The notes beneath the pieces were generated by a model. That model saw only the letters and a program-made list of their open reading frames with translations. It had not been told where the DNA came from and did no database searches. The position numbers and the translations under genes are program-made. A DNA stretch of 64,000 nucleotides from a virus. This document shows positions 1-64,000 of this stretch, piece after piece; the stretch's first letter is position 1; the number at the start of each line of letters is the position of its first letter. Location: positions 1-64,000 of the IMG/VR virus record IMGVR_UViG_3300050343_000145. One strand, written 5' to 3'.

Positions 1-1530
1 TACCATTCGCCTCCTCCTTTAATGTTGTACATTGTTGGCTCTTCAATCTTGCCGTTACTGTCTTTATACATTTTAGTTGGATGAGCTACTACAAATACAA
101 GTACATCGTACTTTTTAGCAAACGTTTCAATCTTAGTTAGATACTCCATAGTGTATCTATTGACGTCTTCAGTTTTACAATCAACGTCTCTAACTTTATT
201 AAATGGATCTATAACTAAACATTTAATACCTTTACGTTTTACTAGCTCAGCACCTTTCCTTAATACTGATTCTAAAGTATATCGTTCCATATCGATAAAA
301 TAAAAGTTATCATTAACGTGATCCGCTACTTGATTCCATTTATCTGTACCAATATCATTTTTCTTTGGCATGTCTTGCCAAACTTTTCTCATTAATTTAT
401 GAGCATGTAAATAGGTTGGTGCATTCTCGGGAGATGCAAAGGCTGTTTTCCATTGATACTTTTGATTGTATCCTACCACCATCTGATCAACGAAGTCAGA
501 TTTTCCGCTAGATGGTATGCCAGTAACAGTGATAAACTGCCCAGTGTAAGTACTAAAAATATCATCAAAATTAGGTAAACCAATTTGATACCCACGTTTG
601 AAACCATTCTTAACAAAGTCTGTAATTTCATCTTCTATGTCTTTAAAAGTTGTTACATTTTCTAATGGAACTGGTCTTGCTCCTTCAATACGTTTAATTA
701 ATTTCTCTTTACCGTATTTTATTAAATATTCATTTGCGTCTTTGCAATCTTCAAATGTAGCTATGTAACAAACTTCTGCTCCGAGTCTTCTTATAAATTC
801 TTGTTGTAGCGCTTGACCTGGTTCGTCATCATCTACAGCTAGTATTACTCTTTCTTTATTGTCAAAGTAATCTATACAGTTATCCAAATAATCTAAATTA
901 TTTGAATTTAGTGTTGCTCCGTTTGGAACAGATACTGCATTCTTAATTCCGGCTTCATGTAATGCTAACACATCCATTTCACCTTCTGTTATTATACAAT
1001 CTTCATAACCAACTATACTGTTAATGTTATAAAATATCTTCTCAGCACCTTTATATAATTTGAAATTCTTTCTGCCGTCTCTATATTTAACATTAATGAG
1101 TTGGTCGCCCATTATATAATTAAATTGAATTGTATTCTCGGACTTGCCGGTCTGTGGCATAAACTCTTTACCTTCTGTAACATTTAAGTCATCTAAAGTT
1201 TTTTGAGATATACCTCGTGATTGAAACCACTCGTATACTTTGAACCTAATTGCTTTAGGTTTCAACAACATCCAACGCATCGGGCCTAACGTACTCTTTT
1301 CACGCAGACCCTTTACGTTGATATGAATGTAATTGAAACGATGAATCACAATGATGACAAGTACCCAATCCTCTTTCCCAATCGTAAGAAGCACACTTTT
1401 GCTTTCTATTTTCAGGTTTTCTATCAGACGAACACAGGGGACAAATCCCCTGCGCTTTACCAACATCTAAATTGTGTTGGTTAAACTGGTCGATTAAAAA
1501 ACCATTAATCTCCGTGTTGTTTACTTGCAT
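1..1530 (-). CDS. Primase-helicase (Zn-ribbon, Toprim, DnaB/Twinkle-like helicase); 3' end off window; frame break near 1303
   Basis: Replicative primase-helicase that primes and unwinds phage DNA. The first 75 residues (1303-1530) hold a zinc ribbon with CPLC and CHHC pairs. After a TGA at 1300-1302 the protein continues in another frame: a Toprim domain (EGEMDVLAL near 950-990, acidic VDDDEPGQ near 808-836), then a RecA-type helicase core with Walker A GIPSSGKSDF near 491-525. The reading runs to GGGEW at position 1, where the window cuts it. The order matches T7 gp4/Twinkle-type enzymes. The frame change lies around an AAAGGG run, so an indel is likely; separate zinc-ribbon and helicase genes or programmed shifting are alternatives. 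Domain identity is secure, the fusion is inferred. Confidence 0.88.
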
Positions 1531-1539
1531 TTATTTAAT

Positions 1540-1626
1540 TTAATTATTATCTCTACAATCTGGACATATGTCACAAAACTCATATTCATCTTGTGACATA
1601 CCTTGTCCACACATTTCACATTTCAT
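1540..1626 (-). CDS. 28-residue four/five-cysteine micro-protein
   Basis: Begins MKCEMCGQGM and ends CDICPDCRDNN. Two CxxC pairs plus an extra cysteine suggest a single zinc-binding knuckle. The ATG overlaps the stop of the upstream ssDNA-binding gene by one base (TAATG), so translation is probably coupled. It sits between the binding protein and the primase-helicase. Function unknown; a role as a small replication accessory protein is only a guess from position. Confidence 0.6.
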   Translation of the reverse strand: MKCEMCGQGMSQDEYEFCDICPDCRDNN

Positions 1627-1934
1627 TAGAAAGGCAAATCATCTGCAGGTGCCGGAGCAGCTACAGCTTGCGCTGGCTGATCTGATCTTGGTGCAGCACT
1701 AACGTTATCACCATTTGTCCAAACTACTTGAACATTACCTAAATAAACTTTAGGATTTTTAGCTTCTCTTTCCTCTTTGGATTGAGCAACTACAACCGGT
1801 CCTTGATTACCAAACTGATCAACTTCATCGTTTATAGTAATTGTAATAGGTAAATACTTACCCTTCTTACCAACAATGATCTTGTCTTTTGGTATCTCGT
1901 TAAGGTTGATACTTGTTTTAATTATACTAGCCAT
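1626..1934 (-). CDS. ssb: Single-stranded DNA-binding protein-like
   Basis: A 102-residue protein with a beta-rich, OB-fold-sized body, then an Ala/Pro-rich linker (APAPA) and the acidic-aromatic tail DDLPF. That tail is the hallmark by which bacterial and phage SSBs recruit partners. It lies in the replication/recombination cluster with primase-helicase, exonuclease and annealing protein. It is shorter than bacterial SSB and the body has no motif I can pin down, so the call rests mainly on the C-terminal peptide and context. Confidence 0.72.
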   Translation of the reverse strand: MASIIKTSINLNEIPKDKIIVGKKGKYLPITITINDEVDQFGNQGPVVVAQSKEEREAKNPKVYLGNVQVVWTNGDNVSAAPRSDQPAQAVAAPAPADDLPF

Positions 1935-1935
1935 A

Positions 1936-2154
1936 TTATACTGCTGTTTGAAATAAGTTATTGAACATAGTTCTTAGCTCAGTAGTTCCTACTGTAGCCC
2001 CTGTAGCTTGTAACCTTCTACGAAAGTTATCGGCTTTTTTGCTATACGCATGCAATCCATCTTTAGACGTATTGTTCGCATAAAACTCAGTTGTTGGGAA
2101 AGTCATTCCCGTCATTGCACATAATTTAGTTGTTGCTTTTTTTCTTCTTGCCAT
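1936..2154 (-). CDS. Small basic protein, endonuclease VII-like zinc-ribbon remnant possible
   Basis: A 72-residue basic protein starting MARRKKATTKLCAMTG. The stretch EFYANNTSKDGLHAYSKKAD resembles the recurrent phage pattern (C-x-x-C, then SEFY, then SKDGL, then C-x-x-C) seen at the N-terminus of recombination endonuclease VII-type proteins, but most cysteines are missing. It is one base from ssb and 14 bases from the exonuclease gene, so it is in the same transcript. Function unknown. Confidence 0.55.
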   Translation of the reverse strand: MARRKKATTKLCAMTGMTFPTTEFYANNTSKDGLHAYSKKADNFRRRLQATGATVGTTELRTMFNNLFQTAV

Positions 2155-2167
2155 AATAATAAGGGTT

Positions 2168-2899
2168 TTAAAGGGTTAAATTCATAAAATATTGCGAAGG
2201 TTCAAATCCTTCTGTCTTAAAAAATAAGTCGTAAGCCTCAGTGGCTCTTTTAACTTTAGCCTCACCTGATCTGTAAAAATCTGGTGAGCAATCAATAACT
2301 GCTATTTGGTGAGTGTTCTTATCCATAACCATAAACACAAATTCATAGCCAAATAATTTACTATAAATATAAGCTTGTGAATCGTAGTTGTAACGGTAAG
2401 CAGAACGCTTGAAAGAATTTATGTCGGAAGTGGTTTTCAGGTCAATGATTAGTTGATCATCATGGTTTATGATGTCAGCTTTTCCTTTCCACATATTTCC
2501 TTCAAGCTCTACTATACCAGGCTTCTCATACTCAACGTCAATACCACGAACTAAGCCGCGACAAATGTCGTTTTTCATCAGTTTTTCGGTCATCAATTCT
2601 ATCTTGTCGACCTCGTGTTGTAATAAACACAACTCGCCACCAGACATTTCTTTGTAGTGTTTTGTATTTCTTGTACTGCTTTCTATTATCTTAAACTTCT
2701 TAAGTTTATCAGGTTCTAGTATTGCAGTGTGGAAATAACCACCAACTAAAAATGCAGATGACATTTTTGATTGTTCGCCTAAAGCTAAAGGATTAGTAAG
2801 CAAAGTAGATATATCACTGTTACTCAAGAATTGTTTACCAAACTTGCCGTAATAATGTTCATCTTCTTTTAACTTTTCTAATACCTTTTCTTTTTTCAT
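2168..2899 (-). CDS. PD-(D/E)XK exonuclease (RecE/Cas4-like)
   Basis: A 243-residue nuclease of the PD-(D/E)XK superfamily, probably the 5'-3' exonuclease partner of the adjacent annealing protein. Visible motifs are an N-terminal His in GGYFHTAI (H57), GKAD (139-142, acidic metal ligand D142), DLKT (153-156, the D-x-K core) and the following YNYDSQAYIYS helix with a conserved Gln and Tyr. Length and motif order fit phage exonucleases of the RecE-C/DUF3799 type. It abuts the ERF gene with no gap, as in many phage recombination modules. Confident about fold, inferred about polarity. Confidence 0.85.
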   Translation of the reverse strand: MKKEKVLEKLKEDEHYYGKFGKQFLSNSDISTLLTNPLALGEQSKMSSAFLVGGYFHTAILEPDKLKKFKIIESSTRNTKHYKEMSGGELCLLQHEVDKIELMTEKLMKNDICRGLVRGIDVEYEKPGIVELEGNMWKGKADIINHDDQLIIDLKTTSDINSFKRSAYRYNYDSQAYIYSKLFGYEFVFMVMDKNTHQIAVIDCSPDFYRSGEAKVKRATEAYDLFFKTEGFEPSQYFMNLTL

Positions 2900-3469
2900 T
2901 TACAATGTAGTTAATTCAATTAGTTCTTTTTTAACATCGTTTGTTAAATTGTACTTGTTTTCAATCACTGCCATTTTACCGCCTGCTTTTATATAGTCTA
3001 AAGCTTTTTGAAATTTAGGATCTTTTACGTTCTTTATTTCAGCTTTGATTGCGACTGGTTTAGCTGCTGTAACTTTGCCGTGACTGTTTGTTGCGTCACT
3101 ATCTTGAGTGTCGTCTATTAGTAATAAGTTGCCAAGTGCATACTTTTTACCGTAACTCGATGCGCTACCAAACTTTTGAGGTGTTTGCATACCCTTTTGA
3201 TTAAGGTCTACACCAACTAAAGCTGTAGCTTCCAATTCCATACCTTTCTCATCTTGAATAACTGCTGTGCTTTCAAGTATAGGCATAGGATCACTTGAGA
3301 TTAATCTTTCTTTAATCCTTACTGATACTCCTAGCTCTAATAGATAGGGTTTAATTGATTCGAGAATGTCTTCGGCTGATCTGAAGTTGTATTTGCCGAA
3401 TGAGTTAAATCTACTTTTCTTCGATTTAAATTTTGTCTGAATGGTTGACAGTTTTTGGTTTAGGGTCAT
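2900..3469 (-). CDS. ERF-family single-strand annealing protein
   Basis: A 189-residue recombinase that anneals ssDNA, probably acting with the exonuclease next to it. Family signs are FRSAEDILESIKPYL near residues 29-43 and the signature region around 100-125 (GSASSYGKKYALGNLLLI followed by the acidic DDTQDSDA), comparable to the tyrosine-rich YARRYAL and acidic segment of ERF proteins. A lysine-rich C-terminal part follows. Gene pairing with the nuclease supports a two-component system for repair or concatemer formation. Confidence 0.85.
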   Translation of the reverse strand: MTLNQKLSTIQTKFKSKKSRFNSFGKYNFRSAEDILESIKPYLLELGVSVRIKERLISSDPMPILESTAVIQDEKGMELEATALVGVDLNQKGMQTPQKFGSASSYGKKYALGNLLLIDDTQDSDATNSHGKVTAAKPVAIKAEIKNVKDPKFQKALDYIKAGGKMAVIENKYNLTNDVKKELIELTTL

Positions 3470-3521
3470 AATATATTATTACATGTTTTTAATTAAACTT
3501 AAATTCGTTATTTACCGTAAC

Positions 3522-4286
3522 CTACAGATAATCAAGCACTTGCGAGCTATCTACGTTGTCGATTAGGGTTTGTATAGCATCACGTTTTATTTGTGAAATT
3601 CTTACATGAGCAGTGCTCACACTAATTCCAACTTGAGTGGCTATATCGTTTGCAGAATGCTTATCACAGTCTAAACCGTAACTTAGCCTCAATACATCAT
3701 ATTGTCTTTCGTCTAAATGCGTTCGCATTAAACCTAGCAAATAAGTATTTAATAAAGCTATGTTATATGGTTCGGATTTGTCTATTACTTGGTAAGCTAA
3801 ATTTTCATCATCGTTAGGGCTAGCATCGATTGAAGAGAATACTGAATTAAAGAACATCGCAACCATTTTTTCATCTTTAGGATTGCGTCTGATTTCATTT
3901 AACTTATGTTCTGGTATTCTTATGTCGCCTCTACAATTGTCTACGGCTCTTCGTATTGCGCCCTTAATTCTTTTTGATAAGAACGATTTAATTGTTTTTT
4001 CTTGATCCTCAGACTCAGATAAAATAGCTCTGTCAATTTTAGACACTGCCGCTGTTAAGCCAATGTTTCCTTCTTGAAACAAATCCATTATACTTAAAAC
4101 TCCCGACGCTTGATCTGCTGTAGATTGTTTCATTGCAAGTGTAATTACCAGGGGTAAAAAATTAGTAATAATTTCTTGATCGGTTAAAAGTGTATAATCG
4201 CCATCAATTGGTTTTTTAACTTTTTCAATTGCTGCTTCAACTTCGTTTTTATATCTGACGTAATTTTGAATATTAAATTTTCTCAT
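3522..4286 (-). CDS. Sigma-70-family RNA polymerase sigma factor
   Basis: A 254-residue phage sigma factor. Region 2 is visible at about 65-90 (DLFQEGNIGLTAAVSKID), followed by a basic segment with IPEH near 125. Region 4 forms the C-terminal helix-turn-helix (SANDIATQVGISVSTAHVRI, about 212-231) preceded by the acidic RLSYGLD turn. It probably redirects host RNA polymerase to phage middle or late promoters, but which promoters is not shown by sequence. Its start overlaps the end of the upstream HTH gene by four bases (ATGA), so the two are co-translated. Confidence 0.88.
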   Translation of the reverse strand: MRKFNIQNYVRYKNEVEAAIEKVKKPIDGDYTLLTDQEIITNFLPLVITLAMKQSTADQASGVLSIMDLFQEGNIGLTAAVSKIDRAILSESEDQEKTIKSFLSKRIKGAIRRAVDNCRGDIRIPEHKLNEIRRNPKDEKMVAMFFNSVFSSIDASPNDDENLAYQVIDKSEPYNIALLNTYLLGLMRTHLDERQYDVLRLSYGLDCDKHSANDIATQVGISVSTAHVRISQIKRDAIQTLIDNVDSSQVLDYL

Positions 4287-4921
4287 AATTCTTTGTTCAA
4301 TAATTGTTTTTCAAGTTTTAGTTGATTGCCCATATTTCTGTGTATTGTTCTTGTGGTACAACTTAATAACTTGGCTAGTTTACTTATTGTTATCTTTTGT
4401 TTTTCGTGGTTGAGGTCAAGCATACATTGGTATATGTCGTCTTCTGAAACTTTTTTACCTTTACCAATTAGTTTACCTACTATGCTTAGCTTCTGTGATA
4501 ATGTTAAACCCGTACCGTGTTTGAATATTACTTTACGTATTCGATTACGAGGAGGTGTATCACCGATGCCAAGCACTTCATTAATCATATTGTCAAGTAT
4601 TTTTTGTTTCATAAAGAATGTAACAAAACCGTTTTCTTTGTCTGCAATAAAATTAAATATAGATCGCATATCGTCATCAAGTGAAACATCATCTCCTTCG
4701 ATGCCATCTGCATTTAAATAGTATAAAACTAAAAAATGCCACTTTAATGATTTATATGTGGTTATCTTTGCTTTACTGCGAAATAGATTGTAGCATTGGA
4801 ACGTACCTTCCGCGTAGTAATCATATAGATTAGTTGATTCGGTTGGTAGGTCTGAGATAGGGTTACGGTAATATATAACTTGCCTATCGTTCAGCCACTT
4901 TAAGTTTCTATCTTGTGACAT
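4283..4921 (-). CDS. Helix-turn-helix protein coupled to the sigma factor
   Basis: A 212-residue protein with a clear C-terminal helix-turn-helix (KITISKLAKLLSCTTRTIHR, about 177-196). The rest is helical and aromatic-rich with no family I recognise. The ATGA overlap with the sigma factor downstream suggests they act together, for example as a transcription regulator, a co-factor for the phage sigma, or a replication initiator. DNA binding is inferred from the HTH; the target is unknown. Confidence 0.7.
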   Translation of the reverse strand: MSQDRNLKWLNDRQVIYYRNPISDLPTESTNLYDYYAEGTFQCYNLFRSKAKITTYKSLKWHFLVLYYLNADGIEGDDVSLDDDMRSIFNFIADKENGFVTFFMKQKILDNMINEVLGIGDTPPRNRIRKVIFKHGTGLTLSQKLSIVGKLIGKGKKVSEDDIYQCMLDLNHEKQKITISKLAKLLSCTTRTIHRNMGNQLKLEKQLLNKEL

Positions 4922-4938
4922 TAGCTTACTACTAATTA

Positions 4939-5052
4939 TTATTTATTAGCTTTCGTCGCTCTTCTCGGCTTTTGAAATTTCTTTACTTTGTTTGCAATGT
5001 TAAAAACATTTGCATTTATTAAATGCTTTGCATTTTTTGTTGTTTTACTCAT
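4939..5052 (-). CDS. 37-residue basic protein
   Basis: A short lysine/arginine-rich protein (starts MSKTTKNAKHLINANV, ends KPRRATKANK). Its start overlaps the end of the upstream 3D-domain gene by 8 bases, in keeping with the overlap style of this operon, and it lies directly before the HTH gene. No family recognised; the charge suggests nucleic-acid binding, which is inference. Confidence 0.5.
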   Translation of the reverse strand: MSKTTKNAKHLINANVFNIANKVKKFQKPRRATKANK

Positions 5053-5394
5053 TTAATTCAATTTTAATGTTATTCCATTTTCCCATAGTGCCAACGTTAA
5101 CAAGAAAGTCAATACGTTTAGTAAAACGTTTATTCATTCTGTCTTGTACGGTCCAGTCACCATCAAATTCTTACTTATTCCTTCTATGCAGACACTCGCT
5201 CCAAACGTGTAACCCAACTTTTCAAGGTCTCGAGAAACCGCAATCCATCTGTGCCCAGCAGGGTTATCAGGATTAATATGTTTCATTGAGGCAGTGACGA
5301 ATGGAGTGCTGTCTGTCTGTTCAATTACCGCATGGTAAACCGTAGCGGTCACTAACTCCCCGAGGAATAGTGTTAAAATTATAAGCTGTTTCAT
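5045..5394 (-). CDS. Exported 3D-domain protein, frame break near 5160
   Basis: The N-terminal part (5134-5394) has a hydrophobic leader (MKQLIILTLFLGELVTATVY), likely a signal peptide, then a double-psi beta-barrel beginning. The barrel continues only in another frame at 5045-5160: WTVQDRMNKRFTKRIDFL is the typical C-terminal core of 3D domains, with the conserved Asp of the RID motif. Adding one T to the TTT run near 5160 joins them into about 116 residues. 3D domains occur in resuscitation factors and MltA transglycosylases, so it may act on or sense peptidoglycan in the periplasm. The N-terminus overlaps the upstream gene by 74 bases, which is unusually long. Confidence 0.68.
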
Positions 5395-5851
5395 TCTTAT
5401 TTATTATTTTTGCTTTTTCGATTATATAATACGTCCAATACCCGTGTATAGCATTTGACCGTTTGAACTCGTCAGGCATACACTGTGGTGGTTGCTCAAA
5501 CTTGTTGCCAAGTGGCATACCTACAGGACAGTTTTTTAATACATCAAAACATTTCTCAATACTTAAATGTCGTTTGTTATATCGTTTAGTGTACTCATTA
5601 CCGAGTGCTAGCATGTGTTCAAATAACCAATAGTACTGTGCACTTGTTTCACGGCACCATATACTTGAAGGGTGATTGTAATGTGCTTTTTTATATGGTA
5701 TATAAGAAGCATCATAATCTCGCTCTTCTGCATAATGATGATGGGCCGTACAGAGCATTTGGGCGCTCTCTAAGATCATTTTAACTTTGTGTTTGTCATA
5801 AACATAACTCGCTGCTAAATGAGGGTCGTCGTGTAAATAAAATATATTCAT
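5321..5851 (-). CDS. Conserved marine-phage protein of unknown function
   Basis: A 176-residue soluble protein. The N-terminus (MNIFYLHDDPHLAASYVYDK, then HKVKMILESAQML and HHHY) resembles a family common in marine phages with a conserved H-x-VKM-x-LE-x-x-Q-x-L pattern; I do not know its activity. It is rich in His, Cys and Tyr, which would suit a metal-binding enzyme. The start overlaps the preceding 33-residue gene by 4 bases. It lies among DNA-metabolism genes downstream of the ligase. Confidence 0.65.
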   Translation of the reverse strand: MNIFYLHDDPHLAASYVYDKHKVKMILESAQMLCTAHHHYAEERDYDASYIPYKKAHYNHPSSIWCRETSAQYYWLFEHMLALGNEYTKRYNKRHLSIEKCFDVLKNCPVGMPLGNKFEQPPQCMPDEFKRSNAIHGYWTYYIIEKAKIINKNETAYNFNTIPRGVSDRYGLPCGN

Positions 5852-5949
5852 GCTTTATTAACTCTATTATAGTGTGTGTCTAATAATATGTTAGCAACTT
5901 CTATGCTTATCATATTTTCGTTGTATAATTGCCATATAACTTTACTCAT
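5848..5949 (-). CDS. 33-residue protein, unknown
   Basis: Reads MSKVIWQLYNENMISIEVA and ends HYNRVNKA. It overlaps its upstream neighbour by 8 bases and its downstream neighbour by 4, the same coupling seen across this operon, which is the main reason to believe it is translated. No recognisable family. Confidence 0.5.
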   Translation of the reverse strand: MSKVIWQLYNENMISIEVANILLDTHYNRVNKA

Positions 5950-6055
5950 AATTGTATATTTCTTCAAGTTCACATAATAACATTTCATCTATTTCTTCTA
6001 TAGAAAACCTATAAAAGTTTCGGTGTGTGTATGCTCTAGTCCAAGGATTATTCAT
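5942..6055 (-). CDS. 37-residue acidic protein, unknown
   Basis: Starts MNNPWTRAYTHRNFYRFSI and ends in a glutamate-rich helix (DEMLLCELEEIYNYE). I chose the ATG at 6053-6055, which overlaps the ligase stop by 8 bases. A longer reading from 6148 would run about 100 bases into the ligase and is unlikely. Function unknown. Confidence 0.5.
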   Translation of the reverse strand: MNNPWTRAYTHRNFYRFSIEEIDEMLLCELEEIYNYE

Positions 6056-6896
6056 AATTTCTAATGGTTTTAAATAGTGGGTGTCTGTAACTACCGGCTT
6101 TAGTACGTTCGAAATAAGTGAATGTAGCTTTTTGGCCAATGTAGTCATGAATATTATTAAGCATATTAGCTAAATCTTTGTAAGTGTAGCCTTTACCGGG
6201 AGGGCAACCGAATCTGTTACCGTCGTCGTCCATCATTAAGAACTTACCGAGTGTGCCTTCACGTTTACCTTTACCGATTTCGTAACCAACAATAGTAGCT
6301 TCGGTGTCGCTGAAGTCTTTAAACTTTTGTAAGTTATAAGATCGTTTTTGTTCGTAAGGTTTATCAAGACGTAATATAGAACCTTCATAACCACTGTTTA
6401 GATTGTACTGGTGGATTATGTTTGCAGCGTCTTTGGATAAAGCGTGCTTAGTTTCTACATACTTTACGCAGTAAGAATACATATCACTTGTAACAAGTTG
6501 ATTCATTCTGTAACCGTATGGTTGATTCATCACAGTCTCTATATAGTCGTAGCAGTGAAACTGTATCATTTTACTTGCTTCAGCTCTATCAGATGCTGTT
6601 GGTTTTTGTTTTCTAACTAATGATATAATCTTTTCGAAATCATCCCTTAGATCGTGGTTATATAATTCGCCATCAAGTACAACATCAGGTTGTTGCGTAA
6701 AGAAATAGTGCAACGAGTTTGTAATGTGGGCTATATTAAAAAATTGTTTACCTGTACGTGAGTGGGCTACAACTTCGTTGTTGTCATCGAGTTGTATAAT
6801 GCAACGCACGCCGTCAAGCTTAGGTTGAATGTATACTTTCTCGGACCAGTCGACAGGTTTTTTGTCTACTTTGTATGCGAGCATTGGTTTTATCAT
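6048..6896 (-). CDS. ATP-dependent DNA ligase
   Basis: A 282-residue nucleotidyltransferase-type ligase that seals nicks in phage DNA. Catalytic motif I is KLDGVR with the adenylated lysine K26. Motif III is VVLDGELY (D75-E77), motif IV is YEGSILR (E171) and motif V is LQKFKDF (K191/K193). A short C-terminal OB-fold-like segment follows (EATIVGYEIGKGKREGTLGK). The size is that of minimal viral ligases without extra DNA-binding domains. It overlaps its upstream neighbour by four bases (ATGA). Confidence 0.93.
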   Translation of the reverse strand: MIKPMLAYKVDKKPVDWSEKVYIQPKLDGVRCIIQLDDNNEVVAHSRTGKQFFNIAHITNSLHYFFTQQPDVVLDGELYNHDLRDDFEKIISLVRKQKPTASDRAEASKMIQFHCYDYIETVMNQPYGYRMNQLVTSDMYSYCVKYVETKHALSKDAANIIHQYNLNSGYEGSILRLDKPYEQKRSYNLQKFKDFSDTEATIVGYEIGKGKREGTLGKFLMMDDDGNRFGCPPGKGYTYKDLANMLNNIHDYIGQKATFTYFERTKAGSYRHPLFKTIRNYE

Positions 6897-7150
6897 AATT
6901 CTTTTTTTATTTTTTCTATTCTTTTTTTAATTAGGGCAGCTTGTTCGTATTCTTCGTTGGCTTCGTACTCTTTCATTACACTTGTTAAACTTTGTATTTC
7001 TTCAAGCAATAAATCATTTGTACTATAATATTTAGAGTCCTGTTGTCGCACGACATCAAGCCCGTAAGTTGCCGTTTCAGGATTTATAAACTCATTGTAT
7101 AAATCGGTACGTATTCGGCGGTATAGCATTTTGTATTCGTCGTCTGTCAT
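6893..7150 (-). CDS. Small helical protein with UVR-like motif
   Basis: An 85-residue, charged, helical protein. Its C-terminal part (YEANEEYEQAALIKKRIEKI) looks like the UVR helical hairpin found in UvrB/UvrC and in regulatory proteins, which mediates protein contacts. Coupled to the ligase through an ATGA overlap and preceded by a copy of the repeated promoter motif. No enzymatic domain is visible. Confidence 0.6.
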   Translation of the reverse strand: MTDDEYKMLYRRIRTDLYNEFINPETATYGLDVVRQQDSKYYSTNDLLLEEIQSLTSVMKEYEANEEYEQAALIKKRIEKIKKEL

Positions 7151-7153
7151 ATA

Positions 7154-7190
7154 TTATTATTATCCGTGTTTGATCGTGTTTAGTCTGTAT
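7154..7190 (-). promoter_or_regulatory. Early promoter motif, copy 1
   Basis: On the minus strand: AGACTAAACACGA, 8 variable bases, then CGGATAATAATAA, just before the gene starting at 7150. One of seven copies with identical internal spacing. Reading it as a promoter, with GGATAAT near the -10 position, is inference. Confidence 0.62.
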
Positions 7191-7566
7191 TGTTTAATTC
7201 TTTTTCAGATTCAATTCTGTCTTGTACTATTATATATTGTTCATGAAGTAAATCGTCAATGTATAATTCGTCGTAAATTTCTTCATCAACGAATATATCA
7301 AGACCATCTTTAACACAACTTATAATTTCATCAACTAATCCGGTAGCATAGTAATAAACATTTTCAGGGTTGAAACCATAATCGTCGTTTGCATGAGCCC
7401 AATATACTGTATAAGAGTCTGCAGTATATACAGATTCAAAAATATAGTCACAAGTATTAGTTCCCATATAATCGGTTGTTATTTTAGAGTTGTAATAATC
7501 TAATATCCAAGTCTTTGCTTCTTCGGGTGTGACATCGTGCATGTCTTCTTTATATATTTTTTCCAT
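7180..7566 (-). CDS. Acidic protein, unknown
   Basis: A 128-residue strongly acidic, tyrosine-rich protein (for example NPENVYYYATGLVDEI and a C-terminal ESEKELNNTD). The start MEKIYKEDMHDVTPEEAK is one base after the preceding gene, and its end runs into promoter copy 1. No motif recognised. The acidity would suit a DNA mimic or host-protein inhibitor, but nothing in the sequence proves that. Confidence 0.6.
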   Translation of the reverse strand: MEKIYKEDMHDVTPEEAKTWILDYYNSKITTDYMGTNTCDYIFESVYTADSYTVYWAHANDDYGFNPENVYYYATGLVDEIISCVKDGLDIFVDEEIYDELYIDDLLHEQYIIVQDRIESEKELNNTD

Positions 7567-7567
7567 A

Positions 7568-7816
7568 TTAATCTAGTAATACCATATAGGCTTTAGGGTT
7601 ATTTTTTCTAAACCATGACAAACCGTCTTGCCAGTTTTTTACTGTTATATCAGTTAAAGTGTCAGGGGTTATCATTGCACACCCCATAACAAAGTCGTAC
7701 ATACTTAATTCTAAGTTATTAAGTTCGTAGCTTTCGCCAGAGAATGGATTTGTTACACTATCGCCTTGATCGTATACGGTTCCATTAAACCATTTAGGTA
7801 ATTTATTTTGTTTCAT
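7568..7816 (-). CDS. Small conserved phage protein (PKWFNG...NPFSGE type)
   Basis: An 82-residue protein with the stretch LPKWFNGTVYDQGDSVTNPF followed by SGES and LSMYDFVMG. I recall similar short proteins in many marine phages, always without a known function. It has a compact alpha/beta look and no membrane segment. Tightly packed between its neighbours (1-base gaps). Confidence 0.62.
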   Translation of the reverse strand: MKQNKLPKWFNGTVYDQGDSVTNPFSGESYELNNLELSMYDFVMGCAMITPDTLTDITVKNWQDGLSWFRKNNPKAYMVLLD

Positions 7817-7817
7817 A

Positions 7818-8291
7818 TTAACATTGTTTACATACTGTGAATTTCTCTTCTTTCCATTGCGTATAGCCCATTCCGGGTTCAGCGTATTTTTCTATTATTG
7901 TGTTAGGACTGCCAACAAATATATTTTGATTAGAGTAGTTATCCCAACAACTTAACCATACATCAGGCTTGCCAACCCATATAATCCATGTATAATGGTG
8001 GTCAATTGATGTGACACTAGGGTATAAGTACTGACTGTTGTAGTGGAAGTCGTGTACTAAGTGGCTTGCAATTCTTGATCCATCACCAAAGTTGTTAAAA
8101 CCTTGGTCTTTTTGCATGTAGTTTACCCAGTTAGCTAGCTCAACACCACGCCACGAAGGGTAACCATCATGGTGCATGTACATGTTTACATAGCTATCGT
8201 CTTTAACTTTTTCGGGATTAACTGCGAAGCCTGCTTCAAATTGTTTTGCTTCTGATCGATTTACGACCATTGTTACGTTTCTAGTACTCAT
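7818..8291 (-). CDS. Conserved phage protein, unknown
   Basis: A 157-residue soluble protein rich in Trp, Tyr and His (HHDGYPSWRGVELANWVNYM; SIDHHYTWIIWVG). It ends VCKQC, a possible metal-binding tail. I cannot assign a fold with confidence. It lies in the early block between two small unknown genes with 1-base spacing, so it is part of the operon driven by promoter copy 2. Confidence 0.58.
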   Translation of the reverse strand: MSTRNVTMVVNRSEAKQFEAGFAVNPEKVKDDSYVNMYMHHDGYPSWRGVELANWVNYMQKDQGFNNFGDGSRIASHLVHDFHYNSQYLYPSVTSIDHHYTWIIWVGKPDVWLSCWDNYSNQNIFVGSPNTIIEKYAEPGMGYTQWKEEKFTVCKQC

Positions 8292-8292
8292 A

Positions 8293-8511
8293 TTATTTAA
8301 TTAGGGATGATAAGTATAACCATACTTGTTTTTGTTTGTATAAACCGCTTAAAATACTTTCGTGCATTTCAACAGTGATACCAACTTTAGATAATGTTTT
8401 GTTATCTATGTTTTCCTGACAGTCTTTAATCTCATTTTCAAGGTGGCATAAGTTTGCAAAAACTTTACAGACTGCTCGCTCTTTCGTTTCTTTAAGGTGA
8501 TCAACATTCAT
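8293..8511 (-). CDS. 72-residue helical protein, unknown
   Basis: A predicted coiled-coil-type helical protein (MNVDHLKETKERAVCKVFAN to GLYKQKQVWLYLSSLIK) with no recognised family. Its first base overlaps the last base of the upstream gene's stop (TAATG), so translation is coupled. Confidence 0.55.
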   Translation of the reverse strand: MNVDHLKETKERAVCKVFANLCHLENEIKDCQENIDNKTLSKVGITVEMHESILSGLYKQKQVWLYLSSLIK

Positions 8512-8738
8512 TAGTCTTTAATTATTATATTGTCGCCGTATAGCACAGAATCAATTGATCTGTCGTAAAAGTCTGCCCACGTTTGTAGTTGTCTGACGTC
8601 GTCAACAGTTAATTGATACCACGCCGTGTGACTCATTAGTCTGTATTTTAGTTGTTTAGCGGTGGCATATTCCCTCGCATTTGCATTTAGATTTTTCTTT
8701 AATTCAGGAAATAATCTTTGGTAAAGTGATTTGCTCAT
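8511..8738 (-). CDS. 75-residue basic protein, unknown
   Basis: A helical, basic N-terminus (MSKSLYQRLFPELKKNLNAN) and an aromatic middle (YRLMSHTAWYQLTVDDVRQL). First gene after promoter copy 2, whose GGATAAT box is about 35 bases upstream of the start. No family recognised. Confidence 0.55.
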   Translation of the reverse strand: MSKSLYQRLFPELKKNLNANAREYATAKQLKYRLMSHTAWYQLTVDDVRQLQTWADFYDRSIDSVLYGDNIIIKD

Positions 8739-8762
8739 AATTTAATTTTATTTAGTTTACAT

Positions 8763-8798
8763 TTATATTATCCGTTTGTATTCGTATTTAGTTTGTAT
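8763..8798 (-). promoter_or_regulatory. Early promoter motif, copy 2
   Basis: Minus strand: ACAAACTAAATACGA, 8 bases, CGGATAATATAAAT. It lies 25 bases before the gene that starts at 8738 and right after the end of the membrane-protein gene. Same spacing as the other copies. Confidence 0.66.
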
Positions 8799-8953
8799 TA
8801 AACCATTTCTTCAATCACACCGATTAACTCGCTGATTATCAATACTATAGTTGCCGCTATTATGTTGAAAGGTATTAGCGCATACCCGCCAATTCTTACT
8901 GTACTCTTCAGAATCGACACATAAAAATGTTTCGTTGCATTTGGATATTTCAT
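8798..8953 (-). CDS. 51-residue membrane protein
   Basis: Starts MKYPNATKHFYVSILKS and has one long hydrophobic segment (IPFNIIAATIVLIISELIGV) ending in EEMV. A single-pass inner-membrane protein is likely. Similar small proteins with an LKS-x-x-RI-x-GY pattern occur in other marine phages. Its stop touches promoter copy 2; the upstream neighbour is the tRNA-Met, four bases away. Role unknown (superinfection control or lysis timing are possibilities). Confidence 0.6.
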   Translation of the reverse strand: MKYPNATKHFYVSILKSTVRIGGYALIPFNIIAATIVLIISELIGVIEEMV

Positions 8954-8956
8954 TAG

Positions 8957-9028
<72 letters not shown>

Positions 9029-9033
9029 TTTAG

Positions 9034-9115
9034 TGGAAGTGGGCGGAGTCGAACCGCCGTTTGAGATGTCGTGTACCGCAATCAAGCGAACAGTCTCACT
9101 TACCATATCACTCCC
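9034..9115 (-). ncRNA. tRNA-like RNA with alanine-type acceptor (G3-U70) and no normal anticodon arm
   Basis: Acceptor strands GGGAGTG and CACTTCC pair over 7 bp with a G-U wobble at the third pair and discriminator A, the alanine identity element shared by tRNA-Ala and tmRNA. The T-arm is perfect (GGCGG, TTCGACT, CCGCC). In between, a long irregular hairpin replaces the D and anticodon arms: TGAGA with TCTCA, then TGT with ACA, then CG with CG around a 15-base loop. The 5' end GGGAGTGATATGG recalls tmRNA 5' ends. It could be a mini tmRNA-like RNA, a decayed tRNA or a tRNA damaged by sequence errors. Confidence 0.5.
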
Positions 9116-9120
9116 TAAAA

Positions 9121-9365
9121 AGGTGAGGCGGACAGCACTGGAAAGTTAATCTGTTTATACTGTCTTTCTGGCAATTCACTTATGTGTAAGTTAGTGTAGC
9201 GTCTGGAAATTCATCAAACAATTATTAAGTGTAATACACTCCCGTCTTCTTTTGGGTAATTACTCCCTAGAATTCACATACACTTATAATTGGCTTCAAA
9301 TCCTTCTTAGCTTCCTATTTCTTACCTAATTAAGCTACTCGTCCTTCCAACCTTAAACCTCACCT
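9121..9365 (-). ncRNA. Probable structured RNA closed by an 8-bp stem
   Basis: This gene-free stretch begins and ends (minus strand) with AGGTGAGG and CCTCACCT, a perfect 8-bp closing stem, followed directly by TTTTT. Inside are further stems, such as TAGCTT with AAGCTA (with GGTTGG and CCAATT around it) and several GGGAGT-containing hairpins. There is no coding potential beyond short open frames. It lies between tRNA-like elements, so a non-coding RNA or a processed RNA precursor is plausible. The strand is inferred from the T-run and the neighbouring RNA genes. Confidence 0.45.
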
Positions 9366-9368
9366 ATA

Positions 9369-9557
9369 TTATTTTCTGCGCCAAGCTCGGTGAACGGAAT
9401 CGCTCACCTCTTGACTCACTATCTGTATTGTGTTACCTGTTTTATGTGCTATTATAGGTACATAAGAATAGGTTTGGGTTGTTGAACAAGGCATACAAGT
9501 TCTATATCCTAATTTGATTCGTACTTCGTGTACTTTGTCGCCGCATTTACAATACAT
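9369..9557 (-). CDS. Small zinc-ribbon protein of a conserved phage type
   Basis: A 62-residue protein with Cys pairs CKCG and CMPC and the conserved stretch VPIIAHKTGNTIQIVS. Short proteins carrying a HKTGN-x-I-x-IV pattern after a zinc knuckle are frequent in marine phages; function unknown. The C-terminus is basic (HRAWRRK). First gene after promoter copy 3. Confidence 0.62.
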   Translation of the reverse strand: MYCKCGDKVHEVRIKLGYRTCMPCSTTQTYSYVPIIAHKTGNTIQIVSQEVSDSVHRAWRRK

Positions 9558-9580
9558 ATATTAATTTTTTATTTGTTACA

Positions 9581-9618
9581 TTTATATTATCCAATACTAG
9601 TCGTATTTAGTTTGTATC
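9581..9618 (-). promoter_or_regulatory. Early promoter motif, copy 3
   Basis: Minus strand: ACAAACTAAATACGA, 8 bases, TGGATAATATAAATG, about 25 bases upstream of the gene starting at 9557. It overlaps the 3' end of the 42-residue gene at 9597-9725. Confidence 0.66.
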
Positions 9619-9725
9619 CATTGTGGAATACCTGAGTTGTATCGTTCCCAATACTGTTGTTCCGCTGCAATTATTTGTGCTTGCAGTAATTTGTGGTGGC
9701 TAAACTTTCTCTTTCGTTTGTTCAT
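9597..9725 (-). CDS. 42-residue basic protein, unknown
   Basis: Starts MNKRKRKFSHHKLLQAQIIA and ends PQWIQTKYD. Its start lies inside the 3' end of the upstream gene (26-base overlap) and its stop lies inside promoter copy 3. No recognised family. Confidence 0.5.
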   Translation of the reverse strand: MNKRKRKFSHHKLLQAQIIAAEQQYWERYNSGIPQWIQTKYD

Positions 9726-9891
9726 ATAGTTTTCTTATTGCTAGGTTCATGACGTGCGAATGTATAGCGTTGTAGTTATCGCCTTCCGCTTCATACTCTG
9801 ATAGTTGCCAATCAATACTATCATACATTAATTCTTTAGTGACGTCTGCAATACCCTGTGCAATATCGTCTAATTCTTTCATTTTACTCAT
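9700..9891 (-). CDS. 63-residue acidic protein, unknown
   Basis: Starts MSKMKELDDIAQGIADVTKE. Mostly helical and acidic, with HSHVMNLAIRKLYEQ in the C-terminal half. It overlaps its upstream neighbour by 8 bases (GAGTAA inside ATGAGTAA), the usual coupling of this operon. No family recognised. Confidence 0.55.
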   Translation of the reverse strand: MSKMKELDDIAQGIADVTKELMYDSIDWQLSEYEAEGDNYNAIHSHVMNLAIRKLYEQTKEKV

Positions 9892-10006
9892 TATTTTTAT
9901 ATTTTTTGTATTCTTCTTGTGTTACCCATTTATCAATTTCTGATATAAATACCATTTCATCTCTAAATATTAATCCATTAAAGTTACCTTGTTCTAAAAA
10001 TCTCAT
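9884..10006 (-). CDS. 40-residue protein, unknown
   Basis: Starts MRFLEQGNFNGLIFRDEMVF, ends in the charged helix EEYKKYKNNE. Support is the chain of short overlaps with both neighbours and the absence of any alternative frame here. Confidence 0.5.
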   Translation of the reverse strand: MRFLEQGNFNGLIFRDEMVFISEIDKWVTQEEYKKYKNNE

Positions 10007-10007
10007 A

Positions 10008-10121
10008 CTATATATTATTTAGTAATTCATCTTTGTCGAAACCTTGCTCTATTGCAAACTCTAGTGATCCTTCACCGAACTTTTCTTCGAACAACCGTTC
10101 TAATTCTTCTGTATTATTCAT
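10008..10121 (-). CDS. 37-residue acidic protein, unknown
   Basis: Reads MNNTEELERLFEEKFGEG, ends DKDELLNNI. Strongly acidic and helical. The start overlaps the stop of the upstream gene by 8 bases (ATGAATAA). Function unknown. Confidence 0.5.
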   Translation of the reverse strand: MNNTEELERLFEEKFGEGSLEFAIEQGFDKDELLNNI

Positions 10122-10338
10122 TGTAATAAGGTTTTAAGTAGTTAGTGTTATAATTAATTGATTTTGCTACATTTTGTCTGAATTGCCACTCGTTTTTTCT
10201 GTATTCATAGCTTTGACACCATTTTTTCGTTGCAGTTACTTGTGGTATTGTACCGTATTTGGCTTCATAGTCAAGACATTGCTGTAGTTTGGCTTGTATT
10301 AATTCAGGTTTGTAGTCTTTAAATTTATTCATATTCAA
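10114..10338 (-). CDS. 74-residue basic protein, unknown
   Basis: Starts MNMNKFKDYKPELIQAKLQQ and contains KKWCQSYEYRKNEWQFRQN. First gene after promoter copy 4, whose GGATAAT box ends only a few bases before the start, so either the leader is very short or translation begins at the second Met. No family recognised. Confidence 0.5.
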   Translation of the reverse strand: MNMNKFKDYKPELIQAKLQQCLDYEAKYGTIPQVTATKKWCQSYEYRKNEWQFRQNVAKSINYNTNYLKPYYNE

Positions 10339-10375
10339 TTATATTATCCGTTTTTGTTCGTGTCTAGTTTGTAAG
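10339..10375 (-). promoter_or_regulatory. Early promoter motif, copy 4
   Basis: Minus strand: ACAAACTAGACACGA, 8 bases, CGGATAATATAATTG. It overlaps the last codons of the upstream gene and directly precedes the gene that starts at 10338. Confidence 0.62.
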
Positions 10376-10601
10376 TCACACCTGAGTTGTTATAGTTCCA
10401 TATTGTAGTATAACTAGGTTTCTTACGTTTACTGTAGTTGCTTTTTTGTTCAACTCGGTATCTTTTGTTACCCATACCACTGCAAGGTCCGTGTACTTTA
10501 GCCATCTCATAGTGAGAATGAGCTCGTTGTTTTCTTTTTGCTTTGGTAAATGCGAGGAGTTCTTTCATCGTCTTACATACATAGTAGGTTTTATTTGTCA
10601 T
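10344..10601 (-). CDS. 85-residue basic protein, unknown
   Basis: I chose the start at 10601 (MTNKTYYVCKTMKELLAF) because it overlaps the upstream stop by 11 bases; the longer reading from 10649 would lie inside that gene. The C-terminal half is basic and aromatic (NYSKRKKPSYTTIWNY). Possibly nucleic-acid-binding, but no motif is recognised. Confidence 0.55.
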   Translation of the reverse strand: MTNKTYYVCKTMKELLAFTKAKRKQRAHSHYEMAKVHGPCSGMGNKRYRVEQKSNYSKRKKPSYTTIWNYNNSGVTYKLDTNKNG

Positions 10602-10725
10602 AGTGTTCAAGTATTTCTTCGACTGCATTACTGAAGTCATGGTGATCAATTGTTTCTTCTCTTAACATTTTAGCATGGAAGTGCAGTTCGTTAAGTAGTT
10701 CGCGTAGTGTTTTATCTAGTATCAT
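10591..10725 (-). CDS. 44-residue helical protein, unknown
   Basis: Starts MILDKTLRELLNELHFHAKM, ends VEEILEHYDK. An amphipathic, charged helix pair seems likely. It overlaps the upstream membrane protein by four bases (ATGA). Confidence 0.52.
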   Translation of the reverse strand: MILDKTLRELLNELHFHAKMLREETIDHHDFSNAVEEILEHYDK

Positions 10726-10832
10726 AATGTAAATCCGCCGTTGTTAAGTAAGTTAGTTAAGTAGATTACTGTTCCGATAAAGATTGCAAGGTTGTACTTT
10801 TGTACTGTAGTCATTTCGTTATTATTTTTCAT
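10722..10832 (-). CDS. 36-residue single-pass membrane protein
   Basis: Starts MKNNNEMTTVQKYNLAIF with a hydrophobic stretch (IFIGTVIYLTNLL) and a short tail NNGGFTL. Likely membrane-embedded. First gene after promoter copy 5. Function unknown. Confidence 0.52.
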   Translation of the reverse strand: MKNNNEMTTVQKYNLAIFIGTVIYLTNLLNNGGFTL

Positions 10833-10843
10833 ATTATTAATTT

Positions 10844-10882
10844 ATTATATTATCCGTTAGTTGTCGTATTTAGTTTGTGAGT
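10844..10882 (-). promoter_or_regulatory. Early promoter motif, copy 5
   Basis: Minus strand: ACAAACTAAATACGA, 8 bases, CGGATAATATAATAA. It lies within the last codons of the upstream gene and just ahead of the gene starting at 10832. Confidence 0.64.
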
Positions 10883-10981
10883 CTCGATTATACCTAGTAC
10901 ATCTTCTCTAGTTAGTTTATCTTCCATTTGCATACCTATTGCCCAAGTAAGATCATTTCCGTAATTATCTGTATATATCAT
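10850..10981 (-). CDS. 43-residue protein, unknown
   Basis: Starts MIYTDNYGNDLTWAIGMQME. The coding frame runs through promoter copy 5, so the last residues (HKLNTTTNG) are partly dictated by the promoter sequence. No family recognised. Confidence 0.45.
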   Translation of the reverse strand: MIYTDNYGNDLTWAIGMQMEDKLTREDVLGIIETHKLNTTTNG

Positions 10982-11049
10982 TGTATTCGTTTTTTATCAT
11001 TCCTTTTTCTCATCTATTCATTTTAATTTTATTTAGTTTGTTTATTAAT

Positions 11050-11249
11050 TCACTTAGTATATTCAGTGTTAGTGTACTTTAATCTTTCGTCAAACCAATC
11101 TTGATTTACTATTTCATAAGTTAGAAAGTAGTTGAATATTTCATTTTCATTTTCTATGTTTTCAATAGTTCCACAGTAGTCTGGGTTTTCATTTAGGTTA
11201 GTAATTTCTTTTTGAATTCATTTTTAATTAGTGGTAAAGTTCTTAACAT
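11050..11249 (-). CDS. Small acidic protein with a frame break near 11213
   Basis: The long open frame after the break contains NENPDYCGTIENIENE and NYFLTYEIVNQDWFDERL but lacks a start. An upstream ATG at 11249 (MLRTLPLIKNEFKK) joins it if the AAAAA run near 11209-11213 had one more base. Whole product about 65 residues, acidic, unknown function. The break is probably a consensus error. Confidence 0.45.
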
Positions 11250-11277
11250 ATTTCATATTATTTATTATTTGTTACAC

Positions 11278-11314
11278 TTATATTATCCATTTAACTTCGT
11301 ATTTAGTTTGTAAG
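11278..11314 (-). promoter_or_regulatory. Early promoter motif, copy 6
   Basis: Minus strand: ACAAACTAAATACGA, 8 bases, TGGATAATATAAGTG, about 30 bases upstream of the broken small gene at 11050-11249. Confidence 0.64.
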
Positions 11315-11326
11315 TTTGTATAGAAA

Positions 11327-11467
11327 TTATCTTACTCTATCGTATTTTGAAATTGGTATCATTTCAATTAACTTTCTCATTCTTTCACGAGATTTATCGG
11401 TAGGATTAAAGTTAGAGTGGAACTCATCTATTTGTTGTAATTCTAGGTATATTTCTTTTAAATTCAT
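11327..11467 (-). CDS. 46-residue basic helical protein, unknown
   Basis: Starts MNLKEIYLELQQIDEFHSNF and ends ISKYDRVR. Charged and helical. It stands alone between promoter copy 6 downstream and a tRNA-like hairpin upstream. No recognised family. Confidence 0.5.
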   Translation of the reverse strand: MNLKEIYLELQQIDEFHSNFNPTDKSRERMRKLIEMIPISKYDRVR

Positions 11468-11488
11468 TTTATATTATTTTAATTTTAG

Positions 11489-11529
11489 TTGACACGGTGA
11501 GAATCGAACTCACAAAAACCGTTGTGTCA
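11489..11529 (-). ncRNA. tRNA-fragment-like hairpin: T-arm plus acceptor stem
   Basis: Minus strand: TGACAC and GTGTCA pair as a 6-bp acceptor-like stem enclosing a perfect T-arm (GTGAG, TTCGATT, CTCAC) with a following A as discriminator. D and anticodon arms are absent; only about ten bases join the two stems. It may be a tRNA remnant, a tRNA mimic, or the 3' end of a tRNA captured at a recombination site. The roughly 150 bases upstream (11530-11677) contain no gene I can support. Confidence 0.4.
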
Positions 11530-11677
11530 TTTACTCATTCACATTTTTATACTTATAGAAACAAGTGGAACTTAAAGTAGGTAGTTTGTTTACTGTTGTA
11601 AATTTGTTTACAGATGTAACCCTTCACCTGTGTACCTGTAAAAGTGTGACATTAGGTACATAATGATTTAATAGTAG

Positions 11678-12001
11678 TTAGCTATTGTCACTGTTTTCAA
11701 GTAGTTTAATTCTTTCGATTACTACATTTCGAACATTACTTGGCATGTCAGTTGATTGAGACCAGTAACCTCTCTTTAACCAGCAAGGTAGAATGTTTAG
11801 TTTAGGTAACATTACTTTAAGAACCTCATCGTGATTGTAGGTTATTTGTTCATGTTTGTTATTGATGAAGGTAATGATTTGGTTTCTACCGTACCAAGAC
11901 TTTCTTACAACAAAGTTATTGCGGTGAATCGGTGGGAAGATTTCAGTTAGTTCATCTTTACTTAGGTTAGTGATCGCATCGTTTAATTTTAATTTATTCA
12001 T
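11678..12001 (-). CDS. 107-residue basic protein, unknown
   Basis: Start chosen at 12001 (MNKLKLNDAITNLSKDELTE) because promoter copy 7 occupies the bases of the longer reading. A basic, aromatic middle (HRNNFVVRKSWYGRNQIITF) and a hydrophobic PCWLKRGYW. No motif recognised. It is the first gene of the minus-strand early block next to the divergent region, so it is probably among the first expressed and a good candidate for host takeover (inference). Confidence 0.58.
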   Translation of the reverse strand: MNKLKLNDAITNLSKDELTEIFPPIHRNNFVVRKSWYGRNQIITFINNKHEQITYNHDEVLKVMLPKLNILPCWLKRGYWSQSTDMPSNVRNVVIERIKLLENSDNS

Positions 12002-12028
12002 AATAGTTACATTTAATTTGTTATACAC

Positions 12029-12066
12029 TTATATTATCCGAGATACTTCGTGTTTAGTCTGTATAA
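12029..12066 (-). promoter_or_regulatory. Early promoter motif, copy 7 (first promoter of the early block)
   Basis: Minus strand: ACAGACTAAACACGA, 8 bases, CGGATAATATAAGTG, about 28 bases upstream of the start at 12001. Marks the boundary of the early region. Confidence 0.68.
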
Positions 12067-12270
12067 TGCTATACAACTGTAAATCCATTTATAATATAAA
12101 TAAACAATATGGGGGGTGGTGAAATATATTTGACTTTTATATAAGGTGTACGGGGTAAATACGGTAAAGTAACCCACAACCTCTATATGCGACGTTAGCT
12201 AATAAAGTATACTAGTAGCTACCTAATGTCTCACTATTAACTTATTGGCATTCTAAGTGATAATATAGGT
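12067..12270. promoter_or_regulatory. Divergent intergenic control region
   Basis: About 200 bases without a gene between the leftward early and rightward structural blocks. It has a GGGGGG run near 12112, a TTGACTTTTATATAAG stretch near 12130, the palindrome ACTAGT near 12211 and a GTGATAATATAGG box right before the plus-strand start at 12271. The last may be a structural-block promoter; it shares GATAATATA with the early motif but not the ACTAAATACGA half. Confidence 0.45.
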
Positions 12271-12501
12271 ATGGCACAAAAACTATCACCTACAGCACGC
12301 AGAGCGAAAGCAGCGAGAGATAAACGCTACGCAATGAGTGAGTGGGGCAAATATAAAAAAAGAACTGCACAAGCAAAGAAGTGTCCTAAGGGATACGACT
12401 ACGACCACCGAACTAGTAAATGTATTAAATCTTCTCGAAATCGTGCTGGTGGGAAAAACGGAACTAAAAACGAAACAACCAGAAAACGATACGGTTACTA
12501 A
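12271..12501 (+). CDS. Small basic protein, first gene of the plus-strand block
   Basis: A 76-residue, Lys/Arg-rich protein (MAQKLSPTARRAKAARDKRY) with two cysteines spaced 14 apart around PKGYDYDHRTSK. Similar small basic proteins recur further on (21293, 59155, 59286). Likely a minor virion or DNA-binding protein; unproven. No Shine-Dalgarno; the start follows ATAATATAGGT. Confidence 0.6.
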   Translation: MAQKLSPTARRAKAARDKRYAMSEWGKYKKRTAQAKKCPKGYDYDHRTSKCIKSSRNRAGGKNGTKNETTRKRYGY

Positions 12502-12511
12502 AACATCACTA

Positions 12512-14482
12512 ATGAGTAAAATACAAAACTACACAAACGATTCGCTTATAAAAGGGTCAGATAAAGTCCTAGGGTCTTCGTTTGAAAACAACTTATGGGT
12601 AACTAGAAATTACTCAATGAACAGTTTGGCATCATTCTTTGTCAACTATCTAAGCCAGAACGGTGTGAGTTACGATTTAGCATCAATGACAACAGACATT
12701 GACACTAATTCTACAAGCATCAGCACAATAACAACCCAGCAAAGCACAAACACTACAAGTATTGGCGCAAATAGCACTTACAGTACAAATTTAGCCGCTT
12801 CATTTGGAACAGCGGACGCAAACGGTAACGTAACGAGCTTTTCACAGGCTTTCGCGGATCAAGTTTTCAGTGTTACGGCATCGAATAGATTCGCTACAAG
12901 CACATACGCTAACAATTTAGCCTCATCTGTGGGTACATACGATGCAAACGGTAATTTACAGAGCATGTCACAGTCATTCGCAAACAGTGTAATGACAACA
13001 ACAAACGACGCAACCTTTGCAACGAGCTCATTTGTCAATAATTTAGGCTCTAGCTTTGGTACAGTGGCATCTGACGGTACAGTAACCCTGTCTGTAAGCT
13101 TCGCGAATGAAGTTTTATCAACAACAACCACTGCGGATTTTGCTTCTACTACATATGTAAACAATTTAGGTAGTAGTTTTGGTACAGTGGCAGCAGATGG
13201 AACAGTTACACCCAGTATAGCGTTTGCAAATACTAGTCATGAGCCTTGAAACAGTCCACTGATTATGCAGAAGCTTCGGCAGTTACTAGTTTAGGGACTA
13301 CAGTTGGAAACAATACATCAGCTATTTCAATAAATCAAATCTTCTATAAACGGTGTACGATCAAAATACGGTGTAACATTAGACACAAACGGCGCTTTAA
13401 CTGGTTTTCAAATTATAAGTGGAGCAAATGCACAAAGTGATTTTATTGTAAACGCAGATAATTTTAAAATATACAGCTCAAATGGCGAATTAAGCCCATT
13501 TAGTGTTATAACAGACGGCAGCACGAGTAAAGTACAAATAAACGGTAACTTAAATGTGTCCGATACGGTCACAATTGAGGGTTCTGGAGATTTTTCTTCC
13601 GGTGATGGAAGTATTAACGATTTAAACGGTAGACCAACTGCTTTACTTATGAGAGCAGGCGCGGTAGCTGGAGATATTGGTTCAGTTTGTTTAGAAATGC
13701 AATCGGATTCAAGATGGCACCATGTTATAAAAACTACAGGCGGTACAGATGAAGACGGTAACTTTGATTTAAATGCAGAATACAGGTTAGGTAAATCACT
13801 TGTGGTAGGTAACGAAGGGGATAACTTTTCAAGAATAATGATGAAATTGAATGGTGCTGGATTAATAATACCAAACCAAACAGCCAATAGTGTAACGCCT
13901 TCACCAGACTACGCAAGCGGTATGAATATTATATTTAATAATAATAACGGCGGTAGGGATGGAGATTCTGGTAGGTTACATGTTAGCGAATATTATAAAA
14001 CATTCTTTTTGGATATTCCATCAAATCCTTTAACTACAGGGACTTTTGCGGATATAACTTTTGCAATTAGAAAATATGTTCCCGCTGTGGTTGGCCCACC
14101 GGCTGTTGATGCTTATGAAACTAAGGTGGCTTGGATAGATAATTCAGATGATAGCTGGAACGCAAAGGGAGATGTTAACGGAACAGCTTTTAATATAACA
14201 TCTGATTACAGGTTAAAAGAAGACTTCCAATCATTCAATGGTTTAAACATACTTAATAATATAAATGTATACGATTTTAAATGGAAAGATGTAGATGGAA
14301 TTGAAGGTAAAAGAGCTTACGGTGTAAAAGCACACGAATTACAAGAGCAAATGCCTTCAGCGGTAACCGGCGAACACGATGGAAATAAAATGCAAAAAGT
14401 AGATTATTCTAAATTAGTGCCTATATTGGTAAAATCTATACAAGAATTACAAGCACAAGTACAACAATTACAAAATCCATAA
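12512..14482 (+). CDS. Tail fibre with S74 endosialidase-chaperone domain; two frame breaks
   Basis: Start MSKIQNYTNDSLIKGSDKV at 12512 carries the anchor module also found at 14486 and 23194. Four degenerate repeats follow (pattern NNLGSSFGTVAADGTV then SFAN), then a fibre domain (KYGVTLDTNGALTGFQIISG). The C-terminus is an intramolecular chaperone (SDYRLKEDF, YGVKAHELQEQMPSAVTGE, DYSKLVPILVKSIQELQAQ) that trimerises the fibre and is usually cut off. The frame is lost near 13240 and again near 13345; both parts clearly belong to one protein. Role: host receptor binding. Confidence 0.82.
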
Positions 14483-14485
14483 CAT

Positions 14486-17400
14486 ATGGCCAGAATAGAA
14501 AGTTACCAAAAAGATAATTCTTTACACGAAAAGGATAAACTTTTTGGATCATCTTACATATCTACAAATAACAGCACAGATCAATTTACTACAGGTAATT
14601 TTACCCTACAAGATCTTGCAGAATTTTTTGCTAATTACCAAATATCAGATAATCAGTTATATAATTTTGCCACAATAAGTCAGCAAGTCACAACAAATGT
14701 TTCTGATATAGAAGCTAACGCAACATATTCGTTGAACCTAGGGGCTAGCTTTGGTGCTGTAGATGATGATGGAAACTTAACATCACTTTCCCAGGCTTTT
14801 GCAAACCAAGTAATGACAGTTACAACTAATGCTCGATTTGCTGAATCAACTTATGCAGAAAACCTAGCTAGTACTTTTGGTACTTTTGACGCAGACGGTA
14901 ACTTAACTTCACTTTCAGAAGCTTTTGCTAATAATGTAATGACTACCACAGCATCGGATAGATTTGCTACAACAACATCGGTAAATACATTAACAAGTAC
15001 AGTTGAGGGCAAGCCGGATATATTTAGACAAGATGATGCTCCAGCTGTAACAAATGCCGTGGGATCAATATGGTACGATACGAATGATAATAATAAAGTC
15101 TACGTTTTATTAGCGGGAACACCAAATGTATGGACATTAACGTCAGATGACAGAATTATCACTAATTCTACATCTATTTCTAATGTTTCTCAGTCTGTTA
15201 CAACATTATCTAACTCTTTAGGTGCGGAAGCTGAATTAATTGATGAATTACAGACGCAATTCACATTTGATACCGAGGGTGGTATAACAGGAACCGCAGA
15301 TGCACTTGCAACAAGTATCACAACAGCGTCGTCCTCAGCAGCGGGTGCCGTAGCTACTGATCTTAATAAATTGGAGGCTGTATTTTCACAAGATTCTAAT
15401 GGAGACGTAACTGGAATAACAGGCGTATTATCTACAGCTGTCACATCTAATGCTAACTCAGCGATAGCAAATGCAAGTTTAGCAACAGCCCAATCAGTTA
15501 CAGATCTTACATCCACAGTAAATGGTAATACTGCTAGTATAAGTACCAACCAAAGTACTATTGCCACAGTAGAGGGATATACAGAATCAAGGTATTCATT
15601 AAAACTAGACGCAAATGGTTCTTTTGCTGGTATGTCTATACTTGCAAGTAATGGCACTACATCAGATCCTTTTTCAGAAATAAGATTTGTAGCAGATTCA
15701 TTTAAGGTATACAATGGGGGTCAAGCTGATTTAACAGGAAGTTACGACGCGCCTTTCGAGGTTGTTGGGGGAGTTGTTAAAATAAAAAGTGCTAACATAG
15801 GAAATATTTCGTTTGGAGATTTAACTAATGTACCAGGAACATTCGTGAGCACAGTAATATATGCAGATGATGCCAGTGGTACAAATGCTTCTGTTTCAAA
15901 AGGCAATAATCAAAACTTTTTTGCTATAAAACAAGCAAGTACAGCCTGGACAGATGGGGACAGTGTAGCCGGATTAACATTTACACAAATGACAGGAAAC
16001 ACGGGAGCCACAGGTTCTGCAGGTGCAGATGGCGCAGACGGTGCAAATGGAGCAGATGGAGCAGATGGAGCAGATGGTGCAGACGGAGGAACCGGAGCCA
16101 CCGGGGCTAGATCTTTTAGTAGATATTTATTTTATTCAACACCAACAACATCAGCGCCAACGTTTAATTCAAGTGGTATAACTTTTAGTTTTAGTAGTAA
16201 TTCTTTTAGCAACCTGCCTACAGGATGGAGTGAAACAGCGCCTGTAGCCACACCAGGATCTGGTAGTAATAATTATTGGCATTTATCAGTTAGTGTTATA
16301 GAAGGCTCTACAAATACGATAACATTTGGTTCTGTAACTAGAATGTTTGGATTTAGTGGGCTAGTAACTTTTTCAGGAACAACAATAAACGGTGCTTTTG
16401 ATTATACAGCAATTGACGGTAGTGCAATAACAACAGGCTCAATAGAAAGTGGAAACTATGTAGCATTATCGAATAGTGATTTTTCAAGCGCAGGAACTAA
16501 AATAAAATTATCAGATGGTGCTATTGAATCAAAAAACTTTTATGTAAAAGCAAATGGTGATGCTGGATTTTCCGGTATTATAACTTTAGGAAATACCAAT
16601 TTAACAGAAAGCAATACACTAAATTCGAATACAGCCGCAAGTGATGTTTCGGGATTAGGAGGATTAGCAACAAAAGACACAATAGATGCTACTTCTGCGG
16701 ATATTACAAATTTAGCAGCAGTTGCTACAAGTGGTAGTAAAGATGATGTAGGTTTAAATAATGTAGACAACACGTCCGACGCAACAATACTAGCTGGAAA
16801 TTTAACAGGTACTGTTGACGGAGCGACGGTTGCAACTGTTAAAAGTGGGGCTGCAGCGGGCGCAACGGCCAACCAAGATAGCACATCAACAATAAGATCT
16901 GTAGGAGCAGCAACATCTGGTACAATAGCAGGTTGGAAATTAGATGCTAATAATATATATAGTGGCTCTACTCCAGATTCTTCTGGTTTTACCACAGGTG
17001 GTATGACTTTAAATAAAAATGGTTCAATACACGCTAAACAATTTTATATAGACACAAGCGGTAATGCGTTTTTTACAGGAGATATAACAGGGGCCAACGG
17101 TACATTTAATGGTGATTTAGAAGTTACTGGAACAGCTTTAATAAAAGGATCTGTATCTTCTGGTAATTTTATTGCCGCTAAGTTTAAAAACACAGACACT
17201 ACCAATAACACAGGCGCGGGAATATCTCTAAATTCATCTAGCGATTACCATCATAGAATATTAATGACAGGTGGCAATACAGCTTCTTTACCAGATCAAG
17301 GCACTGTTTTTGATTTAAATGCTAGTTATCAATTAGGACAAGACGGGCAATATACCAAACAAATACTCAAAATGAATGGGGCCGGTATAATAATACCTAA

Positions 17401-18274
17401 CCAAACAGCTAACGGTATAACAGCTTCTACTAATTATAGCGGGGGTATGAATATTATATTCAATGACAATAGCGGTGGCAGAACGGGTAGTTCGGGTAGA
17501 TTACACGTAAATGAGTATTACAAAACATTTTTCTTAGATGTCCCCGGTGTCCAGGGGTCTGCTGGCCAGTGGCAAGATAAAGTTTTTGCAATGAGAGCAC
17601 ACAATGGAACAGGTGATCAAACTGTTTTTGATGTTGACACTAATAGAAAAATAACAACAGTGGGTGCTTTAGAAGTTGGGGGGAATTTCAACGGACAAAA
17701 CGGATATTTTGCACAAGACTTAGGCGTCGGATTTAATTCTGGATCAATTGGGGGTAAAATACAATTAAGAAGGTCTAGTGCTGGTATTGGTATTAAAAAC
17801 GATTACGGTACTGCAGGCAGCGGCACAATAGGTTTATTTGGTTATACAGCTTCTAATATGGATACAAGTAATGCGTATCATATGAACTTTCAAGCCGATG
17901 ATGGTAATGGCGTGACTAACATGTTGCTTTGCGACCTTAATGGTAATTTAAGAAATTATTTTAATTCTTACGGTGGCTTTTCTGATGAAAGATTAAAAGA
18001 AAACATTACAGACGCTAGTCCTAAATTGGAAGATATTAAACAGCTGAAGGTTAAAAACTTTAATTTTATAGGAAATGAACTTAAACAAATAGGATTAATA
18101 GCGCAAGAGGTCGAACAAATATTTCCTGGTTTAGTTGAGGAAACAACAGACCCTGGCCCAAGTGGCGCCGAAGAAGAAGTCGCTTATAAATCTATTAAAT
18201 ACTCTGTATTAGTGCCAATGCTTATAAAAGCCATACAAGAATTAGAAGCTAGAGTCGCGACATTAGAAGGTTAA
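14486..18274 (+). CDS. Long tail fibre with collagen-like region and S74 domain
   Basis: A 1262-residue fibre. Order: anchor module (MARIESYQKDNSLHEKDKLF), repeats like those of the preceding gene, a fibre domain near 370-420 (RYSLKLDANGSFAGMSI), a collagen-like Gly-x-x run at about 505-540 (GADGADGANGADGADG), more beta-rich shaft, and an S74 chaperone from about residue 1165 (SDERLKENI, IGLIAQEVEQIFPGL, VLVPMLIKAIQELE). Four bases after the previous fibre gene, with which it shares ancestry. Trimeric adhesin is the expected role. Confidence 0.87.
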   Translation: MARIESYQKDNSLHEKDKLFGSSYISTNNSTDQFTTGNFTLQDLAEFFANYQISDNQLYNFATISQQVTTNVSDIEANATYSLNLGASFGAVDDDGNLTSLSQAFANQVMTVTTNARFAESTYAENLASTFGTFDADGNLTSLSEAFANNVMTTTASDRFATTTSVNTLTSTVEGKPDIFRQDDAPAVTNAVGSIWYDTNDNNKVYVLLAGTPNVWTLTSDDRIITNSTSISNVSQSVTTLSNSLGAEAELIDELQTQFTFDTEGGITGTADALATSITTASSSAAGAVATDLNKLEAVFSQDSNGDVTGITGVLSTAVTSNANSAIANASLATAQSVTDLTSTVNGNTASISTNQSTIATVEGYTESRYSLKLDANGSFAGMSILASNGTTSDPFSEIRFVADSFKVYNGGQADLTGSYDAPFEVVGGVVKIKSANIGNISFGDLTNVPGTFVSTVIYADDASGTNASVSKGNNQNFFAIKQASTAWTDGDSVAGLTFTQMTGNTGATGSAGADGADGANGADGADGADGADGGTGATGARSFSRYLFYSTPTTSAPTFNSSGITFSFSSNSFSNLPTGWSETAPVATPGSGSNNYWHLSVSVIEGSTNTITFGSVTRMFGFSGLVTFSGTTINGAFDYTAIDGSAITTGSIESGNYVALSNSDFSSAGTKIKLSDGAIESKNFYVKANGDAGFSGIITLGNTNLTESNTLNSNTAASDVSGLGGLATKDTIDATSADITNLAAVATSGSKDDVGLNNVDNTSDATILAGNLTGTVDGATVATVKSGAAAGATANQDSTSTIRSVGAATSGTIAGWKLDANNIYSGSTPDSSGFTTGGMTLNKNGSIHAKQFYIDTSGNAFFTGDITGANGTFNGDLEVTGTALIKGSVSSGNFIAAKFKNTDTTNNTGAGISLNSSSDYHHRILMTGGNTASLPDQGTVFDLNASYQLGQDGQYTKQILKMNGAGIIIPNQTANGITASTNYSGGMNIIFNDNSGGRTGSSGRLHVNEYYKTFFLDVPGVQGSAGQWQDKVFAMRAHNGTGDQTVFDVDTNRKITTVGALEVGGNFNGQNGYFAQDLGVGFNSGSIGGKIQLRRSSAGIGIKNDYGTAGSGTIGLFGYTASNMDTSNAYHMNFQADDGNGVTNMLLCDLNGNLRNYFNSYGGFSDERLKENITDASPKLEDIKQLKVKNFNFIGNELKQIGLIAQEVEQIFPGLVEETTDPGPSGAEEEVAYKSIKYSVLVPMLIKAIQELEARVATLEG

Positions 18275-18319
18275 AATACCTAACAACCACGTGATTATAG
18301 TAACATAAGACCAAAACCA

Positions 18320-18616
18320 ATGACTTATTTTTACAAAACCTATTCCTGGGGGAACAACAGTACTCAAGGAATATCCGAAGAAACCAGAACTCTTTGGGAG
18401 CACATCGCTAAAAAAGAAAACTGGCGAATTGTTCAACTACCTAATGGATTTTTTCAAGCCGAATACAAAGATCTAAGTGAAGAAGAAAAATGGATCGATG
18501 TCACAAGGCGTGAAACTTTAGAAAGCTGTGAGGCAGCGATTGATGGAAGCATTAGTCATTACTCTAAAAAGCTTGAGTTTTTAAAAGGACCCAAGGTAGT
18601 TAAAACCTTTAAATAA
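18320..18616 (+). CDS. 98-residue protein between fibre and chaperonin genes, unknown
   Basis: Soluble alpha/beta protein (MTYFYKTYSWGNNSTQGISE; ENWRIVQLPNGFFQAEYKDL) with a basic tail KGPKVVKTFK. I do not recognise a family. The N-terminal half recalls short domains attached to phage appendage proteins. It lies 46 bases after the fibre gene. Confidence 0.55.
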   Translation: MTYFYKTYSWGNNSTQGISEETRTLWEHIAKKENWRIVQLPNGFFQAEYKDLSEEEKWIDVTRRETLESCEAAIDGSISHYSKKLEFLKGPKVVKTFK

Positions 18617-18642
18617 CCACTTATACTAAAAAATTTAATTAA

Positions 18643-20205
18643 ATGGAATATAATAACCCAAGTGAGATAGTAAAAGACCTTTCCTTTGGGAAGGATGCTA
18701 GAAATAAAATTATGCACGGGGTAGATAAATTGACAAGTGCAGTTAAGTCTACCCTTGGTGCTTCTGGAAAATGCGTTATATATGAAGACGCACTAGGAAG
18801 GCCGGTGATCACAAAAGATGGTGTAACCGTAGCGGAAAGCGTAGTCTTAATCGACCCGGTCGAAAATATTGGCGCAACTTTAATAAAAGAAGCAGCAAGA
18901 AATACAGTAAGAGAAGCGGGTGATGGCACAACAACAGCCACAGTGCTTGCTCATTCATTGCTGCATTTAGCCAATGATCACAAAGACGATAATAACATAA
19001 GAGATATTAAAAAAGGTATTTTAAGTGGCTTAAATAAAGTCAACAAATATCTTGATAAAAAAGCTATTGAAGTAAAAGACAATATGCTCGAAAGTGTTGC
19101 AGCAATTAGCTGTAATAATGATAAAGCTCTTGGTGGTGTTATATCGCAAGCTTACTCAAAAGTAGGTAAGGATGGTGTTGTCCTTATGGAGGAGTCTGAG
19201 ACCCATGACACATACGTAAAATTCGTAGAGGGCACTAGGTTAGACTGCGGACTCAAGTCGCCACATTTTATAACAGATAAGGATAAAGGTAAAGCGGTAC
19301 TAGAAAATCCGTACGTACTGATAGTTTCATCGCCAGTACCTAATATCCGTAAAATACAAAACGTATTGGAGTTTGTTATCAAATCGAAAAGAAGCTTACT
19401 GATCGTAGCAGGCGTAGAACAACAACCTATGGCAGCGTTGCTAGCAAACAAAGTCAAAGGTAATATAAAAGTAAATGTTGTGGATCTGCCTGGATTCGGT
19501 CCGACTAAACAAGATACAATTGAAGACCTTGCGATATTAACCGGAGCTAAAGTAATGAATGAAGAATTAGGAGATGATCTTGATTTAATTTCACCTGAAG
19601 TTTTAGGACAAGCTGTTTTATCAGTTACAGATGACAAGCATACTGTACTGCAAATAACTGACCAGGGTGTTGTGCTTGATGAACGAATAGAAACAGTTGA
19701 AAAGAAAGTTAGAGAAGAAAAAAATCCATTCTTTAAAAAGAAGTTGCAAGAAAGATTAGCAATGTTGAACGGCCAAGTGGCAATGATTAAAGTAGGTGCG
19801 GACTCTAAAGTTGAAATGAAAGAAAAGAAAGATAGAGTTGAGGATGCAATATATGCTACTAAAGCAGCGTTGCAAGAAGGTATTGTTCCAGGTGGTGGAG
19901 TAGCACTATTAAATGCTTCTCAAAAAATTAAACCTAACGGTTTGGGTGAGCAAATACTGTTAGAAGCAATTAAATCACCATACAAAACAATAATTGCTAA
20001 TGCAAATTTACCTTATGCGGAATATCCTACGGCAGGAACTGGTATTGATGTTGCAAACGAAGCACCAGTTAGAATGGTTAATAAAGGAATTATTGATCCT
20101 GTGTTAGTGACTAAAACAGCATTGAAAAATGCAGTTAGTGTGGCTAATACAATATTTTCAGCGGATTGTGTAATTAACAATGTAAGAAGTTATGAAAGCA
20201 ATTAA
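18643..20205 (+). CDS. groEL: Phage-encoded chaperonin GroEL
   Basis: A 520-residue group I chaperonin subunit. It keeps the nucleotide-binding elements TKDGVTVAE (57-65) and DGTTTATVLA (94-103) and the hinge stretch VEDAIYATKAALQEGIVPGG near residue 400, with the Asp needed for ATP hydrolysis. Unlike cellular GroEL, the TLGPKG loop reads TLGASGK, the apical PGFG lacks the usual DRRK, and there is no C-terminal GGM tail (it ends NVRSYESN). The divergent sequence and shortening indicate a phage lineage, not a recent host copy. groES follows, overlapping by 14 bases. Likely folds capsid or fibre proteins. Confidence 0.95.
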   Translation: MEYNNPSEIVKDLSFGKDARNKIMHGVDKLTSAVKSTLGASGKCVIYEDALGRPVITKDGVTVAESVVLIDPVENIGATLIKEAARNTVREAGDGTTTATVLAHSLLHLANDHKDDNNIRDIKKGILSGLNKVNKYLDKKAIEVKDNMLESVAAISCNNDKALGGVISQAYSKVGKDGVVLMEESETHDTYVKFVEGTRLDCGLKSPHFITDKDKGKAVLENPYVLIVSSPVPNIRKIQNVLEFVIKSKRSLLIVAGVEQQPMAALLANKVKGNIKVNVVDLPGFGPTKQDTIEDLAILTGAKVMNEELGDDLDLISPEVLGQAVLSVTDDKHTVLQITDQGVVLDERIETVEKKVREEKNPFFKKKLQERLAMLNGQVAMIKVGADSKVEMKEKKDRVEDAIYATKAALQEGIVPGGGVALLNASQKIKPNGLGEQILLEAIKSPYKTIIANANLPYAEYPTAGTGIDVANEAPVRMVNKGIIDPVLVTKTALKNAVSVANTIFSADCVINNVRSYESN

Positions 20206-20449
20206 TTACTACGTTGTAATAGAGAAAATTAAAGAAGCACCGAAGAAAGTAGGTGGCTTGGAACTCACTGAAGATCAAAATAAAGACGTTAGATATTTAA
20301 AAGGCAAAGTTATATCTGCTGGTAATCTAGTAGAAAATTTAAATAAAGATGATATAGTGCATTATGATAAGCATGCTGGCCACGGTATAGAATGGTCAGA
20401 TAAATTGTACTATGTGTTGAAGTTGGGAGATATAGTATTAGTCGAATGA
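20192..20449 (+). CDS. groES: Phage-encoded co-chaperonin GroES
   Basis: An 85-residue GroES homologue: MKAINYYVVIEKIKEAPKK, then GLELTEDQNKDVRYLKGKVI (mobile-loop position, lacking the typical IVL), and a C-terminal YYVLKLGDIVLVE as in GroES. It overlaps groEL by 14 bases, so the two are produced together. The changed mobile loop suggests it is tuned to the phage chaperonin. T4 gp31 is the classic phage analogue. Confidence 0.88.
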   Translation: MKAINYYVVIEKIKEAPKKVGGLELTEDQNKDVRYLKGKVISAGNLVENLNKDDIVHYDKHAGHGIEWSDKLYYVLKLGDIVLVE

Positions 20450-20886
20450 GATTAAGTGCTAACGACATAAGAAATTTAAATTTACTAAAATATTATAGGC
20501 TCATTCGAAAATGGGCCTGTAAAACTTATGGGCTAAAAGATGCTGATCTTGAATTACTAATCTATTTAGATTGCAAAGAACGATTTACACGTAATGATTT
20601 TATTGATGGCACCTACACCTACAGTTGGGATAAAGATAGGTGGGAAAGACTCAGAAGAGATGGGTGGATAGATGTATGGAGAGAGCGCAATAGGACAACA
20701 ATAAAATACAGCATATATAAAACTTCTTTTAAATGTAAACAATTAATTACGAGAATATATCGTATAATGCTTGCAGAAGAAGATTTGCCAACAAGCGAAA
20801 GAAGTAAGTTTTATAATAATAAATCATATACAGATAAAGTTTACAATAAAGCAATTGATGATATGATTAAAGATAAAGATAGATAA
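20446..20886 (+). CDS. Winged-helix-like conserved phage protein
   Basis: A 146-residue basic protein with a layout like a MarR-type winged helix: YYRLIRKWACKTYGLKDADL, LELLIYLDCKERFTRNDF, then WERLRRDGWIDVWRERNRTT resembling a wing. Proteins with this ADLELL-x-YLD pattern occur near structural genes of several marine phages. DNA binding is inferred. It overlaps groES by four bases and the next gene by one. Confidence 0.55.
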   Translation: MRLSANDIRNLNLLKYYRLIRKWACKTYGLKDADLELLIYLDCKERFTRNDFIDGTYTYSWDKDRWERLRRDGWIDVWRERNRTTIKYSIYKTSFKCKQLITRIYRIMLAEEDLPTSERSKFYNNKSYTDKVYNKAIDDMIKDKDR

Positions 20887-21290
20887 TGGGTTATAAAATG
20901 AAAAACAATATACCCGGTTTATTAGGTATAAATGAAAAGCATTCAACGCCTGACACTCCAGTTTTTGAAAAAGATTTAGGTGAATCTTGGGGCCATGCTG
21001 AAATGGATAGGACCATCACTATAAATAAAAATTTAAACGAGAAGCAAAAGGATCATGCAGTTGAGCATGAAAAACTACACATATTACAAATGCGAAGCGG
21101 TAGGTCCTGGTATGATAATAACAATATATACCATAAGCCAAAAAAAGATGAGCCTATACAAGTTTATAAAAGAGTGGGCAATAAAATGATCGTAAAGGGT
21201 AATGCGATGGATGTTGGGGATCCAAAAAACCCCGTAGAGAAAGAAGTGTATAGCATAACTAAAAAGTTTGCAACTAAAATAAATAAATAA
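20886..21290 (+). CDS. Putative HEXXH zinc metallopeptidase
   Basis: A 134-residue protein with HAVEHEKLHILQ: His61-Glu62-x-x-His65 is a zinc-peptidase motif on a predicted helix. No clear third ligand can be assigned by eye. Chosen start overlaps the upstream stop (TAATG). There is no signal peptide, so it would act inside the cell or the virion, for example in assembly processing. Activity is a prediction from the motif only. Confidence 0.55.
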   Translation: MGYKMKNNIPGLLGINEKHSTPDTPVFEKDLGESWGHAEMDRTITINKNLNEKQKDHAVEHEKLHILQMRSGRSWYDNNNIYHKPKKDEPIQVYKRVGNKMIVKGNAMDVGDPKNPVEKEVYSITKKFATKINK

Positions 21291-21292
21291 TT

Positions 21293-21580
21293 ATGCCAAG
21301 TAAAAACGCTCCGTCAAGGAAAAAATCAAAAGGATATTACACTAAAGTAAATAAAAAAGGAGGCACTGGTTCAAAAGCCGGTGGTGGTATGTCTAAAAAA
21401 GGTGTGGCTAAATACAGAAGAGATAACCCAGGTAGTAAACTTAAAACAGCAGTCACAACACCTCCATCTAAATTAAAGAAAGGAAGTAAAGCTGCAAAAA
21501 GACGTAAATCATTTTGTGCAAGATCAAAAGGCTGGAAGTCTGAAAGAGGATTAGCAGCAAGAAGAAAATGGAATTGTTAA
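21293..21580 (+). CDS. Small basic conserved phage protein (DUF6321-like)
   Basis: A 95-residue very basic protein. The core GGMSKKGVAKYRRDNPGSKL, then VTTPPSKLKKGSKAAKRR and KSFCARSKGW is a widespread marine-phage pattern that I recall being labelled DUF6321 (from memory, unchecked). Likely a minor virion or DNA-associated protein. Ends AARRKWNC. Confidence 0.7.
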   Translation: MPSKNAPSRKKSKGYYTKVNKKGGTGSKAGGGMSKKGVAKYRRDNPGSKLKTAVTTPPSKLKKGSKAAKRRKSFCARSKGWKSERGLAARRKWNC

Positions 21581-21581
21581 T

Positions 21582-21743
21582 ATGAAAAGTAGAGGTTTAG
21601 GAGACGACATACATAATTTTACAACAAAAACAGGAATCAAGGGATTCGTAGATAAAGTATCAAACGGGCTTAATATACCATGCGGCTGTGAAGGCAGACG
21701 TCAGGCTATGAACGCCCTATTTCCACATAAATATAAAAAATAA
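21582..21743 (+). CDS. 53-residue GLGD/CGC small protein
   Basis: MKSRGLGDDIHNFTTKTGIK, then VDKVSNGLNIPCGCEGRRQA. The pattern GLGD-x-I, T-x-x-TGI, CGC-x-x-RR, LFP is common in phage genomes, often near structural genes, and may bind a metal via CGC. One base after the preceding stop. Function unknown. Confidence 0.6.
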   Translation: MKSRGLGDDIHNFTTKTGIKGFVDKVSNGLNIPCGCEGRRQAMNALFPHKYKK

Positions 21744-21748
21744 AAATC

Positions 21749-21857
21749 ATGCCAGGAAAATCAAAAAAAGGTGGTGGCTTAGAGTCAAAACCAGCATACA
21801 ATTTTAATCCAGGCCTTAACAGATAAACAAAAGTCATTAGGTAAATTAGATAACTAA
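21749..21857 (+). CDS. Small MPGKSKKGGG-type protein, possible frame break near 21813
   Basis: MPGKSKKGGGLESKPAYNF is a recurring phage N-terminus. In frame it stops at 21826 (25 residues); removing one G near 21813 would continue it with ALTDKQKSLGKLDN to a stop at 21857. Which form is real cannot be decided here. Function unknown. Confidence 0.4.
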
Positions 21858-21899
21858 GGTAAGAAATCAAATGGCGTTAGAAAAAATAGAGGTTACCAA

Positions 21900-22781
21900 A
21901 TGAATTATAAAATGGTAAACAAGGAAGGTTTTAAAATGGCGGGTAATCCAGCTTATAAACTTGATCCAACTATTTCATTAACGGGGTTTGATCCTAAAAA
22001 AAAAATAAATTTTGATCCATCAAAACTTTCTGCTTTAAATATACCCAGCATAAATGATATTGTAAATTATGATAATGAAAGTATGAGTGTTTCAGATGTT
22101 AATATTAATGAAACATTTAGAACAAAAACATATGATGATATGAGAGCAGCGGGAGCTTCTGAAGAAGATATTATTAAAGCCAAAGCTTTTAATACAGAAA
22201 AATATGGCACAATTAATCCTACAGCCGCAGGAAAAACTAATAATCAAACACTAGATAGTTTTAATGCTGTAGTTAATTTGGCAAGCATCCCACAACCTGG
22301 TGCACCAGAAGTTAAAGGAGATGCATTTACTAGTTATGATAAAAGGCAAAGAGCAAGGGGAATTAAATTTGAGGAAAATTTAATAAGTAGAAAAGATAAA
22401 AAAGGAAAAAGACTTGGTGAAGTTATTGGTAAGTTAGAAGGTAAAGAAAAATTAAATAAAAAACAAGAAAGAAGACTTGCTAATTTAAAATCTAGACAAA
22501 CAAAAAATACTAGAATAAAAGATAGGCTTGAGGATGTCAATAAGATTAGTAAAAAACAAGATTTACAAGGTATTAATCCTAGTGTTGGTAAAAAAGATAG
22601 AGTTATTTTAGAAGCGGGAAAACCTGGCTCCTCTACAACACCGTCAAAATTAGGTGGAATAAATGTTTCCGATAGTGAAAGAGTGGCATATGTAAAAAAT
22701 AAATTAGGAAAACCGCAAATGAAGCCAATGCAACTTTCACCTAAGGCTATGAACTATTTTAGTAAAAAGAATAAAAAATAA
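21900..22781 (+). CDS. Lysine-rich protein, probably minor virion component
   Basis: A 293-residue protein with an ordered N-terminal half and a very charged C-terminal half (KRLGEVIGKLEGKEKLNKKQ, then ERRLANLKSRQTKN), a likely coiled coil. No family recognised. It ends KAMNYFSKKNKK and overlaps the holin start by one base (TAATG). The same frame is open upstream (SNGVRKNRGYQ before the chosen ATG), so the start may be lost to an indel. Confidence 0.5.
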   Translation: MNYKMVNKEGFKMAGNPAYKLDPTISLTGFDPKKKINFDPSKLSALNIPSINDIVNYDNESMSVSDVNINETFRTKTYDDMRAAGASEEDIIKAKAFNTEKYGTINPTAAGKTNNQTLDSFNAVVNLASIPQPGAPEVKGDAFTSYDKRQRARGIKFEENLISRKDKKGKRLGEVIGKLEGKEKLNKKQERRLANLKSRQTKNTRIKDRLEDVNKISKKQDLQGINPSVGKKDRVILEAGKPGSSTTPSKLGGINVSDSERVAYVKNKLGKPQMKPMQLSPKAMNYFSKKNKK

Positions 22782-23188
22782 TGAAAAAATTATTTGCTAA
22801 ATTATTTGGTGGCGCGGGATTAGATGTTGCAGATAAAATTGGTGGACTTGTAGATAAGTTTGTAAGAACTAAAGACGAAAAAGCTAACTTTGAAAAAGAA
22901 ATGACTTTGATATTTAAAGAACACGAGTTATCATTAGAAAAAGAAATATCCGCAAGGCATAAAGCGGACATGTCTTCCGATTCATGGCTTTCTAAAAATA
23001 TTCGGCCAATGATTACTTTATTCAGCTTAGCAATATACACATTATTTGCAATAGCTGATGGCAACATAGGCGAATTCAATTTACAAAATCAATACGTAGA
23101 TCTTATGGGACAAATTTTATCTTATGCTTTAGGTTTTTATTTCACATCTAGAGGGTTAGAAAAGATTTCAACTATAGTAAAAAAATAA
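22781..23188 (+). CDS. Holin, 3-TM type
   Basis: A 135-residue protein with the marks of the three-TM (GTA-type) holin family: an amphipathic N-terminus (MKKLFAKLFGGAGLDVADKI), a helical stretch, the conserved ARHKADMSSDSWLSKNIRP, then hydrophobic segments (MITLFSLAIYTLFAIADG and MGQILSYALGFYFTS). It would form inner-membrane holes that release the endolysin. It sits far from the M15 endolysin (60200), an unusual split of the lysis genes. Confidence 0.78.
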   Translation: MKKLFAKLFGGAGLDVADKIGGLVDKFVRTKDEKANFEKEMTLIFKEHELSLEKEISARHKADMSSDSWLSKNIRPMITLFSLAIYTLFAIADGNIGEFNLQNQYVDLMGQILSYALGFYFTSRGLEKISTIVKK

Positions 23189-23193
23189 ATTAA

Positions 23194-23883
23194 ATGGCTA
23201 GAATAAGCACGTATATAAAAGATCCTGTCGTTACTAAAGACGATAAGGTTATAGGCTCTGATATAAGCGGAGCAACAAGAAATTATTCAATGGAAGACAT
23301 TGCTAATTTTTTAAATACATCTAGTCTTATAAATGTTAACGGTCAATTAATATATAAATTTCAAATAGGTTCAACACCGCAACAAGGTAGTTTTACTGTA
23401 AATGGTGGGCAGCCTATTAATTTTTCAAATGTAACTTCAATTGATTTTTCACATATAAACACTAACGGGCAAAACATTCAACAGTATCTAGAATATTTTG
23501 ATGGTTTGTTTGTAATGTTAACACAGGTTGATAATCAAAATAATTTTGGACAATATGCAATATCATCCATTACAGATTCAGGAAATGATTACTCAACAGT
23601 TGTATTAGGCTTTAGAGAAGGGAATGGTGCTTTAACACAAGATAAATATTATGCAATGTCTTTTTCACCAAAAGGGCAAACAGATAAAAATTTCACATCA
23701 AACAATATAAATTTTGTTGCAAATACTCCAATAACTATAAATCATAATTTATCAAAATTCCCAGCGGTTACTACAGTAGATTCAGCAGGGTCACATATAA
23801 TAGGTGATGTACAACATATAACCAATAGCTCATTTATAATAACATTTAAAGCTTCTTTTCAAGGAAAAATTTACGCAAACTAA
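23194..23883 (+). CDS. Short tail appendage protein with fibre anchor module
   Basis: A 229-residue protein whose N-terminus (MARISTYIKDPVVTKDDKVI, then TRNYSMEDIANFL) matches the anchor modules of the fibres at 12512 and 14486. The C-terminal part (NNINFVANTPITINHNLSKF; SFIITFKASFQGKIYAN) resembles a small beta-sandwich adhesin tip. It could be a short fibre or an adaptor plugging into the tail. Confidence 0.65.
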   Translation: MARISTYIKDPVVTKDDKVIGSDISGATRNYSMEDIANFLNTSSLINVNGQLIYKFQIGSTPQQGSFTVNGGQPINFSNVTSIDFSHINTNGQNIQQYLEYFDGLFVMLTQVDNQNNFGQYAISSITDSGNDYSTVVLGFREGNGALTQDKYYAMSFSPKGQTDKNFTSNNINFVANTPITINHNLSKFPAVTTVDSAGSHIIGDVQHITNSSFIITFKASFQGKIYAN

Positions 23884-23889
23884 AAAACT

Positions 23890-24900
23890 ATGGCACTTTC
23901 ATATTTAACAGACATTAATTTAAACAAAAACGAATTACAGAATGCAGTAATTCAGAAATTATCCACAGACCCTTCTGCTGGGTTAACGGCAGGGTGGATT
24001 ATATACAACACAACAGATAACCAGCTTAAGGTTTACGACGGATCTAATTGGACAAATGTAGGTGGTGATATAACCGGAATTGATATAACAGCTGGAACTG
24101 GGTTGTCAGGAACAGTAAGCACAAGTTCAGGTCAGCATACCCAAACAATAAATATTGCAGATACAGGGGTAACCGCAGCTTCATACGGTTCATCAACCGC
24201 AATACCAGTTATAACTGTAAACGCACAAGGACAAATTACAGCAGCAAGTACAGCCGCAATTAGCACAGATTTAACAATTGCAGCAGATTCTGGATCTAAT
24301 GATATTGTATCAATTGGTACAGATACTTTAACATTTGCTGGTACTACAAATGAAATCGAAACAACCGTAAGTAATAATCAAATACAAATTGGTTTACCAG
24401 ATGATGTAACTATTGGAAATGATTTAGTTGTATCTGGAAATTTAACAGTATCGGGTACGACTACAACGGTTAATACGGAAACAATAAATCTTGCTGATAA
24501 CATTATTACTTTAAATAGTAACTATGCTGGATCTTCTCCAACTGAAAATGGTGGTATTGAAATTGAAAGAGGAACCGCTGATGATAATGTAGCGTTAAGG
24601 TGGAATGAAACAAGTGATACTTGGGAACTTACTAAAAATGGAACTGATTATTACGAAATACAAACAGTTGGTGAAAGTACATATTCAACATCAATTGGTA
24701 ATGGTACAGACACTTCTTACACTGTAACGCACAATTTAGGTTCTCAGGATGTAATTGTGCAGCTTTATGATAATAGTTCATTAGACACAGTCTATGCAGA
24801 CGTGGTGAGAACGTCTACATCAGTTGTAACAATTGATTTCAGTAGTAATTCGATACCGTCTACAAACGACATTAGAGTACTTATTACAAAAATAGGTTAA
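23890..24900 (+). CDS. Tail fibre/appendage protein
   Basis: A 336-residue Ser/Thr/Asn-rich protein. The N-terminus MALSYLTDINLNKNELQNA, then GWIIYNTTDNQLKVYDGSNW is a common phage fibre entry domain. The shaft contains VSGNLTVSGTTTTVNTET and LADNIITLNSNY, typical of marine phage fibres, and the tip repeats the small sandwich seen at 23194 (YTVTHNLGSQDVIVQLYD). No S74 chaperone. Confidence 0.72.
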   Translation: MALSYLTDINLNKNELQNAVIQKLSTDPSAGLTAGWIIYNTTDNQLKVYDGSNWTNVGGDITGIDITAGTGLSGTVSTSSGQHTQTINIADTGVTAASYGSSTAIPVITVNAQGQITAASTAAISTDLTIAADSGSNDIVSIGTDTLTFAGTTNEIETTVSNNQIQIGLPDDVTIGNDLVVSGNLTVSGTTTTVNTETINLADNIITLNSNYAGSSPTENGGIEIERGTADDNVALRWNETSDTWELTKNGTDYYEIQTVGESTYSTSIGNGTDTSYTVTHNLGSQDVIVQLYDNSSLDTVYADVVRTSTSVVTIDFSSNSIPSTNDIRVLITKIG

Positions 24901-24920
24901 TATAATTTTATAAATTCAAT

Positions 24921-27900
24921 ATGGCAAATCGTTTTCTTAGTGATATAAGAATCAACGACGCGTATACTTTTCCCGCGTCAGATGGTAGCAGTGGACAAGT
25001 TATCACGACTGATGGTTCTGGTAATTTATCTTTTGCAGAAGCGGGAACAAGCGATTCGGCTTCCGTAATTTACAGAGATAATTTTACTGGCGATGGGAGT
25101 ACGGCGTCTTTTGATTTGCAAAATTCAATTACTGATGAAGATCAAACACAAATATACATAGATGGTGTTTATCAAGAAAAAGATTCGTATTCCGTATCGG
25201 GATCAACAATAACCTTTACAACTGCACCAATTAGTGGTCACAGTATAGAGGTTATTTCTATTTCGGCCATAAACACAGGACCTACGGTTATTTATCAAGA
25301 TAACTTTACAGGCAACGGCTCAGCAACAGATTTTACGTTAGCGAATACTATAGACAATGAAGTTAAAACTTTAATATTTTTAAATGGTGTTTATCAATTT
25401 AAAAATACTTACAGTGTTGACGGAACTACACTTAGTTTTGACACAGCTCCAGTAAATGGGGTGGACATAGAGGTTATTAGTATTGCATCTGCATTACAAA
25501 CAGACAGTTTGCAAGCTGGTTCTGTAATTGTGCCTGTAAAAAATACACATACCGCAAGTATAGCCAAAGGAACTCCGGTATACATTAGCGGTAACGTTGG
25601 TAATTCAGCAAGATTACAAATAGCGCCAGCAGATGCAAGCAATAGCGCTAAAATGCCAGCAGCAGGATTGTTATTAACTACACTTGCTGTAAATGCAGAA
25701 GGCTATGCAATTACAGGTGGCTATTTAAGAAACATTACAACAGACACAATTGATGGCACAAGCACAGCATCAAACGATACTGTATATGTAAAAGCTGGTG
25801 GTGGTTTAACAATGACAAAACCAACTGGCAGCAATTTAATCCAAAATATTGCTAAAATTGCAAGATCTTCTGGTGGCAATTCAGGTTCGTTATTAGTGTC
25901 ATCAATACTTAGAACAAACGATATTCCTAATATTGCTAACGATAATTTTTGGCTAGGTAACTCTTCTAGCGTAGCAACAGCTACATCATTTCCAACAGAA
26001 GTTGGTAATTATTTAACAACAAACAGTTACGCAACAGAAAACTATGTAGATACAGAAGTTGCAGGGTTAGTTGCTTCGGCTCCTAGCAACGTTAGATACT
26101 TTAAACGAACTTGCGGCAGCATTAGGTGATGATCCTAATTTTGCTACAACTACGGCTACTAGCATTGGAACTAAATTGCCTTTGGCTGGTGGAACACTAA
26201 CTGGAGCTTTATTAATACAACAATCAAGTACTAGTACTGGGTTTACAACTGAAAAAACAGGGGGTACAGGTTCATTTATTAATTTAAAAGACACTGCAGG
26301 TAGTGTTTTTATAGGAGGAGTTAATTCTGAATTTGTAATACAAACACCTAGTGGTAGTTATTCAAATAAATTAACAATCTCAAACTCAGGAAACGCAACT
26401 TTTGCAGGAGATATTACAATAGGAAATAATGCCAGTATAAAAAGCGTTGGTAGTGTTAGAATTGATATTGATGAAGATAATAATTCAACTACAAGAGCAT
26501 TTCTTGTAAGAAATAACGGTGGTGCGAATACTTTGTTTAGAGTTCAAGAAGATGGTAGCGTAGGAATCGGAACTGATTCACCTGATTATCTGTTAGATAT
26601 AGAAGGAGCTAGTCCTAGAATTAGAGTAAAAGAAACTAGTAGCAATACTTCTACTACTATGGTAGAAGTTGAAAATAGTGATGGTAGAGGCGCTATGCTT
26701 GGAGTTGGTGGTAGTGGTAGAAGTGATATTTTAACTAATAGGGGATATATTAATGCACAAACAGCATTAGATGGTTTGGCTATTGGAACAGAAGGAACAG
26801 ACCCTGTTATTTTTTATACTCAAGGTTTATCTGCATCAAATGAAAGAATGCGTATTACAAGTGGAGGTAACATAGGTATAGGAACAGGTGCCGATGTTTA
26901 TGGGGATTTACATTTAGAGGGTGGTCAGCAAGATATAGTATTAACAAACACTTCTGCTGATGGAGTCGCGGGTTTAACAATATCAAGAATTATAGGTCAA
27001 GCAAGGGGTTATAGTAATACCTCATCAGTCATGCAGTCGATTGATTTTGTAACTAATTCCTCTACTTGGTATAAAGGAGATATTGTATTTAAAACAAATA
27101 ATACTGACGGTACAGATAGTACAGTAGCCGCTTCAGAAAGGATGCGTATAAAAGCTGATGGTAGTATTAATATAGGAGCTAGAAGAGCCGCTTTACCAAG
27201 CAATTTTGGTTACAGTGGATCTTATAAAGTATTAATACTAGGAAGTTCAGGAACAAATTACCAAACAGACGCAGTAACATTATCACTTGGTGTGGATGTA
27301 ACAGGTAATCCGAGTGGTGCTTATAATGGAAACGGTAGGGAAATAATTATTAGAAACGAAGGAGCTTTTATATCTCCTAATACTGCTAATAATGGTTACA
27401 ATACTATTTTGAGCTGGAATAGTTCTGGGCAACCATATTTTTCTCAAAACGTTGGGATAGGAACAACTGGCCCTAATGCTGATTTAGAAGTTAAGACACT
27501 TAGTGGGGGTGTTGGTGTAAACACATTAAGATTAAATACAAATTTTGCAAATGGAAATACTGTAGATATAAATCCTTTTATAAGTGGACTTAACAACGGG
27601 GGAATGGAAATTAAATTAGCGGGTTCTCAAAAACTTGTTATGCTTCCATCCGGAGACGTGGGGATCGGAACGGCTTCGCCTGAAAGTAAATTACACGTCT
27701 ACAAAAATGCAGCAGCTAGTACAGTTGTAGAATTATTAAGATTAGATTGTGGAGAAAACAGCCATGCAGCAAGTAAGGGAGGAAGTATAGTTTGGAGAGA
27801 TATAAACGTATATTCAAATACAGCAAGTATTACTGCTCAAAGAACTGGACTTGGTAGTAGTTCTTCATTACAATTTGGTTTAAGGGGTGGCGAAAAAATG

Positions 27901-28590
27901 CGTATAACATCTGCGGGGGATGTTTTAATAAATGCAACAGGAAGATACAACGGTTATCCAGCAAGTTTCATAACACAAACTTTAGCAAGTGGTTCTGGTG
28001 ATTTTTGCCCTATTTTAGAATTAGTAGGGAATAGAAGTGCAGCTCAAGGCAATCAAAATGCAATGATACAATTCTTTAATAAAACATCAACAGCAGTTGA
28101 GGTTGGGAGAATTTCGTCTACACAAGGCTCAGCTACTAATAGTGGTGGTTTAACATTTCACGTTGCTAACGCAGGGTCACTTTCAACGGGGTTATCTATT
28201 GGGCAAACAGGTAGAATTATACTGCCAGGATTAGATGGAAAAACTCAAGTTCATCCGGATGTAAGTTACCGTACTACAGATGGTGAATTATTTTATCAAA
28301 CATCTTCAGAAAGATATAAAACTGATATAGTAAATCTTGAAAATTCTTTAAATAAGGTTAACTCATTAAGACCTGTTAGATTTACAGATACAAATACTAA
28401 CGAGCCTGGTTTTGGTTTGATAGCTGAAGAAACAAATGAAATAATTCCAGAGGTAGTATTTACTAAAGATGAACAAATTGAAGGAATAAGTTATTCTAAT
28501 TTAGTTCCTTTCCTAATTAAATCAATACAAGAACTAAAAGCAGATAACGATAGCTTAAAAGCTAGGATAGAAACGTTAGAAAATAATTAA
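24921..28590 (+). CDS. Large tail fibre with S74 domain; frame break near 26090
   Basis: Joined product about 1220 residues. First part (24921-26129) starts MANRFLSDIRINDAYTFPAS and has two tandem domains (DNFTGDGSTASFDLQNSI; DNFTGNGSATDFTLANTI). An extra A near 26090 breaks the frame. The second frame continues with TLNELAAALGDDPNFATT, KLPLAGGTLTGALL, repeated VGIGT-x-SP shaft units, and an S74 chaperone (SSERYKTDI, GFGLIAEETNEIIPEVVF, SYSNLVPFLIKSIQELKA). Receptor-binding fibre. The join is supported by the intact equivalent at 30881. Confidence 0.82.
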
Positions 28591-31500
28591 TATGGCACAA
28601 ACTAAAGTAAAACTTATATCAGACGGCGTAATAGTCCAGAGTAATTTACATGCTAGCCACGGTATAACTACCGCACATATTGGTGAGGGTAGCAATTTGT
28701 ATTACACAGATGCTAGAGTAGGTTCTTACTTGTCTACAAATAGTTTTGCTACAGAAAGCTATGTAAGTACACAGATAACTAATTTAGTTGATTCGTCACC
28801 TGCAACTCTTAATACACTTAATGAATTAGCCGCTGCTCTTGGAGACGATCCAAACTTTGCAACAACTACAGCAACAAGTATCGGGTTAAAAGCTCCATTA
28901 GCATCACCTAGTTTTACAGGAAACTCAACTTTTGCAGGTCCTATATATTTACTAAACACAAGTGCAAGAATTAGTGCGGGTGGTAGCGGGGAGGTTGGGT
29001 TCAGATAATTATAACACCGGCGCAACTGGTAGTTTAGTCTGGTATGGAGGTGGAACTGCCTCTAAATTTAATGTGACAAGTGCTGGAAATGCAACTTTTG
29101 CAGGGCTTGTAAACATACCCGCTGCAGCAGATGGAACTAAATTTACAATAACATCTTCAGCAGGTTCAAATCATAACATTATAGAAATGGGTCAATTAGG
29201 CTCAGATGGATTTTTAGATGTATCAGCAGCAGGCGGTGGAGTAGTAAGTCATTTGTCAGGTTACACAGGATATGCAAGTTATTTTTTATCACAAGTAGGA
29301 ATCGGAACGGCTTCGCCTACTAATGCAAAATTAGTAATTTCTGATACTGGCTCAAATAAAATATCTATTGATGGAGGAACTTCTCAAAACGGTATGAGAT
29401 GGGAGGCGGTTGGGGGCGCTAATGGTTTTTATTTATTCAATGGTACTTTTGGTACCGCTGGATTTGGATTATACAATATAAACACAGCACAAGCATTACT
29501 TTGGATTCAAAACGGAGGAAACGTCGGGATTGGAACGACTTCGCCTTCATCAAAGCTGCAAATACAAGCAAATCAACACGCAACTAACCCTGGTGGTAAA
29601 AATTACACTGGATCTGCAATAAATGCTGATGGAGGAGATATAGCAACTGGAAAATTATTTTTGCAAGGTTATCAAAATACAGCAAATGACTTGTGTGGGT
29701 TTAACAATGAAGCAAACAGAGTTGTATTATATAATTACACAGATGGTAGGCATTTGCAGCTTTGGAATCATACTGGTGATACTTCTATACCTAATGGCAG
29801 CGTCGGGATCGGAACGACTTCGCCTAGCACTAAATTAGTAGTAGCACAAAGTAATGTAACGGAGCCAAGTGGTGTAGATGCTAATACAAGTATATTAATT
29901 AAGAACAATACTTGGTCAGGAATGACTTTACTTGCAACCTCAAGTACAGGAAGTTTTCTAACATTTGGAGATGAAAATGCAGGATTTGCAGGTAGAATAC
30001 AATATATTCACTCTAATGATAATATGATTTTTGAAACTGCAGCAACAGAAAGAATGCGTATTCTTGGTGATGGAAGCCAAACACAAATAAAAGGTAAACA
30101 CGGCGGTGGTGCAGATTTATTATTATATAATACAGATGTAACCCTTGCTACTGACCAAATGATAGGTAGGTTAGGTTTTTATAAAACTGATGGTAGTGGT
30201 TCTAATGTAGGGGTTTCAAGTTCAATACAAGCACGAGCTACTAATAGTGGGTCTGGTTCTTATATGAGTTTTCATACAGATGGTGAAACTCCTGCAACAC
30301 AAGAAGCAGAAAGAATGCGTATTACAAGTAGCGGCAAAACTTTAATGGGTATTACAAGTGAGCAAAATGCTGGTAAATTACAAATGCAATCGGGTGGGTT
30401 TGAAAATGGTGGTACTTTAGATATTGTAACAGGTGGTTGGTATAGATATTATACCAGGGTATGCCATAATGCAACATCAGCCAGTACTGCGGGATATTGG
30501 CATATAAAAACAAACATAATAGTAAACACAAACGTGATGTTTATGGCTAAATTTTACGGCTATATATATGGATCAGCTCAAGTTTTAGACCTTACACACG
30601 CAGGATATGCTTATAGCGGCAGTAATAGTATTATAAATCAAGGTACAACAAATAACGGAAGTGACCCTAATGCTAGCAGCGCAATATACTCGTCTGCAAC
30701 TGGCAATAAAGTAACTTTTAGAATTGCTTTTGGGACTGGTAGTACTTTTTCAACTTACTTTTGTGGGGTGATGATGGATATGGCATTTCCAGCTCCAGCT
30801 GGACAAGGTCATGATTTTGAAATTGAAGCACAAACGTTTAGCCAAAATACAACGGTATATTAAAATAAACAAATAAATAAATGGCAAATACTAAAGTAAC
30901 AGGTGATTTAATAGCGAGCTCAACGATAGCTACAGGTAACATAGCGGATAACGCAGTTACTAGCGATAAAATAAGCGGGATTACAACAGCTCATATTACT
31001 GAAGGTGCTAACTTGTATTATACTGATGCTAGAGCAGATGCTAGAGCTGCTTTATTAGTTGATTCAGCGCCTAGTACTTTAAATACATTGAACAAATTAG
31101 CTGCGGCGTTGGGTGATGACCCTAATTTTGCTACAACAGTCACTAATTCAATAGCAACTAAATTGCCTCTTGCTGGGGGTACGTTAACTGGAGCACTGCA
31201 GGCTCAACCTTGGTTATTTAGACAAATGTCTAATCAAGTTGAATATCACGTGTTGGACAACGGAAACCTAAACGGGCCTAGCTGGAAATTTAGGTACGAT
31301 GGCACTACGTCCAATAGATATGTTGATTTTGGATTTAAAGATGGCGCGGGTAATTATGTTTCCGGTTTAAAACTACATAATAACTCAACTGTATCTTGGA
31401 GAGGGGCTGATATAATAAATGGCAATGCTCAATGGGTAGGGGACATAAACACCTCAGCCTCTATACAAACTGGAGCAATTGAGGCTTCAGGAAATGTAAC

Positions 31501-32794
31501 CGTAGGTAATAGTGGTAATATTAATATTCCAACTGCCTCTTCAGGAAATGCAAATTTACATTTTGATGGCACTGATTTTAAAATAACATCAAATTCATCT
31601 TCGGCTAATTTAAAGCTAGAAACAAATTCAACTACAAGATTAACTATAAATAACGCCGGAAATGTGACTTTAAATAGTGCAACTGATTTAGATTTTCAAG
31701 TAGCTGATTTTGCACAAATTAAATTTAGAGAATCTGGCGCTATAATGATTGATTCAGACAATAACCAATCAAGTAGAAACTTTTCTATAAAAGATGGTGA
31801 TGGAACAAATTTATTACTAATTACAGATACTGGAAATGCAACTTTTGCAGGTGAAGTATCTTTAAAATCAAGATTGAATTTACAGAGGTCAAGTGGTGGT
31901 GCAACAACTTTAATACAATTTAAAAATGAAAATGGTGTAGATAGGGCACATATTGATTTTGGGGGGACAAATGAAGAATTAAGTTTTTTTTCAGGTTCAG
32001 GTGGCTCAGAACATATGCGTATAGACGGTTCTGGAAACGTAGGAATTAATAATACAAACCCTTCAGCTTTTAATTCACTTGGGGGATTACAAACAGTTAT
32101 AGGAAATGGAAGTGCAAATGCTAATTTAACTTTATATGGTGCATCTACAGATTATTCTCACGTTGCTTTTGCTGATTCAAGTACTTCAAGTTCAAGTGCT
32201 CAATACGCAGGATTATTACAATATTATCACGTTGACAATAGTTTAAGAATTTATACTAATTCAATAGAAAGAATGCGCATTACAAGCGGTGGAGATATTC
32301 AAGTTCAAGGGGGAGATATATTTTTAAACAGTGGAACAAATTATAATGACAAAGGTGTTGTTTATTTATCTAATGAAAGAACAGCAATAATTTCTGATAT
32401 TGTAAATGCAACTGCTAATGGGGACACAAGTTTAGATTTTCAAACAAGAAAAGGTGGAACGAGAGCTTCGGCTATGTATATTGATGAATTTAGAAACGTA
32501 GGAATCGGGACGACATCACCTAATTTTAAATTAAATGTTCATCGTTCTGATTCTACAAATACTACTATTGGAATAACTAATTCATCAACTGGGGATGCAA
32601 GATTGTATTTTGACGCCTCAAATGGCGATGGGGCTGGTAGTGATTATATGCAAATGGGGCAACAGAATGATCTATCAGGATTTATACAAATGGAACAAAG
32701 TGCAGGTTCGTTTAATATTAAAACTGGTCCAGGTGGCTCTGATAGATTAACTGTTTTGCAAGGCGGCAACGTAGGAATTGGAACGACTTCGCCT
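26560..32794 (+). repeat. Dispersed 24-base repeats coding N-VGIGTTSP in three fibre genes
   Basis: Near-identical units, typified by GTAGGAATCGGAACGACTTC followed by GCCT, start at 26560, 27451, 27658, 29295, 29523, 29802, 32498 and 32771. The DNA match is closer than the flanking coding sequence requires. They mark shaft modules and could serve as recombination points between fibre genes. Confidence 0.7.
28592..30863 (+). CDS. Tail fibre, frame break near 28990
   Basis: Joined product about 755 residues. The N-terminus MAQTKVKLISDGVIVQSNLH leads into HIGEGSNLYYTDARV and TLNELAAALGDDPNFATT, shared with the neighbouring fibres. After a G-run indel near 28990 it continues with VGIGTTSP shaft units and ends in a beta-rich tip (GNKVTFRIAFGTGSTFSTYF) with no S74 domain. 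One base after the previous fibre gene. Confidence 0.78.
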
Positions 32795-33406
32795 AATAAT
32801 GGTAAACTAGAAGTTCAGCAAACCGCAATAACTCCTGCTCTATGGGTACAAACAGGAGGAACAACTGATACTTATTATATAGCAGATTTTAGAACAGGAA
32901 CTAATGCTTCTGCTCTTGCTATAAAAGGTAATGGAAGAGTAGGCGTGGGAGAATCATCCCCAGCGGAAAAATTAGAAGTAAACGGTAATATAAAAGCTGG
33001 TGATACAACCGGTAAATTTTTTACCAATGTATATACAGCTACCACAGCCTCTACTGCTGATACGTTTTCTAGTAGTGGCCCTGGTGTATGGGAATATATA
33101 ATAAAAATGAATCCAAACCCAGCCGGCTCGGGGTCATATACAGATTTTTATTATGGCAAATTAGGTATAGGTACAGGGTGGAATGGTAACGTAACAGATT
33201 ACATTTGGTATCAAGAAGATCAAACAGCACCTAGAACTCTTTATCCTTCTGGTGGAGGTAATAAAACAATATCTTTTGTTATGGTTAGTGGAGGATCGGA
33301 AGTTACAAGTGTATCTCATGGAACAACTGTTACTATTAGAGTAAAAGGTTTTGGTGGTAATTCATATAATCAAAATATATCTATATTTTTCAGAAGGCTA
33401 GCATAA
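30881..33406 (+). CDS. Large tail fibre, intact paralogue
   Basis: An 841-residue fibre: MANTKVTGDLIASSTIATGN, then HITEGANLYYTDARADARAA, TLNKLAAALGDDPNFATT, KLPLAGGTLTGALQ, long shaft with NVGIGTTSP units, and a tip (FSSSGPGVWEYIIKMNPNPA; VSHGTTVTIRVKGFGGN). No S74 chaperone. Its unbroken head domain shows how the broken copies at 26090 and 28990 should read. Receptor binding is the likely role. Confidence 0.8.
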   Translation: MANTKVTGDLIASSTIATGNIADNAVTSDKISGITTAHITEGANLYYTDARADARAALLVDSAPSTLNTLNKLAAALGDDPNFATTVTNSIATKLPLAGGTLTGALQAQPWLFRQMSNQVEYHVLDNGNLNGPSWKFRYDGTTSNRYVDFGFKDGAGNYVSGLKLHNNSTVSWRGADIINGNAQWVGDINTSASIQTGAIEASGNVTVGNSGNINIPTASSGNANLHFDGTDFKITSNSSSANLKLETNSTTRLTINNAGNVTLNSATDLDFQVADFAQIKFRESGAIMIDSDNNQSSRNFSIKDGDGTNLLLITDTGNATFAGEVSLKSRLNLQRSSGGATTLIQFKNENGVDRAHIDFGGTNEELSFFSGSGGSEHMRIDGSGNVGINNTNPSAFNSLGGLQTVIGNGSANANLTLYGASTDYSHVAFADSSTSSSSAQYAGLLQYYHVDNSLRIYTNSIERMRITSGGDIQVQGGDIFLNSGTNYNDKGVVYLSNERTAIISDIVNATANGDTSLDFQTRKGGTRASAMYIDEFRNVGIGTTSPNFKLNVHRSDSTNTTIGITNSSTGDARLYFDASNGDGAGSDYMQMGQQNDLSGFIQMEQSAGSFNIKTGPGGSDRLTVLQGGNVGIGTTSPNNGKLEVQQTAITPALWVQTGGTTDTYYIADFRTGTNASALAIKGNGRVGVGESSPAEKLEVNGNIKAGDTTGKFFTNVYTATTASTADTFSSSGPGVWEYIIKMNPNPAGSGSYTDFYYGKLGIGTGWNGNVTDYIWYQEDQTAPRTLYPSGGGNKTISFVMVSGGSEVTSVSHGTTVTIRVKGFGGNSYNQNISIFFRRLA

Positions 33407-33433
33407 ATAAATAAATAAATAAATAAATAAAAA
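33404..33433 (+). repeat. Tandem TAAA tetranucleotide repeat
   Basis: About seven perfect TAAA units fill the gap between the fibre stop at 33406 and the ATG at 33433. The A-rich leader may act as a translation enhancer, as upstream A-tracts do in Bacteroidetes. Copy number could vary by slippage. Confidence 0.8.
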
Positions 33434-33774
33434 TGGCAATAACTTACAAATGGACAATTAATGCGTTAGACGCAAAAATTTCCCACGATAGCAAAGATAA
33501 TGTTATCAACACAATTCACTGGGGATATTCAGCCTCAGAAGAACATGAAGCTGGTATGTATACGGCTTCATCTATAGGAACTCATCCCGTAGAATACGAT
33601 GCAGACAACTTCACGGAATACGACAGTATACAAGAGGCTGATGTGATTGGTTGGTTAGAAAACGGGTTAGATGTAGACAGTATGAAAGCTAGTTTAGATT
33701 CACAAATTGAATTATTAAAGGCTCCAGTAAACATAACATTCCAAGTGCCTTTTGCTCCGTCTGCTGAAGAATAA
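33433..33774 (+). CDS. Small conserved phage protein near fibres
   Basis: A 113-residue protein: MAITYKWTINALDAKISHDS, NVINTIHWGYSASEEHEAG, and a C-terminal LLKAPVNITFQVPFAPSAEE. The pattern TY-x-W-x-I, then a W-rich strand and a C-terminal proline-rich tail is common in marine phages just after fibre genes. Probably a fibre chaperone or minor structural protein; unproven. Preceded by the TAAA repeat. Confidence 0.62.
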   Translation: MAITYKWTINALDAKISHDSKDNVINTIHWGYSASEEHEAGMYTASSIGTHPVEYDADNFTEYDSIQEADVIGWLENGLDVDSMKASLDSQIELLKAPVNITFQVPFAPSAEE

Positions 33775-33849
33775 TTAGAAATCAAGTAAAACAAGTGATA
33801 ATAAATTATAACCCAAACAATTAAATTAAATTTAAAAAAAATTAAAATT

Positions 33850-34107
33850 ATGGAAAACCAAAAACAAAAAATTACACCAGAACAATTAGAAGAATTACAA
33901 GGATTTGTAGGTAAGCTTAATAACGCTGCCTCGCAAATAGGTAACTTAGAATTAAAGAAACATCAGCTTAACCACGCTGCAGCAGAAGTTCAACAAGATT
34001 TGAATAAGTTGCAAGCTAAGCTAGAAGAGAAGTACGGCAAAATACAAATTAACATTGAAGACGGATCGTACGAGCCAATCAAAGAAGAAGATGAGTCTAG
34101 TTCGTAA
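33850..34107 (+). CDS. Coiled-coil protein, unknown
   Basis: An 85-residue helical protein with heptad-like spacing (LEELQGFVGKLNNAASQIGN; VQQDLNKLQAKLEEKYGKIQ) and an acidic serine tail. Preceded by a 75-base A/T-rich leader. Likely oligomeric. Its end overlaps the next gene by 17 bases. Confidence 0.6.
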   Translation: MENQKQKITPEQLEELQGFVGKLNNAASQIGNLELKKHQLNHAAAEVQQDLNKLQAKLEEKYGKIQINIEDGSYEPIKEEDESSS

Positions 34108-34309
34108 AATAAGTATAGGTAGAGACTATAAGAACGACGCTATGCATTATGCGGTAGGCCAAGAAGTATATGGTGGCCATACAATATGCGACATAGTAGA
34201 AGGTGACGATAAGTTTTCTATTTATATTAAAAAAAAGAACGAAGTATTACCGTGGAAAGATTTTAATAAAAACATGGCCATAGCCGTGGAATACAACCTA
34301 GAATATTAA
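34091..34309 (+). CDS. Small conserved phage protein (IGRDYKNDAMHYAVGQ type)
   Basis: A 72-residue protein starting MSLVRKISIGRDYKNDAMHY with VGQEVYGGHTICDIVEGDD and ending MAIAVEYNLEY. The start at 34091 was chosen over an internal-overlap start at 34055 because MSLVRKIS is the family-like N-terminus. The pattern is frequent just upstream of terminase genes in marine phages; function unknown. Confidence 0.62.
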   Translation: MSLVRKISIGRDYKNDAMHYAVGQEVYGGHTICDIVEGDDKFSIYIKKKNEVLPWKDFNKNMAIAVEYNLEY

Positions 34310-34893
34310 TGCAAAGTTTATTTAACTTTATAGTTAAACCTAAAAACGAAAGATACGATAATAAAAAATATATTGATGGTCAGGAACTACTGTTAAACAC
34401 AGAAATTTCTGATCACCGATATGTTAGTCGTAACGGTATAGTGACAGCAATACCTAAGTCACAGGAAACTGAAATACAAATTGATGATGAAGTTATTGTG
34501 CACCATAATGTTTTTAGAAGATGGTATGATGTAAGAGGTGTTGAAAAAAACAGCAGAAGCTACTATAAAGAAGATAAATACTTTATAACATCAGACCAAA
34601 TATTTTTATACAAACGAAACAAAAATTGGCAAGCGCCTAAAGGATTTTGTTTTGTTAAACCAATTGAATCAAATAATATTATAGAAAAAGAAATGCCACT
34701 ACGTGGTATTATAAAGTATGTTGATAAAGAACTTAAAGATATACAAAAAGAAGATTTAGTTGGTTTTACACCAAGCAGTGAATACGAATTTATTGTTGAT
34801 GGTGAAAGATTGTATAGAGTACCAACTAATTCAATATCTATTAAGTATGAACGTAAAGGAACAGAAAGAGAATATAATCCAAGCTGGCTATGA
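34309..34893 (+). CDS. Conserved phage beta-barrel-like protein, unknown
   Basis: A 194-residue protein with RNGIVTAIPKSQETEIQIDD, EVIVHHNVFRRWYDVRG and NSRSYYKEDKYFITSDQIFL. The strand-loop pattern around IDDEVIVHHN is reminiscent of GroES-like beta barrels, but this is weak. A family with the same HHNVFR motif occurs ahead of terminase genes in other marine phages. It shares a one-base overlap with its upstream neighbour. Confidence 0.58.
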   Translation: MQSLFNFIVKPKNERYDNKKYIDGQELLLNTEISDHRYVSRNGIVTAIPKSQETEIQIDDEVIVHHNVFRRWYDVRGVEKNSRSYYKEDKYFITSDQIFLYKRNKNWQAPKGFCFVKPIESNNIIEKEMPLRGIIKYVDKELKDIQKEDLVGFTPSSEYEFIVDGERLYRVPTNSISIKYERKGTEREYNPSWL

Positions 34894-35119
34894 TGCAGTT
34901 AAAGAACTTGTTAAAGTTGCAAAAGAACCGATTGTTGAAACTGATGATGATGTTTCAGCCGATCGACTCAAGAACGCTGCAGCCACTAAAAAGCTCGCAA
35001 TATTCGATGCATTTGAGATTCTAAATAGAATTGAAATTGAAAAAGCATTGCTTGAAGGAAGAAATATAGAAGAGAAACCAGAGTCATTCAAAGGCTTTGC
35101 TGAAAGAAGGTCTAAGTAA
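34847..35119 (+). CDS. Probable small terminase-like protein
   Basis: A 90-residue helical protein immediately before the large terminase. Start chosen at 34847 (MNVKEQKENIIQAGYDAVKE), avoiding a long overlap with the previous gene. It contains DRLKNAAATKKLAIFDAFEI, a likely helical oligomerisation segment. Position, size and helical character fit a small terminase or its analogue, although no HTH is visible. Its last base overlaps the first base of the terminase start. Confidence 0.5.
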   Translation: MNVKEQKENIIQAGYDAVKELVKVAKEPIVETDDDVSADRLKNAAATKKLAIFDAFEILNRIEIEKALLEGRNIEEKPESFKGFAERRSK

Positions 35120-37329
35120 TGTACGAGCAGTCATTATATCGCGTTATAGAGCCTATAAAAATCAATACGATTAAAAGGCTTAATAAAACAAAAAAGTGGA
35201 AATACGGTTATAATAAAGAGCATGATGTAGTTGTTATAAGTAAAACCGGGCAGATAGGAGATGTGTATAGCATACAGAATTTAAAAATAGCATTACCTAA
35301 ACAACCAAAAGAAATTTTTAATAGTAATAATAAATGGGAAGCACAAGAGTATCCCAAAGAGTTACAAAAATTAAAAACAATATTTGATTGGAAGGATTTA
35401 CCAAGTAATTTTAAAGACAAGTGGAATGTTTACATTGATAGAGAATTTACCAAACGCGAAGAAGGTTATTGGTTTTATAACAAAGGCAACCCTACTTATA
35501 TCACTGGGTCTCATTATATGTACTTGCAATGGACCAAGATTGATGTTGGGAAACCAGATTTTAGGGAAGCAAACAGATTATTCTTTTTATTCTGGGAAGC
35601 TTGCAAAGCAGACACAAGATGTTATGGAATGTGCTACCTTAAAAACAGACGGTCTGGTTTTTCATTCATGGCATCATCAGAAACTGTTAACCAAGCTACC
35701 ATCTCTTCCGACTCTAGGTTTGGTATCTTGTCAAAATCAGGGGGTGATGCAAAAAAAATGTTCACAGATAAAGTTGTACCAATATCCGTTAACTACCCAT
35801 TCTTTTTTAAACCAATACAAGACGGAATGGATAGACCAAAAACGGAATTGGCATATCGTGTTCCCGCAAGTAAGTTCACAAAGAAAAGTATTATTACAAA
35901 CCAAAGAAACGAAGAGCTTGCTGGATTAGATACAACTATTGATTGGAAAAATACAGGTGATAACAGTTATGACGGGGAGAAGTTAGCATTACTAGTGCAT
36001 GACGAAGCGGGAAAATGGGAAAGACCTGAAAACATATTAAACAACTGGCGTGTAACTAAAACTACATTAAGGTTAGGTTCAAGAGTAATTGGTAAGTGTA
36101 TGATGGGTTCAACAAGCAACTCATTAGACAAAGGTGGTGAAAACTTTAAAAAATTATACAATGACTCAAATGTTACAAAACGAAACCGTAATGGGCAGAC
36201 TCGCTCAGGATTATATAGTTTGTTCATACCTATGGAATGGAACTTCGAAGGATTCATTGATTCTTATGGAATACCTGTATTCGACACTCCCGAAGAGCCA
36301 GTTAAAGACAACTATGAGGAATACATTGACGTCGGGGTTATTGACCACTGGGAAAATGAAGTTGAAGGTTTAAAAGGAGATCAAGACGGTTTAAATGAAT
36401 TTTATCGTCAATTTCCAAGAACTGAGGAGCACGCTTTCAGAGATGAAACTAAAAATAGTATATTTAATCTTGCTAAGATCTACGAGCAAATTGATTTTAA
36501 CGACGACGCTACTGCGGCAGTTAATGTCACCACTGGATCTTTTTCTTGGCAAAATGGAGTTAAAGACACAAAAGTGCAATTTACACCAAATCCCAATGGA
36601 AGATTTAAAGTGAGTTGGGTGCCAAGTTTAAATTTACAAAATAGCATTATAAATAAAAATGGGTTTAAATATCCTGGAAACGAACATATGGGTGCGTTTG
36701 GATGTGATAGCTACGACATATCGGGTACAACCGATGGCAAAGGTTCTAAAGGATCTTTACATGGCCTTACTAAGTTTAGTATGGAAGATGCGCCACCAAA
36801 CCGATTTTTTTTAGAATACATAGCTAGGCCACAAACCGCAGAAATGTTTTTTGAAGATGTTTTAATGGCATTAGTATTTTATGGCATGCCGTTATTATGT
36901 GAAAATAATAAACCTCGATTGTTATATTATTTAAAAAGAAGAGGATATAGAGGCTATTCAATGAATAGACCAGATAGAGCTTGGAATAAATTATCAACTA
37001 CAGAAAAAGAAATAGGTGGTATACCAAACTCAAGTGAAGATATAAGGCAAGCGCACGCTGCCGCAATAGAAACGTATATAAATTCCCACGTTGGGATTAA
37101 ATCCGACGGAACTTATGGTGATGTATATTTTAATACTACATTAAACGATTGGGCTAAGTTTGACATAAACAAAAGAACAAAGTTTGATGCAGCAATAAGT
37201 TCAGGATTAGCAATTATGGCATGCAACAGGCATTTATACCGCCCTCATGCCGAAAAACAAAAATCAAAAGTTAATATTAACTTTTCTCGATACGAAAATA
37301 AAGGAACTTTATCAAAAATAATAAAATAA
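35119..37329 (+). CDS. terL: Large terminase (packaging ATPase-nuclease)
   Basis: A 736-residue DNA-packaging motor. The Walker B motif LALLVHDEAGK (D295-E296) is clear. The Walker A position has the deviant LKNRRSGFS (174-182) instead of GxxxxGK[ST]. The coupling motif region MGSTSN follows near 334. The nuclease half begins around 525 with AFGCDSYDIS (D530), a likely metal-binding Asp. It is longer than most TerL proteins, mainly through an N-terminal extension. The next gene is the portal, as expected. Confidence 0.85.
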   Translation: MYEQSLYRVIEPIKINTIKRLNKTKKWKYGYNKEHDVVVISKTGQIGDVYSIQNLKIALPKQPKEIFNSNNKWEAQEYPKELQKLKTIFDWKDLPSNFKDKWNVYIDREFTKREEGYWFYNKGNPTYITGSHYMYLQWTKIDVGKPDFREANRLFFLFWEACKADTRCYGMCYLKNRRSGFSFMASSETVNQATISSDSRFGILSKSGGDAKKMFTDKVVPISVNYPFFFKPIQDGMDRPKTELAYRVPASKFTKKSIITNQRNEELAGLDTTIDWKNTGDNSYDGEKLALLVHDEAGKWERPENILNNWRVTKTTLRLGSRVIGKCMMGSTSNSLDKGGENFKKLYNDSNVTKRNRNGQTRSGLYSLFIPMEWNFEGFIDSYGIPVFDTPEEPVKDNYEEYIDVGVIDHWENEVEGLKGDQDGLNEFYRQFPRTEEHAFRDETKNSIFNLAKIYEQIDFNDDATAAVNVTTGSFSWQNGVKDTKVQFTPNPNGRFKVSWVPSLNLQNSIINKNGFKYPGNEHMGAFGCDSYDISGTTDGKGSKGSLHGLTKFSMEDAPPNRFFLEYIARPQTAEMFFEDVLMALVFYGMPLLCENNKPRLLYYLKRRGYRGYSMNRPDRAWNKLSTTEKEIGGIPNSSEDIRQAHAAAIETYINSHVGIKSDGTYGDVYFNTTLNDWAKFDINKRTKFDAAISSGLAIMACNRHLYRPHAEKQKSKVNINFSRYENKGTLSKIIK

Positions 37330-37333
37330 AACT

Positions 37334-39706
37334 ATGGCTGAGTCCGTTTTAAAAAGTTACTTCCCAAGCCAAACAGCTAGCGACGACGAAAAACTATCAC
37401 AAGATTATGGTCTGAAGGTAGCTAGAGCTATAGAAAATGAGTGGTTTAAAAAAGACAGAGGAGTCAACAGATTCTTTGTAAATCAAAACCAATATCATAA
37501 ATTAAGATTGTATGCAAGGGGAGAACAAAGCATACAGAAATATAAAGATGAATTATCGATTAATGGTGATTTATCGTATTTAAATTTAGATTGGAAGCCA
37601 GTTCCTATTATACCTAAGTTTGTAGACATAGTTGTAAATGGCATTGCAGAAAGAACATACGATATAAAAGCATTCTCACAAGACCCTAACGGAGTTAATA
37701 AAAGAACGCAATATATGGAGAGTATACTGGCTGACATGCGTACTAGAGAATTTAGTGATTACGTACAAGAAGAATTTGGGGTGAATATATACAATAACGC
37801 TCCCGAAATTTTACCTGAAAATGAGGAGGAGTTACAATTACACATGCAGCTTGATTACAAACAAGCTATAGAAATAGCAGAAGAGCAAGCGATACAAACT
37901 GTATTTAATCAAAATAGTTATGAAAATACAAAGAAAAGATTATTTTATGATTTAACAGTACTGGGTATTGGATGTGTTAAAAATAATTTTACACAATCTG
38001 AAGGCATTAAAATTGAGTATGTTGATCCTGCTAATATAGTACATTCGTATTCTGAATCACCGTATTTTGATGACATATATTATGTTGGTGAAATAAAAAA
38101 TATAAATATTAACGATCTTAAAATGCAATTTCCGAATCTTACAGATGAAGATTTGAAAAAAATCACAGATCAAGGCAGCCAAGATTACAATACTTATAAT
38201 AAATATAATACACAAATAAATAATAAAGACAATAACTCAGTTCAGATTATGTACTTTAATTACAAAACGTACATGAATGAAGTTTATAAAGTAAAACAGA
38301 CGTCTACTGGTGCTGAAAAAATTATTAAAAAGTCGGATGCATTTATGGCCACACCTATTGAAGGTGAATTAAGGTTTGAACGCATTGCTAAAAACATAGA
38401 AGTATTATATGAGGGCGTATTTATTCCAGGATCAAATATATTATTAGAGTGGAAGCTTGCAGATAATATGCTCAGAGAAAAGAGTGATGTTAATAAAGTT
38501 AAATTAAATTACTCATTAGTAGCGCCAAGAATGTACAATGGTAGAATTGAATCTTTAGTTAGTAGAGTTACAGGTTTTGCTGACATGATACAATTAACGC
38601 ATTTAAAAATACAACAAGTACTTTCAAGAATGGTACCAGACGGTGTGTATTTAGACGCTGATGGGCTAGCCGAAATTGATTTAGGTAACGGTACAAATTA
38701 TAATCCGCAAGAAGCATTAAATATGTTTTTTCAAACAGGTTCTGTTATTGGAAGATCATTCACAGCTGAAGGGGATATGAACCCAGGCAAAGTACCTATT
38801 CAAGAAATAAGTAATAATGCAGGGGCAAATAAATTAGCACAGTTAATCAGTACATATAATTATTATATGCAAATGATTAGAGATGCTACTGGATTGAATG
38901 AAGCAAGGGACGGAAGCACACCTGATAAAAACGCTTTAGTTGGAGTTCAAAAGCTTGCTGCTGCGAATAGTAACACAGCTACAAGACATATATTACAATC
39001 TGGGTTATTTTTAACAGCAGAAACTGCAGAAAAAATATCATTAAGAATATCCGATGTGCTAGAATATTCTCCAACAAGAAACGCATTTATACAAAGCATT
39101 GGTGCACACAACGTTGCGACATTGCAAGAATTAACCGAGTTACATCTTTACGATTTTGGTATATTTTTAGAATTATCTCCGGATGAAGAAGAAAAACAGA
39201 TGCTTGAAAATAACATTCAAGTTGCTATTGGCCAGCAAAATATTAATTTAGATGATGCTATTGATATTAGGCAAATTAAAAATATTAAATTAGCTAATCA
39301 ACTTTTAAAGCTAAAAAGAAAAAAGAAATTAGAAAAAGATCAGCAAATGCAGCAGCAGAACATACAAGCCCAGGCGCAAGCTAACGCCCAGGCCCAACAA
39401 GTTGCAGCACAGGCTGAAGTTCAAAAACAACAAGCATTAACCCAAAGCAAAATTCAACTGGAGTCAGCGAAAAGTCAAATGGAATTGTCCAAATTAAAAG
39501 CTGAAAAAGAAATGAAAAAAGAGTTAATGCAGTTAGAATTCCAAATGAATATGCAATTGCAAGGTATGGCGCAACAAGCAACAAGCCAGCAATTACAAAT
39601 AAAAGAAGACGCGAAAGCGCAAAAACAAACCGCTAAACCCTTTGAATCATCGGGTAATGATATATTAAGTGGCGGATTTGGCTTAGGTGCATTTGAACCT
39701 AAGTAA
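37334..39706 (+). CDS. Portal protein
   Basis: A 790-residue protein of podovirus portal size directly after the large terminase. The core has PKFVDIVVNGIAERTYDIKA, a central beta-rich wing and helical crown (ALVGVQKLAAANSNTATRHI). The C-terminus is a long Gln/Ala/Lys-rich coiled coil (QAQAQANAQAQQVAAQAEVQ) resembling the barrel of P22-like portals. It forms the DNA entry ring at one capsid vertex and docks the terminase. Confidence 0.82.
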   Translation: MAESVLKSYFPSQTASDDEKLSQDYGLKVARAIENEWFKKDRGVNRFFVNQNQYHKLRLYARGEQSIQKYKDELSINGDLSYLNLDWKPVPIIPKFVDIVVNGIAERTYDIKAFSQDPNGVNKRTQYMESILADMRTREFSDYVQEEFGVNIYNNAPEILPENEEELQLHMQLDYKQAIEIAEEQAIQTVFNQNSYENTKKRLFYDLTVLGIGCVKNNFTQSEGIKIEYVDPANIVHSYSESPYFDDIYYVGEIKNININDLKMQFPNLTDEDLKKITDQGSQDYNTYNKYNTQINNKDNNSVQIMYFNYKTYMNEVYKVKQTSTGAEKIIKKSDAFMATPIEGELRFERIAKNIEVLYEGVFIPGSNILLEWKLADNMLREKSDVNKVKLNYSLVAPRMYNGRIESLVSRVTGFADMIQLTHLKIQQVLSRMVPDGVYLDADGLAEIDLGNGTNYNPQEALNMFFQTGSVIGRSFTAEGDMNPGKVPIQEISNNAGANKLAQLISTYNYYMQMIRDATGLNEARDGSTPDKNALVGVQKLAAANSNTATRHILQSGLFLTAETAEKISLRISDVLEYSPTRNAFIQSIGAHNVATLQELTELHLYDFGIFLELSPDEEEKQMLENNIQVAIGQQNINLDDAIDIRQIKNIKLANQLLKLKRKKKLEKDQQMQQQNIQAQAQANAQAQQVAAQAEVQKQQALTQSKIQLESAKSQMELSKLKAEKEMKKELMQLEFQMNMQLQGMAQQATSQQLQIKEDAKAQKQTAKPFESSGNDILSGGFGLGAFEPK

Positions 39707-39737
39707 TATATAATGTATAATCATATAATATTTTATC

Positions 39738-40982
39738 ATGTCAGAAACAGTAAAAGTAAAAGTTTTAGATGCTGAAGAGCCATCTATACAAGAAAAAGAA
39801 GAAATTGTACAAAAGAACGCTGGGTTCGATGAAGAATCAGGCGTGTACAAGGTGGATCTTTCAAAACCACCAGTAACTGAAGAGCAACCTAAAGAAGAAA
39901 CAGATGCCGTTCAAGAGCAAAGCGCAGATGAGGTTCCTGTACAAGACGAACCCGAAACTAGCGAAAAAGTGGTCGAAGAAATACAAGACAAAGAACCTGC
40001 CGGAGAAAGTGATGCAGATGTGCGGGATACACAAGAAGAAGAGGTAGTATTAGAAGAGTTAACAGACGAACAACCTAACGAATCAACTAGTGTTGAAGAA
40101 GAACCGGTTGAAAAAGTTGTTGAGGTTGAAAAAGCTGAAGTTAAAGAAGAAATAGAGTATCCTGAAAATATTCAAGACTTGGTTAAGTTTATGAATGAAA
40201 CAGGAGGAACTTTGGAAGATTATGTAGCGTTAAATAAAGATTATGAGAAATTTGAAGACATGTCTTTGCTACATGAGTATTACACTAAATCTAAACCTCA
40301 TTTATCCGCAGATGAAATTAACTTCTTGATAGAAGATAAATTTTCATTTGATGAAGAAATAGATGAGCCTAAAGATATTAAAAGAAAAAAATTAGCTTTT
40401 AAAGAGGAAGTTGCGCAAGCAAAAAACCATCTTGAATCACAAAAGTCTAGTTACTATAAAGAAATTAAAGCTGGATCAAGGTTAACACCTGAACAGCAAA
40501 AAGCAATGGACTTTTTCAATAGATACAATGAAGAAAGTGCAGAGCAAGAAAAAACAACACAATCTCAAAGAGAAGTGTTCGACAATAAAACTAAATCTTT
40601 TTTCAATAACCAATTCAAAGGTTTTGAATACAGTGTTGGCGACAAAAGATATAGATTTAACGTCAAAAATGTGAACGAGGTTAAAAATACTCAAAGCGAC
40701 ATCAATAATTTTGTCAAGAGGTTCTTGAATGAAAAAAATGAAATGAACGACGCTGCCGGTTATCATAAGTCTTTGTTTACTGCGATGAATGCCGACGCAA
40801 TTGCAAATCACTTTTATGAGCAAGGTAAATCAGACGCTATTAAAGAGTCTGTTAAATCTGCAAAAAACATCAAAATGGATCCTAGATCCAGCCATCAAGA
40901 AATTGAGGTAGGTGGTATGAAAGCGAAAGTAATTAGTGGAGACAGTGCATCGGGTTTAAAATTAAAACTTAAAAATTATTAA
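39738..40982 (+). CDS. Scaffold-like acidic protein
   Basis: A 414-residue protein between portal and major capsid genes. The first 140 residues are an extremely acidic, Val/Glu-rich, disordered region (EEEVVLEELTDEQPNESTSV); the rest is helical (YPENIQDLVKFMNETGGTLE; FAMTA-type alternation absent). The C-terminal tail is basic (SASGLKLKLKNY), as in scaffolds that bind capsid protein. Position and composition support an internal scaffold. Confidence 0.68.
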   Translation: MSETVKVKVLDAEEPSIQEKEEIVQKNAGFDEESGVYKVDLSKPPVTEEQPKEETDAVQEQSADEVPVQDEPETSEKVVEEIQDKEPAGESDADVRDTQEEEVVLEELTDEQPNESTSVEEEPVEKVVEVEKAEVKEEIEYPENIQDLVKFMNETGGTLEDYVALNKDYEKFEDMSLLHEYYTKSKPHLSADEINFLIEDKFSFDEEIDEPKDIKRKKLAFKEEVAQAKNHLESQKSSYYKEIKAGSRLTPEQQKAMDFFNRYNEESAEQEKTTQSQREVFDNKTKSFFNNQFKGFEYSVGDKRYRFNVKNVNEVKNTQSDINNFVKRFLNEKNEMNDAAGYHKSLFTAMNADAIANHFYEQGKSDAIKESVKSAKNIKMDPRSSHQEIEVGGMKAKVISGDSASGLKLKLKNY

Positions 40983-40994
40983 AAATTATTAAAA

Positions 40995-42307
40995 ATGGCA
41001 AACAACAATGTAGCGTTTAGCGGCCCAGCGGCTGCTAGTATAATTAGCCCAAGTGCAGTAAAATCAGCACTCGCGTCTAATTACTTAAATTTTCATGGTG
41101 CAGGTGGATCTAACTGGTCTCAGCAATATTTACCTGAACTATATGAACAAGAAGTAGAAAGATATGGAAATAGAACTGTATCTTCTTTCTTAAGAATGGT
41201 AGGTGCAGAAATGCCTATGGCTTCTGATCAAGTTATTTGGTCTGAGCAAGGTAGATTACACCTAGCATACAACGCGGTTGTAGACTGTACAGATGGTTCT
41301 GTAGGTACAATCACGGGTATTGATTCAGGTGCAGCTGAGGCTCACGCTGTAAGAAAAGGAGCAACTATCGTAGCTTCTATTACAGGTAACTCAAGTGCAG
41401 CAACTGAAGTAGTAAAATGTTATGTAACAGCTGGTATTGAAGCTTCAACTTCTGCGTTAACTATCAAGCCTTACGGCGGAGCTAACTTAGAGGATATTGG
41501 ATCTTTAATGTAAACGGTTCTGACACTGCTCAGATCGGTTGGGTAGAAGTTGCTACTGAAGATGGAACTGGTGGATACTTATGGTATTTAAAAGCTGAGT
41601 CTGAAACAAGACTTAGATTTGAAGATTACTTAGAAATGGCAATGGTTGAAGGTGAACTTAATTCAGCTGGTGTTGTGCCTGCTGCTCAAGGTGGTACTCA
41701 AGGTTTATTTGCTGCTATCCAAGATAGAGGTAACGTAGAAGTAGGATTTACTGCTGCTGCTGGGTTAGACGCTTTTGATGCAATTCTTAAAAACTTAGAT
41801 ACTCAAGGAGCTATTGAAGAAAACATGTTATTCTTGAACAGATCTACTCTCTTGATTTTGACGATATGTTAGCTTCTATTTCTGGTGGATTCGCTGGAGG
41901 TACTGCTTTTGGATTATTTGAAAACTCTGAAGAAATGGCTTTAAACTTAGGTTTCTCTGGTTTCAGAAGAGGTTCTTATGACTTCTACAAAACTGACTGG
42001 AAATACTTAAACGATGCTTCTACTCGTGGAGGATTAGTTGGACCTGCAATCTATTGAAGGTGTATTAGTACCAGCTGGAACTTCTACAGTATACGATCAA
42101 ATCTTAGGAACAAACATTAGAAGACCATTCTTACACGTACGTTATAGAGCTTCACAAGCTGATGACAGAAGAATGAAGTCTTGGTTAACTGGTTCTGTAG
42201 GTGGTGCTTTCACTTCATCTTTAGATGCAATGGAAGTAAACTTCTTATCAGAAAGATGTTTAGTAACTCAAGCTGCTAATAACTTTGTATTATTCAAAGG
42301 AATCTAA
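40995..42307 (+). CDS. Major capsid protein, broken by three frame changes
   Basis: Joined product about 437 residues. Pieces: 40995-41513 (MANNNVAFSGPAAASIISPS, LPELYEQEVERYGNRTVSSF), then NGSDTAQIGWVEVATEDGTG in another frame, then FDDMLASISGGFAGGTAFGL, then VLVPAGTSTVYDQILGTNIR with the C-terminus VTQAANNFVLFKGI. The breaks lie near 41503 (T-run), 41850 (TT) and 42045. Codon use here is the most regular in the window, as expected for the most abundant protein. Position after portal and scaffold supports the call. A phage could not live with these breaks, so they are probably consensus errors. Confidence 0.8.
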
Positions 42308-42328
42308 TTGATTCAACAAATGTAATTC

Positions 42329-42362
42329 TTACCCTCGTTGTAACTACGGGGGTAATTATTAC
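42329..42362 (+). terminator. Terminator hairpin after the capsid gene
   Basis: TTACCCTCG and CGGGGGTAA pair over 9 bp (one G-U) around a 9-base loop, followed by TTATTACTCTTAT. A leaky terminator that lowers expression downstream of the major capsid gene is the likely role. Confidence 0.65.
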
Positions 42363-42391
42363 TCTTATAAATTATTTAATTATATTATATC

Positions 42392-43113
42392 ATGGCAAAA
42401 CAAAAAAGATAGGGTTTATGAATTAAAACTAAATAAAACACCTATTGTATACATATTAAAAAGCAGAGGATTAATGTGGTTTGACGAAGAAATGGGGTAT
42501 GAAAGAGAAATTAAATATTGTGAAAATCAAAAAACAGTATTTCAAGACGCAATGAAAGGTCCAGAAAGACTGAGTCATATTATTTTTAGAGATGGGCAAT
42601 TGTATGTCCCAAAAGAAAAACAAATATTACAAAAATTTCTTTCATTATATCACCCTTGGAATGGTTCTAAATTTATAGAATACAATCCAGTACAAATAGC
42701 TGAAAATGATATTGATTATCTTGAATCTGAAATTGAAGCATTAAATGCAGCTCAAGCTATTGAAATTGATCATGCAGAAGCAATAATGAGAACAGAATTG
42801 GGATCTAAAGTATCTAAGATGACTTCTAAGGAGCTTAAAAGAGATTTATTACTATTTGCTCGAAGTAACCCAAAATTATTCTTAGAATTGGCAAATGACG
42901 ATAATATTAATATTAGAAATATTGGTATTAAAGCTGTTGAAATGAAGATTATTAAAATTATCAAATGATCAAAGAACATTTACTTGGGGATCAACCGGTA
43001 GAAAATTAATTACAGTTCCATTTGATGAAAATCCATATTCAGCTTTAGCAGCATACTTTAAAACTGATGAAGGTATTGAAGTATATCAAACTATTGAAAA
43101 GAAATTAAAGTAA
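42392..43113 (+). CDS. Conserved capsid-adjacent protein, two frame breaks
   Basis: Joined product about 240 residues: MAKQK, then DRVYELKLNKTPIVYILKSR after an A-run break near 42408, a long helical middle (SEIEALNAAQAIEIDHAEAI; KMTSKELKRDLLLFARSNPK), and after a second break near 42957 the tail LSNDQRTFTWGSTGRKLITV. A similar arrangement (VYELKL-x-x-TP, ELKRDL, ND) is seen right after the capsid gene in other marine phages. Head completion or capsid decoration is likely but unproven. Confidence 0.66.
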
Positions 43114-43120
43114 GCAATTG

Positions 43121-43155
43121 TAGGTAAGGGCCTACTATTGTGGGCCTTTAACCTA
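43121..43155 (+). terminator. Long hairpin upstream of the connector genes
   Basis: TAGGTAAGGGCC pairs with GGCCTTTAACCTA (12 pairs, one G-U, one bulge) around TACTATTGTG, followed by TAATAAACATATA just before the ATG at 43169. There is no strong T-run, so it may be an RNA processing site or translation control element rather than a terminator. Confidence 0.5.
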
Positions 43156-43168
43156 TAATAAACATATA

Positions 43169-43861
43169 ATGAGCGTAAACGTAAACACAGTATACCAAAG
43201 AGTATTAGCTATAACAAACAAAGAGCAACGAGGTTATATTACGCCTCAGGAATTTAATTATCTTGCAAATCAAGCTCAGATGGATATATTTGAGCAGTAT
43301 TTTTATGACATTAATCAGTTTAGTAGAATACCCGGTAATGATACTGAGTATTCTGATATGCTGGATATGTTAGAAAAAAAATTAAGTTTATTTGAAAAAA
43401 CAAATCAAACTGTAACAAGCGGAACAACTCTACCAAGCGATCTATATAGGTTAGGTAGTGTTATCTTCAACAATGCTGTAGCTGAACTTGTTAGCCAAAA
43501 AGACTGGCTGTACATAAAATCTTCTCCTTTAGCTCAGCCCACAAATGATTTTCCAGTATATACTAAAGACGTAGAAGGTATAGAGGTATATGGTAAAAAC
43601 AATAGTGGAAGCATTGAACAAAAAACATCAAACGTTACTTGTAATTATACAAAGATACCTAATGAAGTTTCATGGGGTTATAATTCCGTAACTGGTACCT
43701 ACGATGCAAGCAACTCTGTTGATTTTGAATTGCATAATTCTGAAGAAACAGATTTAGTTATAAAAATATTAGCATTAGCGGGAGTAATACTTAAAGATAA
43801 TTCTTTATACGGTATTGCAAGCGGTGAAGATGTTAAAAGTATTCAACAAGAAAAATCATAA
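43169..43861 (+). CDS. Probable head-tail connector/structural protein
   Basis: A 230-residue protein beginning MSVNVNTVYQRVLAITNKEQ, then RGYITPQEFNYLANQAQMDI and EQYFYDINQF. This N-terminus is highly typical of a virion protein found after the capsid genes of several marine podoviruses. The middle is beta-rich and the C-terminus helical. Joined with the next two genes it probably builds the tail tube or adaptor. Confidence 0.65.
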   Translation: MSVNVNTVYQRVLAITNKEQRGYITPQEFNYLANQAQMDIFEQYFYDINQFSRIPGNDTEYSDMLDMLEKKLSLFEKTNQTVTSGTTLPSDLYRLGSVIFNNAVAELVSQKDWLYIKSSPLAQPTNDFPVYTKDVEGIEVYGKNNSGSIEQKTSNVTCNYTKIPNEVSWGYNSVTGTYDASNSVDFELHNSEETDLVIKILALAGVILKDNSLYGIASGEDVKSIQQEKS

Positions 43862-43864
43862 TAA

Positions 43865-44748
43865 ATGGGATTAATTAATCAAACACAACAAGCATATTAC
43901 GAAGGCAACGATTTTGGAGGCTATCAGTTTATATCACTAAAAGATATTGTAAATAATTTTATGCTATCTTATGTTGGTGAGGAAAAAATAATTCCTAAAA
44001 TTAAAAGAAATAATATTAGTTTTTATGCTCAAAGAGCATTACAAGAATTAAGTTACGACACTTTTAGAATTGAGAAGTCTCAAGAAAATTGAAATTCCAC
44101 CCACTTTGGCAATGGTTTTACCACAAGATTACGTAAATTATGTTAAAGTAAGCTGGACAGATACAAGTGGCGTTGAGCACCCCTGTATATCCTACAACAA
44201 GTACTAGTAATCCAGAAGCAATATTACAAGACGACCAATATAATTATACGTTTGATGCAGATGGCAACTTATTAAAAGCTAATGAGTCTGAAACGTGGTC
44301 CAAATACAAACAACAAAATACTGATACTGACGTTGTAAATGATTTTTATTTAGAAGATAATAGAAGCTTTCAAACATTAAATGGACAAAGATACGGTTCG
44401 GACCCTCAGCATATGAATTCAAATGGTTCTTTTTATATAGATCCATTAAAATCTAGAATACATTTTTCTGGTAATTTAACAGATAAAATTGTAACATTAA
44501 AATACATAAGCGATGGCTTAGGAACAGACGCTGAAATGAAAGTGCATAAGTTAGCGGAAGAAGCAATGTACAAGTGTATAGCATATTATGTATTAGAATC
44601 AAGAGCAAATACTCCCGAGTATTTAGTTATGAGATATAGAAAAGATAAGTTTGCTTCAGTTAGAAAAGCAAAACTTAGGTTATCAAACATAAAACTTTCC
44701 GAGCTTACACAAACATTAAGAGGTAAATCAAAACATCTAAAACACTAG
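43865..44748 (+). CDS. Probable tail adaptor protein, two frame breaks
   Basis: Joined product about 290 residues. Parts: 43865-44092 (MGLINQTQQAYYEGNDFGGY, SFYAQRALQELSYDTFRIEK), then KIEIPPTLAMVLPQDYVNYV in a second frame, then PVYPTTSTSNPEAILQDDQY in a third, ending in a basic helix (YRKDKFASVRKAKLRLSNIK). Breaks near 44085 and 44180. The helix-rich ends with a beta middle resemble gp11/gp4-type head-tail adaptors of podoviruses. Neighbour genes support this. Confidence 0.65.
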
Positions 44749-44751
44749 AAT

Positions 44752-47700
44752 ATGCCTGAAATCAAAAACGCTTTCATAAAAGGTAAAATGAATAAAGACC
44801 TTGATGAGAGATTAGTTCCTAATGGTGAATATAGAGATGCATTAAACATTGACGTTGATTATTCAGAGGGCAGTGATGCTGGTGCATTAAAAAATGTTTT
44901 AGGCAATATCGCAGTAGGCTCAATTCCAGGAAGCGGGGAAGATATTATTTCTACGGGGTATTGCATTGGAAACGTTAAGGATACTAAAGAAAATAAAATA
45001 TATTGGTTAATACAAGATAATTTATTCACACACCCTATAAACGGAACATATGAAAATAGAGATATAATAGCCGAATATGATATTGAAACAAACACTTTAT
45101 CACCTGTATTAATAGATTTCGAGGCTAATGCATTAAACTTTAATAGATCATTTTTAGTTACCGGCATAAATATATTAGACGGTGTATTGTACTTTACAGA
45201 TGGTTTAAATGAGCCTAAACAAATCGATGTTGAATACTGGAAGACTCAAACTTCAAATTTTTATACCGACACAACAGGACTAACGGAAGAAAGAATTACT
45301 GTTATTAAAAAATCACCACTACAAGCGCCAACTTTAGATATGGACAGCTCTACAAGGGGTGGGAATGGAACACAAGGAAATACAAATGTTTATGTTAATT
45401 TAAATTTATCTGACGGCGGCGGCCAAGCTACTGCTCTTGATAATTCTTTAGATTCTGGTGATGATATAGTAGGCACATTTTCTTTATCGCCAAACTATAA
45501 GCCAGGAGATATAATTATATTAACGCACTCGTTTACAGATCCTGCTAGCAACGAAGAAACCAAACTTGAGGCTAGAATATTATTAAAATCTACTTATACA
45601 GTACAAGCTACATTTTTTCAATCAGAACTTTTAACAATAAGTGAAACTGTGCCAGGCGGTATTGTTCAATGGCAAGCAATATTAGAAGAAGATGAGCCTT
45701 TATTTGAGTTAAAATTTCCACTATTTTCATACCGATATAAATATAACAATGGCCAATATAGCTGTTTTGCTCCTTTTTCTAAAGCTGCATTTTTACCAGA
45801 TTCAAATAAAATAGGTGAAAATTTTGAATACGATTCAAAGAATGGTTATAATGTAGGAATGACAAACACATTAAGACAATTAGAATTACAAGGATTAAAC
45901 CATAATATCAGTGTCGATGTTGATGAGGTGGATGTGTTATATAAGGAGTCTAATAGTAATAATATATACATTGTAGATACAATCAAAAAAGTAAACGGCA
46001 CATTAGCTAGCATATTTAAAATAAAAGACGAACAAATATTTAAAACAGTTGAAGCTAATCAATTGTTGAGGTTATTTGATAGTGTGCCTAAAAAAGCGCA
46101 AACACAAGAAATATCTGCAAACAGAATTATATATGGTAATTACACACATCAATTTGATTTACCAAATGAAAACCCGTTATTTGATGTAAAGCTTAAAAAT
46201 AGATATAACCCTAGTGACGCTACATATGCCGAAGACAAAAAACAAATGTTGTCTATTAAATCTAATAGAACATATCAGTTAGGTGTTGTATATATAGATA
46301 AATATGGCAGACAAACACCAATATTAACGGACAAGTCTGGGATCATTAAAGTTCCATTTAATCAAGCAAAAAACAAAACACAATTCAAAGTTAGTGTTAC
46401 TAACGGTGGGGCAAGTGGTTTTGAAAATTATAAATACTTTGTAAAAGAAATATCTTCAACGACATACAATTTATGTGCCGACAGTTTTTATCAAGATGAT
46501 GAAGGCGCAATATATATATCTTTCCCTTCTTCTGAAATTAATAAAGTCAAAGAAGAGGATATATTATTATTAAAGAAAAAGGCTGGTAATAATTTAAGTG
46601 AAGATGGAACTAAATTTAAAGTTTTAGATAAACTTAACGCGGTGCCTGATTTTCTTGCTAAACCGCTCAGCGCAGACTATGTACCCGAGTATTTCAATTT
46701 TGGCAGACAATTTAATAGAGACAGTGGATATGCCGAACAACCAACTGCAGCAGAAAGAGATGGTGGTTATATGGGTACAAATGCATCACAATCTGGCGGT
46801 AAAGCTTGGTTTTTAGAGCCAGGATCAACGCCGGTTCCAAATCACAACTCTATTATAATAAGAGATATGTTTAATGTTGGCGATGTGCAAATTGCTGACG
46901 CAAGTTCTCAATATACCTCAGAATTCAATGGTATTTCTGCTGAAGCTAGAAGCGCAATGAAACCGGGGTCGAAAATAAGATGGAATGTTGGTGGTGCACA
47001 AACAAAAGTTTATACTGTAAAATCATTTCAAATTGGTACTGGACCCTCAAGCACGTCTCATGACGACGCAGAAGTAACCTTCGAAGAAGAATTTGGTGAA
47101 GATGTATTAGTGTTATATGATGAACAAGATTACGAAGACAATCCAAGAATAGCTGTTTTAGCGCAAGGTATAACTATAGAAACATTAAAGACTAAAGACG
47201 AGAGCGGCAAAGCTGAATTTGCAGGTAAGTTTTTCTTAAAATTACAAGCTTCTTCAAATTTATTAAACGAATTAGTTGACACAACAAACACAGATCAATT
47301 AGTAGCAAGATCATCAATTAGATTTGATGGTTATGATGATGGTAATTTTAGAAATGATGAAAGTAACAGTTATAGACAGTTCTTTATTGCGTATGGAGGT
47401 AAAGCGGGAACAGATTCCTCACAATTGTCCTCTTTGTCAAGACCGCTTAATCAAGGTGGATGGGCCCACTCAACTGCTGGTTTAAATTTACCTGCAAACT
47501 GGGAAGATGATGGTTATCATTTTGTTTTACAAACCGAAAGAAAATTAAATGACGCTGACAGTAATTATGGCAGTCACCCTTTTATAAAAAATTTAAAAGA
47601 AGGTAACTACATACGATTTAGTGGTTTTAAATACAGCGGCACCACTAGATGGTTTGATGAAAAATATTACAAAATAAAAAAGATATTAAAAAGAAATTAC

Positions 47701-49386
47701 ACCGGGAGTGGAGATGATAATAATAATAGATTGTTCTTTATAAAGTTAGATCAAGCTTTAGATTATGATTTAACATTCCGCGATCAATCAAGTCAACAAA
47801 GCACCATTGGTAGAGGGTATTCGTATGCAACTGTTTTTGATTTTGATACGAATAAATCAATAAATATAATTAATCCACCTATATTTGAAGTGGAACCTCA
47901 GGATGATGTAGACATCGATATATATTATGAAACTCAAGAAGTATTTCCCATGAGTGGATTGTCTACTGCAAAAAATTTAGAATACCATAACTGTTATAGT
48001 TTTGGCAATGGTGTTGAATCTTTTGTTATAAGAGATGACTACAATGCTCCTGTATTAGGAAAAGGTGTTCGTGTTTCGACTGTATTTGAAGATAACTACC
48101 AAGAAGAAAATTTAAAATCTGGGTTAATATACTCACAAGTATATAATGGTAAAACAGGTATTAATAGATTAAACCAATTTATTATAGCTGATAAAATTAC
48201 AAAAGATTTAAATCCCGAATACGGAAGTATACAGAAGTTACACGGCAGAAATACTGACTTGTTGGCATTATGTGAAGATAAAATTGTAAAAATATTAGCA
48301 AATAAAGACGCTGTATTTAATGCAGATGGTAATCCTCAATTAATTGCAAGCAATAGAGTGCTTGGGCAAGCTATTATACCCGCAACATTTGGATCATACG
48401 GTTGCCAAAACCCCGAAAGTTTTGTGGAGTTTACATATAGATCCTACTTTGTAGATAAAGTAAGGGGATGTGTATTAAGGTTGTCAGCAGATGGAATTAC
48501 TGAAGTTTCAAACTACGGAATGAAAGATTATTTTAAAGATAATTTAAGAGCACAGGTTTCAAACTCTAATTATGGTAGAATATTTGGAACATACGACGAA
48601 GTCAAAAATCAATATAATGTTTCGTTACCTACAGGTGTTACAACTACAGTTTCTTATTCTGAGTCAATAAACGGTTGGGTTAGTAGAAAAAGTTTTATAC
48701 CAGAAGGCGGATTAAGCATAAACAATAAATATTACACATTTAAAAACGGTAGTTTATATGAGCACCATAGTGAGTCAGGAGTAAGGAATACTTTTTATGG
48801 GATAAAAACAAACCCAGAGGTTACGTTTTTATTTAATGAGGTGCCCGCGAATGTTAAAAATTTTAGAACATTAAATTACGAGGGAGATGAAGGTTGGACA
48901 TGCACAAGTATAATTACCGAAAAGCAAGACGGGTCTGTTCCTTCGTTTGTTGAAAAAGAAGGTAAATATTATAACTATATATCCGGTGTTACCGAAAATG
49001 AAAATACTATAGATACAAAAGCTTTGAATGTACAGGGGCTAGGTAGCTTAGCTTCACAAACAACAAATAGCGGAAATAGAATATTCACATTCAATTTTAA
49101 TTTAAATAGTGATTTACAAATTGGTGATAATTTATATTATGTAGATTCATCAAGTAATAAACAAGATTTAGGTAAAATAACAGCAATAAATAAAGTTAAC
49201 AAAACAATCACTATTGCAGATGGCTCAGAAGTCCCTCAAGCATCCGCTTACATGTTTTACAGCAAGGACGCTAAGTTTAACACATCTGGTATTTTAGGAT
49301 ACTATGCAGAAACAAAAATGACAAACACATCTACAGATTTTAAAGAGCTTTACTCAGTTGGTTCTGAAATTAGTATAAGTAGTTAA
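44752..49386 (+). CDS. Large tail structural protein (tail hub/nozzle-like)
   Basis: A 1544-residue beta-rich protein. The N-terminus MPEIKNAFIKGKMNKDLDER, then LVPNGEYRDALNIDVDYSEG matches a pattern I recall from P22-type stabilisation and T7-type nozzle-position proteins of marine podoviruses. Propeller-like repeats are suggested by segments such as GVLYFTDGLNEPKQIDVEYW and IYSQVYNGKTGINRLNQFI. Aromatic and Asp-rich throughout, with no signal peptide. Probably the distal tail tube or hub. Confidence 0.68.
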   Translation: MPEIKNAFIKGKMNKDLDERLVPNGEYRDALNIDVDYSEGSDAGALKNVLGNIAVGSIPGSGEDIISTGYCIGNVKDTKENKIYWLIQDNLFTHPINGTYENRDIIAEYDIETNTLSPVLIDFEANALNFNRSFLVTGINILDGVLYFTDGLNEPKQIDVEYWKTQTSNFYTDTTGLTEERITVIKKSPLQAPTLDMDSSTRGGNGTQGNTNVYVNLNLSDGGGQATALDNSLDSGDDIVGTFSLSPNYKPGDIIILTHSFTDPASNEETKLEARILLKSTYTVQATFFQSELLTISETVPGGIVQWQAILEEDEPLFELKFPLFSYRYKYNNGQYSCFAPFSKAAFLPDSNKIGENFEYDSKNGYNVGMTNTLRQLELQGLNHNISVDVDEVDVLYKESNSNNIYIVDTIKKVNGTLASIFKIKDEQIFKTVEANQLLRLFDSVPKKAQTQEISANRIIYGNYTHQFDLPNENPLFDVKLKNRYNPSDATYAEDKKQMLSIKSNRTYQLGVVYIDKYGRQTPILTDKSGIIKVPFNQAKNKTQFKVSVTNGGASGFENYKYFVKEISSTTYNLCADSFYQDDEGAIYISFPSSEINKVKEEDILLLKKKAGNNLSEDGTKFKVLDKLNAVPDFLAKPLSADYVPEYFNFGRQFNRDSGYAEQPTAAERDGGYMGTNASQSGGKAWFLEPGSTPVPNHNSIIIRDMFNVGDVQIADASSQYTSEFNGISAEARSAMKPGSKIRWNVGGAQTKVYTVKSFQIGTGPSSTSHDDAEVTFEEEFGEDVLVLYDEQDYEDNPRIAVLAQGITIETLKTKDESGKAEFAGKFFLKLQASSNLLNELVDTTNTDQLVARSSIRFDGYDDGNFRNDESNSYRQFFIAYGGKAGTDSSQLSSLSRPLNQGGWAHSTAGLNLPANWEDDGYHFVLQTERKLNDADSNYGSHPFIKNLKEGNYIRFSGFKYSGTTRWFDEKYYKIKKILKRNYTGSGDDNNNRLFFIKLDQALDYDLTFRDQSSQQSTIGRGYSYATVFDFDTNKSINIINPPIFEVEPQDDVDIDIYYETQEVFPMSGLSTAKNLEYHNCYSFGNGVESFVIRDDYNAPVLGKGVRVSTVFEDNYQEENLKSGLIYSQVYNGKTGINRLNQFIIADKITKDLNPEYGSIQKLHGRNTDLLALCEDKIVKILANKDAVFNADGNPQLIASNRVLGQAIIPATFGSYGCQNPESFVEFTYRSYFVDKVRGCVLRLSADGITEVSNYGMKDYFKDNLRAQVSNSNYGRIFGTYDEVKNQYNVSLPTGVTTTVSYSESINGWVSRKSFIPEGGLSINNKYYTFKNGSLYEHHSESGVRNTFYGIKTNPEVTFLFNEVPANVKNFRTLNYEGDEGWTCTSIITEKQDGSVPSFVEKEGKYYNYISGVTENENTIDTKALNVQGLGSLASQTTNSGNRIFTFNFNLNSDLQIGDNLYYVDSSSNKQDLGKITAINKVNKTITIADGSEVPQASAYMFYSKDAKFNTSGILGYYAETKMTNTSTDFKELYSVGSEISISS

Positions 49387-49417
49387 TGTGTAATTATAAT
49401 ATATAAATAAAGAAATT

Positions 49418-50071
49418 ATGGCAGTACCAGTAATGGCAGCAGCAGCGGCAGCGCAAGCAGTCGGTGGTGTAATAAAAACAGTGGGTTCCCTTTTTGGAGG
49501 AGGCAAAAGAAGAAGAGAGCAAAGAAGAGCGGCAGAGGAATTAGCTCAAAGAAAAGAAAAATATGAACAATTAGATACGTCTAATCCGTATGCTAATATA
49601 AGTAACCCATATGATAATTTAACTGTTAATACACAAGCGGCAAATTTTGCAGCACAGCAAACCTCCCAAAATTCTGCAAATATTATGAGTGGTTTGGCAG
49701 CGGCGGCTGGCGGAAGTGGAATTGCGGCATTAGCTCAATCGATGGCTAATTCTCAAGCTCAAGCAACCCAACAAGCGGCTGCAGGCATCGCACAACAAGA
49801 ATCACAAAATCAACAATTAGCCGCAAGTGGCGAAATGAAAAGACAATCAATGATTGCTGCGGGCGAGTCCGTTTCTCAACAAAGAGAAGCCGATAAACAA
49901 GGCACATTGCTTGGAATGGCGCAGCAAAGAAAATCAGCAGCAGATCAAGCAAGAGCAGAGGCAAAAGGACAGTTACTTGGTGGTATTGGTGATATAGCAG
50001 GGGCTGGTATAGCAGCCGGAGCAGCAGGGAAAGGGCCTTTAGCTGAATCAATGAAAACTTTTTTAGGATAA
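49418..50071 (+). CDS. Internal virion protein-like, Ala/Gln-rich
   Basis: A 217-residue protein with an Ala/Gly-rich, membrane-active-looking N-terminus (MAVPVMAAAAAAQAVGGVIK), a basic stretch (GGGKRRREQRRAAEELAQRK), Gln/Ala-rich helices and a hydrophobic C-terminal part (GGIGDIAGAGIAAGAAGKG). This layout and its place right before the large internal protein fit T7 gp14-type ejection proteins that form a channel through the envelope. Confidence 0.65.
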   Translation: MAVPVMAAAAAAQAVGGVIKTVGSLFGGGKRRREQRRAAEELAQRKEKYEQLDTSNPYANISNPYDNLTVNTQAANFAAQQTSQNSANIMSGLAAAAGGSGIAALAQSMANSQAQATQQAAAGIAQQESQNQQLAASGEMKRQSMIAAGESVSQQREADKQGTLLGMAQQRKSAADQARAEAKGQLLGGIGDIAGAGIAAGAAGKGPLAESMKTFLG

Positions 50072-50072
50072 T

Positions 50073-51224
50073 ATGGCAACAAAGAAAACAAATCAAAGCG
50101 CGTCTATTAGAAACAGTTTAATAGCAGGAGCTGGAATGGCTGCAGATAAATTTACAGGTCTTAAAGATTTTAAAGTCAATGTAGGCGGTCTATTAGGTAT
50201 GATGCAAAAAGAAGCCGCCAAAACAGAAAAGCTAAAGCAACAATCAGATTCTAAATTAGGATATATGCCAGATGTTACTAAAGTATCTGAAGGTGAAGCT
50301 CCTATAATGCAGCAATATTTTCAGCAGGGTAAAAATGAAATATTTGATCTTGATCAAGAATTAAAAATGACAGAGGATCCTGTTGCAAGACAGGAATTGT
50401 TAATGAAAAAAAGTCAAATAGAAAACAGTGCGAAAGCGGCTAATGGTTATTTAACAAACAAGGCTGAGTTAGCTAATGAATGGAGAGAAAATATAAAAAA
50501 CGTTTCTTCCTCTATGGATCATACTACATATACAAATATTGATCTTGTATTAAATGGCCAAGCGGGTATTGATTACAACATTGAATTTAATGACTATTCG
50601 GGTAAGCCTACCTATGTGCTGTCTAACGGCACCAAATTAGCTCATGAGCAGTTAGATGATTTTTATTATAAAGATAGTAAAACTGCTTTAGCAGTTAATG
50701 ATTATGCTGACACTTATCTTAATAAGGGAAGGCAGAATGAGCCTTTAACTGATGCTGACGTAAATATATTAAAAACAAAACTAGGACAATCTGTAAATGA
50801 CGAAGGAAGTCTTAATTCTTTAATATCTGACAAATTAATTGAAGGTATGGATTTTGGACAAGCTGTTAAAGGATTAGGGCCTAATGCAACTTTTGAAGAA
50901 AAAAAAGAAAAAGTTGTAGATTATATTACAGAGCATTTGCGAAATGTGCACCAGAAAGGAAAAGAGGAATATGATAAAAAACAAAATTTAAATAATACCG
51001 GAATTACAAAATCAGTAGATGGTTCAATACCTTTTATTAGTACAAGAAATCAAGGGGATTTTGTTTGGTATGAAGAGCACAAAGGCTACGGTCCAGGCTT
51101 ACCAGGCCCTACTGGCAAAGGCGTTATAAAAGACCCTGAGTTAACAAAAGACAAAACAATATCAGACCCTGATGCGTTAAATACAATGGCTGTTGGCCTT
51201 GGGGATATTAAATTTGGAAAATAA
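50073..51224 (+). CDS. Putative internal virion protein
   Basis: A 383-residue, largely helical, charged protein (KVSEGEAPIMQQYFQQGKNE; EIFDLDQELKMTEDPVARQE) with no recognised domain. One base after the ejection-protein-like gene and 5 before the 2640-residue protein, so it is probably part of the same DNA-ejection assembly. The C-terminal third is loop-rich (GYGPGLPGPTGKGVIKDPEL). Confidence 0.58.
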   Translation: MATKKTNQSASIRNSLIAGAGMAADKFTGLKDFKVNVGGLLGMMQKEAAKTEKLKQQSDSKLGYMPDVTKVSEGEAPIMQQYFQQGKNEIFDLDQELKMTEDPVARQELLMKKSQIENSAKAANGYLTNKAELANEWRENIKNVSSSMDHTTYTNIDLVLNGQAGIDYNIEFNDYSGKPTYVLSNGTKLAHEQLDDFYYKDSKTALAVNDYADTYLNKGRQNEPLTDADVNILKTKLGQSVNDEGSLNSLISDKLIEGMDFGQAVKGLGPNATFEEKKEKVVDYITEHLRNVHQKGKEEYDKKQNLNNTGITKSVDGSIPFISTRNQGDFVWYEEHKGYGPGLPGPTGKGVIKDPELTKDKTISDPDALNTMAVGLGDIKFGK

Positions 51225-51229
51225 ATTTT

Positions 51230-54200
51230 ATGGCAGATCCAAAATTAAATGAGCAATTACTGGAGCTGCAGGAACAAGTAAATCAACTTAAACCTACAGA
51301 TAACTCTCAAGAAGCTATATTACTCAGAAGGCAATTAAAGAAAGTTGAAGCGCAAATTGTAGCATCGGAAACAACTGAAACTCAAGAATTAGAAGAGGTT
51401 GAGGTAACTGTAGACGCTAAAGGTGATGTTAAAACCGCTTTAGACGGTGCAAAGCAATACAAGGAAGACATAAAAAAAATAACACCCGAAACTGAAAAAA
51501 CAAAAATAGGGTATGAATATTTTGGTCTTAAAATGTATGATACTTTAAAGCCACAAATAGAAAGAGATACTTATTATCCTGATTTACCAGGCGGTAGAAA
51601 ATCTGGTTTTATTAAATATAGAAACACATACGATGAAGATTTAAAAAAATCATTGGGTGATAAAAAATATGAAGAGTGGAAAAAAATTGAAGCAGGCGCA
51701 AAAGCAGACGGTGTTAGACTTAATGAAACAAATATAAATAAATATTTAAATTTAAGTGATTTTGATAACAAAACAAAAAATGAAATTGTTCAGCAATCTA
51801 AAAGTAAAAAATCTGATTTAATATTAAGAGATTATAGTAACAAAGAAAGAAATATTATTAAAAAAGAAATATTTGAAGGTGAGGCTAAAGAAAAAGCTTA
51901 TGAAGAATACTCAAATACTTTTAATAAAAATTTAGAAGAATATAAAAAAACAGGTGTTCCACAATTTGAACAACCTGATTATACCCCTATTGTAAAAGAA
52001 TTAAATGAAGAAGTTAAACAATCATCTAAAAATCTTGATACAAAATTTGATAATTTTAAAATAAAGCAAGAGGAGTACAATAATACATATAAAAACTACG
52101 AAAAAAGAATAGCAGAGGCAGAAGAAAAAATTAAAAATTTTAGTATGCCTGAAAACCCCACTGTAGCCCAAATACAAGAACGTAACGCATTAGCAGAAGA
52201 ATACAATAATATATTCAAAGAAGATTTATTTACTGGTTTAGATAATCAATGGCAAGACTTAAAAGCTTTTGGCACTGAAATAACTAATGAATCAGAAAAA
52301 TTAAATAAAGCTTCTTTAGAAGTTGGTGATATTAATTTAATGAGTAATTCATTAAGCAAGAATTACAATAGAATGGACAGACTTTTGCACACCATGGAAG
52401 AATCTTTTTTGGGTAGTGCTGCTATGCTTGGGTCGTCTATAATGAAGGGAGGAGGGGATGTTGCTGCATTTTTTGCTAGCAGTAATAATTATGATGCAAA
52501 AACAGCTGATTGGTATCAGGATTTAGTAGATTTAAAAGGCCATGCGATTGATTATAACGATCGTTTGCAGAAGTATAGACAAAATGTATTGCCTGAAAAA
52601 TTAGAGTACGGCGATGGAGGTGGTTTTGATTATTTTGCAGAAATGATGATTGATAATAGCCCTTCAATATTAACTGCTTTTGGAACAATGGGTTATACGG
52701 GTTTAGCAACAGCTGGGGCTTCTGGAATAGCAAGAGCCACTGCCATACGGCAAGCAACAAACGCTGCAACAGGCGTATTCTTTACTATGGAAGCTGGTGG
52801 TCAAATGTCTAATCTTGAAATAGCACAAAGAGAAGCTCCTGAAATGATAGCGTCTTTAAAAAATAAATTAAAGAACGAAACTAATTTATCAAAAAGAAAA
52901 CAATTAGAAGAGCAAATATCAGATCAAGAGAATTTGCAGAAAATGTCCCAGTTTAAAAAGAGCTTTAACAGTATAGCTTACGGAGGTATTGCTTCGCTTG
53001 CAGAAAGATTTGGTTCATTAAGATTCATAAATGATTTTCAAAAATATTCAAAACCTTTAGGATTAACCAAGTTAGAACAATTAGGAATTCCTAAATCAGT
53101 AGCTAGAGTTACAGGTAAAGCTTTTGGTACCACGTCTGGTGTTGGTATTGGTATGGGGGTAGAATTAATAGAGGAAGGTGGCACATTGTTAGGACAAAAT
53201 TTCATGGATATTGTTGTTTTAGATCAAAATAAAAGTTTGATTGAAGGATTAGATGGCGAATTTGTAAGAAATACTTTAGCAACATCTTTAGGTATATCAG
53301 GGCCTTCTGCGAGCATGAATTTAATGTCAGCATTTAATAATGAAATAAAATTAAGAAGTGAAGCTAATCAAGAAGGAAAAATCAGAGATGAGGTGCTTGC
53401 TATACAAAATGAATTAAATGTTTTAGATGGAAGAACAAAGAAAGCTAGAGATTTAAAGAAAAAACAAAATTTATTATTAACTGAAGCAGCGGAAGTAAAT
53501 AGCTTTATACCTTTAAAGCTTGGTAATATGACAGATGCAGAAGTTCAAAGCGTTTTTGAAAATGGTAAAAGAATGCGTGAATTGATAGCTGAAGGAAAAG
53601 AATTAGGCCAGCAGCTGGAGATCACATCGTACGAAAAGCAACGAGTTGAGGATATAAAAAACCAAATTCAAACGTTATTTGATGTTAATCAAAAAACATT
53701 AGGTAAATCACAGGAACAATATTTAAAAGAAATAGGAAAAGACGCACCAAATGCTTTTGAATATGTTGTTAATAAGGGGAGATATGATGGCTATAAGCAC
53801 TTGATTAAAAACATGAAAGGTATAACTCTTTTTGCAACTGATGGCAAAAATATTGATCAATTTCTTGAACAATCAAATTATACAGATCAACAAAAAGAAG
53901 ATATAAAAAATGCTTATAATGATAGATCTAATGCTGTAAATATAAATGATGATGTTATAACTTTTGATGATAATGTTACAGCTTCTTTAAGTATATTAAG
54001 CGGAACAAAAGCCGCTATAACAGCTGTTTCACCATTGCATGAAGTTGGGCATATACAAACTAGAAAAGCGGGTATAATAAAAGATGGCAAATTAGCCGCT
54101 CACGCAGAGGGAATGGTTGAAGACATAATTGCTGATGTAAAAAGACGAAACGAAAATGATAAATTATCTGATTCTGATTTTCAAATATTTAATGATAGAA

Positions 54201-57200
54201 TAAATGATTATAAAAGTAAAAATGGCGAAGTTAATGCTGATGAGCTTATACAATTAGTATCTGATTTTACAGCAGCTGGTATTTTACCTAAAAGTTCATT
54301 TGAACAATTATACAGTGCTAAAACTTTTATTAATTCTTTATTAACTAAATTTAATGGAGAGGCATCGCCTTTCTTTAAAATAAATACAGCTAATGATGCG
54401 TTTGATTTTATTACTAGCTGGCAGCAAAAAGCATTAACTTCACAAACGGAAGGTGCAGGAGAGGAAACAGATGTTGTAGAAAGTAAAGACTTACAAAGTG
54501 AAATAAATAGTCTTGTAGCAGGCGTAACAACGCAGGCAGAATATTATGGTAAATTAAATAATGTAATAAACGAAAAATATGGTTATGATATTACAGAAGA
54601 TCAAAGCAGAAGTGCTAAATTACATCCTGCAATAAATAATTATATTATATCAAAATCTGCTAATCCTGCTCAAGCACAAAAAAATATATCTATATTAAAA
54701 GATAGATTAATAAATTTTAATCCTGCTGCAAAAAGAAATGATGGATCTATAGTTGGAGCTGAAGGTTTTGTTGAATTTATAAATTCAAATGTTAATTTTG
54801 TAAAAAGAGAAGCTAATAAAGCTTTAGCTATAGAAGCAGAACAAAGAAAAAGAACTGAAAAAATAGATGACACAACTAAACAAATAGCAGCACCAATAGA
54901 AACTAAAAAAGCTAAAGAAAAACCAAAATATAAATCTATTTCAAAAAGCAACATATTTTCAACATCAGCAATTGATCAAATTAAAAATAGAATAATATCT
55001 ATAGTCAGAGTATTAAAAACAAAAATAAACGCACCAACTACAATAAATCAAACTGTTAAACCTATTATATCAGAAATAAAAACCGAAATGGGTAAGCAAG
55101 CTGATATTATAATTAAAAAAGATGCTGGCGGATTACAAAATAATAGATTAGAAAAAGTATTTTTAAAATCAAAAAAAGCTACACTAGAAAATGCGCCTAC
55201 CACTTGGCTTGCTAAAGCAATGCCTTTTGCTGTTCAGAAATCTGTTGGCGGTAAATTTACAGACATACCTATTTTAAACGAATCAGGTAAAATAATTGGC
55301 TATGAATTTCAACCAAATTGGACTAGCGATTGGCAAGGAAAGAAAATAGATAGAGTAAAAACAGCTGTTGGCGGACAAACATCAGGTAATCAATATATAA
55401 GAAGAAAGCCAAATGTAAGTGAGGCTGTTTCGGATAAGCAGTATATGGGGTACATGTTCAAATTTGACAATGGAGGCAATGCTACAGAAATTATAAGGGG
55501 TAGAAAAGAATCATGGTCAAAAATGATGGCCGAGGAGGTATCATTTGAATTAATAGATGACGCATTAGATGATTTAAATAGCCCTATTTCAAAAGAGCTT
55601 ATAAAAAATCAAACAAGATTAGGTGTTGAAATTGTAGAAAATTTTGCTCAACAAGTAAGAAAAGACATTGATAGAGGTACGGTAAAAGAAAGCAAAGGCT
55701 TAGCTAGCTTTTCACAAGAGCAAATGGATCAGTATATAAATGCTGAAGCATGGGGCAACTTTAAAAATAAAATACAAGGCATACAGGGAAGATTTAAAGA
55801 AAATGTTATATATAGATTACATAAGGACTCTTATGGCGAAATATATTCAGATAAATTGCAAAAAGAAATTGCTAAGCAATTTTATGTGAAGCTAAAACCT
55901 TTTGCTACGGTTGAATCTATTGAAACTCAATTAAAAGAAGACAATAAATCATTGCCAGAATTTTTAGAAGATATTAGGGGCCAAATAGATTTTAATGAAA
56001 CAATTAGACAATTTACAGGGGCAGAGGCGTCTATTGCAGAATTAAATGATAATAAAGTATATGTAGCTGAAACACAACAATATTTGATAGATCAATTAAA
56101 GGGTGTTGATATACAAACTGCCGTAGCATTTTTTGCTAGCACATTTGCTAACTCTGGTAAAATTGGTAGAGATAGAAAAGGTGTAATGACTGGAGTTAGT
56201 AGGGCTGATTTATTTTATAATCAAGCTCATGCTATAACCGCACTTAATGAAGCTGGTTTTAATATTGACAAAATAACTAAAAAAGATATAGTATTAAAAG
56301 ATGGTACCGTTATACCTAGAAAATTTACAGCTAATGCTAAAGTAGAACAAAAACATTTAGACGGAACATTAGATGTAGATAAAGAAATTAAAATAGCAGG
56401 CAAGGCTTGGGATTTTACGATGAAATTACTTGAAGGACTAAAAGGACAACCCTCTTATGTGCAAGCATTAACACTAGCCGCGTTAAATTCGGGTACCAAT
56501 ACCATGCTACGAGTTGGCGCTCCAGCTATTAATGTTAGTACTACAATAACTTCTAGAAAACCATCTGACTATAGATATGAGCATAGACCACCCGCAAGAG
56601 TTGTTTTAGCATTATCCTATAAAAATAAAGTACTAGGTGACAAAACAATAGATATTGAAGCTTTAAAAAATGATTATCAAGTTTCTATTATACCTGTAGA
56701 AATGGATAAAGTAATAGGTAAAATTGCATTGGGGCAAAGCACAATGCCAGACTATAAACCTGGAATCACCCGTGCAACTAATGATTATTATAATGCTTTT
56801 ACAAAAAATAAACCTGGTATAGTTTCTATAAAAAATCTTAAAACAGGTGAAATAATTGGTAAAGATTATGAGGCTTCGTCCAAACTAAAAAATCAACCTA
56901 CAATAAAAGAGGCTGTTGCACAACCTAAACAACTCAAGGAAGCAGTTGCAAAAGAAAGTAAAGGATTTTTAAGTGAAGAAATTAATAATATAATTGCTAG
57001 GCAAAAAGGTGTTAGACCTGAGGCTGTGTATTCTAAAGTTGTGGCAAGAAAAAAAGGCGCTAACATAGGTAAATACAAATTCTTTTTACCATCTACAGCT
57101 GAAGATTTTAGAGGATTAACGCAATACACTTTTGCTGGTAAAGGAAAACAAGGGGAGGCAGATCAAAAGTTTTTTGAAGATAATTTAGTTAAACCTTATT

Positions 57201-59152
57201 TGAAAGGTATATCAGCTATGGAGTCTCAAAGACAAGCTTTAAAGAATGATTACAGAGGCTTATTAAAAATGTTTCCTAAAGTTAAGAAAAATCTTAATAA
57301 AGAAATTGCAGGAACTGGATTTACAAACGATCAAGCTATAAGAGTTTATTTATATAATAACTCTGGTTTTGATGTTCCTGGTATTTCTAAAAGAGACCAA
57401 AAGAAATTAATAGATATTTTAAATAAAAATGAAAATTTAAAAGGATTTGCAGACGGGTTACAAAATATATCTAAAAAAGAATCTTGGGCTGAGCCATCTG
57501 AATATTGGGACGTGGGAAGTGTTTTAAAAGATCTTAATGACCTTTCAGAAAACGTTAGTAGAAAAGACTATCTTAAAGAATTTATAACCAATGCGGACCA
57601 AATTTTCAATGAAGACAATTTAAATAAAGTTGAAGCGTTGTATGGTTCAAGGCACAGAGAAGCTCTTGAAGATATTATAAGAAGAATGAAAAGTGGAAGC
57701 AATAGACCCGGTAATCCCGATAGATTAACTGGTGCTTGGCTTGACTGGGTTAATAATTCTGTTGGTACTATAATGTTCTTTAACAGAAGGTCAGCTTTAT
57801 TACAGATGTTATCGTTTACTAACTTTGTTAACTGGTCAGATAATAACCCACTGATGGCCGCAAAAGCATTTGCAAATCAACCGGCTTATTGGAAAGCTTG
57901 GGCAAAAATATTTAATTCTGATAAATTAAAACAAAGAAGGGGTGGTTTAAAATCCGATGTACAAGAGCAGGAGATAGCTAATCAAGCTAAGAATGCTAAA
58001 GATAAATACAGCGCAGCCGTTTCTTATTTATTAAAAATTGGTTTTACACCAACACAAATAGCGGATAGTATGGCTATTGCAACAGGAGGTGCTACATTCT
58101 TAATAAATAGAACTAACACTTATGTTAAACAAGGCATGTCAAAAGCGGATGCTGAAGCAAAAGCGTTTGAAGACTTTAGTGCAATATCAGATGAGACACA
58201 ACAGTCCGGGGATCCTATGTTAATATCTAAACAACAATCAAGTCATCTTGGTAGATTAATATTAGCATTCCAAAATACACCAATGCAGTACACTAGATTA
58301 ATGAAGAAGGCTGGACAGGATTTAATCAACGGAAGAGGCGACGCTAAAACAAATATTAGTAAAATAATTTATTATGGATTTGTGCAGAATTTAATATTCT
58401 CAACATTACAAAATGCGTTGTTTGCTTTACTTCCAGAGTTTGATCCAGATGATGAAGACGAAGAAAAATTCCAAAAAGTTATTAATACAAAACAAGAAAG
58501 AATTATGAATAGTATGGTTGATACTATATTAAGAGGTAGCGGATTGGCTGGTGCCGTAGTGTCGACATTAAAAAATACTATTAACGAATACTATAGACAA
58601 GAAGAAAAAGGATCGTTTATGGCGGATCACACTTATACCTTATTGCAATTAGCGAATGTATCGCCCCCTATTGGATCAAAGCTTAGAAAAGTTTATGGAT
58701 CAATTCAAACTAGAAACTTTGATAAAGATGTTATAGAAGCTAGGGGAGCAGCACCGGATAGCCCTGCTTATGAAATTGTTGGTAATTTATTATCAGCTGG
58801 TTTAAATATACCTCTTGATAGAGCTGTCTCGGAAGTTAGAGGCATTACAGAGGCTTTAGACAATAGGAACACGTCTTATCAAAGAATAGCTTTAGCATTG
58901 GGGTGGAGAACATGGGATGTCAATGCAAAAAATGAAGAGCATGAATTAATTAAAACAGCTGCTAAAGCTAAAAGAAAAGAAGAAGGGAAATTAAAAGCTA
59001 AAGAAACTAGAAAAAGAAATGCAGCGCTTAAAAAACAAATATTAATAAATTTGTCTAAAGAAAACATAAAAGAATACAAAAAGTATTTAACAATGTCTAC
59101 TAAAGACAAAAACGAGTATATTAAAAAAGAAATAAAAAAACTAAATAAATAA
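51230..59152 (+). CDS. Giant internal virion protein (2640 aa) with HEVGH metallopeptidase motif, polyvalent-protein type
   Basis: The longest gene of the window. Residues 1-330 are coiled coil. Near 380-430 and 460-500 there are Ala/Gly-rich hydrophobic stretches. At 937-941 HEVGH (within SPLHEVGHIQ) is a zinc-peptidase motif with possible acidic ligands at 960/964. A long alpha/beta middle follows (EHRPPARVVLALSY near 1790). The C-terminal 500 residues (RRSALLQMLSFTNFVNW; ILAFQNTPMQYTRLMKKAGQ) resemble the LPD38-type region of phage polyvalent proteins. It is likely packed in the head and ejected with DNA, acting like T7 gp16 but with added enzymatic domains. Confidence 0.7.
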   Translation: MADPKLNEQLLELQEQVNQLKPTDNSQEAILLRRQLKKVEAQIVASETTETQELEEVEVTVDAKGDVKTALDGAKQYKEDIKKITPETEKTKIGYEYFGLKMYDTLKPQIERDTYYPDLPGGRKSGFIKYRNTYDEDLKKSLGDKKYEEWKKIEAGAKADGVRLNETNINKYLNLSDFDNKTKNEIVQQSKSKKSDLILRDYSNKERNIIKKEIFEGEAKEKAYEEYSNTFNKNLEEYKKTGVPQFEQPDYTPIVKELNEEVKQSSKNLDTKFDNFKIKQEEYNNTYKNYEKRIAEAEEKIKNFSMPENPTVAQIQERNALAEEYNNIFKEDLFTGLDNQWQDLKAFGTEITNESEKLNKASLEVGDINLMSNSLSKNYNRMDRLLHTMEESFLGSAAMLGSSIMKGGGDVAAFFASSNNYDAKTADWYQDLVDLKGHAIDYNDRLQKYRQNVLPEKLEYGDGGGFDYFAEMMIDNSPSILTAFGTMGYTGLATAGASGIARATAIRQATNAATGVFFTMEAGGQMSNLEIAQREAPEMIASLKNKLKNETNLSKRKQLEEQISDQENLQKMSQFKKSFNSIAYGGIASLAERFGSLRFINDFQKYSKPLGLTKLEQLGIPKSVARVTGKAFGTTSGVGIGMGVELIEEGGTLLGQNFMDIVVLDQNKSLIEGLDGEFVRNTLATSLGISGPSASMNLMSAFNNEIKLRSEANQEGKIRDEVLAIQNELNVLDGRTKKARDLKKKQNLLLTEAAEVNSFIPLKLGNMTDAEVQSVFENGKRMRELIAEGKELGQQLEITSYEKQRVEDIKNQIQTLFDVNQKTLGKSQEQYLKEIGKDAPNAFEYVVNKGRYDGYKHLIKNMKGITLFATDGKNIDQFLEQSNYTDQQKEDIKNAYNDRSNAVNINDDVITFDDNVTASLSILSGTKAAITAVSPLHEVGHIQTRKAGIIKDGKLAAHAEGMVEDIIADVKRRNENDKLSDSDFQIFNDRINDYKSKNGEVNADELIQLVSDFTAAGILPKSSFEQLYSAKTFINSLLTKFNGEASPFFKINTANDAFDFITSWQQKALTSQTEGAGEETDVVESKDLQSEINSLVAGVTTQAEYYGKLNNVINEKYGYDITEDQSRSAKLHPAINNYIISKSANPAQAQKNISILKDRLINFNPAAKRNDGSIVGAEGFVEFINSNVNFVKREANKALAIEAEQRKRTEKIDDTTKQIAAPIETKKAKEKPKYKSISKSNIFSTSAIDQIKNRIISIVRVLKTKINAPTTINQTVKPIISEIKTEMGKQADIIIKKDAGGLQNNRLEKVFLKSKKATLENAPTTWLAKAMPFAVQKSVGGKFTDIPILNESGKIIGYEFQPNWTSDWQGKKIDRVKTAVGGQTSGNQYIRRKPNVSEAVSDKQYMGYMFKFDNGGNATEIIRGRKESWSKMMAEEVSFELIDDALDDLNSPISKELIKNQTRLGVEIVENFAQQVRKDIDRGTVKESKGLASFSQEQMDQYINAEAWGNFKNKIQGIQGRFKENVIYRLHKDSYGEIYSDKLQKEIAKQFYVKLKPFATVESIETQLKEDNKSLPEFLEDIRGQIDFNETIRQFTGAEASIAELNDNKVYVAETQQYLIDQLKGVDIQTAVAFFASTFANSGKIGRDRKGVMTGVSRADLFYNQAHAITALNEAGFNIDKITKKDIVLKDGTVIPRKFTANAKVEQKHLDGTLDVDKEIKIAGKAWDFTMKLLEGLKGQPSYVQALTLAALNSGTNTMLRVGAPAINVSTTITSRKPSDYRYEHRPPARVVLALSYKNKVLGDKTIDIEALKNDYQVSIIPVEMDKVIGKIALGQSTMPDYKPGITRATNDYYNAFTKNKPGIVSIKNLKTGEIIGKDYEASSKLKNQPTIKEAVAQPKQLKEAVAKESKGFLSEEINNIIARQKGVRPEAVYSKVVARKKGANIGKYKFFLPSTAEDFRGLTQYTFAGKGKQGEADQKFFEDNLVKPYLKGISAMESQRQALKNDYRGLLKMFPKVKKNLNKEIAGTGFTNDQAIRVYLYNNSGFDVPGISKRDQKKLIDILNKNENLKGFADGLQNISKKESWAEPSEYWDVGSVLKDLNDLSENVSRKDYLKEFITNADQIFNEDNLNKVEALYGSRHREALEDIIRRMKSGSNRPGNPDRLTGAWLDWVNNSVGTIMFFNRRSALLQMLSFTNFVNWSDNNPLMAAKAFANQPAYWKAWAKIFNSDKLKQRRGGLKSDVQEQEIANQAKNAKDKYSAAVSYLLKIGFTPTQIADSMAIATGGATFLINRTNTYVKQGMSKADAEAKAFEDFSAISDETQQSGDPMLISKQQSSHLGRLILAFQNTPMQYTRLMKKAGQDLINGRGDAKTNISKIIYYGFVQNLIFSTLQNALFALLPEFDPDDEDEEKFQKVINTKQERIMNSMVDTILRGSGLAGAVVSTLKNTINEYYRQEEKGSFMADHTYTLLQLANVSPPIGSKLRKVYGSIQTRNFDKDVIEARGAAPDSPAYEIVGNLLSAGLNIPLDRAVSEVRGITEALDNRNTSYQRIALALGWRTWDVNAKNEEHELIKTAAKAKRKEEGKLKAKETRKRNAALKKQILINLSKENIKEYKKYLTMSTKDKNEYIKKEIKKLNK

Positions 59153-59154
59153 TT

Positions 59155-59286
59155 ATGCCAAAAGATGCGTGTTACAAAAAAGTTAAAGCAAGATACAAAG
59201 TATTTCCATCCGCTTACGCAAGTGGAGCTATTGCAAAGTGCAGAAAGAAGGGCGCTAGCAATTGGGGCAACAAAAGTAAAAAGTAA
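59155..59286 (+). CDS. 43-residue conserved basic protein (DACYKKVKARYKVFPSAYAS)
   Basis: DACYKKVKARYKVFPSAYAS followed by GAIAKCRKKGASNWG is a pattern I know from a great many marine phage genomes. Two cysteines and a strong positive charge suggest nucleic-acid or metal binding. Function unknown. The stop overlaps the next ATG (TAATG). Confidence 0.7.
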   Translation: MPKDACYKKVKARYKVFPSAYASGAIAKCRKKGASNWGNKSKK

Positions 59287-59564
59287 TGGCTGTTAGAAAA
59301 ACAAAGAAAGGTGCTTCGTTAAAGCGCTGGTTTAAAGAGAAGTGGGTAGATGTTAGAACAGGTAAACCTTGCGGTAGAACAAAGGGTGATGGAAGAGGTG
59401 TGCCTTATTGTAGGCCCAGCAAAAGAGTGTCAAGTAAAACACCAAAAACATCTGGTGAAATGTCTTCATCTGAAAAAGCAAAAAAGATTAGAGAAAAGAA
59501 AAGCTTGGGCCAACCAAAAGGTAAGCCACGAAGAGTAAAAAATGTTAAAAGAAACAAAAAATAG
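59286..59564 (+). CDS. Conserved basic protein (DUF5872-like)
   Basis: A 92-residue basic protein: LKRWFKEKWVDVRTGKPCGR, then VPYCRPSKRVSSKTPKTSGE and a Lys-rich tail. The WVDVRTGKPCGR and YCRPS motifs are conserved across marine phages (a family I recall as DUF5872, unchecked). Coupled to the preceding gene by a one-base overlap; the pair usually travels together. Role unknown. Confidence 0.72.
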   Translation: MAVRKTKKGASLKRWFKEKWVDVRTGKPCGRTKGDGRGVPYCRPSKRVSSKTPKTSGEMSSSEKAKKIREKKSLGQPKGKPRRVKNVKRNKK

Positions 59565-59598
59565 GTGATTACATATATTATAGAAACTTAAAAAAATT

Positions 59599-59883
59599 AT
59601 GGCTCAAAAAATTTCAGAAAACACAGAAGTACAATTAGATTTAAAAACGATTGGAATGTTGGTCGCAGGCGCAGTGAGTTTAGCAGCCATGTATTTTACT
59701 TTGCAAAAAGATATAGATCTTGCAAAAGAATTACCTAAACCAGAGGTAAGCAGAACAGAATATGATTTAAAAGACGAGCTGGTTAGAACTACTATTATGG
59801 ACATTGATGAAAAGGTTCAAGACAATAGTAATAAACTAGATAAAATCGACGACAAACTGTTCAAGATAATAAACAAAGACTAA
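59599..59883 (+). CDS. Small membrane protein with coiled-coil tail (inner spanin or accessory holin candidate)
   Basis: A 94-residue protein. Residues 17-33 are hydrophobic (TIGMLVAGAVSLAAMYF), followed by a polar region and a C-terminal coiled coil (DIDEKVQDNSNKLDKIDDKL). One TM plus an extracytoplasmic coil fits an inner-membrane spanin component; the lipoprotein three genes later would be the partner. Alternatively a second holin. First gene of the lysis cassette. Confidence 0.58.
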   Translation: MAQKISENTEVQLDLKTIGMLVAGAVSLAAMYFTLQKDIDLAKELPKPEVSRTEYDLKDELVRTTIMDIDEKVQDNSNKLDKIDDKLFKIINKD

Positions 59884-59884
59884 A

Positions 59885-60199
59885 ATGAAAAAAATTTTAA
59901 TAATATTAAGTTTACTTTTTACAATCGCAGGATATTCACAATACGAAGTACTGCACATTAATTCTTCTTGGAATTCAAGACATAACCTCGACCTTGACGG
60001 CCTTAAGTATGCTAAGGTAAAATATTTAATACTAGAAGAACAAACACCTTCATTTAGGCAACAAATAAAATCTGTTCCAACTATTTTAGTTTTACACAAC
60101 GGTAAACCTAAAGGACAATGGAGTGGTGGTATAGCATTGAAATTAAAGATAACAAAAGAAGATATAGAAAATCATATTGAAAGATTAAAAGCTCAATAG
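59885..60199 (+). CDS. Exported thioredoxin-fold protein without CxxC
   Basis: A 104-residue protein with a signal peptide (MKKILIILSLLFTIAGYSQ) and a thioredoxin-like body ending in the cis-proline region SVPTILVLHNGKPKGQWSGG. The CxxC redox motif is missing, so it is not a normal oxidoreductase. Similar proteins sit near lysis genes in other flavobacterial phages. It may be a periplasmic chaperone or structural factor. Confidence 0.62.
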   Translation: MKKILIILSLLFTIAGYSQYEVLHINSSWNSRHNLDLDGLKYAKVKYLILEEQTPSFRQQIKSVPTILVLHNGKPKGQWSGGIALKLKITKEDIENHIERLKAQ

Positions 60200-60664
60200 A
60201 TGAGTAAGATAAGCGAGCACATAACAAAGAAAGAAGCCACATTTAGTGCGACTGCATTGAGGAAAGGTATAGAGAATGAGCCTGGAGAATACGAATTACA
60301 GAATATGGAACTTATTGCTGAAAAAGTATTTGAACCATTAAGAAAAGCTGTGAATGGCCCAATAAAAATTAATTCATTCTTTCGTTCGGAAGAATTGAAT
60401 AAAGCAATCGGCGGGAGCAGTAAGTCACAACATTGCCAAGGAAGAGCAATGGATTTAGACGATACTTACGGTTACATGTCCAACAAAGATATGTACCATT
60501 ACATAAAAGAAAATTTAGATTTCGATCAGATGATCTGGGAATTTGGAACCAAAGACAACCCTTCTTGGGTTCATGTAAGTTATGTAGACGCTGACTCTAA
60601 TAGAAAGCGTTGTTTAGAAGCTTACAAAGACGAGAATAATAAAACAAAATATAAAATAATATAA
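60200..60664 (+). CDS. Endolysin, M15-family peptidase
   Basis: A 154-residue D-Ala-D-Ala carboxypeptidase/L-Ala-D-Glu endopeptidase-like enzyme. Zinc ligands can be matched to the family: H78 and D85 in SQHCQGRAMDLDD and H125 in WVHVSY, with a preceding SFFRSEELN loop typical of M15A. No signal peptide, so it needs the holin for access to peptidoglycan. It overlaps the lipoprotein gene by one base. Confidence 0.88.
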   Translation: MSKISEHITKKEATFSATALRKGIENEPGEYELQNMELIAEKVFEPLRKAVNGPIKINSFFRSEELNKAIGGSSKSQHCQGRAMDLDDTYGYMSNKDMYHYIKENLDFDQMIWEFGTKDNPSWVHVSYVDADSNRKRCLEAYKDENNKTKYKII

Positions 60665-61026
60665 TGAAATTATGGAAAACTGCAATTGTCCTTTTTGTAT
60701 TTGTGAGTAGTTGCTCAATACAACCAAAACCTAAACTACAAATAACGCACGTCTTAGCTGTAACACAACAAGGTGATACATTAACAATACCTATTGATGT
60801 TATAAGACCTATTAATTATAGAATAATAAATTATAGTGGTGGTTATAATTACAACTGGGCACGACCTTATTATCATTATCAATATGATAATTATAGCCGA
60901 GGCTCATCTTATAGGTCAAATAATAACAACAGTAATAACAATTCAAACGTCGGTAAGATTGTACCAAGGGAAGATCCTGGAGATGGAAAGCCATCTGCTG
61001 ATGTTTTGATGAAAGGAAAGAAATAA
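60664..61026 (+). CDS. Lipoprotein, outer spanin candidate
   Basis: A 120-residue protein with a lipoprotein signal (MKLWKTAIVLFVFVSSCS, lipobox VSSC), so it would be anchored in the outer membrane. The mature part is Tyr/Asn-rich (NYSGGYNYNWARPYYHYQYD; RSNNNNSNNNSN) and short on structure. Following the endolysin it could be the outer-membrane component of a spanin pair. Last gene of the plus-strand block. Confidence 0.6.
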   Translation: MKLWKTAIVLFVFVSSCSIQPKPKLQITHVLAVTQQGDTLTIPIDVIRPINYRIINYSGGYNYNWARPYYHYQYDNYSRGSSYRSNNNNSNNNSNVGKIVPREDPGDGKPSADVLMKGKK

Positions 61027-61029
61027 AAA

Positions 61030-61059
61030 AAGGGGCCTTAAAAAAGCCCCTTAAATTTT
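61030..61059. terminator. Bidirectional terminator between lysis and nrd operons
   Basis: AAGGGGC and GCCCCTT form a perfect 7-bp stem around a 9-base loop. There is an A-tract on one side (T-run for the minus strand) and AAATTTT on the other, so it can stop both converging transcripts. Confidence 0.85.
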
Positions 61060-62779
61060 ATCCATCACACGCTAAGCAATTTTCATCCATTGCATTCTGT
61101 GCAATATCACCTCTAAGAACTGATTCAGTTCGCATATAATATAAGGTTTTAATACCTTTCTTCCACGCTTCATAATGAACCTTATTAATCCACTTAGGTT
61201 CTGCAACACTCGGGAATGCTAAATTTAAACTAACAGATTGATCTATATACTGTTGTCTTATTCCCGCTTGATTAACTAATTCTAGTTGATTAATTTCCTT
61301 AAACGTTTTAAATACTTCTTTCGCTGGTGTTTCCCACTTGCCAAGCTTAATATCATCAAGCTCTTTAACGCCTTGTACGGAGCCAGCATCTTTCATTATT
61401 TTGTTCCATACTTTATCAATATTAATTTTATATTTTTTTAATACCTTTAATAACGCAGGGTTCTTGCGAATGAAAGTACCCTTTGCACTTTGTTCCGTAA
61501 ATACGTTTGCAGCCCAAGGTTCGATTCCAGGACTAACGTTGCCACTAAGCTTGCTGTTAGATACAGTAGGAGCAATAGCCCGCAAATGAGTATTCCTAAA
61601 ACCTGAACCACGGCACCAAAGAGGCTCGCCAAATTCTTCTGCAAGAGCCATTGAAGCTCTCTCGCTTTCAATTTTAATTTGTGAAAATATTTTTCTTGTT
61701 TCATATTGTGATAGTAATCCTTCAAACGGTAAACCTTGATCTTGCAAATAAGTATGCCAACCAAGTACGCCCAATCCTAAAGCTCTACCTTTTTCAGCAG
61801 ATCTTACAGAATTATGAAAGCCAACTTTACCTTTGGATTTTTGTATAAATTCTTCTAATACACCATCTAAAAACCAGATGCTGTCATAAATAAGATTAGT
61901 GTTTTTCCACTCCTCATATTTAGCTAAATTCAAACTAGACAAGCAACAAACAAATGAATGTGATTCATCTGTATGTAATGTAATTTCACTACATATATTT
62001 GTCATGTGAACTTTTAAACCATGCTTTCTGTATTGCTCTGGATTATTTTTGTTTGTATTTCCCTTAAATAATATATAAGGTTCTCCAGTTGCTTTACGCT
62101 TTTGTAAAAGCTTTCCCCATTTTTTTCTTGCTTCAACATCTCCGCTTTCAACTCTTCGCATGAACTTGTCGCCGACCACAGCGCACTGGTGGAGGTTGAG
62201 CGACTGACGATTAACGTCTCCTTTAGGTTCTCTAATTTCAAGCCATTCCTCAAAGTCGGGATGCTCAATATTGATATTAACTGATGCTGCTCCTCTTCGG
62301 ACAGATCCTTGATTAGTGGCAAGTATTGTTGAATCGTATATCTTGCAAAAAGGCACCACGCCGTCACTTGTTCCATTTCCATTAATTGTATCGCCAGCGG
62401 GTCTGATTTGATTTATACCAATGCCAACTCCACCGCCGTGCTTAGCGAGTAACATCATCTCTAAATTCTTGCTTCCAATATCATATATTGAATCAGCAAC
62501 ATCTATACCAAAGCATGATATAGGCAACCCTCGATCTGAACCAGTATTTGATAACACAGGAGAGGCTAAACACAGCCAACCATTCCATATGTATTCAAAA
62601 AATGTTGGAGCAAGTTCTGGGCGTCCTAAACGCTTCGCTACAGTTTCGCATACACGATTATATGCGTCTCGTGGGGTTTCTTCTTTAATTAAATATCCTC
62701 CACCAATTGTTTTCTTATAAACATCGGTTTCACCCCAAGCAGGATAATCAATTCCTTTTTTCCAATTATTGTTCCACAT
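61058..62779 (-). CDS. nrdA: Ribonucleotide reductase alpha subunit, class I
   Basis: A 573-residue catalytic subunit converting ribonucleotides to deoxyribonucleotides. First redox Cys in PISCFG (C89), active-site N261-x-C263-x-E265 (NICSEI), second redox Cys at 278/279 (FVCCLSSLNL), the radical-transfer Tyr pair in TLYYMRT near 550, and the C-terminal CLAC thiol pair (568/571). The N-terminal ATP-cone is absent, so it should escape dATP inhibition, as is common in phages. It overlaps the upstream gene by 14 bases and ends in the terminator at 61030. Confidence 0.95.
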   Translation of the reverse strand: MWNNNWKKGIDYPAWGETDVYKKTIGGGYLIKEETPRDAYNRVCETVAKRLGRPELAPTFFEYIWNGWLCLASPVLSNTGSDRGLPISCFGIDVADSIYDIGSKNLEMMLLAKHGGGVGIGINQIRPAGDTINGNGTSDGVVPFCKIYDSTILATNQGSVRRGAASVNINIEHPDFEEWLEIREPKGDVNRQSLNLHQCAVVGDKFMRRVESGDVEARKKWGKLLQKRKATGEPYILFKGNTNKNNPEQYRKHGLKVHMTNICSEITLHTDESHSFVCCLSSLNLAKYEEWKNTNLIYDSIWFLDGVLEEFIQKSKGKVGFHNSVRSAEKGRALGLGVLGWHTYLQDQGLPFEGLLSQYETRKIFSQIKIESERASMALAEEFGEPLWCRGSGFRNTHLRAIAPTVSNSKLSGNVSPGIEPWAANVFTEQSAKGTFIRKNPALLKVLKKYKINIDKVWNKIMKDAGSVQGVKELDDIKLGKWETPAKEVFKTFKEINQLELVNQAGIRQQYIDQSVSLNLAFPSVAEPKWINKVHYEAWKKGIKTLYYMRTESVLRGDIAQNAMDENCLACDG

Positions 62780-62972
62780 CTTTTTTCTCTAAATCTTTAA
62801 GTTCTTCAACAAGTTTATCCCACCTCTCTTGTCCAATATGTAATTGAAAAGCAGTAAGCGTGCCTTGAGCTAATGTTCTTATAACATTTAAATCTTTTAA
62901 CGCTCTTGTTAAAGCCCCGCCTAAAATGTTAACTTGTTCTTGTAATTGTTTAATATTCTTTTGTACTCCCAT
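62766..62972 (-). CDS. 68-residue coiled-coil protein in the nrd operon
   Basis: Starts MGVQKNIKQLQEQVNILGGA and ends LVEELKDLEKKDVEQ. A long amphipathic helix is likely. It lies between nrdA (14-base overlap) and the membrane-protein gene (one-base gap). Function unknown; a glutaredoxin is not encoded here. Confidence 0.58.
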   Translation of the reverse strand: MGVQKNIKQLQEQVNILGGALTRALKDLNVIRTLAQGTLTAFQLHIGQERWDKLVEELKDLEKKDVEQ

Positions 62973-62973
62973 A

Positions 62974-63225
62974 TTATGTTATTAAATGTTTAACCCAAGC
63001 TATAAGCCCGTTTATATTTAAAGCAACTAAGTTCCATTGCTTACGATATGCTGTTTGTACACAGACACAAATAAAACCAGCTATATATAAAGCCGGTTCT
63101 ATTGTCCATTGTGCTGCTACTAGAAAACCAGCTCCCATATATCCAATACGGGTAGCCATTCTTTCACTAGGTTTTAGTTTTCTTTTTCTTTCTATTAAAA
63201 ACCTTAGCAGTCTGTATTTTACCAT
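62974..63225 (-). CDS. 83-residue membrane protein in the nrd operon
   Basis: A basic N-terminus (MVKYRLLRFLIERKRKLK) followed by hydrophobic segments (RIGYMGAGFLVAAQWTI; ALYIAGFICVCVQTAY) and NLVALNINGLIAWVKHLIT. Two or three TM helices. The NG-x-x-x-W-x-x-H ending is seen in small phage membrane proteins beside nrd or DNA genes. It overlaps nrdB by 7 bases. Transport-related or superinfection function possible but unproven. Confidence 0.62.
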   Translation of the reverse strand: MVKYRLLRFLIERKRKLKPSERMATRIGYMGAGFLVAAQWTIEPALYIAGFICVCVQTAYRKQWNLVALNINGLIAWVKHLIT

Positions 63226-64000
63226 ACGTCTTCAAAATCTTCGCCTTCATTTGCTTTACTATAGTCAGTCGGCCTAATAGCGAAAAAATCAGTGTGAGTG
63301 TGACCCCCAGTAAGATGGTCGAACCAAGCCATTTTATCAATTGACTTTTGGTCATATTCGAATTTAAACTTGCCTTCTTGTTTATAACCCAATTCTTGAA
63401 GTTTATCACCTGTTCGTTTTTTAATAAAGTGTTTAAGATCATATTCTGTTATTCCTTCAATATCACCCATTTCAAATAACTTACTTATGTAAGTCATTTC
63501 AGCATTATGCATTGTTAAAGCTGCATCGTATATATGCTCCTTGCATTCTTCTTTTAATCCTGGTATTTGAGAACACATGTGTCTAAATAATTGACAACCC
63601 ATTTTAGAATGTAATGACTCATCTCTTACAGACCATTTCATTTGTTGCCCAATACCTTTAAGTAAGTTACGCATTTGAAAACTGTATAGCACAGCAAACG
63701 CAGAATACAAACTAACACCTTCTGCAAAGGCTGAGAACGTAGCTAACGATTTACCTATGCCCACAGGATCATTACCTTCATAAGCAACTAAGTTATCGAA
63801 CCTAGCAGCTGTTGCGGGCTCATGTAAGAACGCTTCGTAATCTTCTAAGCCTAATGTTTCATTCAAGTAACTATAAGCTACTGCGTGAATTGTTTCTTGG
63901 CTTCCGAACATCATAGACATTTGTTGTATTTCGTGTTTAGGAAACCAACCAACGACTTTTTGTGTCCAGTAATCTGACACAGCGCATTCAGTTTGAGCAA
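63219..64000 (-). CDS. nrdB: Ribonucleotide reductase beta subunit, class I (5' end off window)
   Basis: Radical-generating partner of NrdA. The frame is open to the window edge (AQTECAVSDYW upstream of the apparent GTG), so the N-terminus and first metal ligand lie outside. Visible are ETIHAVAYSY (Glu, His and, four residues after the His, the Tyr that holds the radical in class Ia), FAEGVSLY (Glu) and WSVRDESLHSKM (Glu and His). The C-terminal peptide EGEDFEDVW is the usual docking tail for NrdA. The Tyr argues for class Ia, diiron-tyrosyl. Confidence 0.93.
   Translation of the reverse strand, partial: AQTECAVSDYWTQKVVGWFPKHEIQQMSMMFGSQETIHAVAYSYLNETLGLEDYEAFLHEPATAARFDNLVAYEGNDPVGIGKSLATFSAFAEGVSLYSAFAVLYSFQMRNLLKGIGQQMKWSVRDESLHSKMGCQLFRHMCSQIPGLKEECKEHIYDAALTMHNAEMTYISKLFEMGDIEGITEYDLKHFIKKRTGDKLQELGYKQEGKFKFEYDQKSIDKMAWFDHLTGGHTHTDFFAIRPTDYSKANEGEDFEDVW

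What the first reader, a model, noticed from the sequence alone, without database searches (positions are those of the whole stretch)
18643..20449. Phage groEL-groES pair with diverged functional loops
Both subunits are encoded in the structural block. GroEL lacks the GGM tail, has TLGASGK in place of TLGPKG, and has an altered PGFG region; GroES has a changed mobile loop. ATP-site residues are kept. Full phage chaperonin pairs are uncommon, and this one sits between fibre genes, which hints at fibre or capsid clients.
Basis: partly seen in the sequence, partly recalled or inferred. Interest (0 to 1): 0.65.

Follow-up and report, generated by a model that had tools for sequence, protein, structure and literature searches.

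The report
Phage chaperonin with two lid genes
A sea phage of Bacteroidota-type kin carries its own protein-folding machine, a real and strongly conserved GroEL-GroES pair already known from such phages, but its GroES lid lacks the usual roof and a second, probably double-barrelled, lid-like gene sits beside the DNA-packaging gene.

Summary
In detail: groEL (18643-20205) and groES (20192-20449) are intact, overlapping genes. The pair is not rare in its lineage: 305 viral contigs encode relatives, and in the best 80 all 80 have groES overlapping the end of groEL. Chaperonin genes of these flavobacterial phages are in print (PMC5332604, PMC11590407). GroEL forms its own phage clade and is not a recent host capture. 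ATP residues are fixed; apical, salt-bridge and ring-ring positions are rebuilt in a family-wide way. GroES lacks the roof hairpin in 80 of 80 relatives, as T4 gp31 does. Fibre genes are not the constant neighbours; a 98-aa ORF and a 146-aa probable winged-helix ORF are. 31 of 34 GroEL-bearing contigs of 30 kb or more carry it. Best reading: a working, phage-owned group I chaperonin for late phage proteins, with two lid genes. Client and lid mixing are inference.

The parts
18643..20205 (+). groEL (Cpn60, group I chaperonin), 520 aa
   Evidence: Pfam PF00118 182 bits; PHROG 5725 E 1.4e-136; NF000592 464 bits over its cut-off 397, TIGR02348 448.5 under its cut-off 582.1; model pLDDT 77, TM 0.82 to GroEL chains
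20192..20449 (+). groES (Cpn10), 85 aa, without the roof hairpin; overlaps the end of groEL by 14 bases
   Evidence: Pfam PF00166 35.6 bits; PHROG 3188 E 4e-11; model pLDDT 93.6, Cpn10 fold Z 11.1 to 1wnr_G; roof interval 11 residues against 20 in E. coli
34309..34893 (+). second co-chaperonin-like gene, 194 aa, probable tandem of two Cpn10-like domains, upstream of TerL
   Evidence: PHROG 13932 'co-chaperonin GroES' E 1.5e-18; C half against Cpn10 97.1%, N half 43-72%, both above 40 of 40 column shuffles; not found by Pfam Cpn10 in the window itself
20446..20886 (+). 146-aa ORF, probable winged-helix regulator, constant neighbour downstream
   Evidence: 79 of 79 relatives with room; only PDB hits are two winged-helix regulators, E 0.25 and 0.66, not significant
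18320..18616 (+). 98-aa ORF of unknown function, constant neighbour upstream
   Evidence: 76 of 77 relatives with room; no family match at E 0.001
35119..37329 (+). terminase large subunit (context)
   Evidence: PHROG 6681 E 2e-165
14486..18274 (+). tail-fibre-like protein with C-terminal S74 self-chaperone domain (context)
   Evidence: PF13884 48.7 bits

Best explanation
The two genes encode a working, phage-owned group I chaperonin. GroEL rings bind and hydrolyse ATP and bind non-native protein. The phage GroES caps them through its GGLEL mobile loop. Because the lid has no roof hairpin, the dome should be more open, as in T4 gp31, which suits a bulky late phage protein; the major capsid protein is the likeliest client, fibres less so. 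The same phage carries a second, probably tandem, co-chaperonin-like protein by the terminase gene, which most likely serves the same rings as an alternative or mixed lid. Shown: genes, homology, selection, fixed ATP residues, missing roof, co-occurrence. Inferred: ring assembly, ATPase, lid pairing, client, late timing.
For: Intact pair in 80 of 80 relatives (two of these GroELs are cut or frame-broken at the 5' end). groEL dN/dS 0.05-0.16 (13 of 14 pairs computable); groES 0.025-0.21 (13 of 14). D52, D87, D398, D495 fixed in 81 of 81. The D83-K327 salt bridge is kept with swapped charges in 67 of 81, and D155-R395 unchanged in 81 of 81, which fits a preserved working cycle. No roof hairpin in 80 of 80; gp31 lacks the roof loops and helps fold capsid protein gp23 (PMC6318259, passages). 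phi38:1 GroEL is found in infected cells, and its Table 3 (free virions) lists GroEL and the putative capsid protein (PMC13288928, section 6 part 1 and passages). Second lid gene in 31 of 34 GroEL-bearing contigs of 30 kb or more.
Against: No experiment. P33A and K34S sit in the nucleotide loop (two of 81 rows not covered there). The apical position L234 is Q in 81 of 81 and Y203 is H in 63 of 81, which could weaken binding. R197-E386 is lost (R197 absent in 81 of 81; E386 kept in 1 of 81) and K105-E434 has no E434. The GroEL model has only pLDDT 77. The host lid or a host GroEL could take part. GroEL sits by replication genes in phi38:1 and immuto, so gene place does not name the client.
Confidence: 0.62

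Rival explanations
1. The GroEL works as a single ring, or as loosely paired rings without inter-ring signalling, so GroES release does not depend on a second ring.
For: Ring-contact positions are rebuilt: E434 and residues 467-468 are gapped in 81 of 81, A109 in 74 of 81; the window has K, P, A, E at 452, 461, 463, 464. Phage EL chaperonin is proposed to switch between double and single rings (PMC7185714, abstract passage).
Against: The alignment around 425-470 holds indels, so single positions there are unsure. Some relatives keep E461 (36 of 81). No multimer was modelled.
Confidence: 0.3
2. A recently captured host chaperonin pair that just adds folding capacity.
For: GroEL and GroES are host-type group I proteins; best PDB match is an ancestral Fibrobacteres-Chlorobi-Bacteroidetes chaperonin.
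Against: No match of 60% identity or more in 50,697 phage or 72,556 plasmid records; 18 of 18 family rows form one fully supported clade apart from 9 bacterial GroELs.
Confidence: 0.04
3. The 194-aa protein is not a lid but a packaging or head-assembly protein that reused the Cpn10 barrel, for instance as a terminase partner.
For: It lies upstream of the terminase gene in the window and in MW202828, phi38:1, phi46:3, phi18:3, phi19:3 and phi13:2. In the window family the C-half loop is short and has no mobile-loop motif.
Against: The N half keeps a GGVEF, GGIEF, SGLEL or DGQELLL-like stretch where a mobile loop would be. Four phages without any Cpn60 match keep both a single and a terminase-side Cpn10 gene.
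Confidence: 0.35

Closest known systems
Chaperonin genes of Flavobacteriaceae phages (Callevirus phi38:1 and Calle_1, Elemovirus, Maribacter phage Panino, MW202828)
   Same: GroEL, single-domain GroES and a terminase-side Cpn10-like gene in one phage genome
   Different: Only 35-40% identity to the window GroEL; gene order differs (phi38:1 by DNA polymerase)
T4 gp31
   Same: Phage co-chaperonin without roof loops (passages); Z 8.8, rmsd 3.0, 80 aligned to 1g31_A
   Different: T4 gp31 works with host GroEL; here the phage has its own GroEL; 12% identity in that alignment
Chloroplast Cpn10 plus Cpn20 lids
   Same: A single-barrel and a tandem-barrel co-chaperonin together (PMC5780408, passages)
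   Different: Phage proteins, highly diverged; the N barrel is only probable; mixed rings not tested
Pseudomonas phage EL gp146
   Same: Phage-encoded chaperonin (PMC7185714, passages)
   Different: EL is 22% identical to GroEL and has no known GroES; the window GroEL scores 378 bits to a bacterial-type chain and 109 to a GroEL-like chain 6tmt, which I take to be EL (recalled)

Membership tests
Group I chaperonin (GroEL) | Cpn60 domain over curated cut-off | tested here: met
   Pfam 182 bits against 34.3; NF000592 464 against 397
Group I chaperonin (GroEL) | NCBI GroEL equivalog cut-off (TIGR02348) | tested here: not met
   448.5 bits against 582.1: a diverged member, so not filed as a GroEL equivalog
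Group I chaperonin (GroEL) | Catalytic and ATP residues | tested here: met
   D52, D87, D398, D495 in 81 of 81; P33 and K34 are replaced
Group I chaperonin (GroEL) | Three-domain fold | tested here: met
   TM about 0.82-0.84 to GroEL chains such as 1oel_A and 1mnf_A, model pLDDT 77
Group I chaperonin (GroEL) | Seven-fold rings and ATPase | not testable with these tools
   needs purified protein
GroES / Cpn10 | Cpn10 domain over cut-off and fold | tested here: met
   35.6 bits against 21.1; Z 11.1 to 1wnr_G
GroES / Cpn10 | Mobile-loop motif | tested here: met
   GGLEL or a variant in 80 of 80
GroES / Cpn10 | Roof hairpin | tested here: not met
   interval of 11 residues in 76 and 12 in 4 of 80, against 20 in E. 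coli and 15 in Parabacteroides; gp31 lacks roof loops too
gp31-like co-chaperonin | Roof absent | tested here: met
   gp31 by paper
gp31-like co-chaperonin | Lengthened mobile loop | not tested
   -
Tandem Cpn10 (Cpn20-like), for 34309-34893 | C-terminal Cpn10 domain | tested here: met
   hhalign 97.1%, E 7e-11, score 59.6, shuffles at most 15.0 in 40; Pfam Cpn10 hits the terminase-side gene's C half in phi38:1, Calle_1 and four other Cellulophaga phages, not in the window
Tandem Cpn10 (Cpn20-like), for 34309-34893 | N-terminal Cpn10 domain | tested here: inconclusive
   hhalign 43-72%, score 27.2 with the 18-row set, shuffles at most 19.5 in 40; only 2.8% against three bacterial GroES
Tandem Cpn10 (Cpn20-like), for 34309-34893 | Works as a lid, alone or in mixed rings | not testable with these tools
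   needs binding assays

The most novel reading that the evidence does not exclude
The phage builds a mixed seven-barrel lid from two genes, one single-barrel GroES and three tandem proteins (1 + 3 x 2 = 7), reaching by itself the solution used by chloroplasts. The tandem gene is the older part of the system, kept by the terminase gene even in phages that rely on host GroEL; GroEL belongs to only part of the lineage.
Probability: 0.2. Interest if true: 0.78.

Novelty: new variant of a known kind. Interest (0 to 1): 0.5.

Why it matters
Phage chaperonins test what a folding cage needs: this family shows which salt bridges, ring contacts and lid parts can be lost or swapped while the gene pair stays under strong selection. 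If the terminase-side gene is a second lid, these phages would offer a small, genetically tractable model of mixed lids, so far known to me only from plastids, and a way to ask which virion protein demands a private chaperonin.

Tried and rejected
Recent host capture: rejected. Fibre clients from gene place: weak. Capsid client from co-occurrence: the listed hosts of the gene after the portal (39738-40982) matched those of the 194-aa gene, 77 and 77 records, but the Cellulophaga phages missing from both carry a Cpn10-like gene at the terminase-side place and an ORF after the portal, so this is divergence, not absence; not used.

Strict pairing of GroEL Q234 with the E of GroES GGLEL: rejected, Q234 is in 81 of 81 while the GroES loop varies. 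An hmmsearch of the 194-aa family against PDB sequences found no Cpn10 (three hits, E 0.54-1), and Pfam Cpn10 hit 1 of 22 members. Of 15 contigs with the 194-aa gene 4 had Cpn60; by the ranges the 11 others hold at most about 13 kb upstream of it, less than the 14.1 kb between the two genes here, so this is no evidence either way. Not known from papers: searches found no paper on tandem Cpn10 in phages (open-licence library only). Marine et al. 2017 (PMC5649160) is not held and is known only as a reference.

Flaws of mine: one search used residue numbers off by one, redone; one search failed on a thread setting, replaced. In one search two of the 18 single-GroES rows (phi46:3, phi13:2) were wrongly read as one letter, so they are not in its roof table; their printed 82-84 aa sequences show G to D in 11 residues by eye. 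The same two dummy rows are in the 18-row profile of that call. dN/dS of one pair in each gene (L046) could not be computed.

Full report
What is there. groEL (18643-20205, 520 aa) and groES (20192-20449, 85 aa) are intact and overlap by 14 bases. Family models agree. The record is a virus contig of 67,216 bases. Its terminase is nearest to MW202828 (63%), then Elemovirus (45%), Maribacter phage Panino (41%) and Cellulophaga phages, so a Bacteroidota host is likely but not shown.

How common. 276 of 50,697 phage records give a GroEL match, all under 60% identity (some of these records are bacterial). In IMG/VR 308 stretches matched a pattern and 305 encode a relative; the best 80 were kept. 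In 80 of 80 groES starts before or at the end of groEL. Published: GroEL in 36 environmental genomes of a Flavobacteriaceae phage group that includes phi38:1 (PMC5332604, passages), GroEL and GroES in Panino (PMC11590407, passage), and 'chaperonin cpn10' as a core protein of Pervagoviridae (PMC8776804, passages).

Where it comes from. A tree of 40 GroELs (18 of this family, 13 other phage, 9 bacterial) puts 18 of 18 in one clade at 100/100 on a stem of 1.25 changes per column; Panino, elemo and MW202828 lie next to it with weaker support (91/90) and a long-branch warning. The bacterial rows hold three Bacteroidales and no flavobacterium.

How it differs. Over 81 rows (window plus 80; two rows lack part of the N terminus) the ATP residues D52, D87, D398 and D495 are in all. 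TLGPKG became TLGASG in 79 of the 79 rows that cover it. L234 is Q in 81, Y199 is L or I in 81, Y203 is H in 63. D83-K327 has swapped charges in 67 of 81; D155-R395 is unchanged in 81; R197 is lost in 81 and E386 is K in 76. Ring-ring positions 434 and 467-468 are gapped in 81. The functional labels of these positions are recalled. They suggest altered ring contact and allostery, not a dead protein: groEL dN/dS is 0.05-0.16 in 13 pairs and groES 0.025-0.21 in 13 pairs (one of 14 each not computable).

The lid. The GroES model (pLDDT 93.6) has the Cpn10 fold. The roof interval is 11 residues in 76 and 12 in 4 of 80 relatives, 20 in E. coli, Variovorax, XbC2 and immuto, 15 in Parabacteroides, 11 in DAC16, phi38, elemo and MW202828, 14 in Panino. 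Roof loss is thus shared by several Bacteroidota phages and resembles gp31. That the cage is more open is inference.

Neighbours. With room to look, the 98-aa ORF is kept in 76 of 77, the 146-aa ORF in 79 of 79, a holin-like ORF (22781-23188) in 75 of 75, and the upstream fibre in 24 of 47. A distant 146-aa homologue lies next to groES on the other strand in MW202828 and elemo, and near it in Panino. It resembles winged-helix regulators only weakly.

The second lid gene. ORF 34309-34893 (194 aa) matches PHROG 13932, 'co-chaperonin GroES'. Its phi38:1 counterpart and the gene at the same place in phi46:3, phi18:3 and phi13:2 are annotated co-chaperonin GroES, in phi19:3 chaperonin cpn10. Pfam Cpn10 finds two places over cut-off in six of 11 records searched, a single-domain gene and the C half of the terminase-side gene; in the window it finds only groES. 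Profile comparison gives the C half 97.1% to Cpn10 and the N half 43-72%; 40 of 40 column shuffles of each score lower. Five control families all score under 15 there. Four Cellulophaga phages have both Cpn10 genes but no Cpn60 match; Tenacibaculum phage Gundel_1 has neither; five of five records of MW202828, Panino, phi38:1, elemo and Calle_1 have Cpn60. Of the window plus all 33 GroEL-bearing contigs of 30 kb or more among the 80, 31 of 34 carry the 194-aa gene; the three misses are 32.6-42.2 kb fragments.

Verdict. The given finding is real but, as a groEL-groES pair, an already known kind. The roofless lid with reworked salt bridges, and the second lid gene with probable tandem build, make it a new variant. 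Client and lid mixing remain open.

Noticed in passing
window 40983-42307: The probable major capsid protein gene is broken into four overlapping reading frames (40983-41513, 41486-41872, 41818-42057, 42038-42307); assembly errors are likelier than biology, not checked.
   Followed up: no
window 44752-49386: The 1544-aa protein has a crassvirus muzzle C-terminal domain (PF25729, 30.2 bits, cut-off 27), a link to crAss-like virion parts.
   Followed up: no
window 20446-20886: A 146-aa probable winged-helix ORF stays with the chaperonin pair even in distant phages, sometimes on the other strand.
   Followed up: partly
window 21293-21580: Small basic protein with DUF6321 (44 bits, cut-off 28.5), kept in 62 of 78 relatives.
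   Followed up: no
window 22781-23188: Holin-like protein (PF11351, PHROG 3427) in 75 of 75 relatives with room, so lysis and chaperonin genes share a block.
   Followed up: no
W01-W04 (phi46:3, phi18:3, phi19:3, phi13:2): Four phages keep a single and a terminase-side Cpn10 gene without a Cpn60 match, so they would have to use host GroEL.
   Followed up: partly
window 8956-9028: A lone tRNA-Met gene on the minus strand.
   Followed up: no
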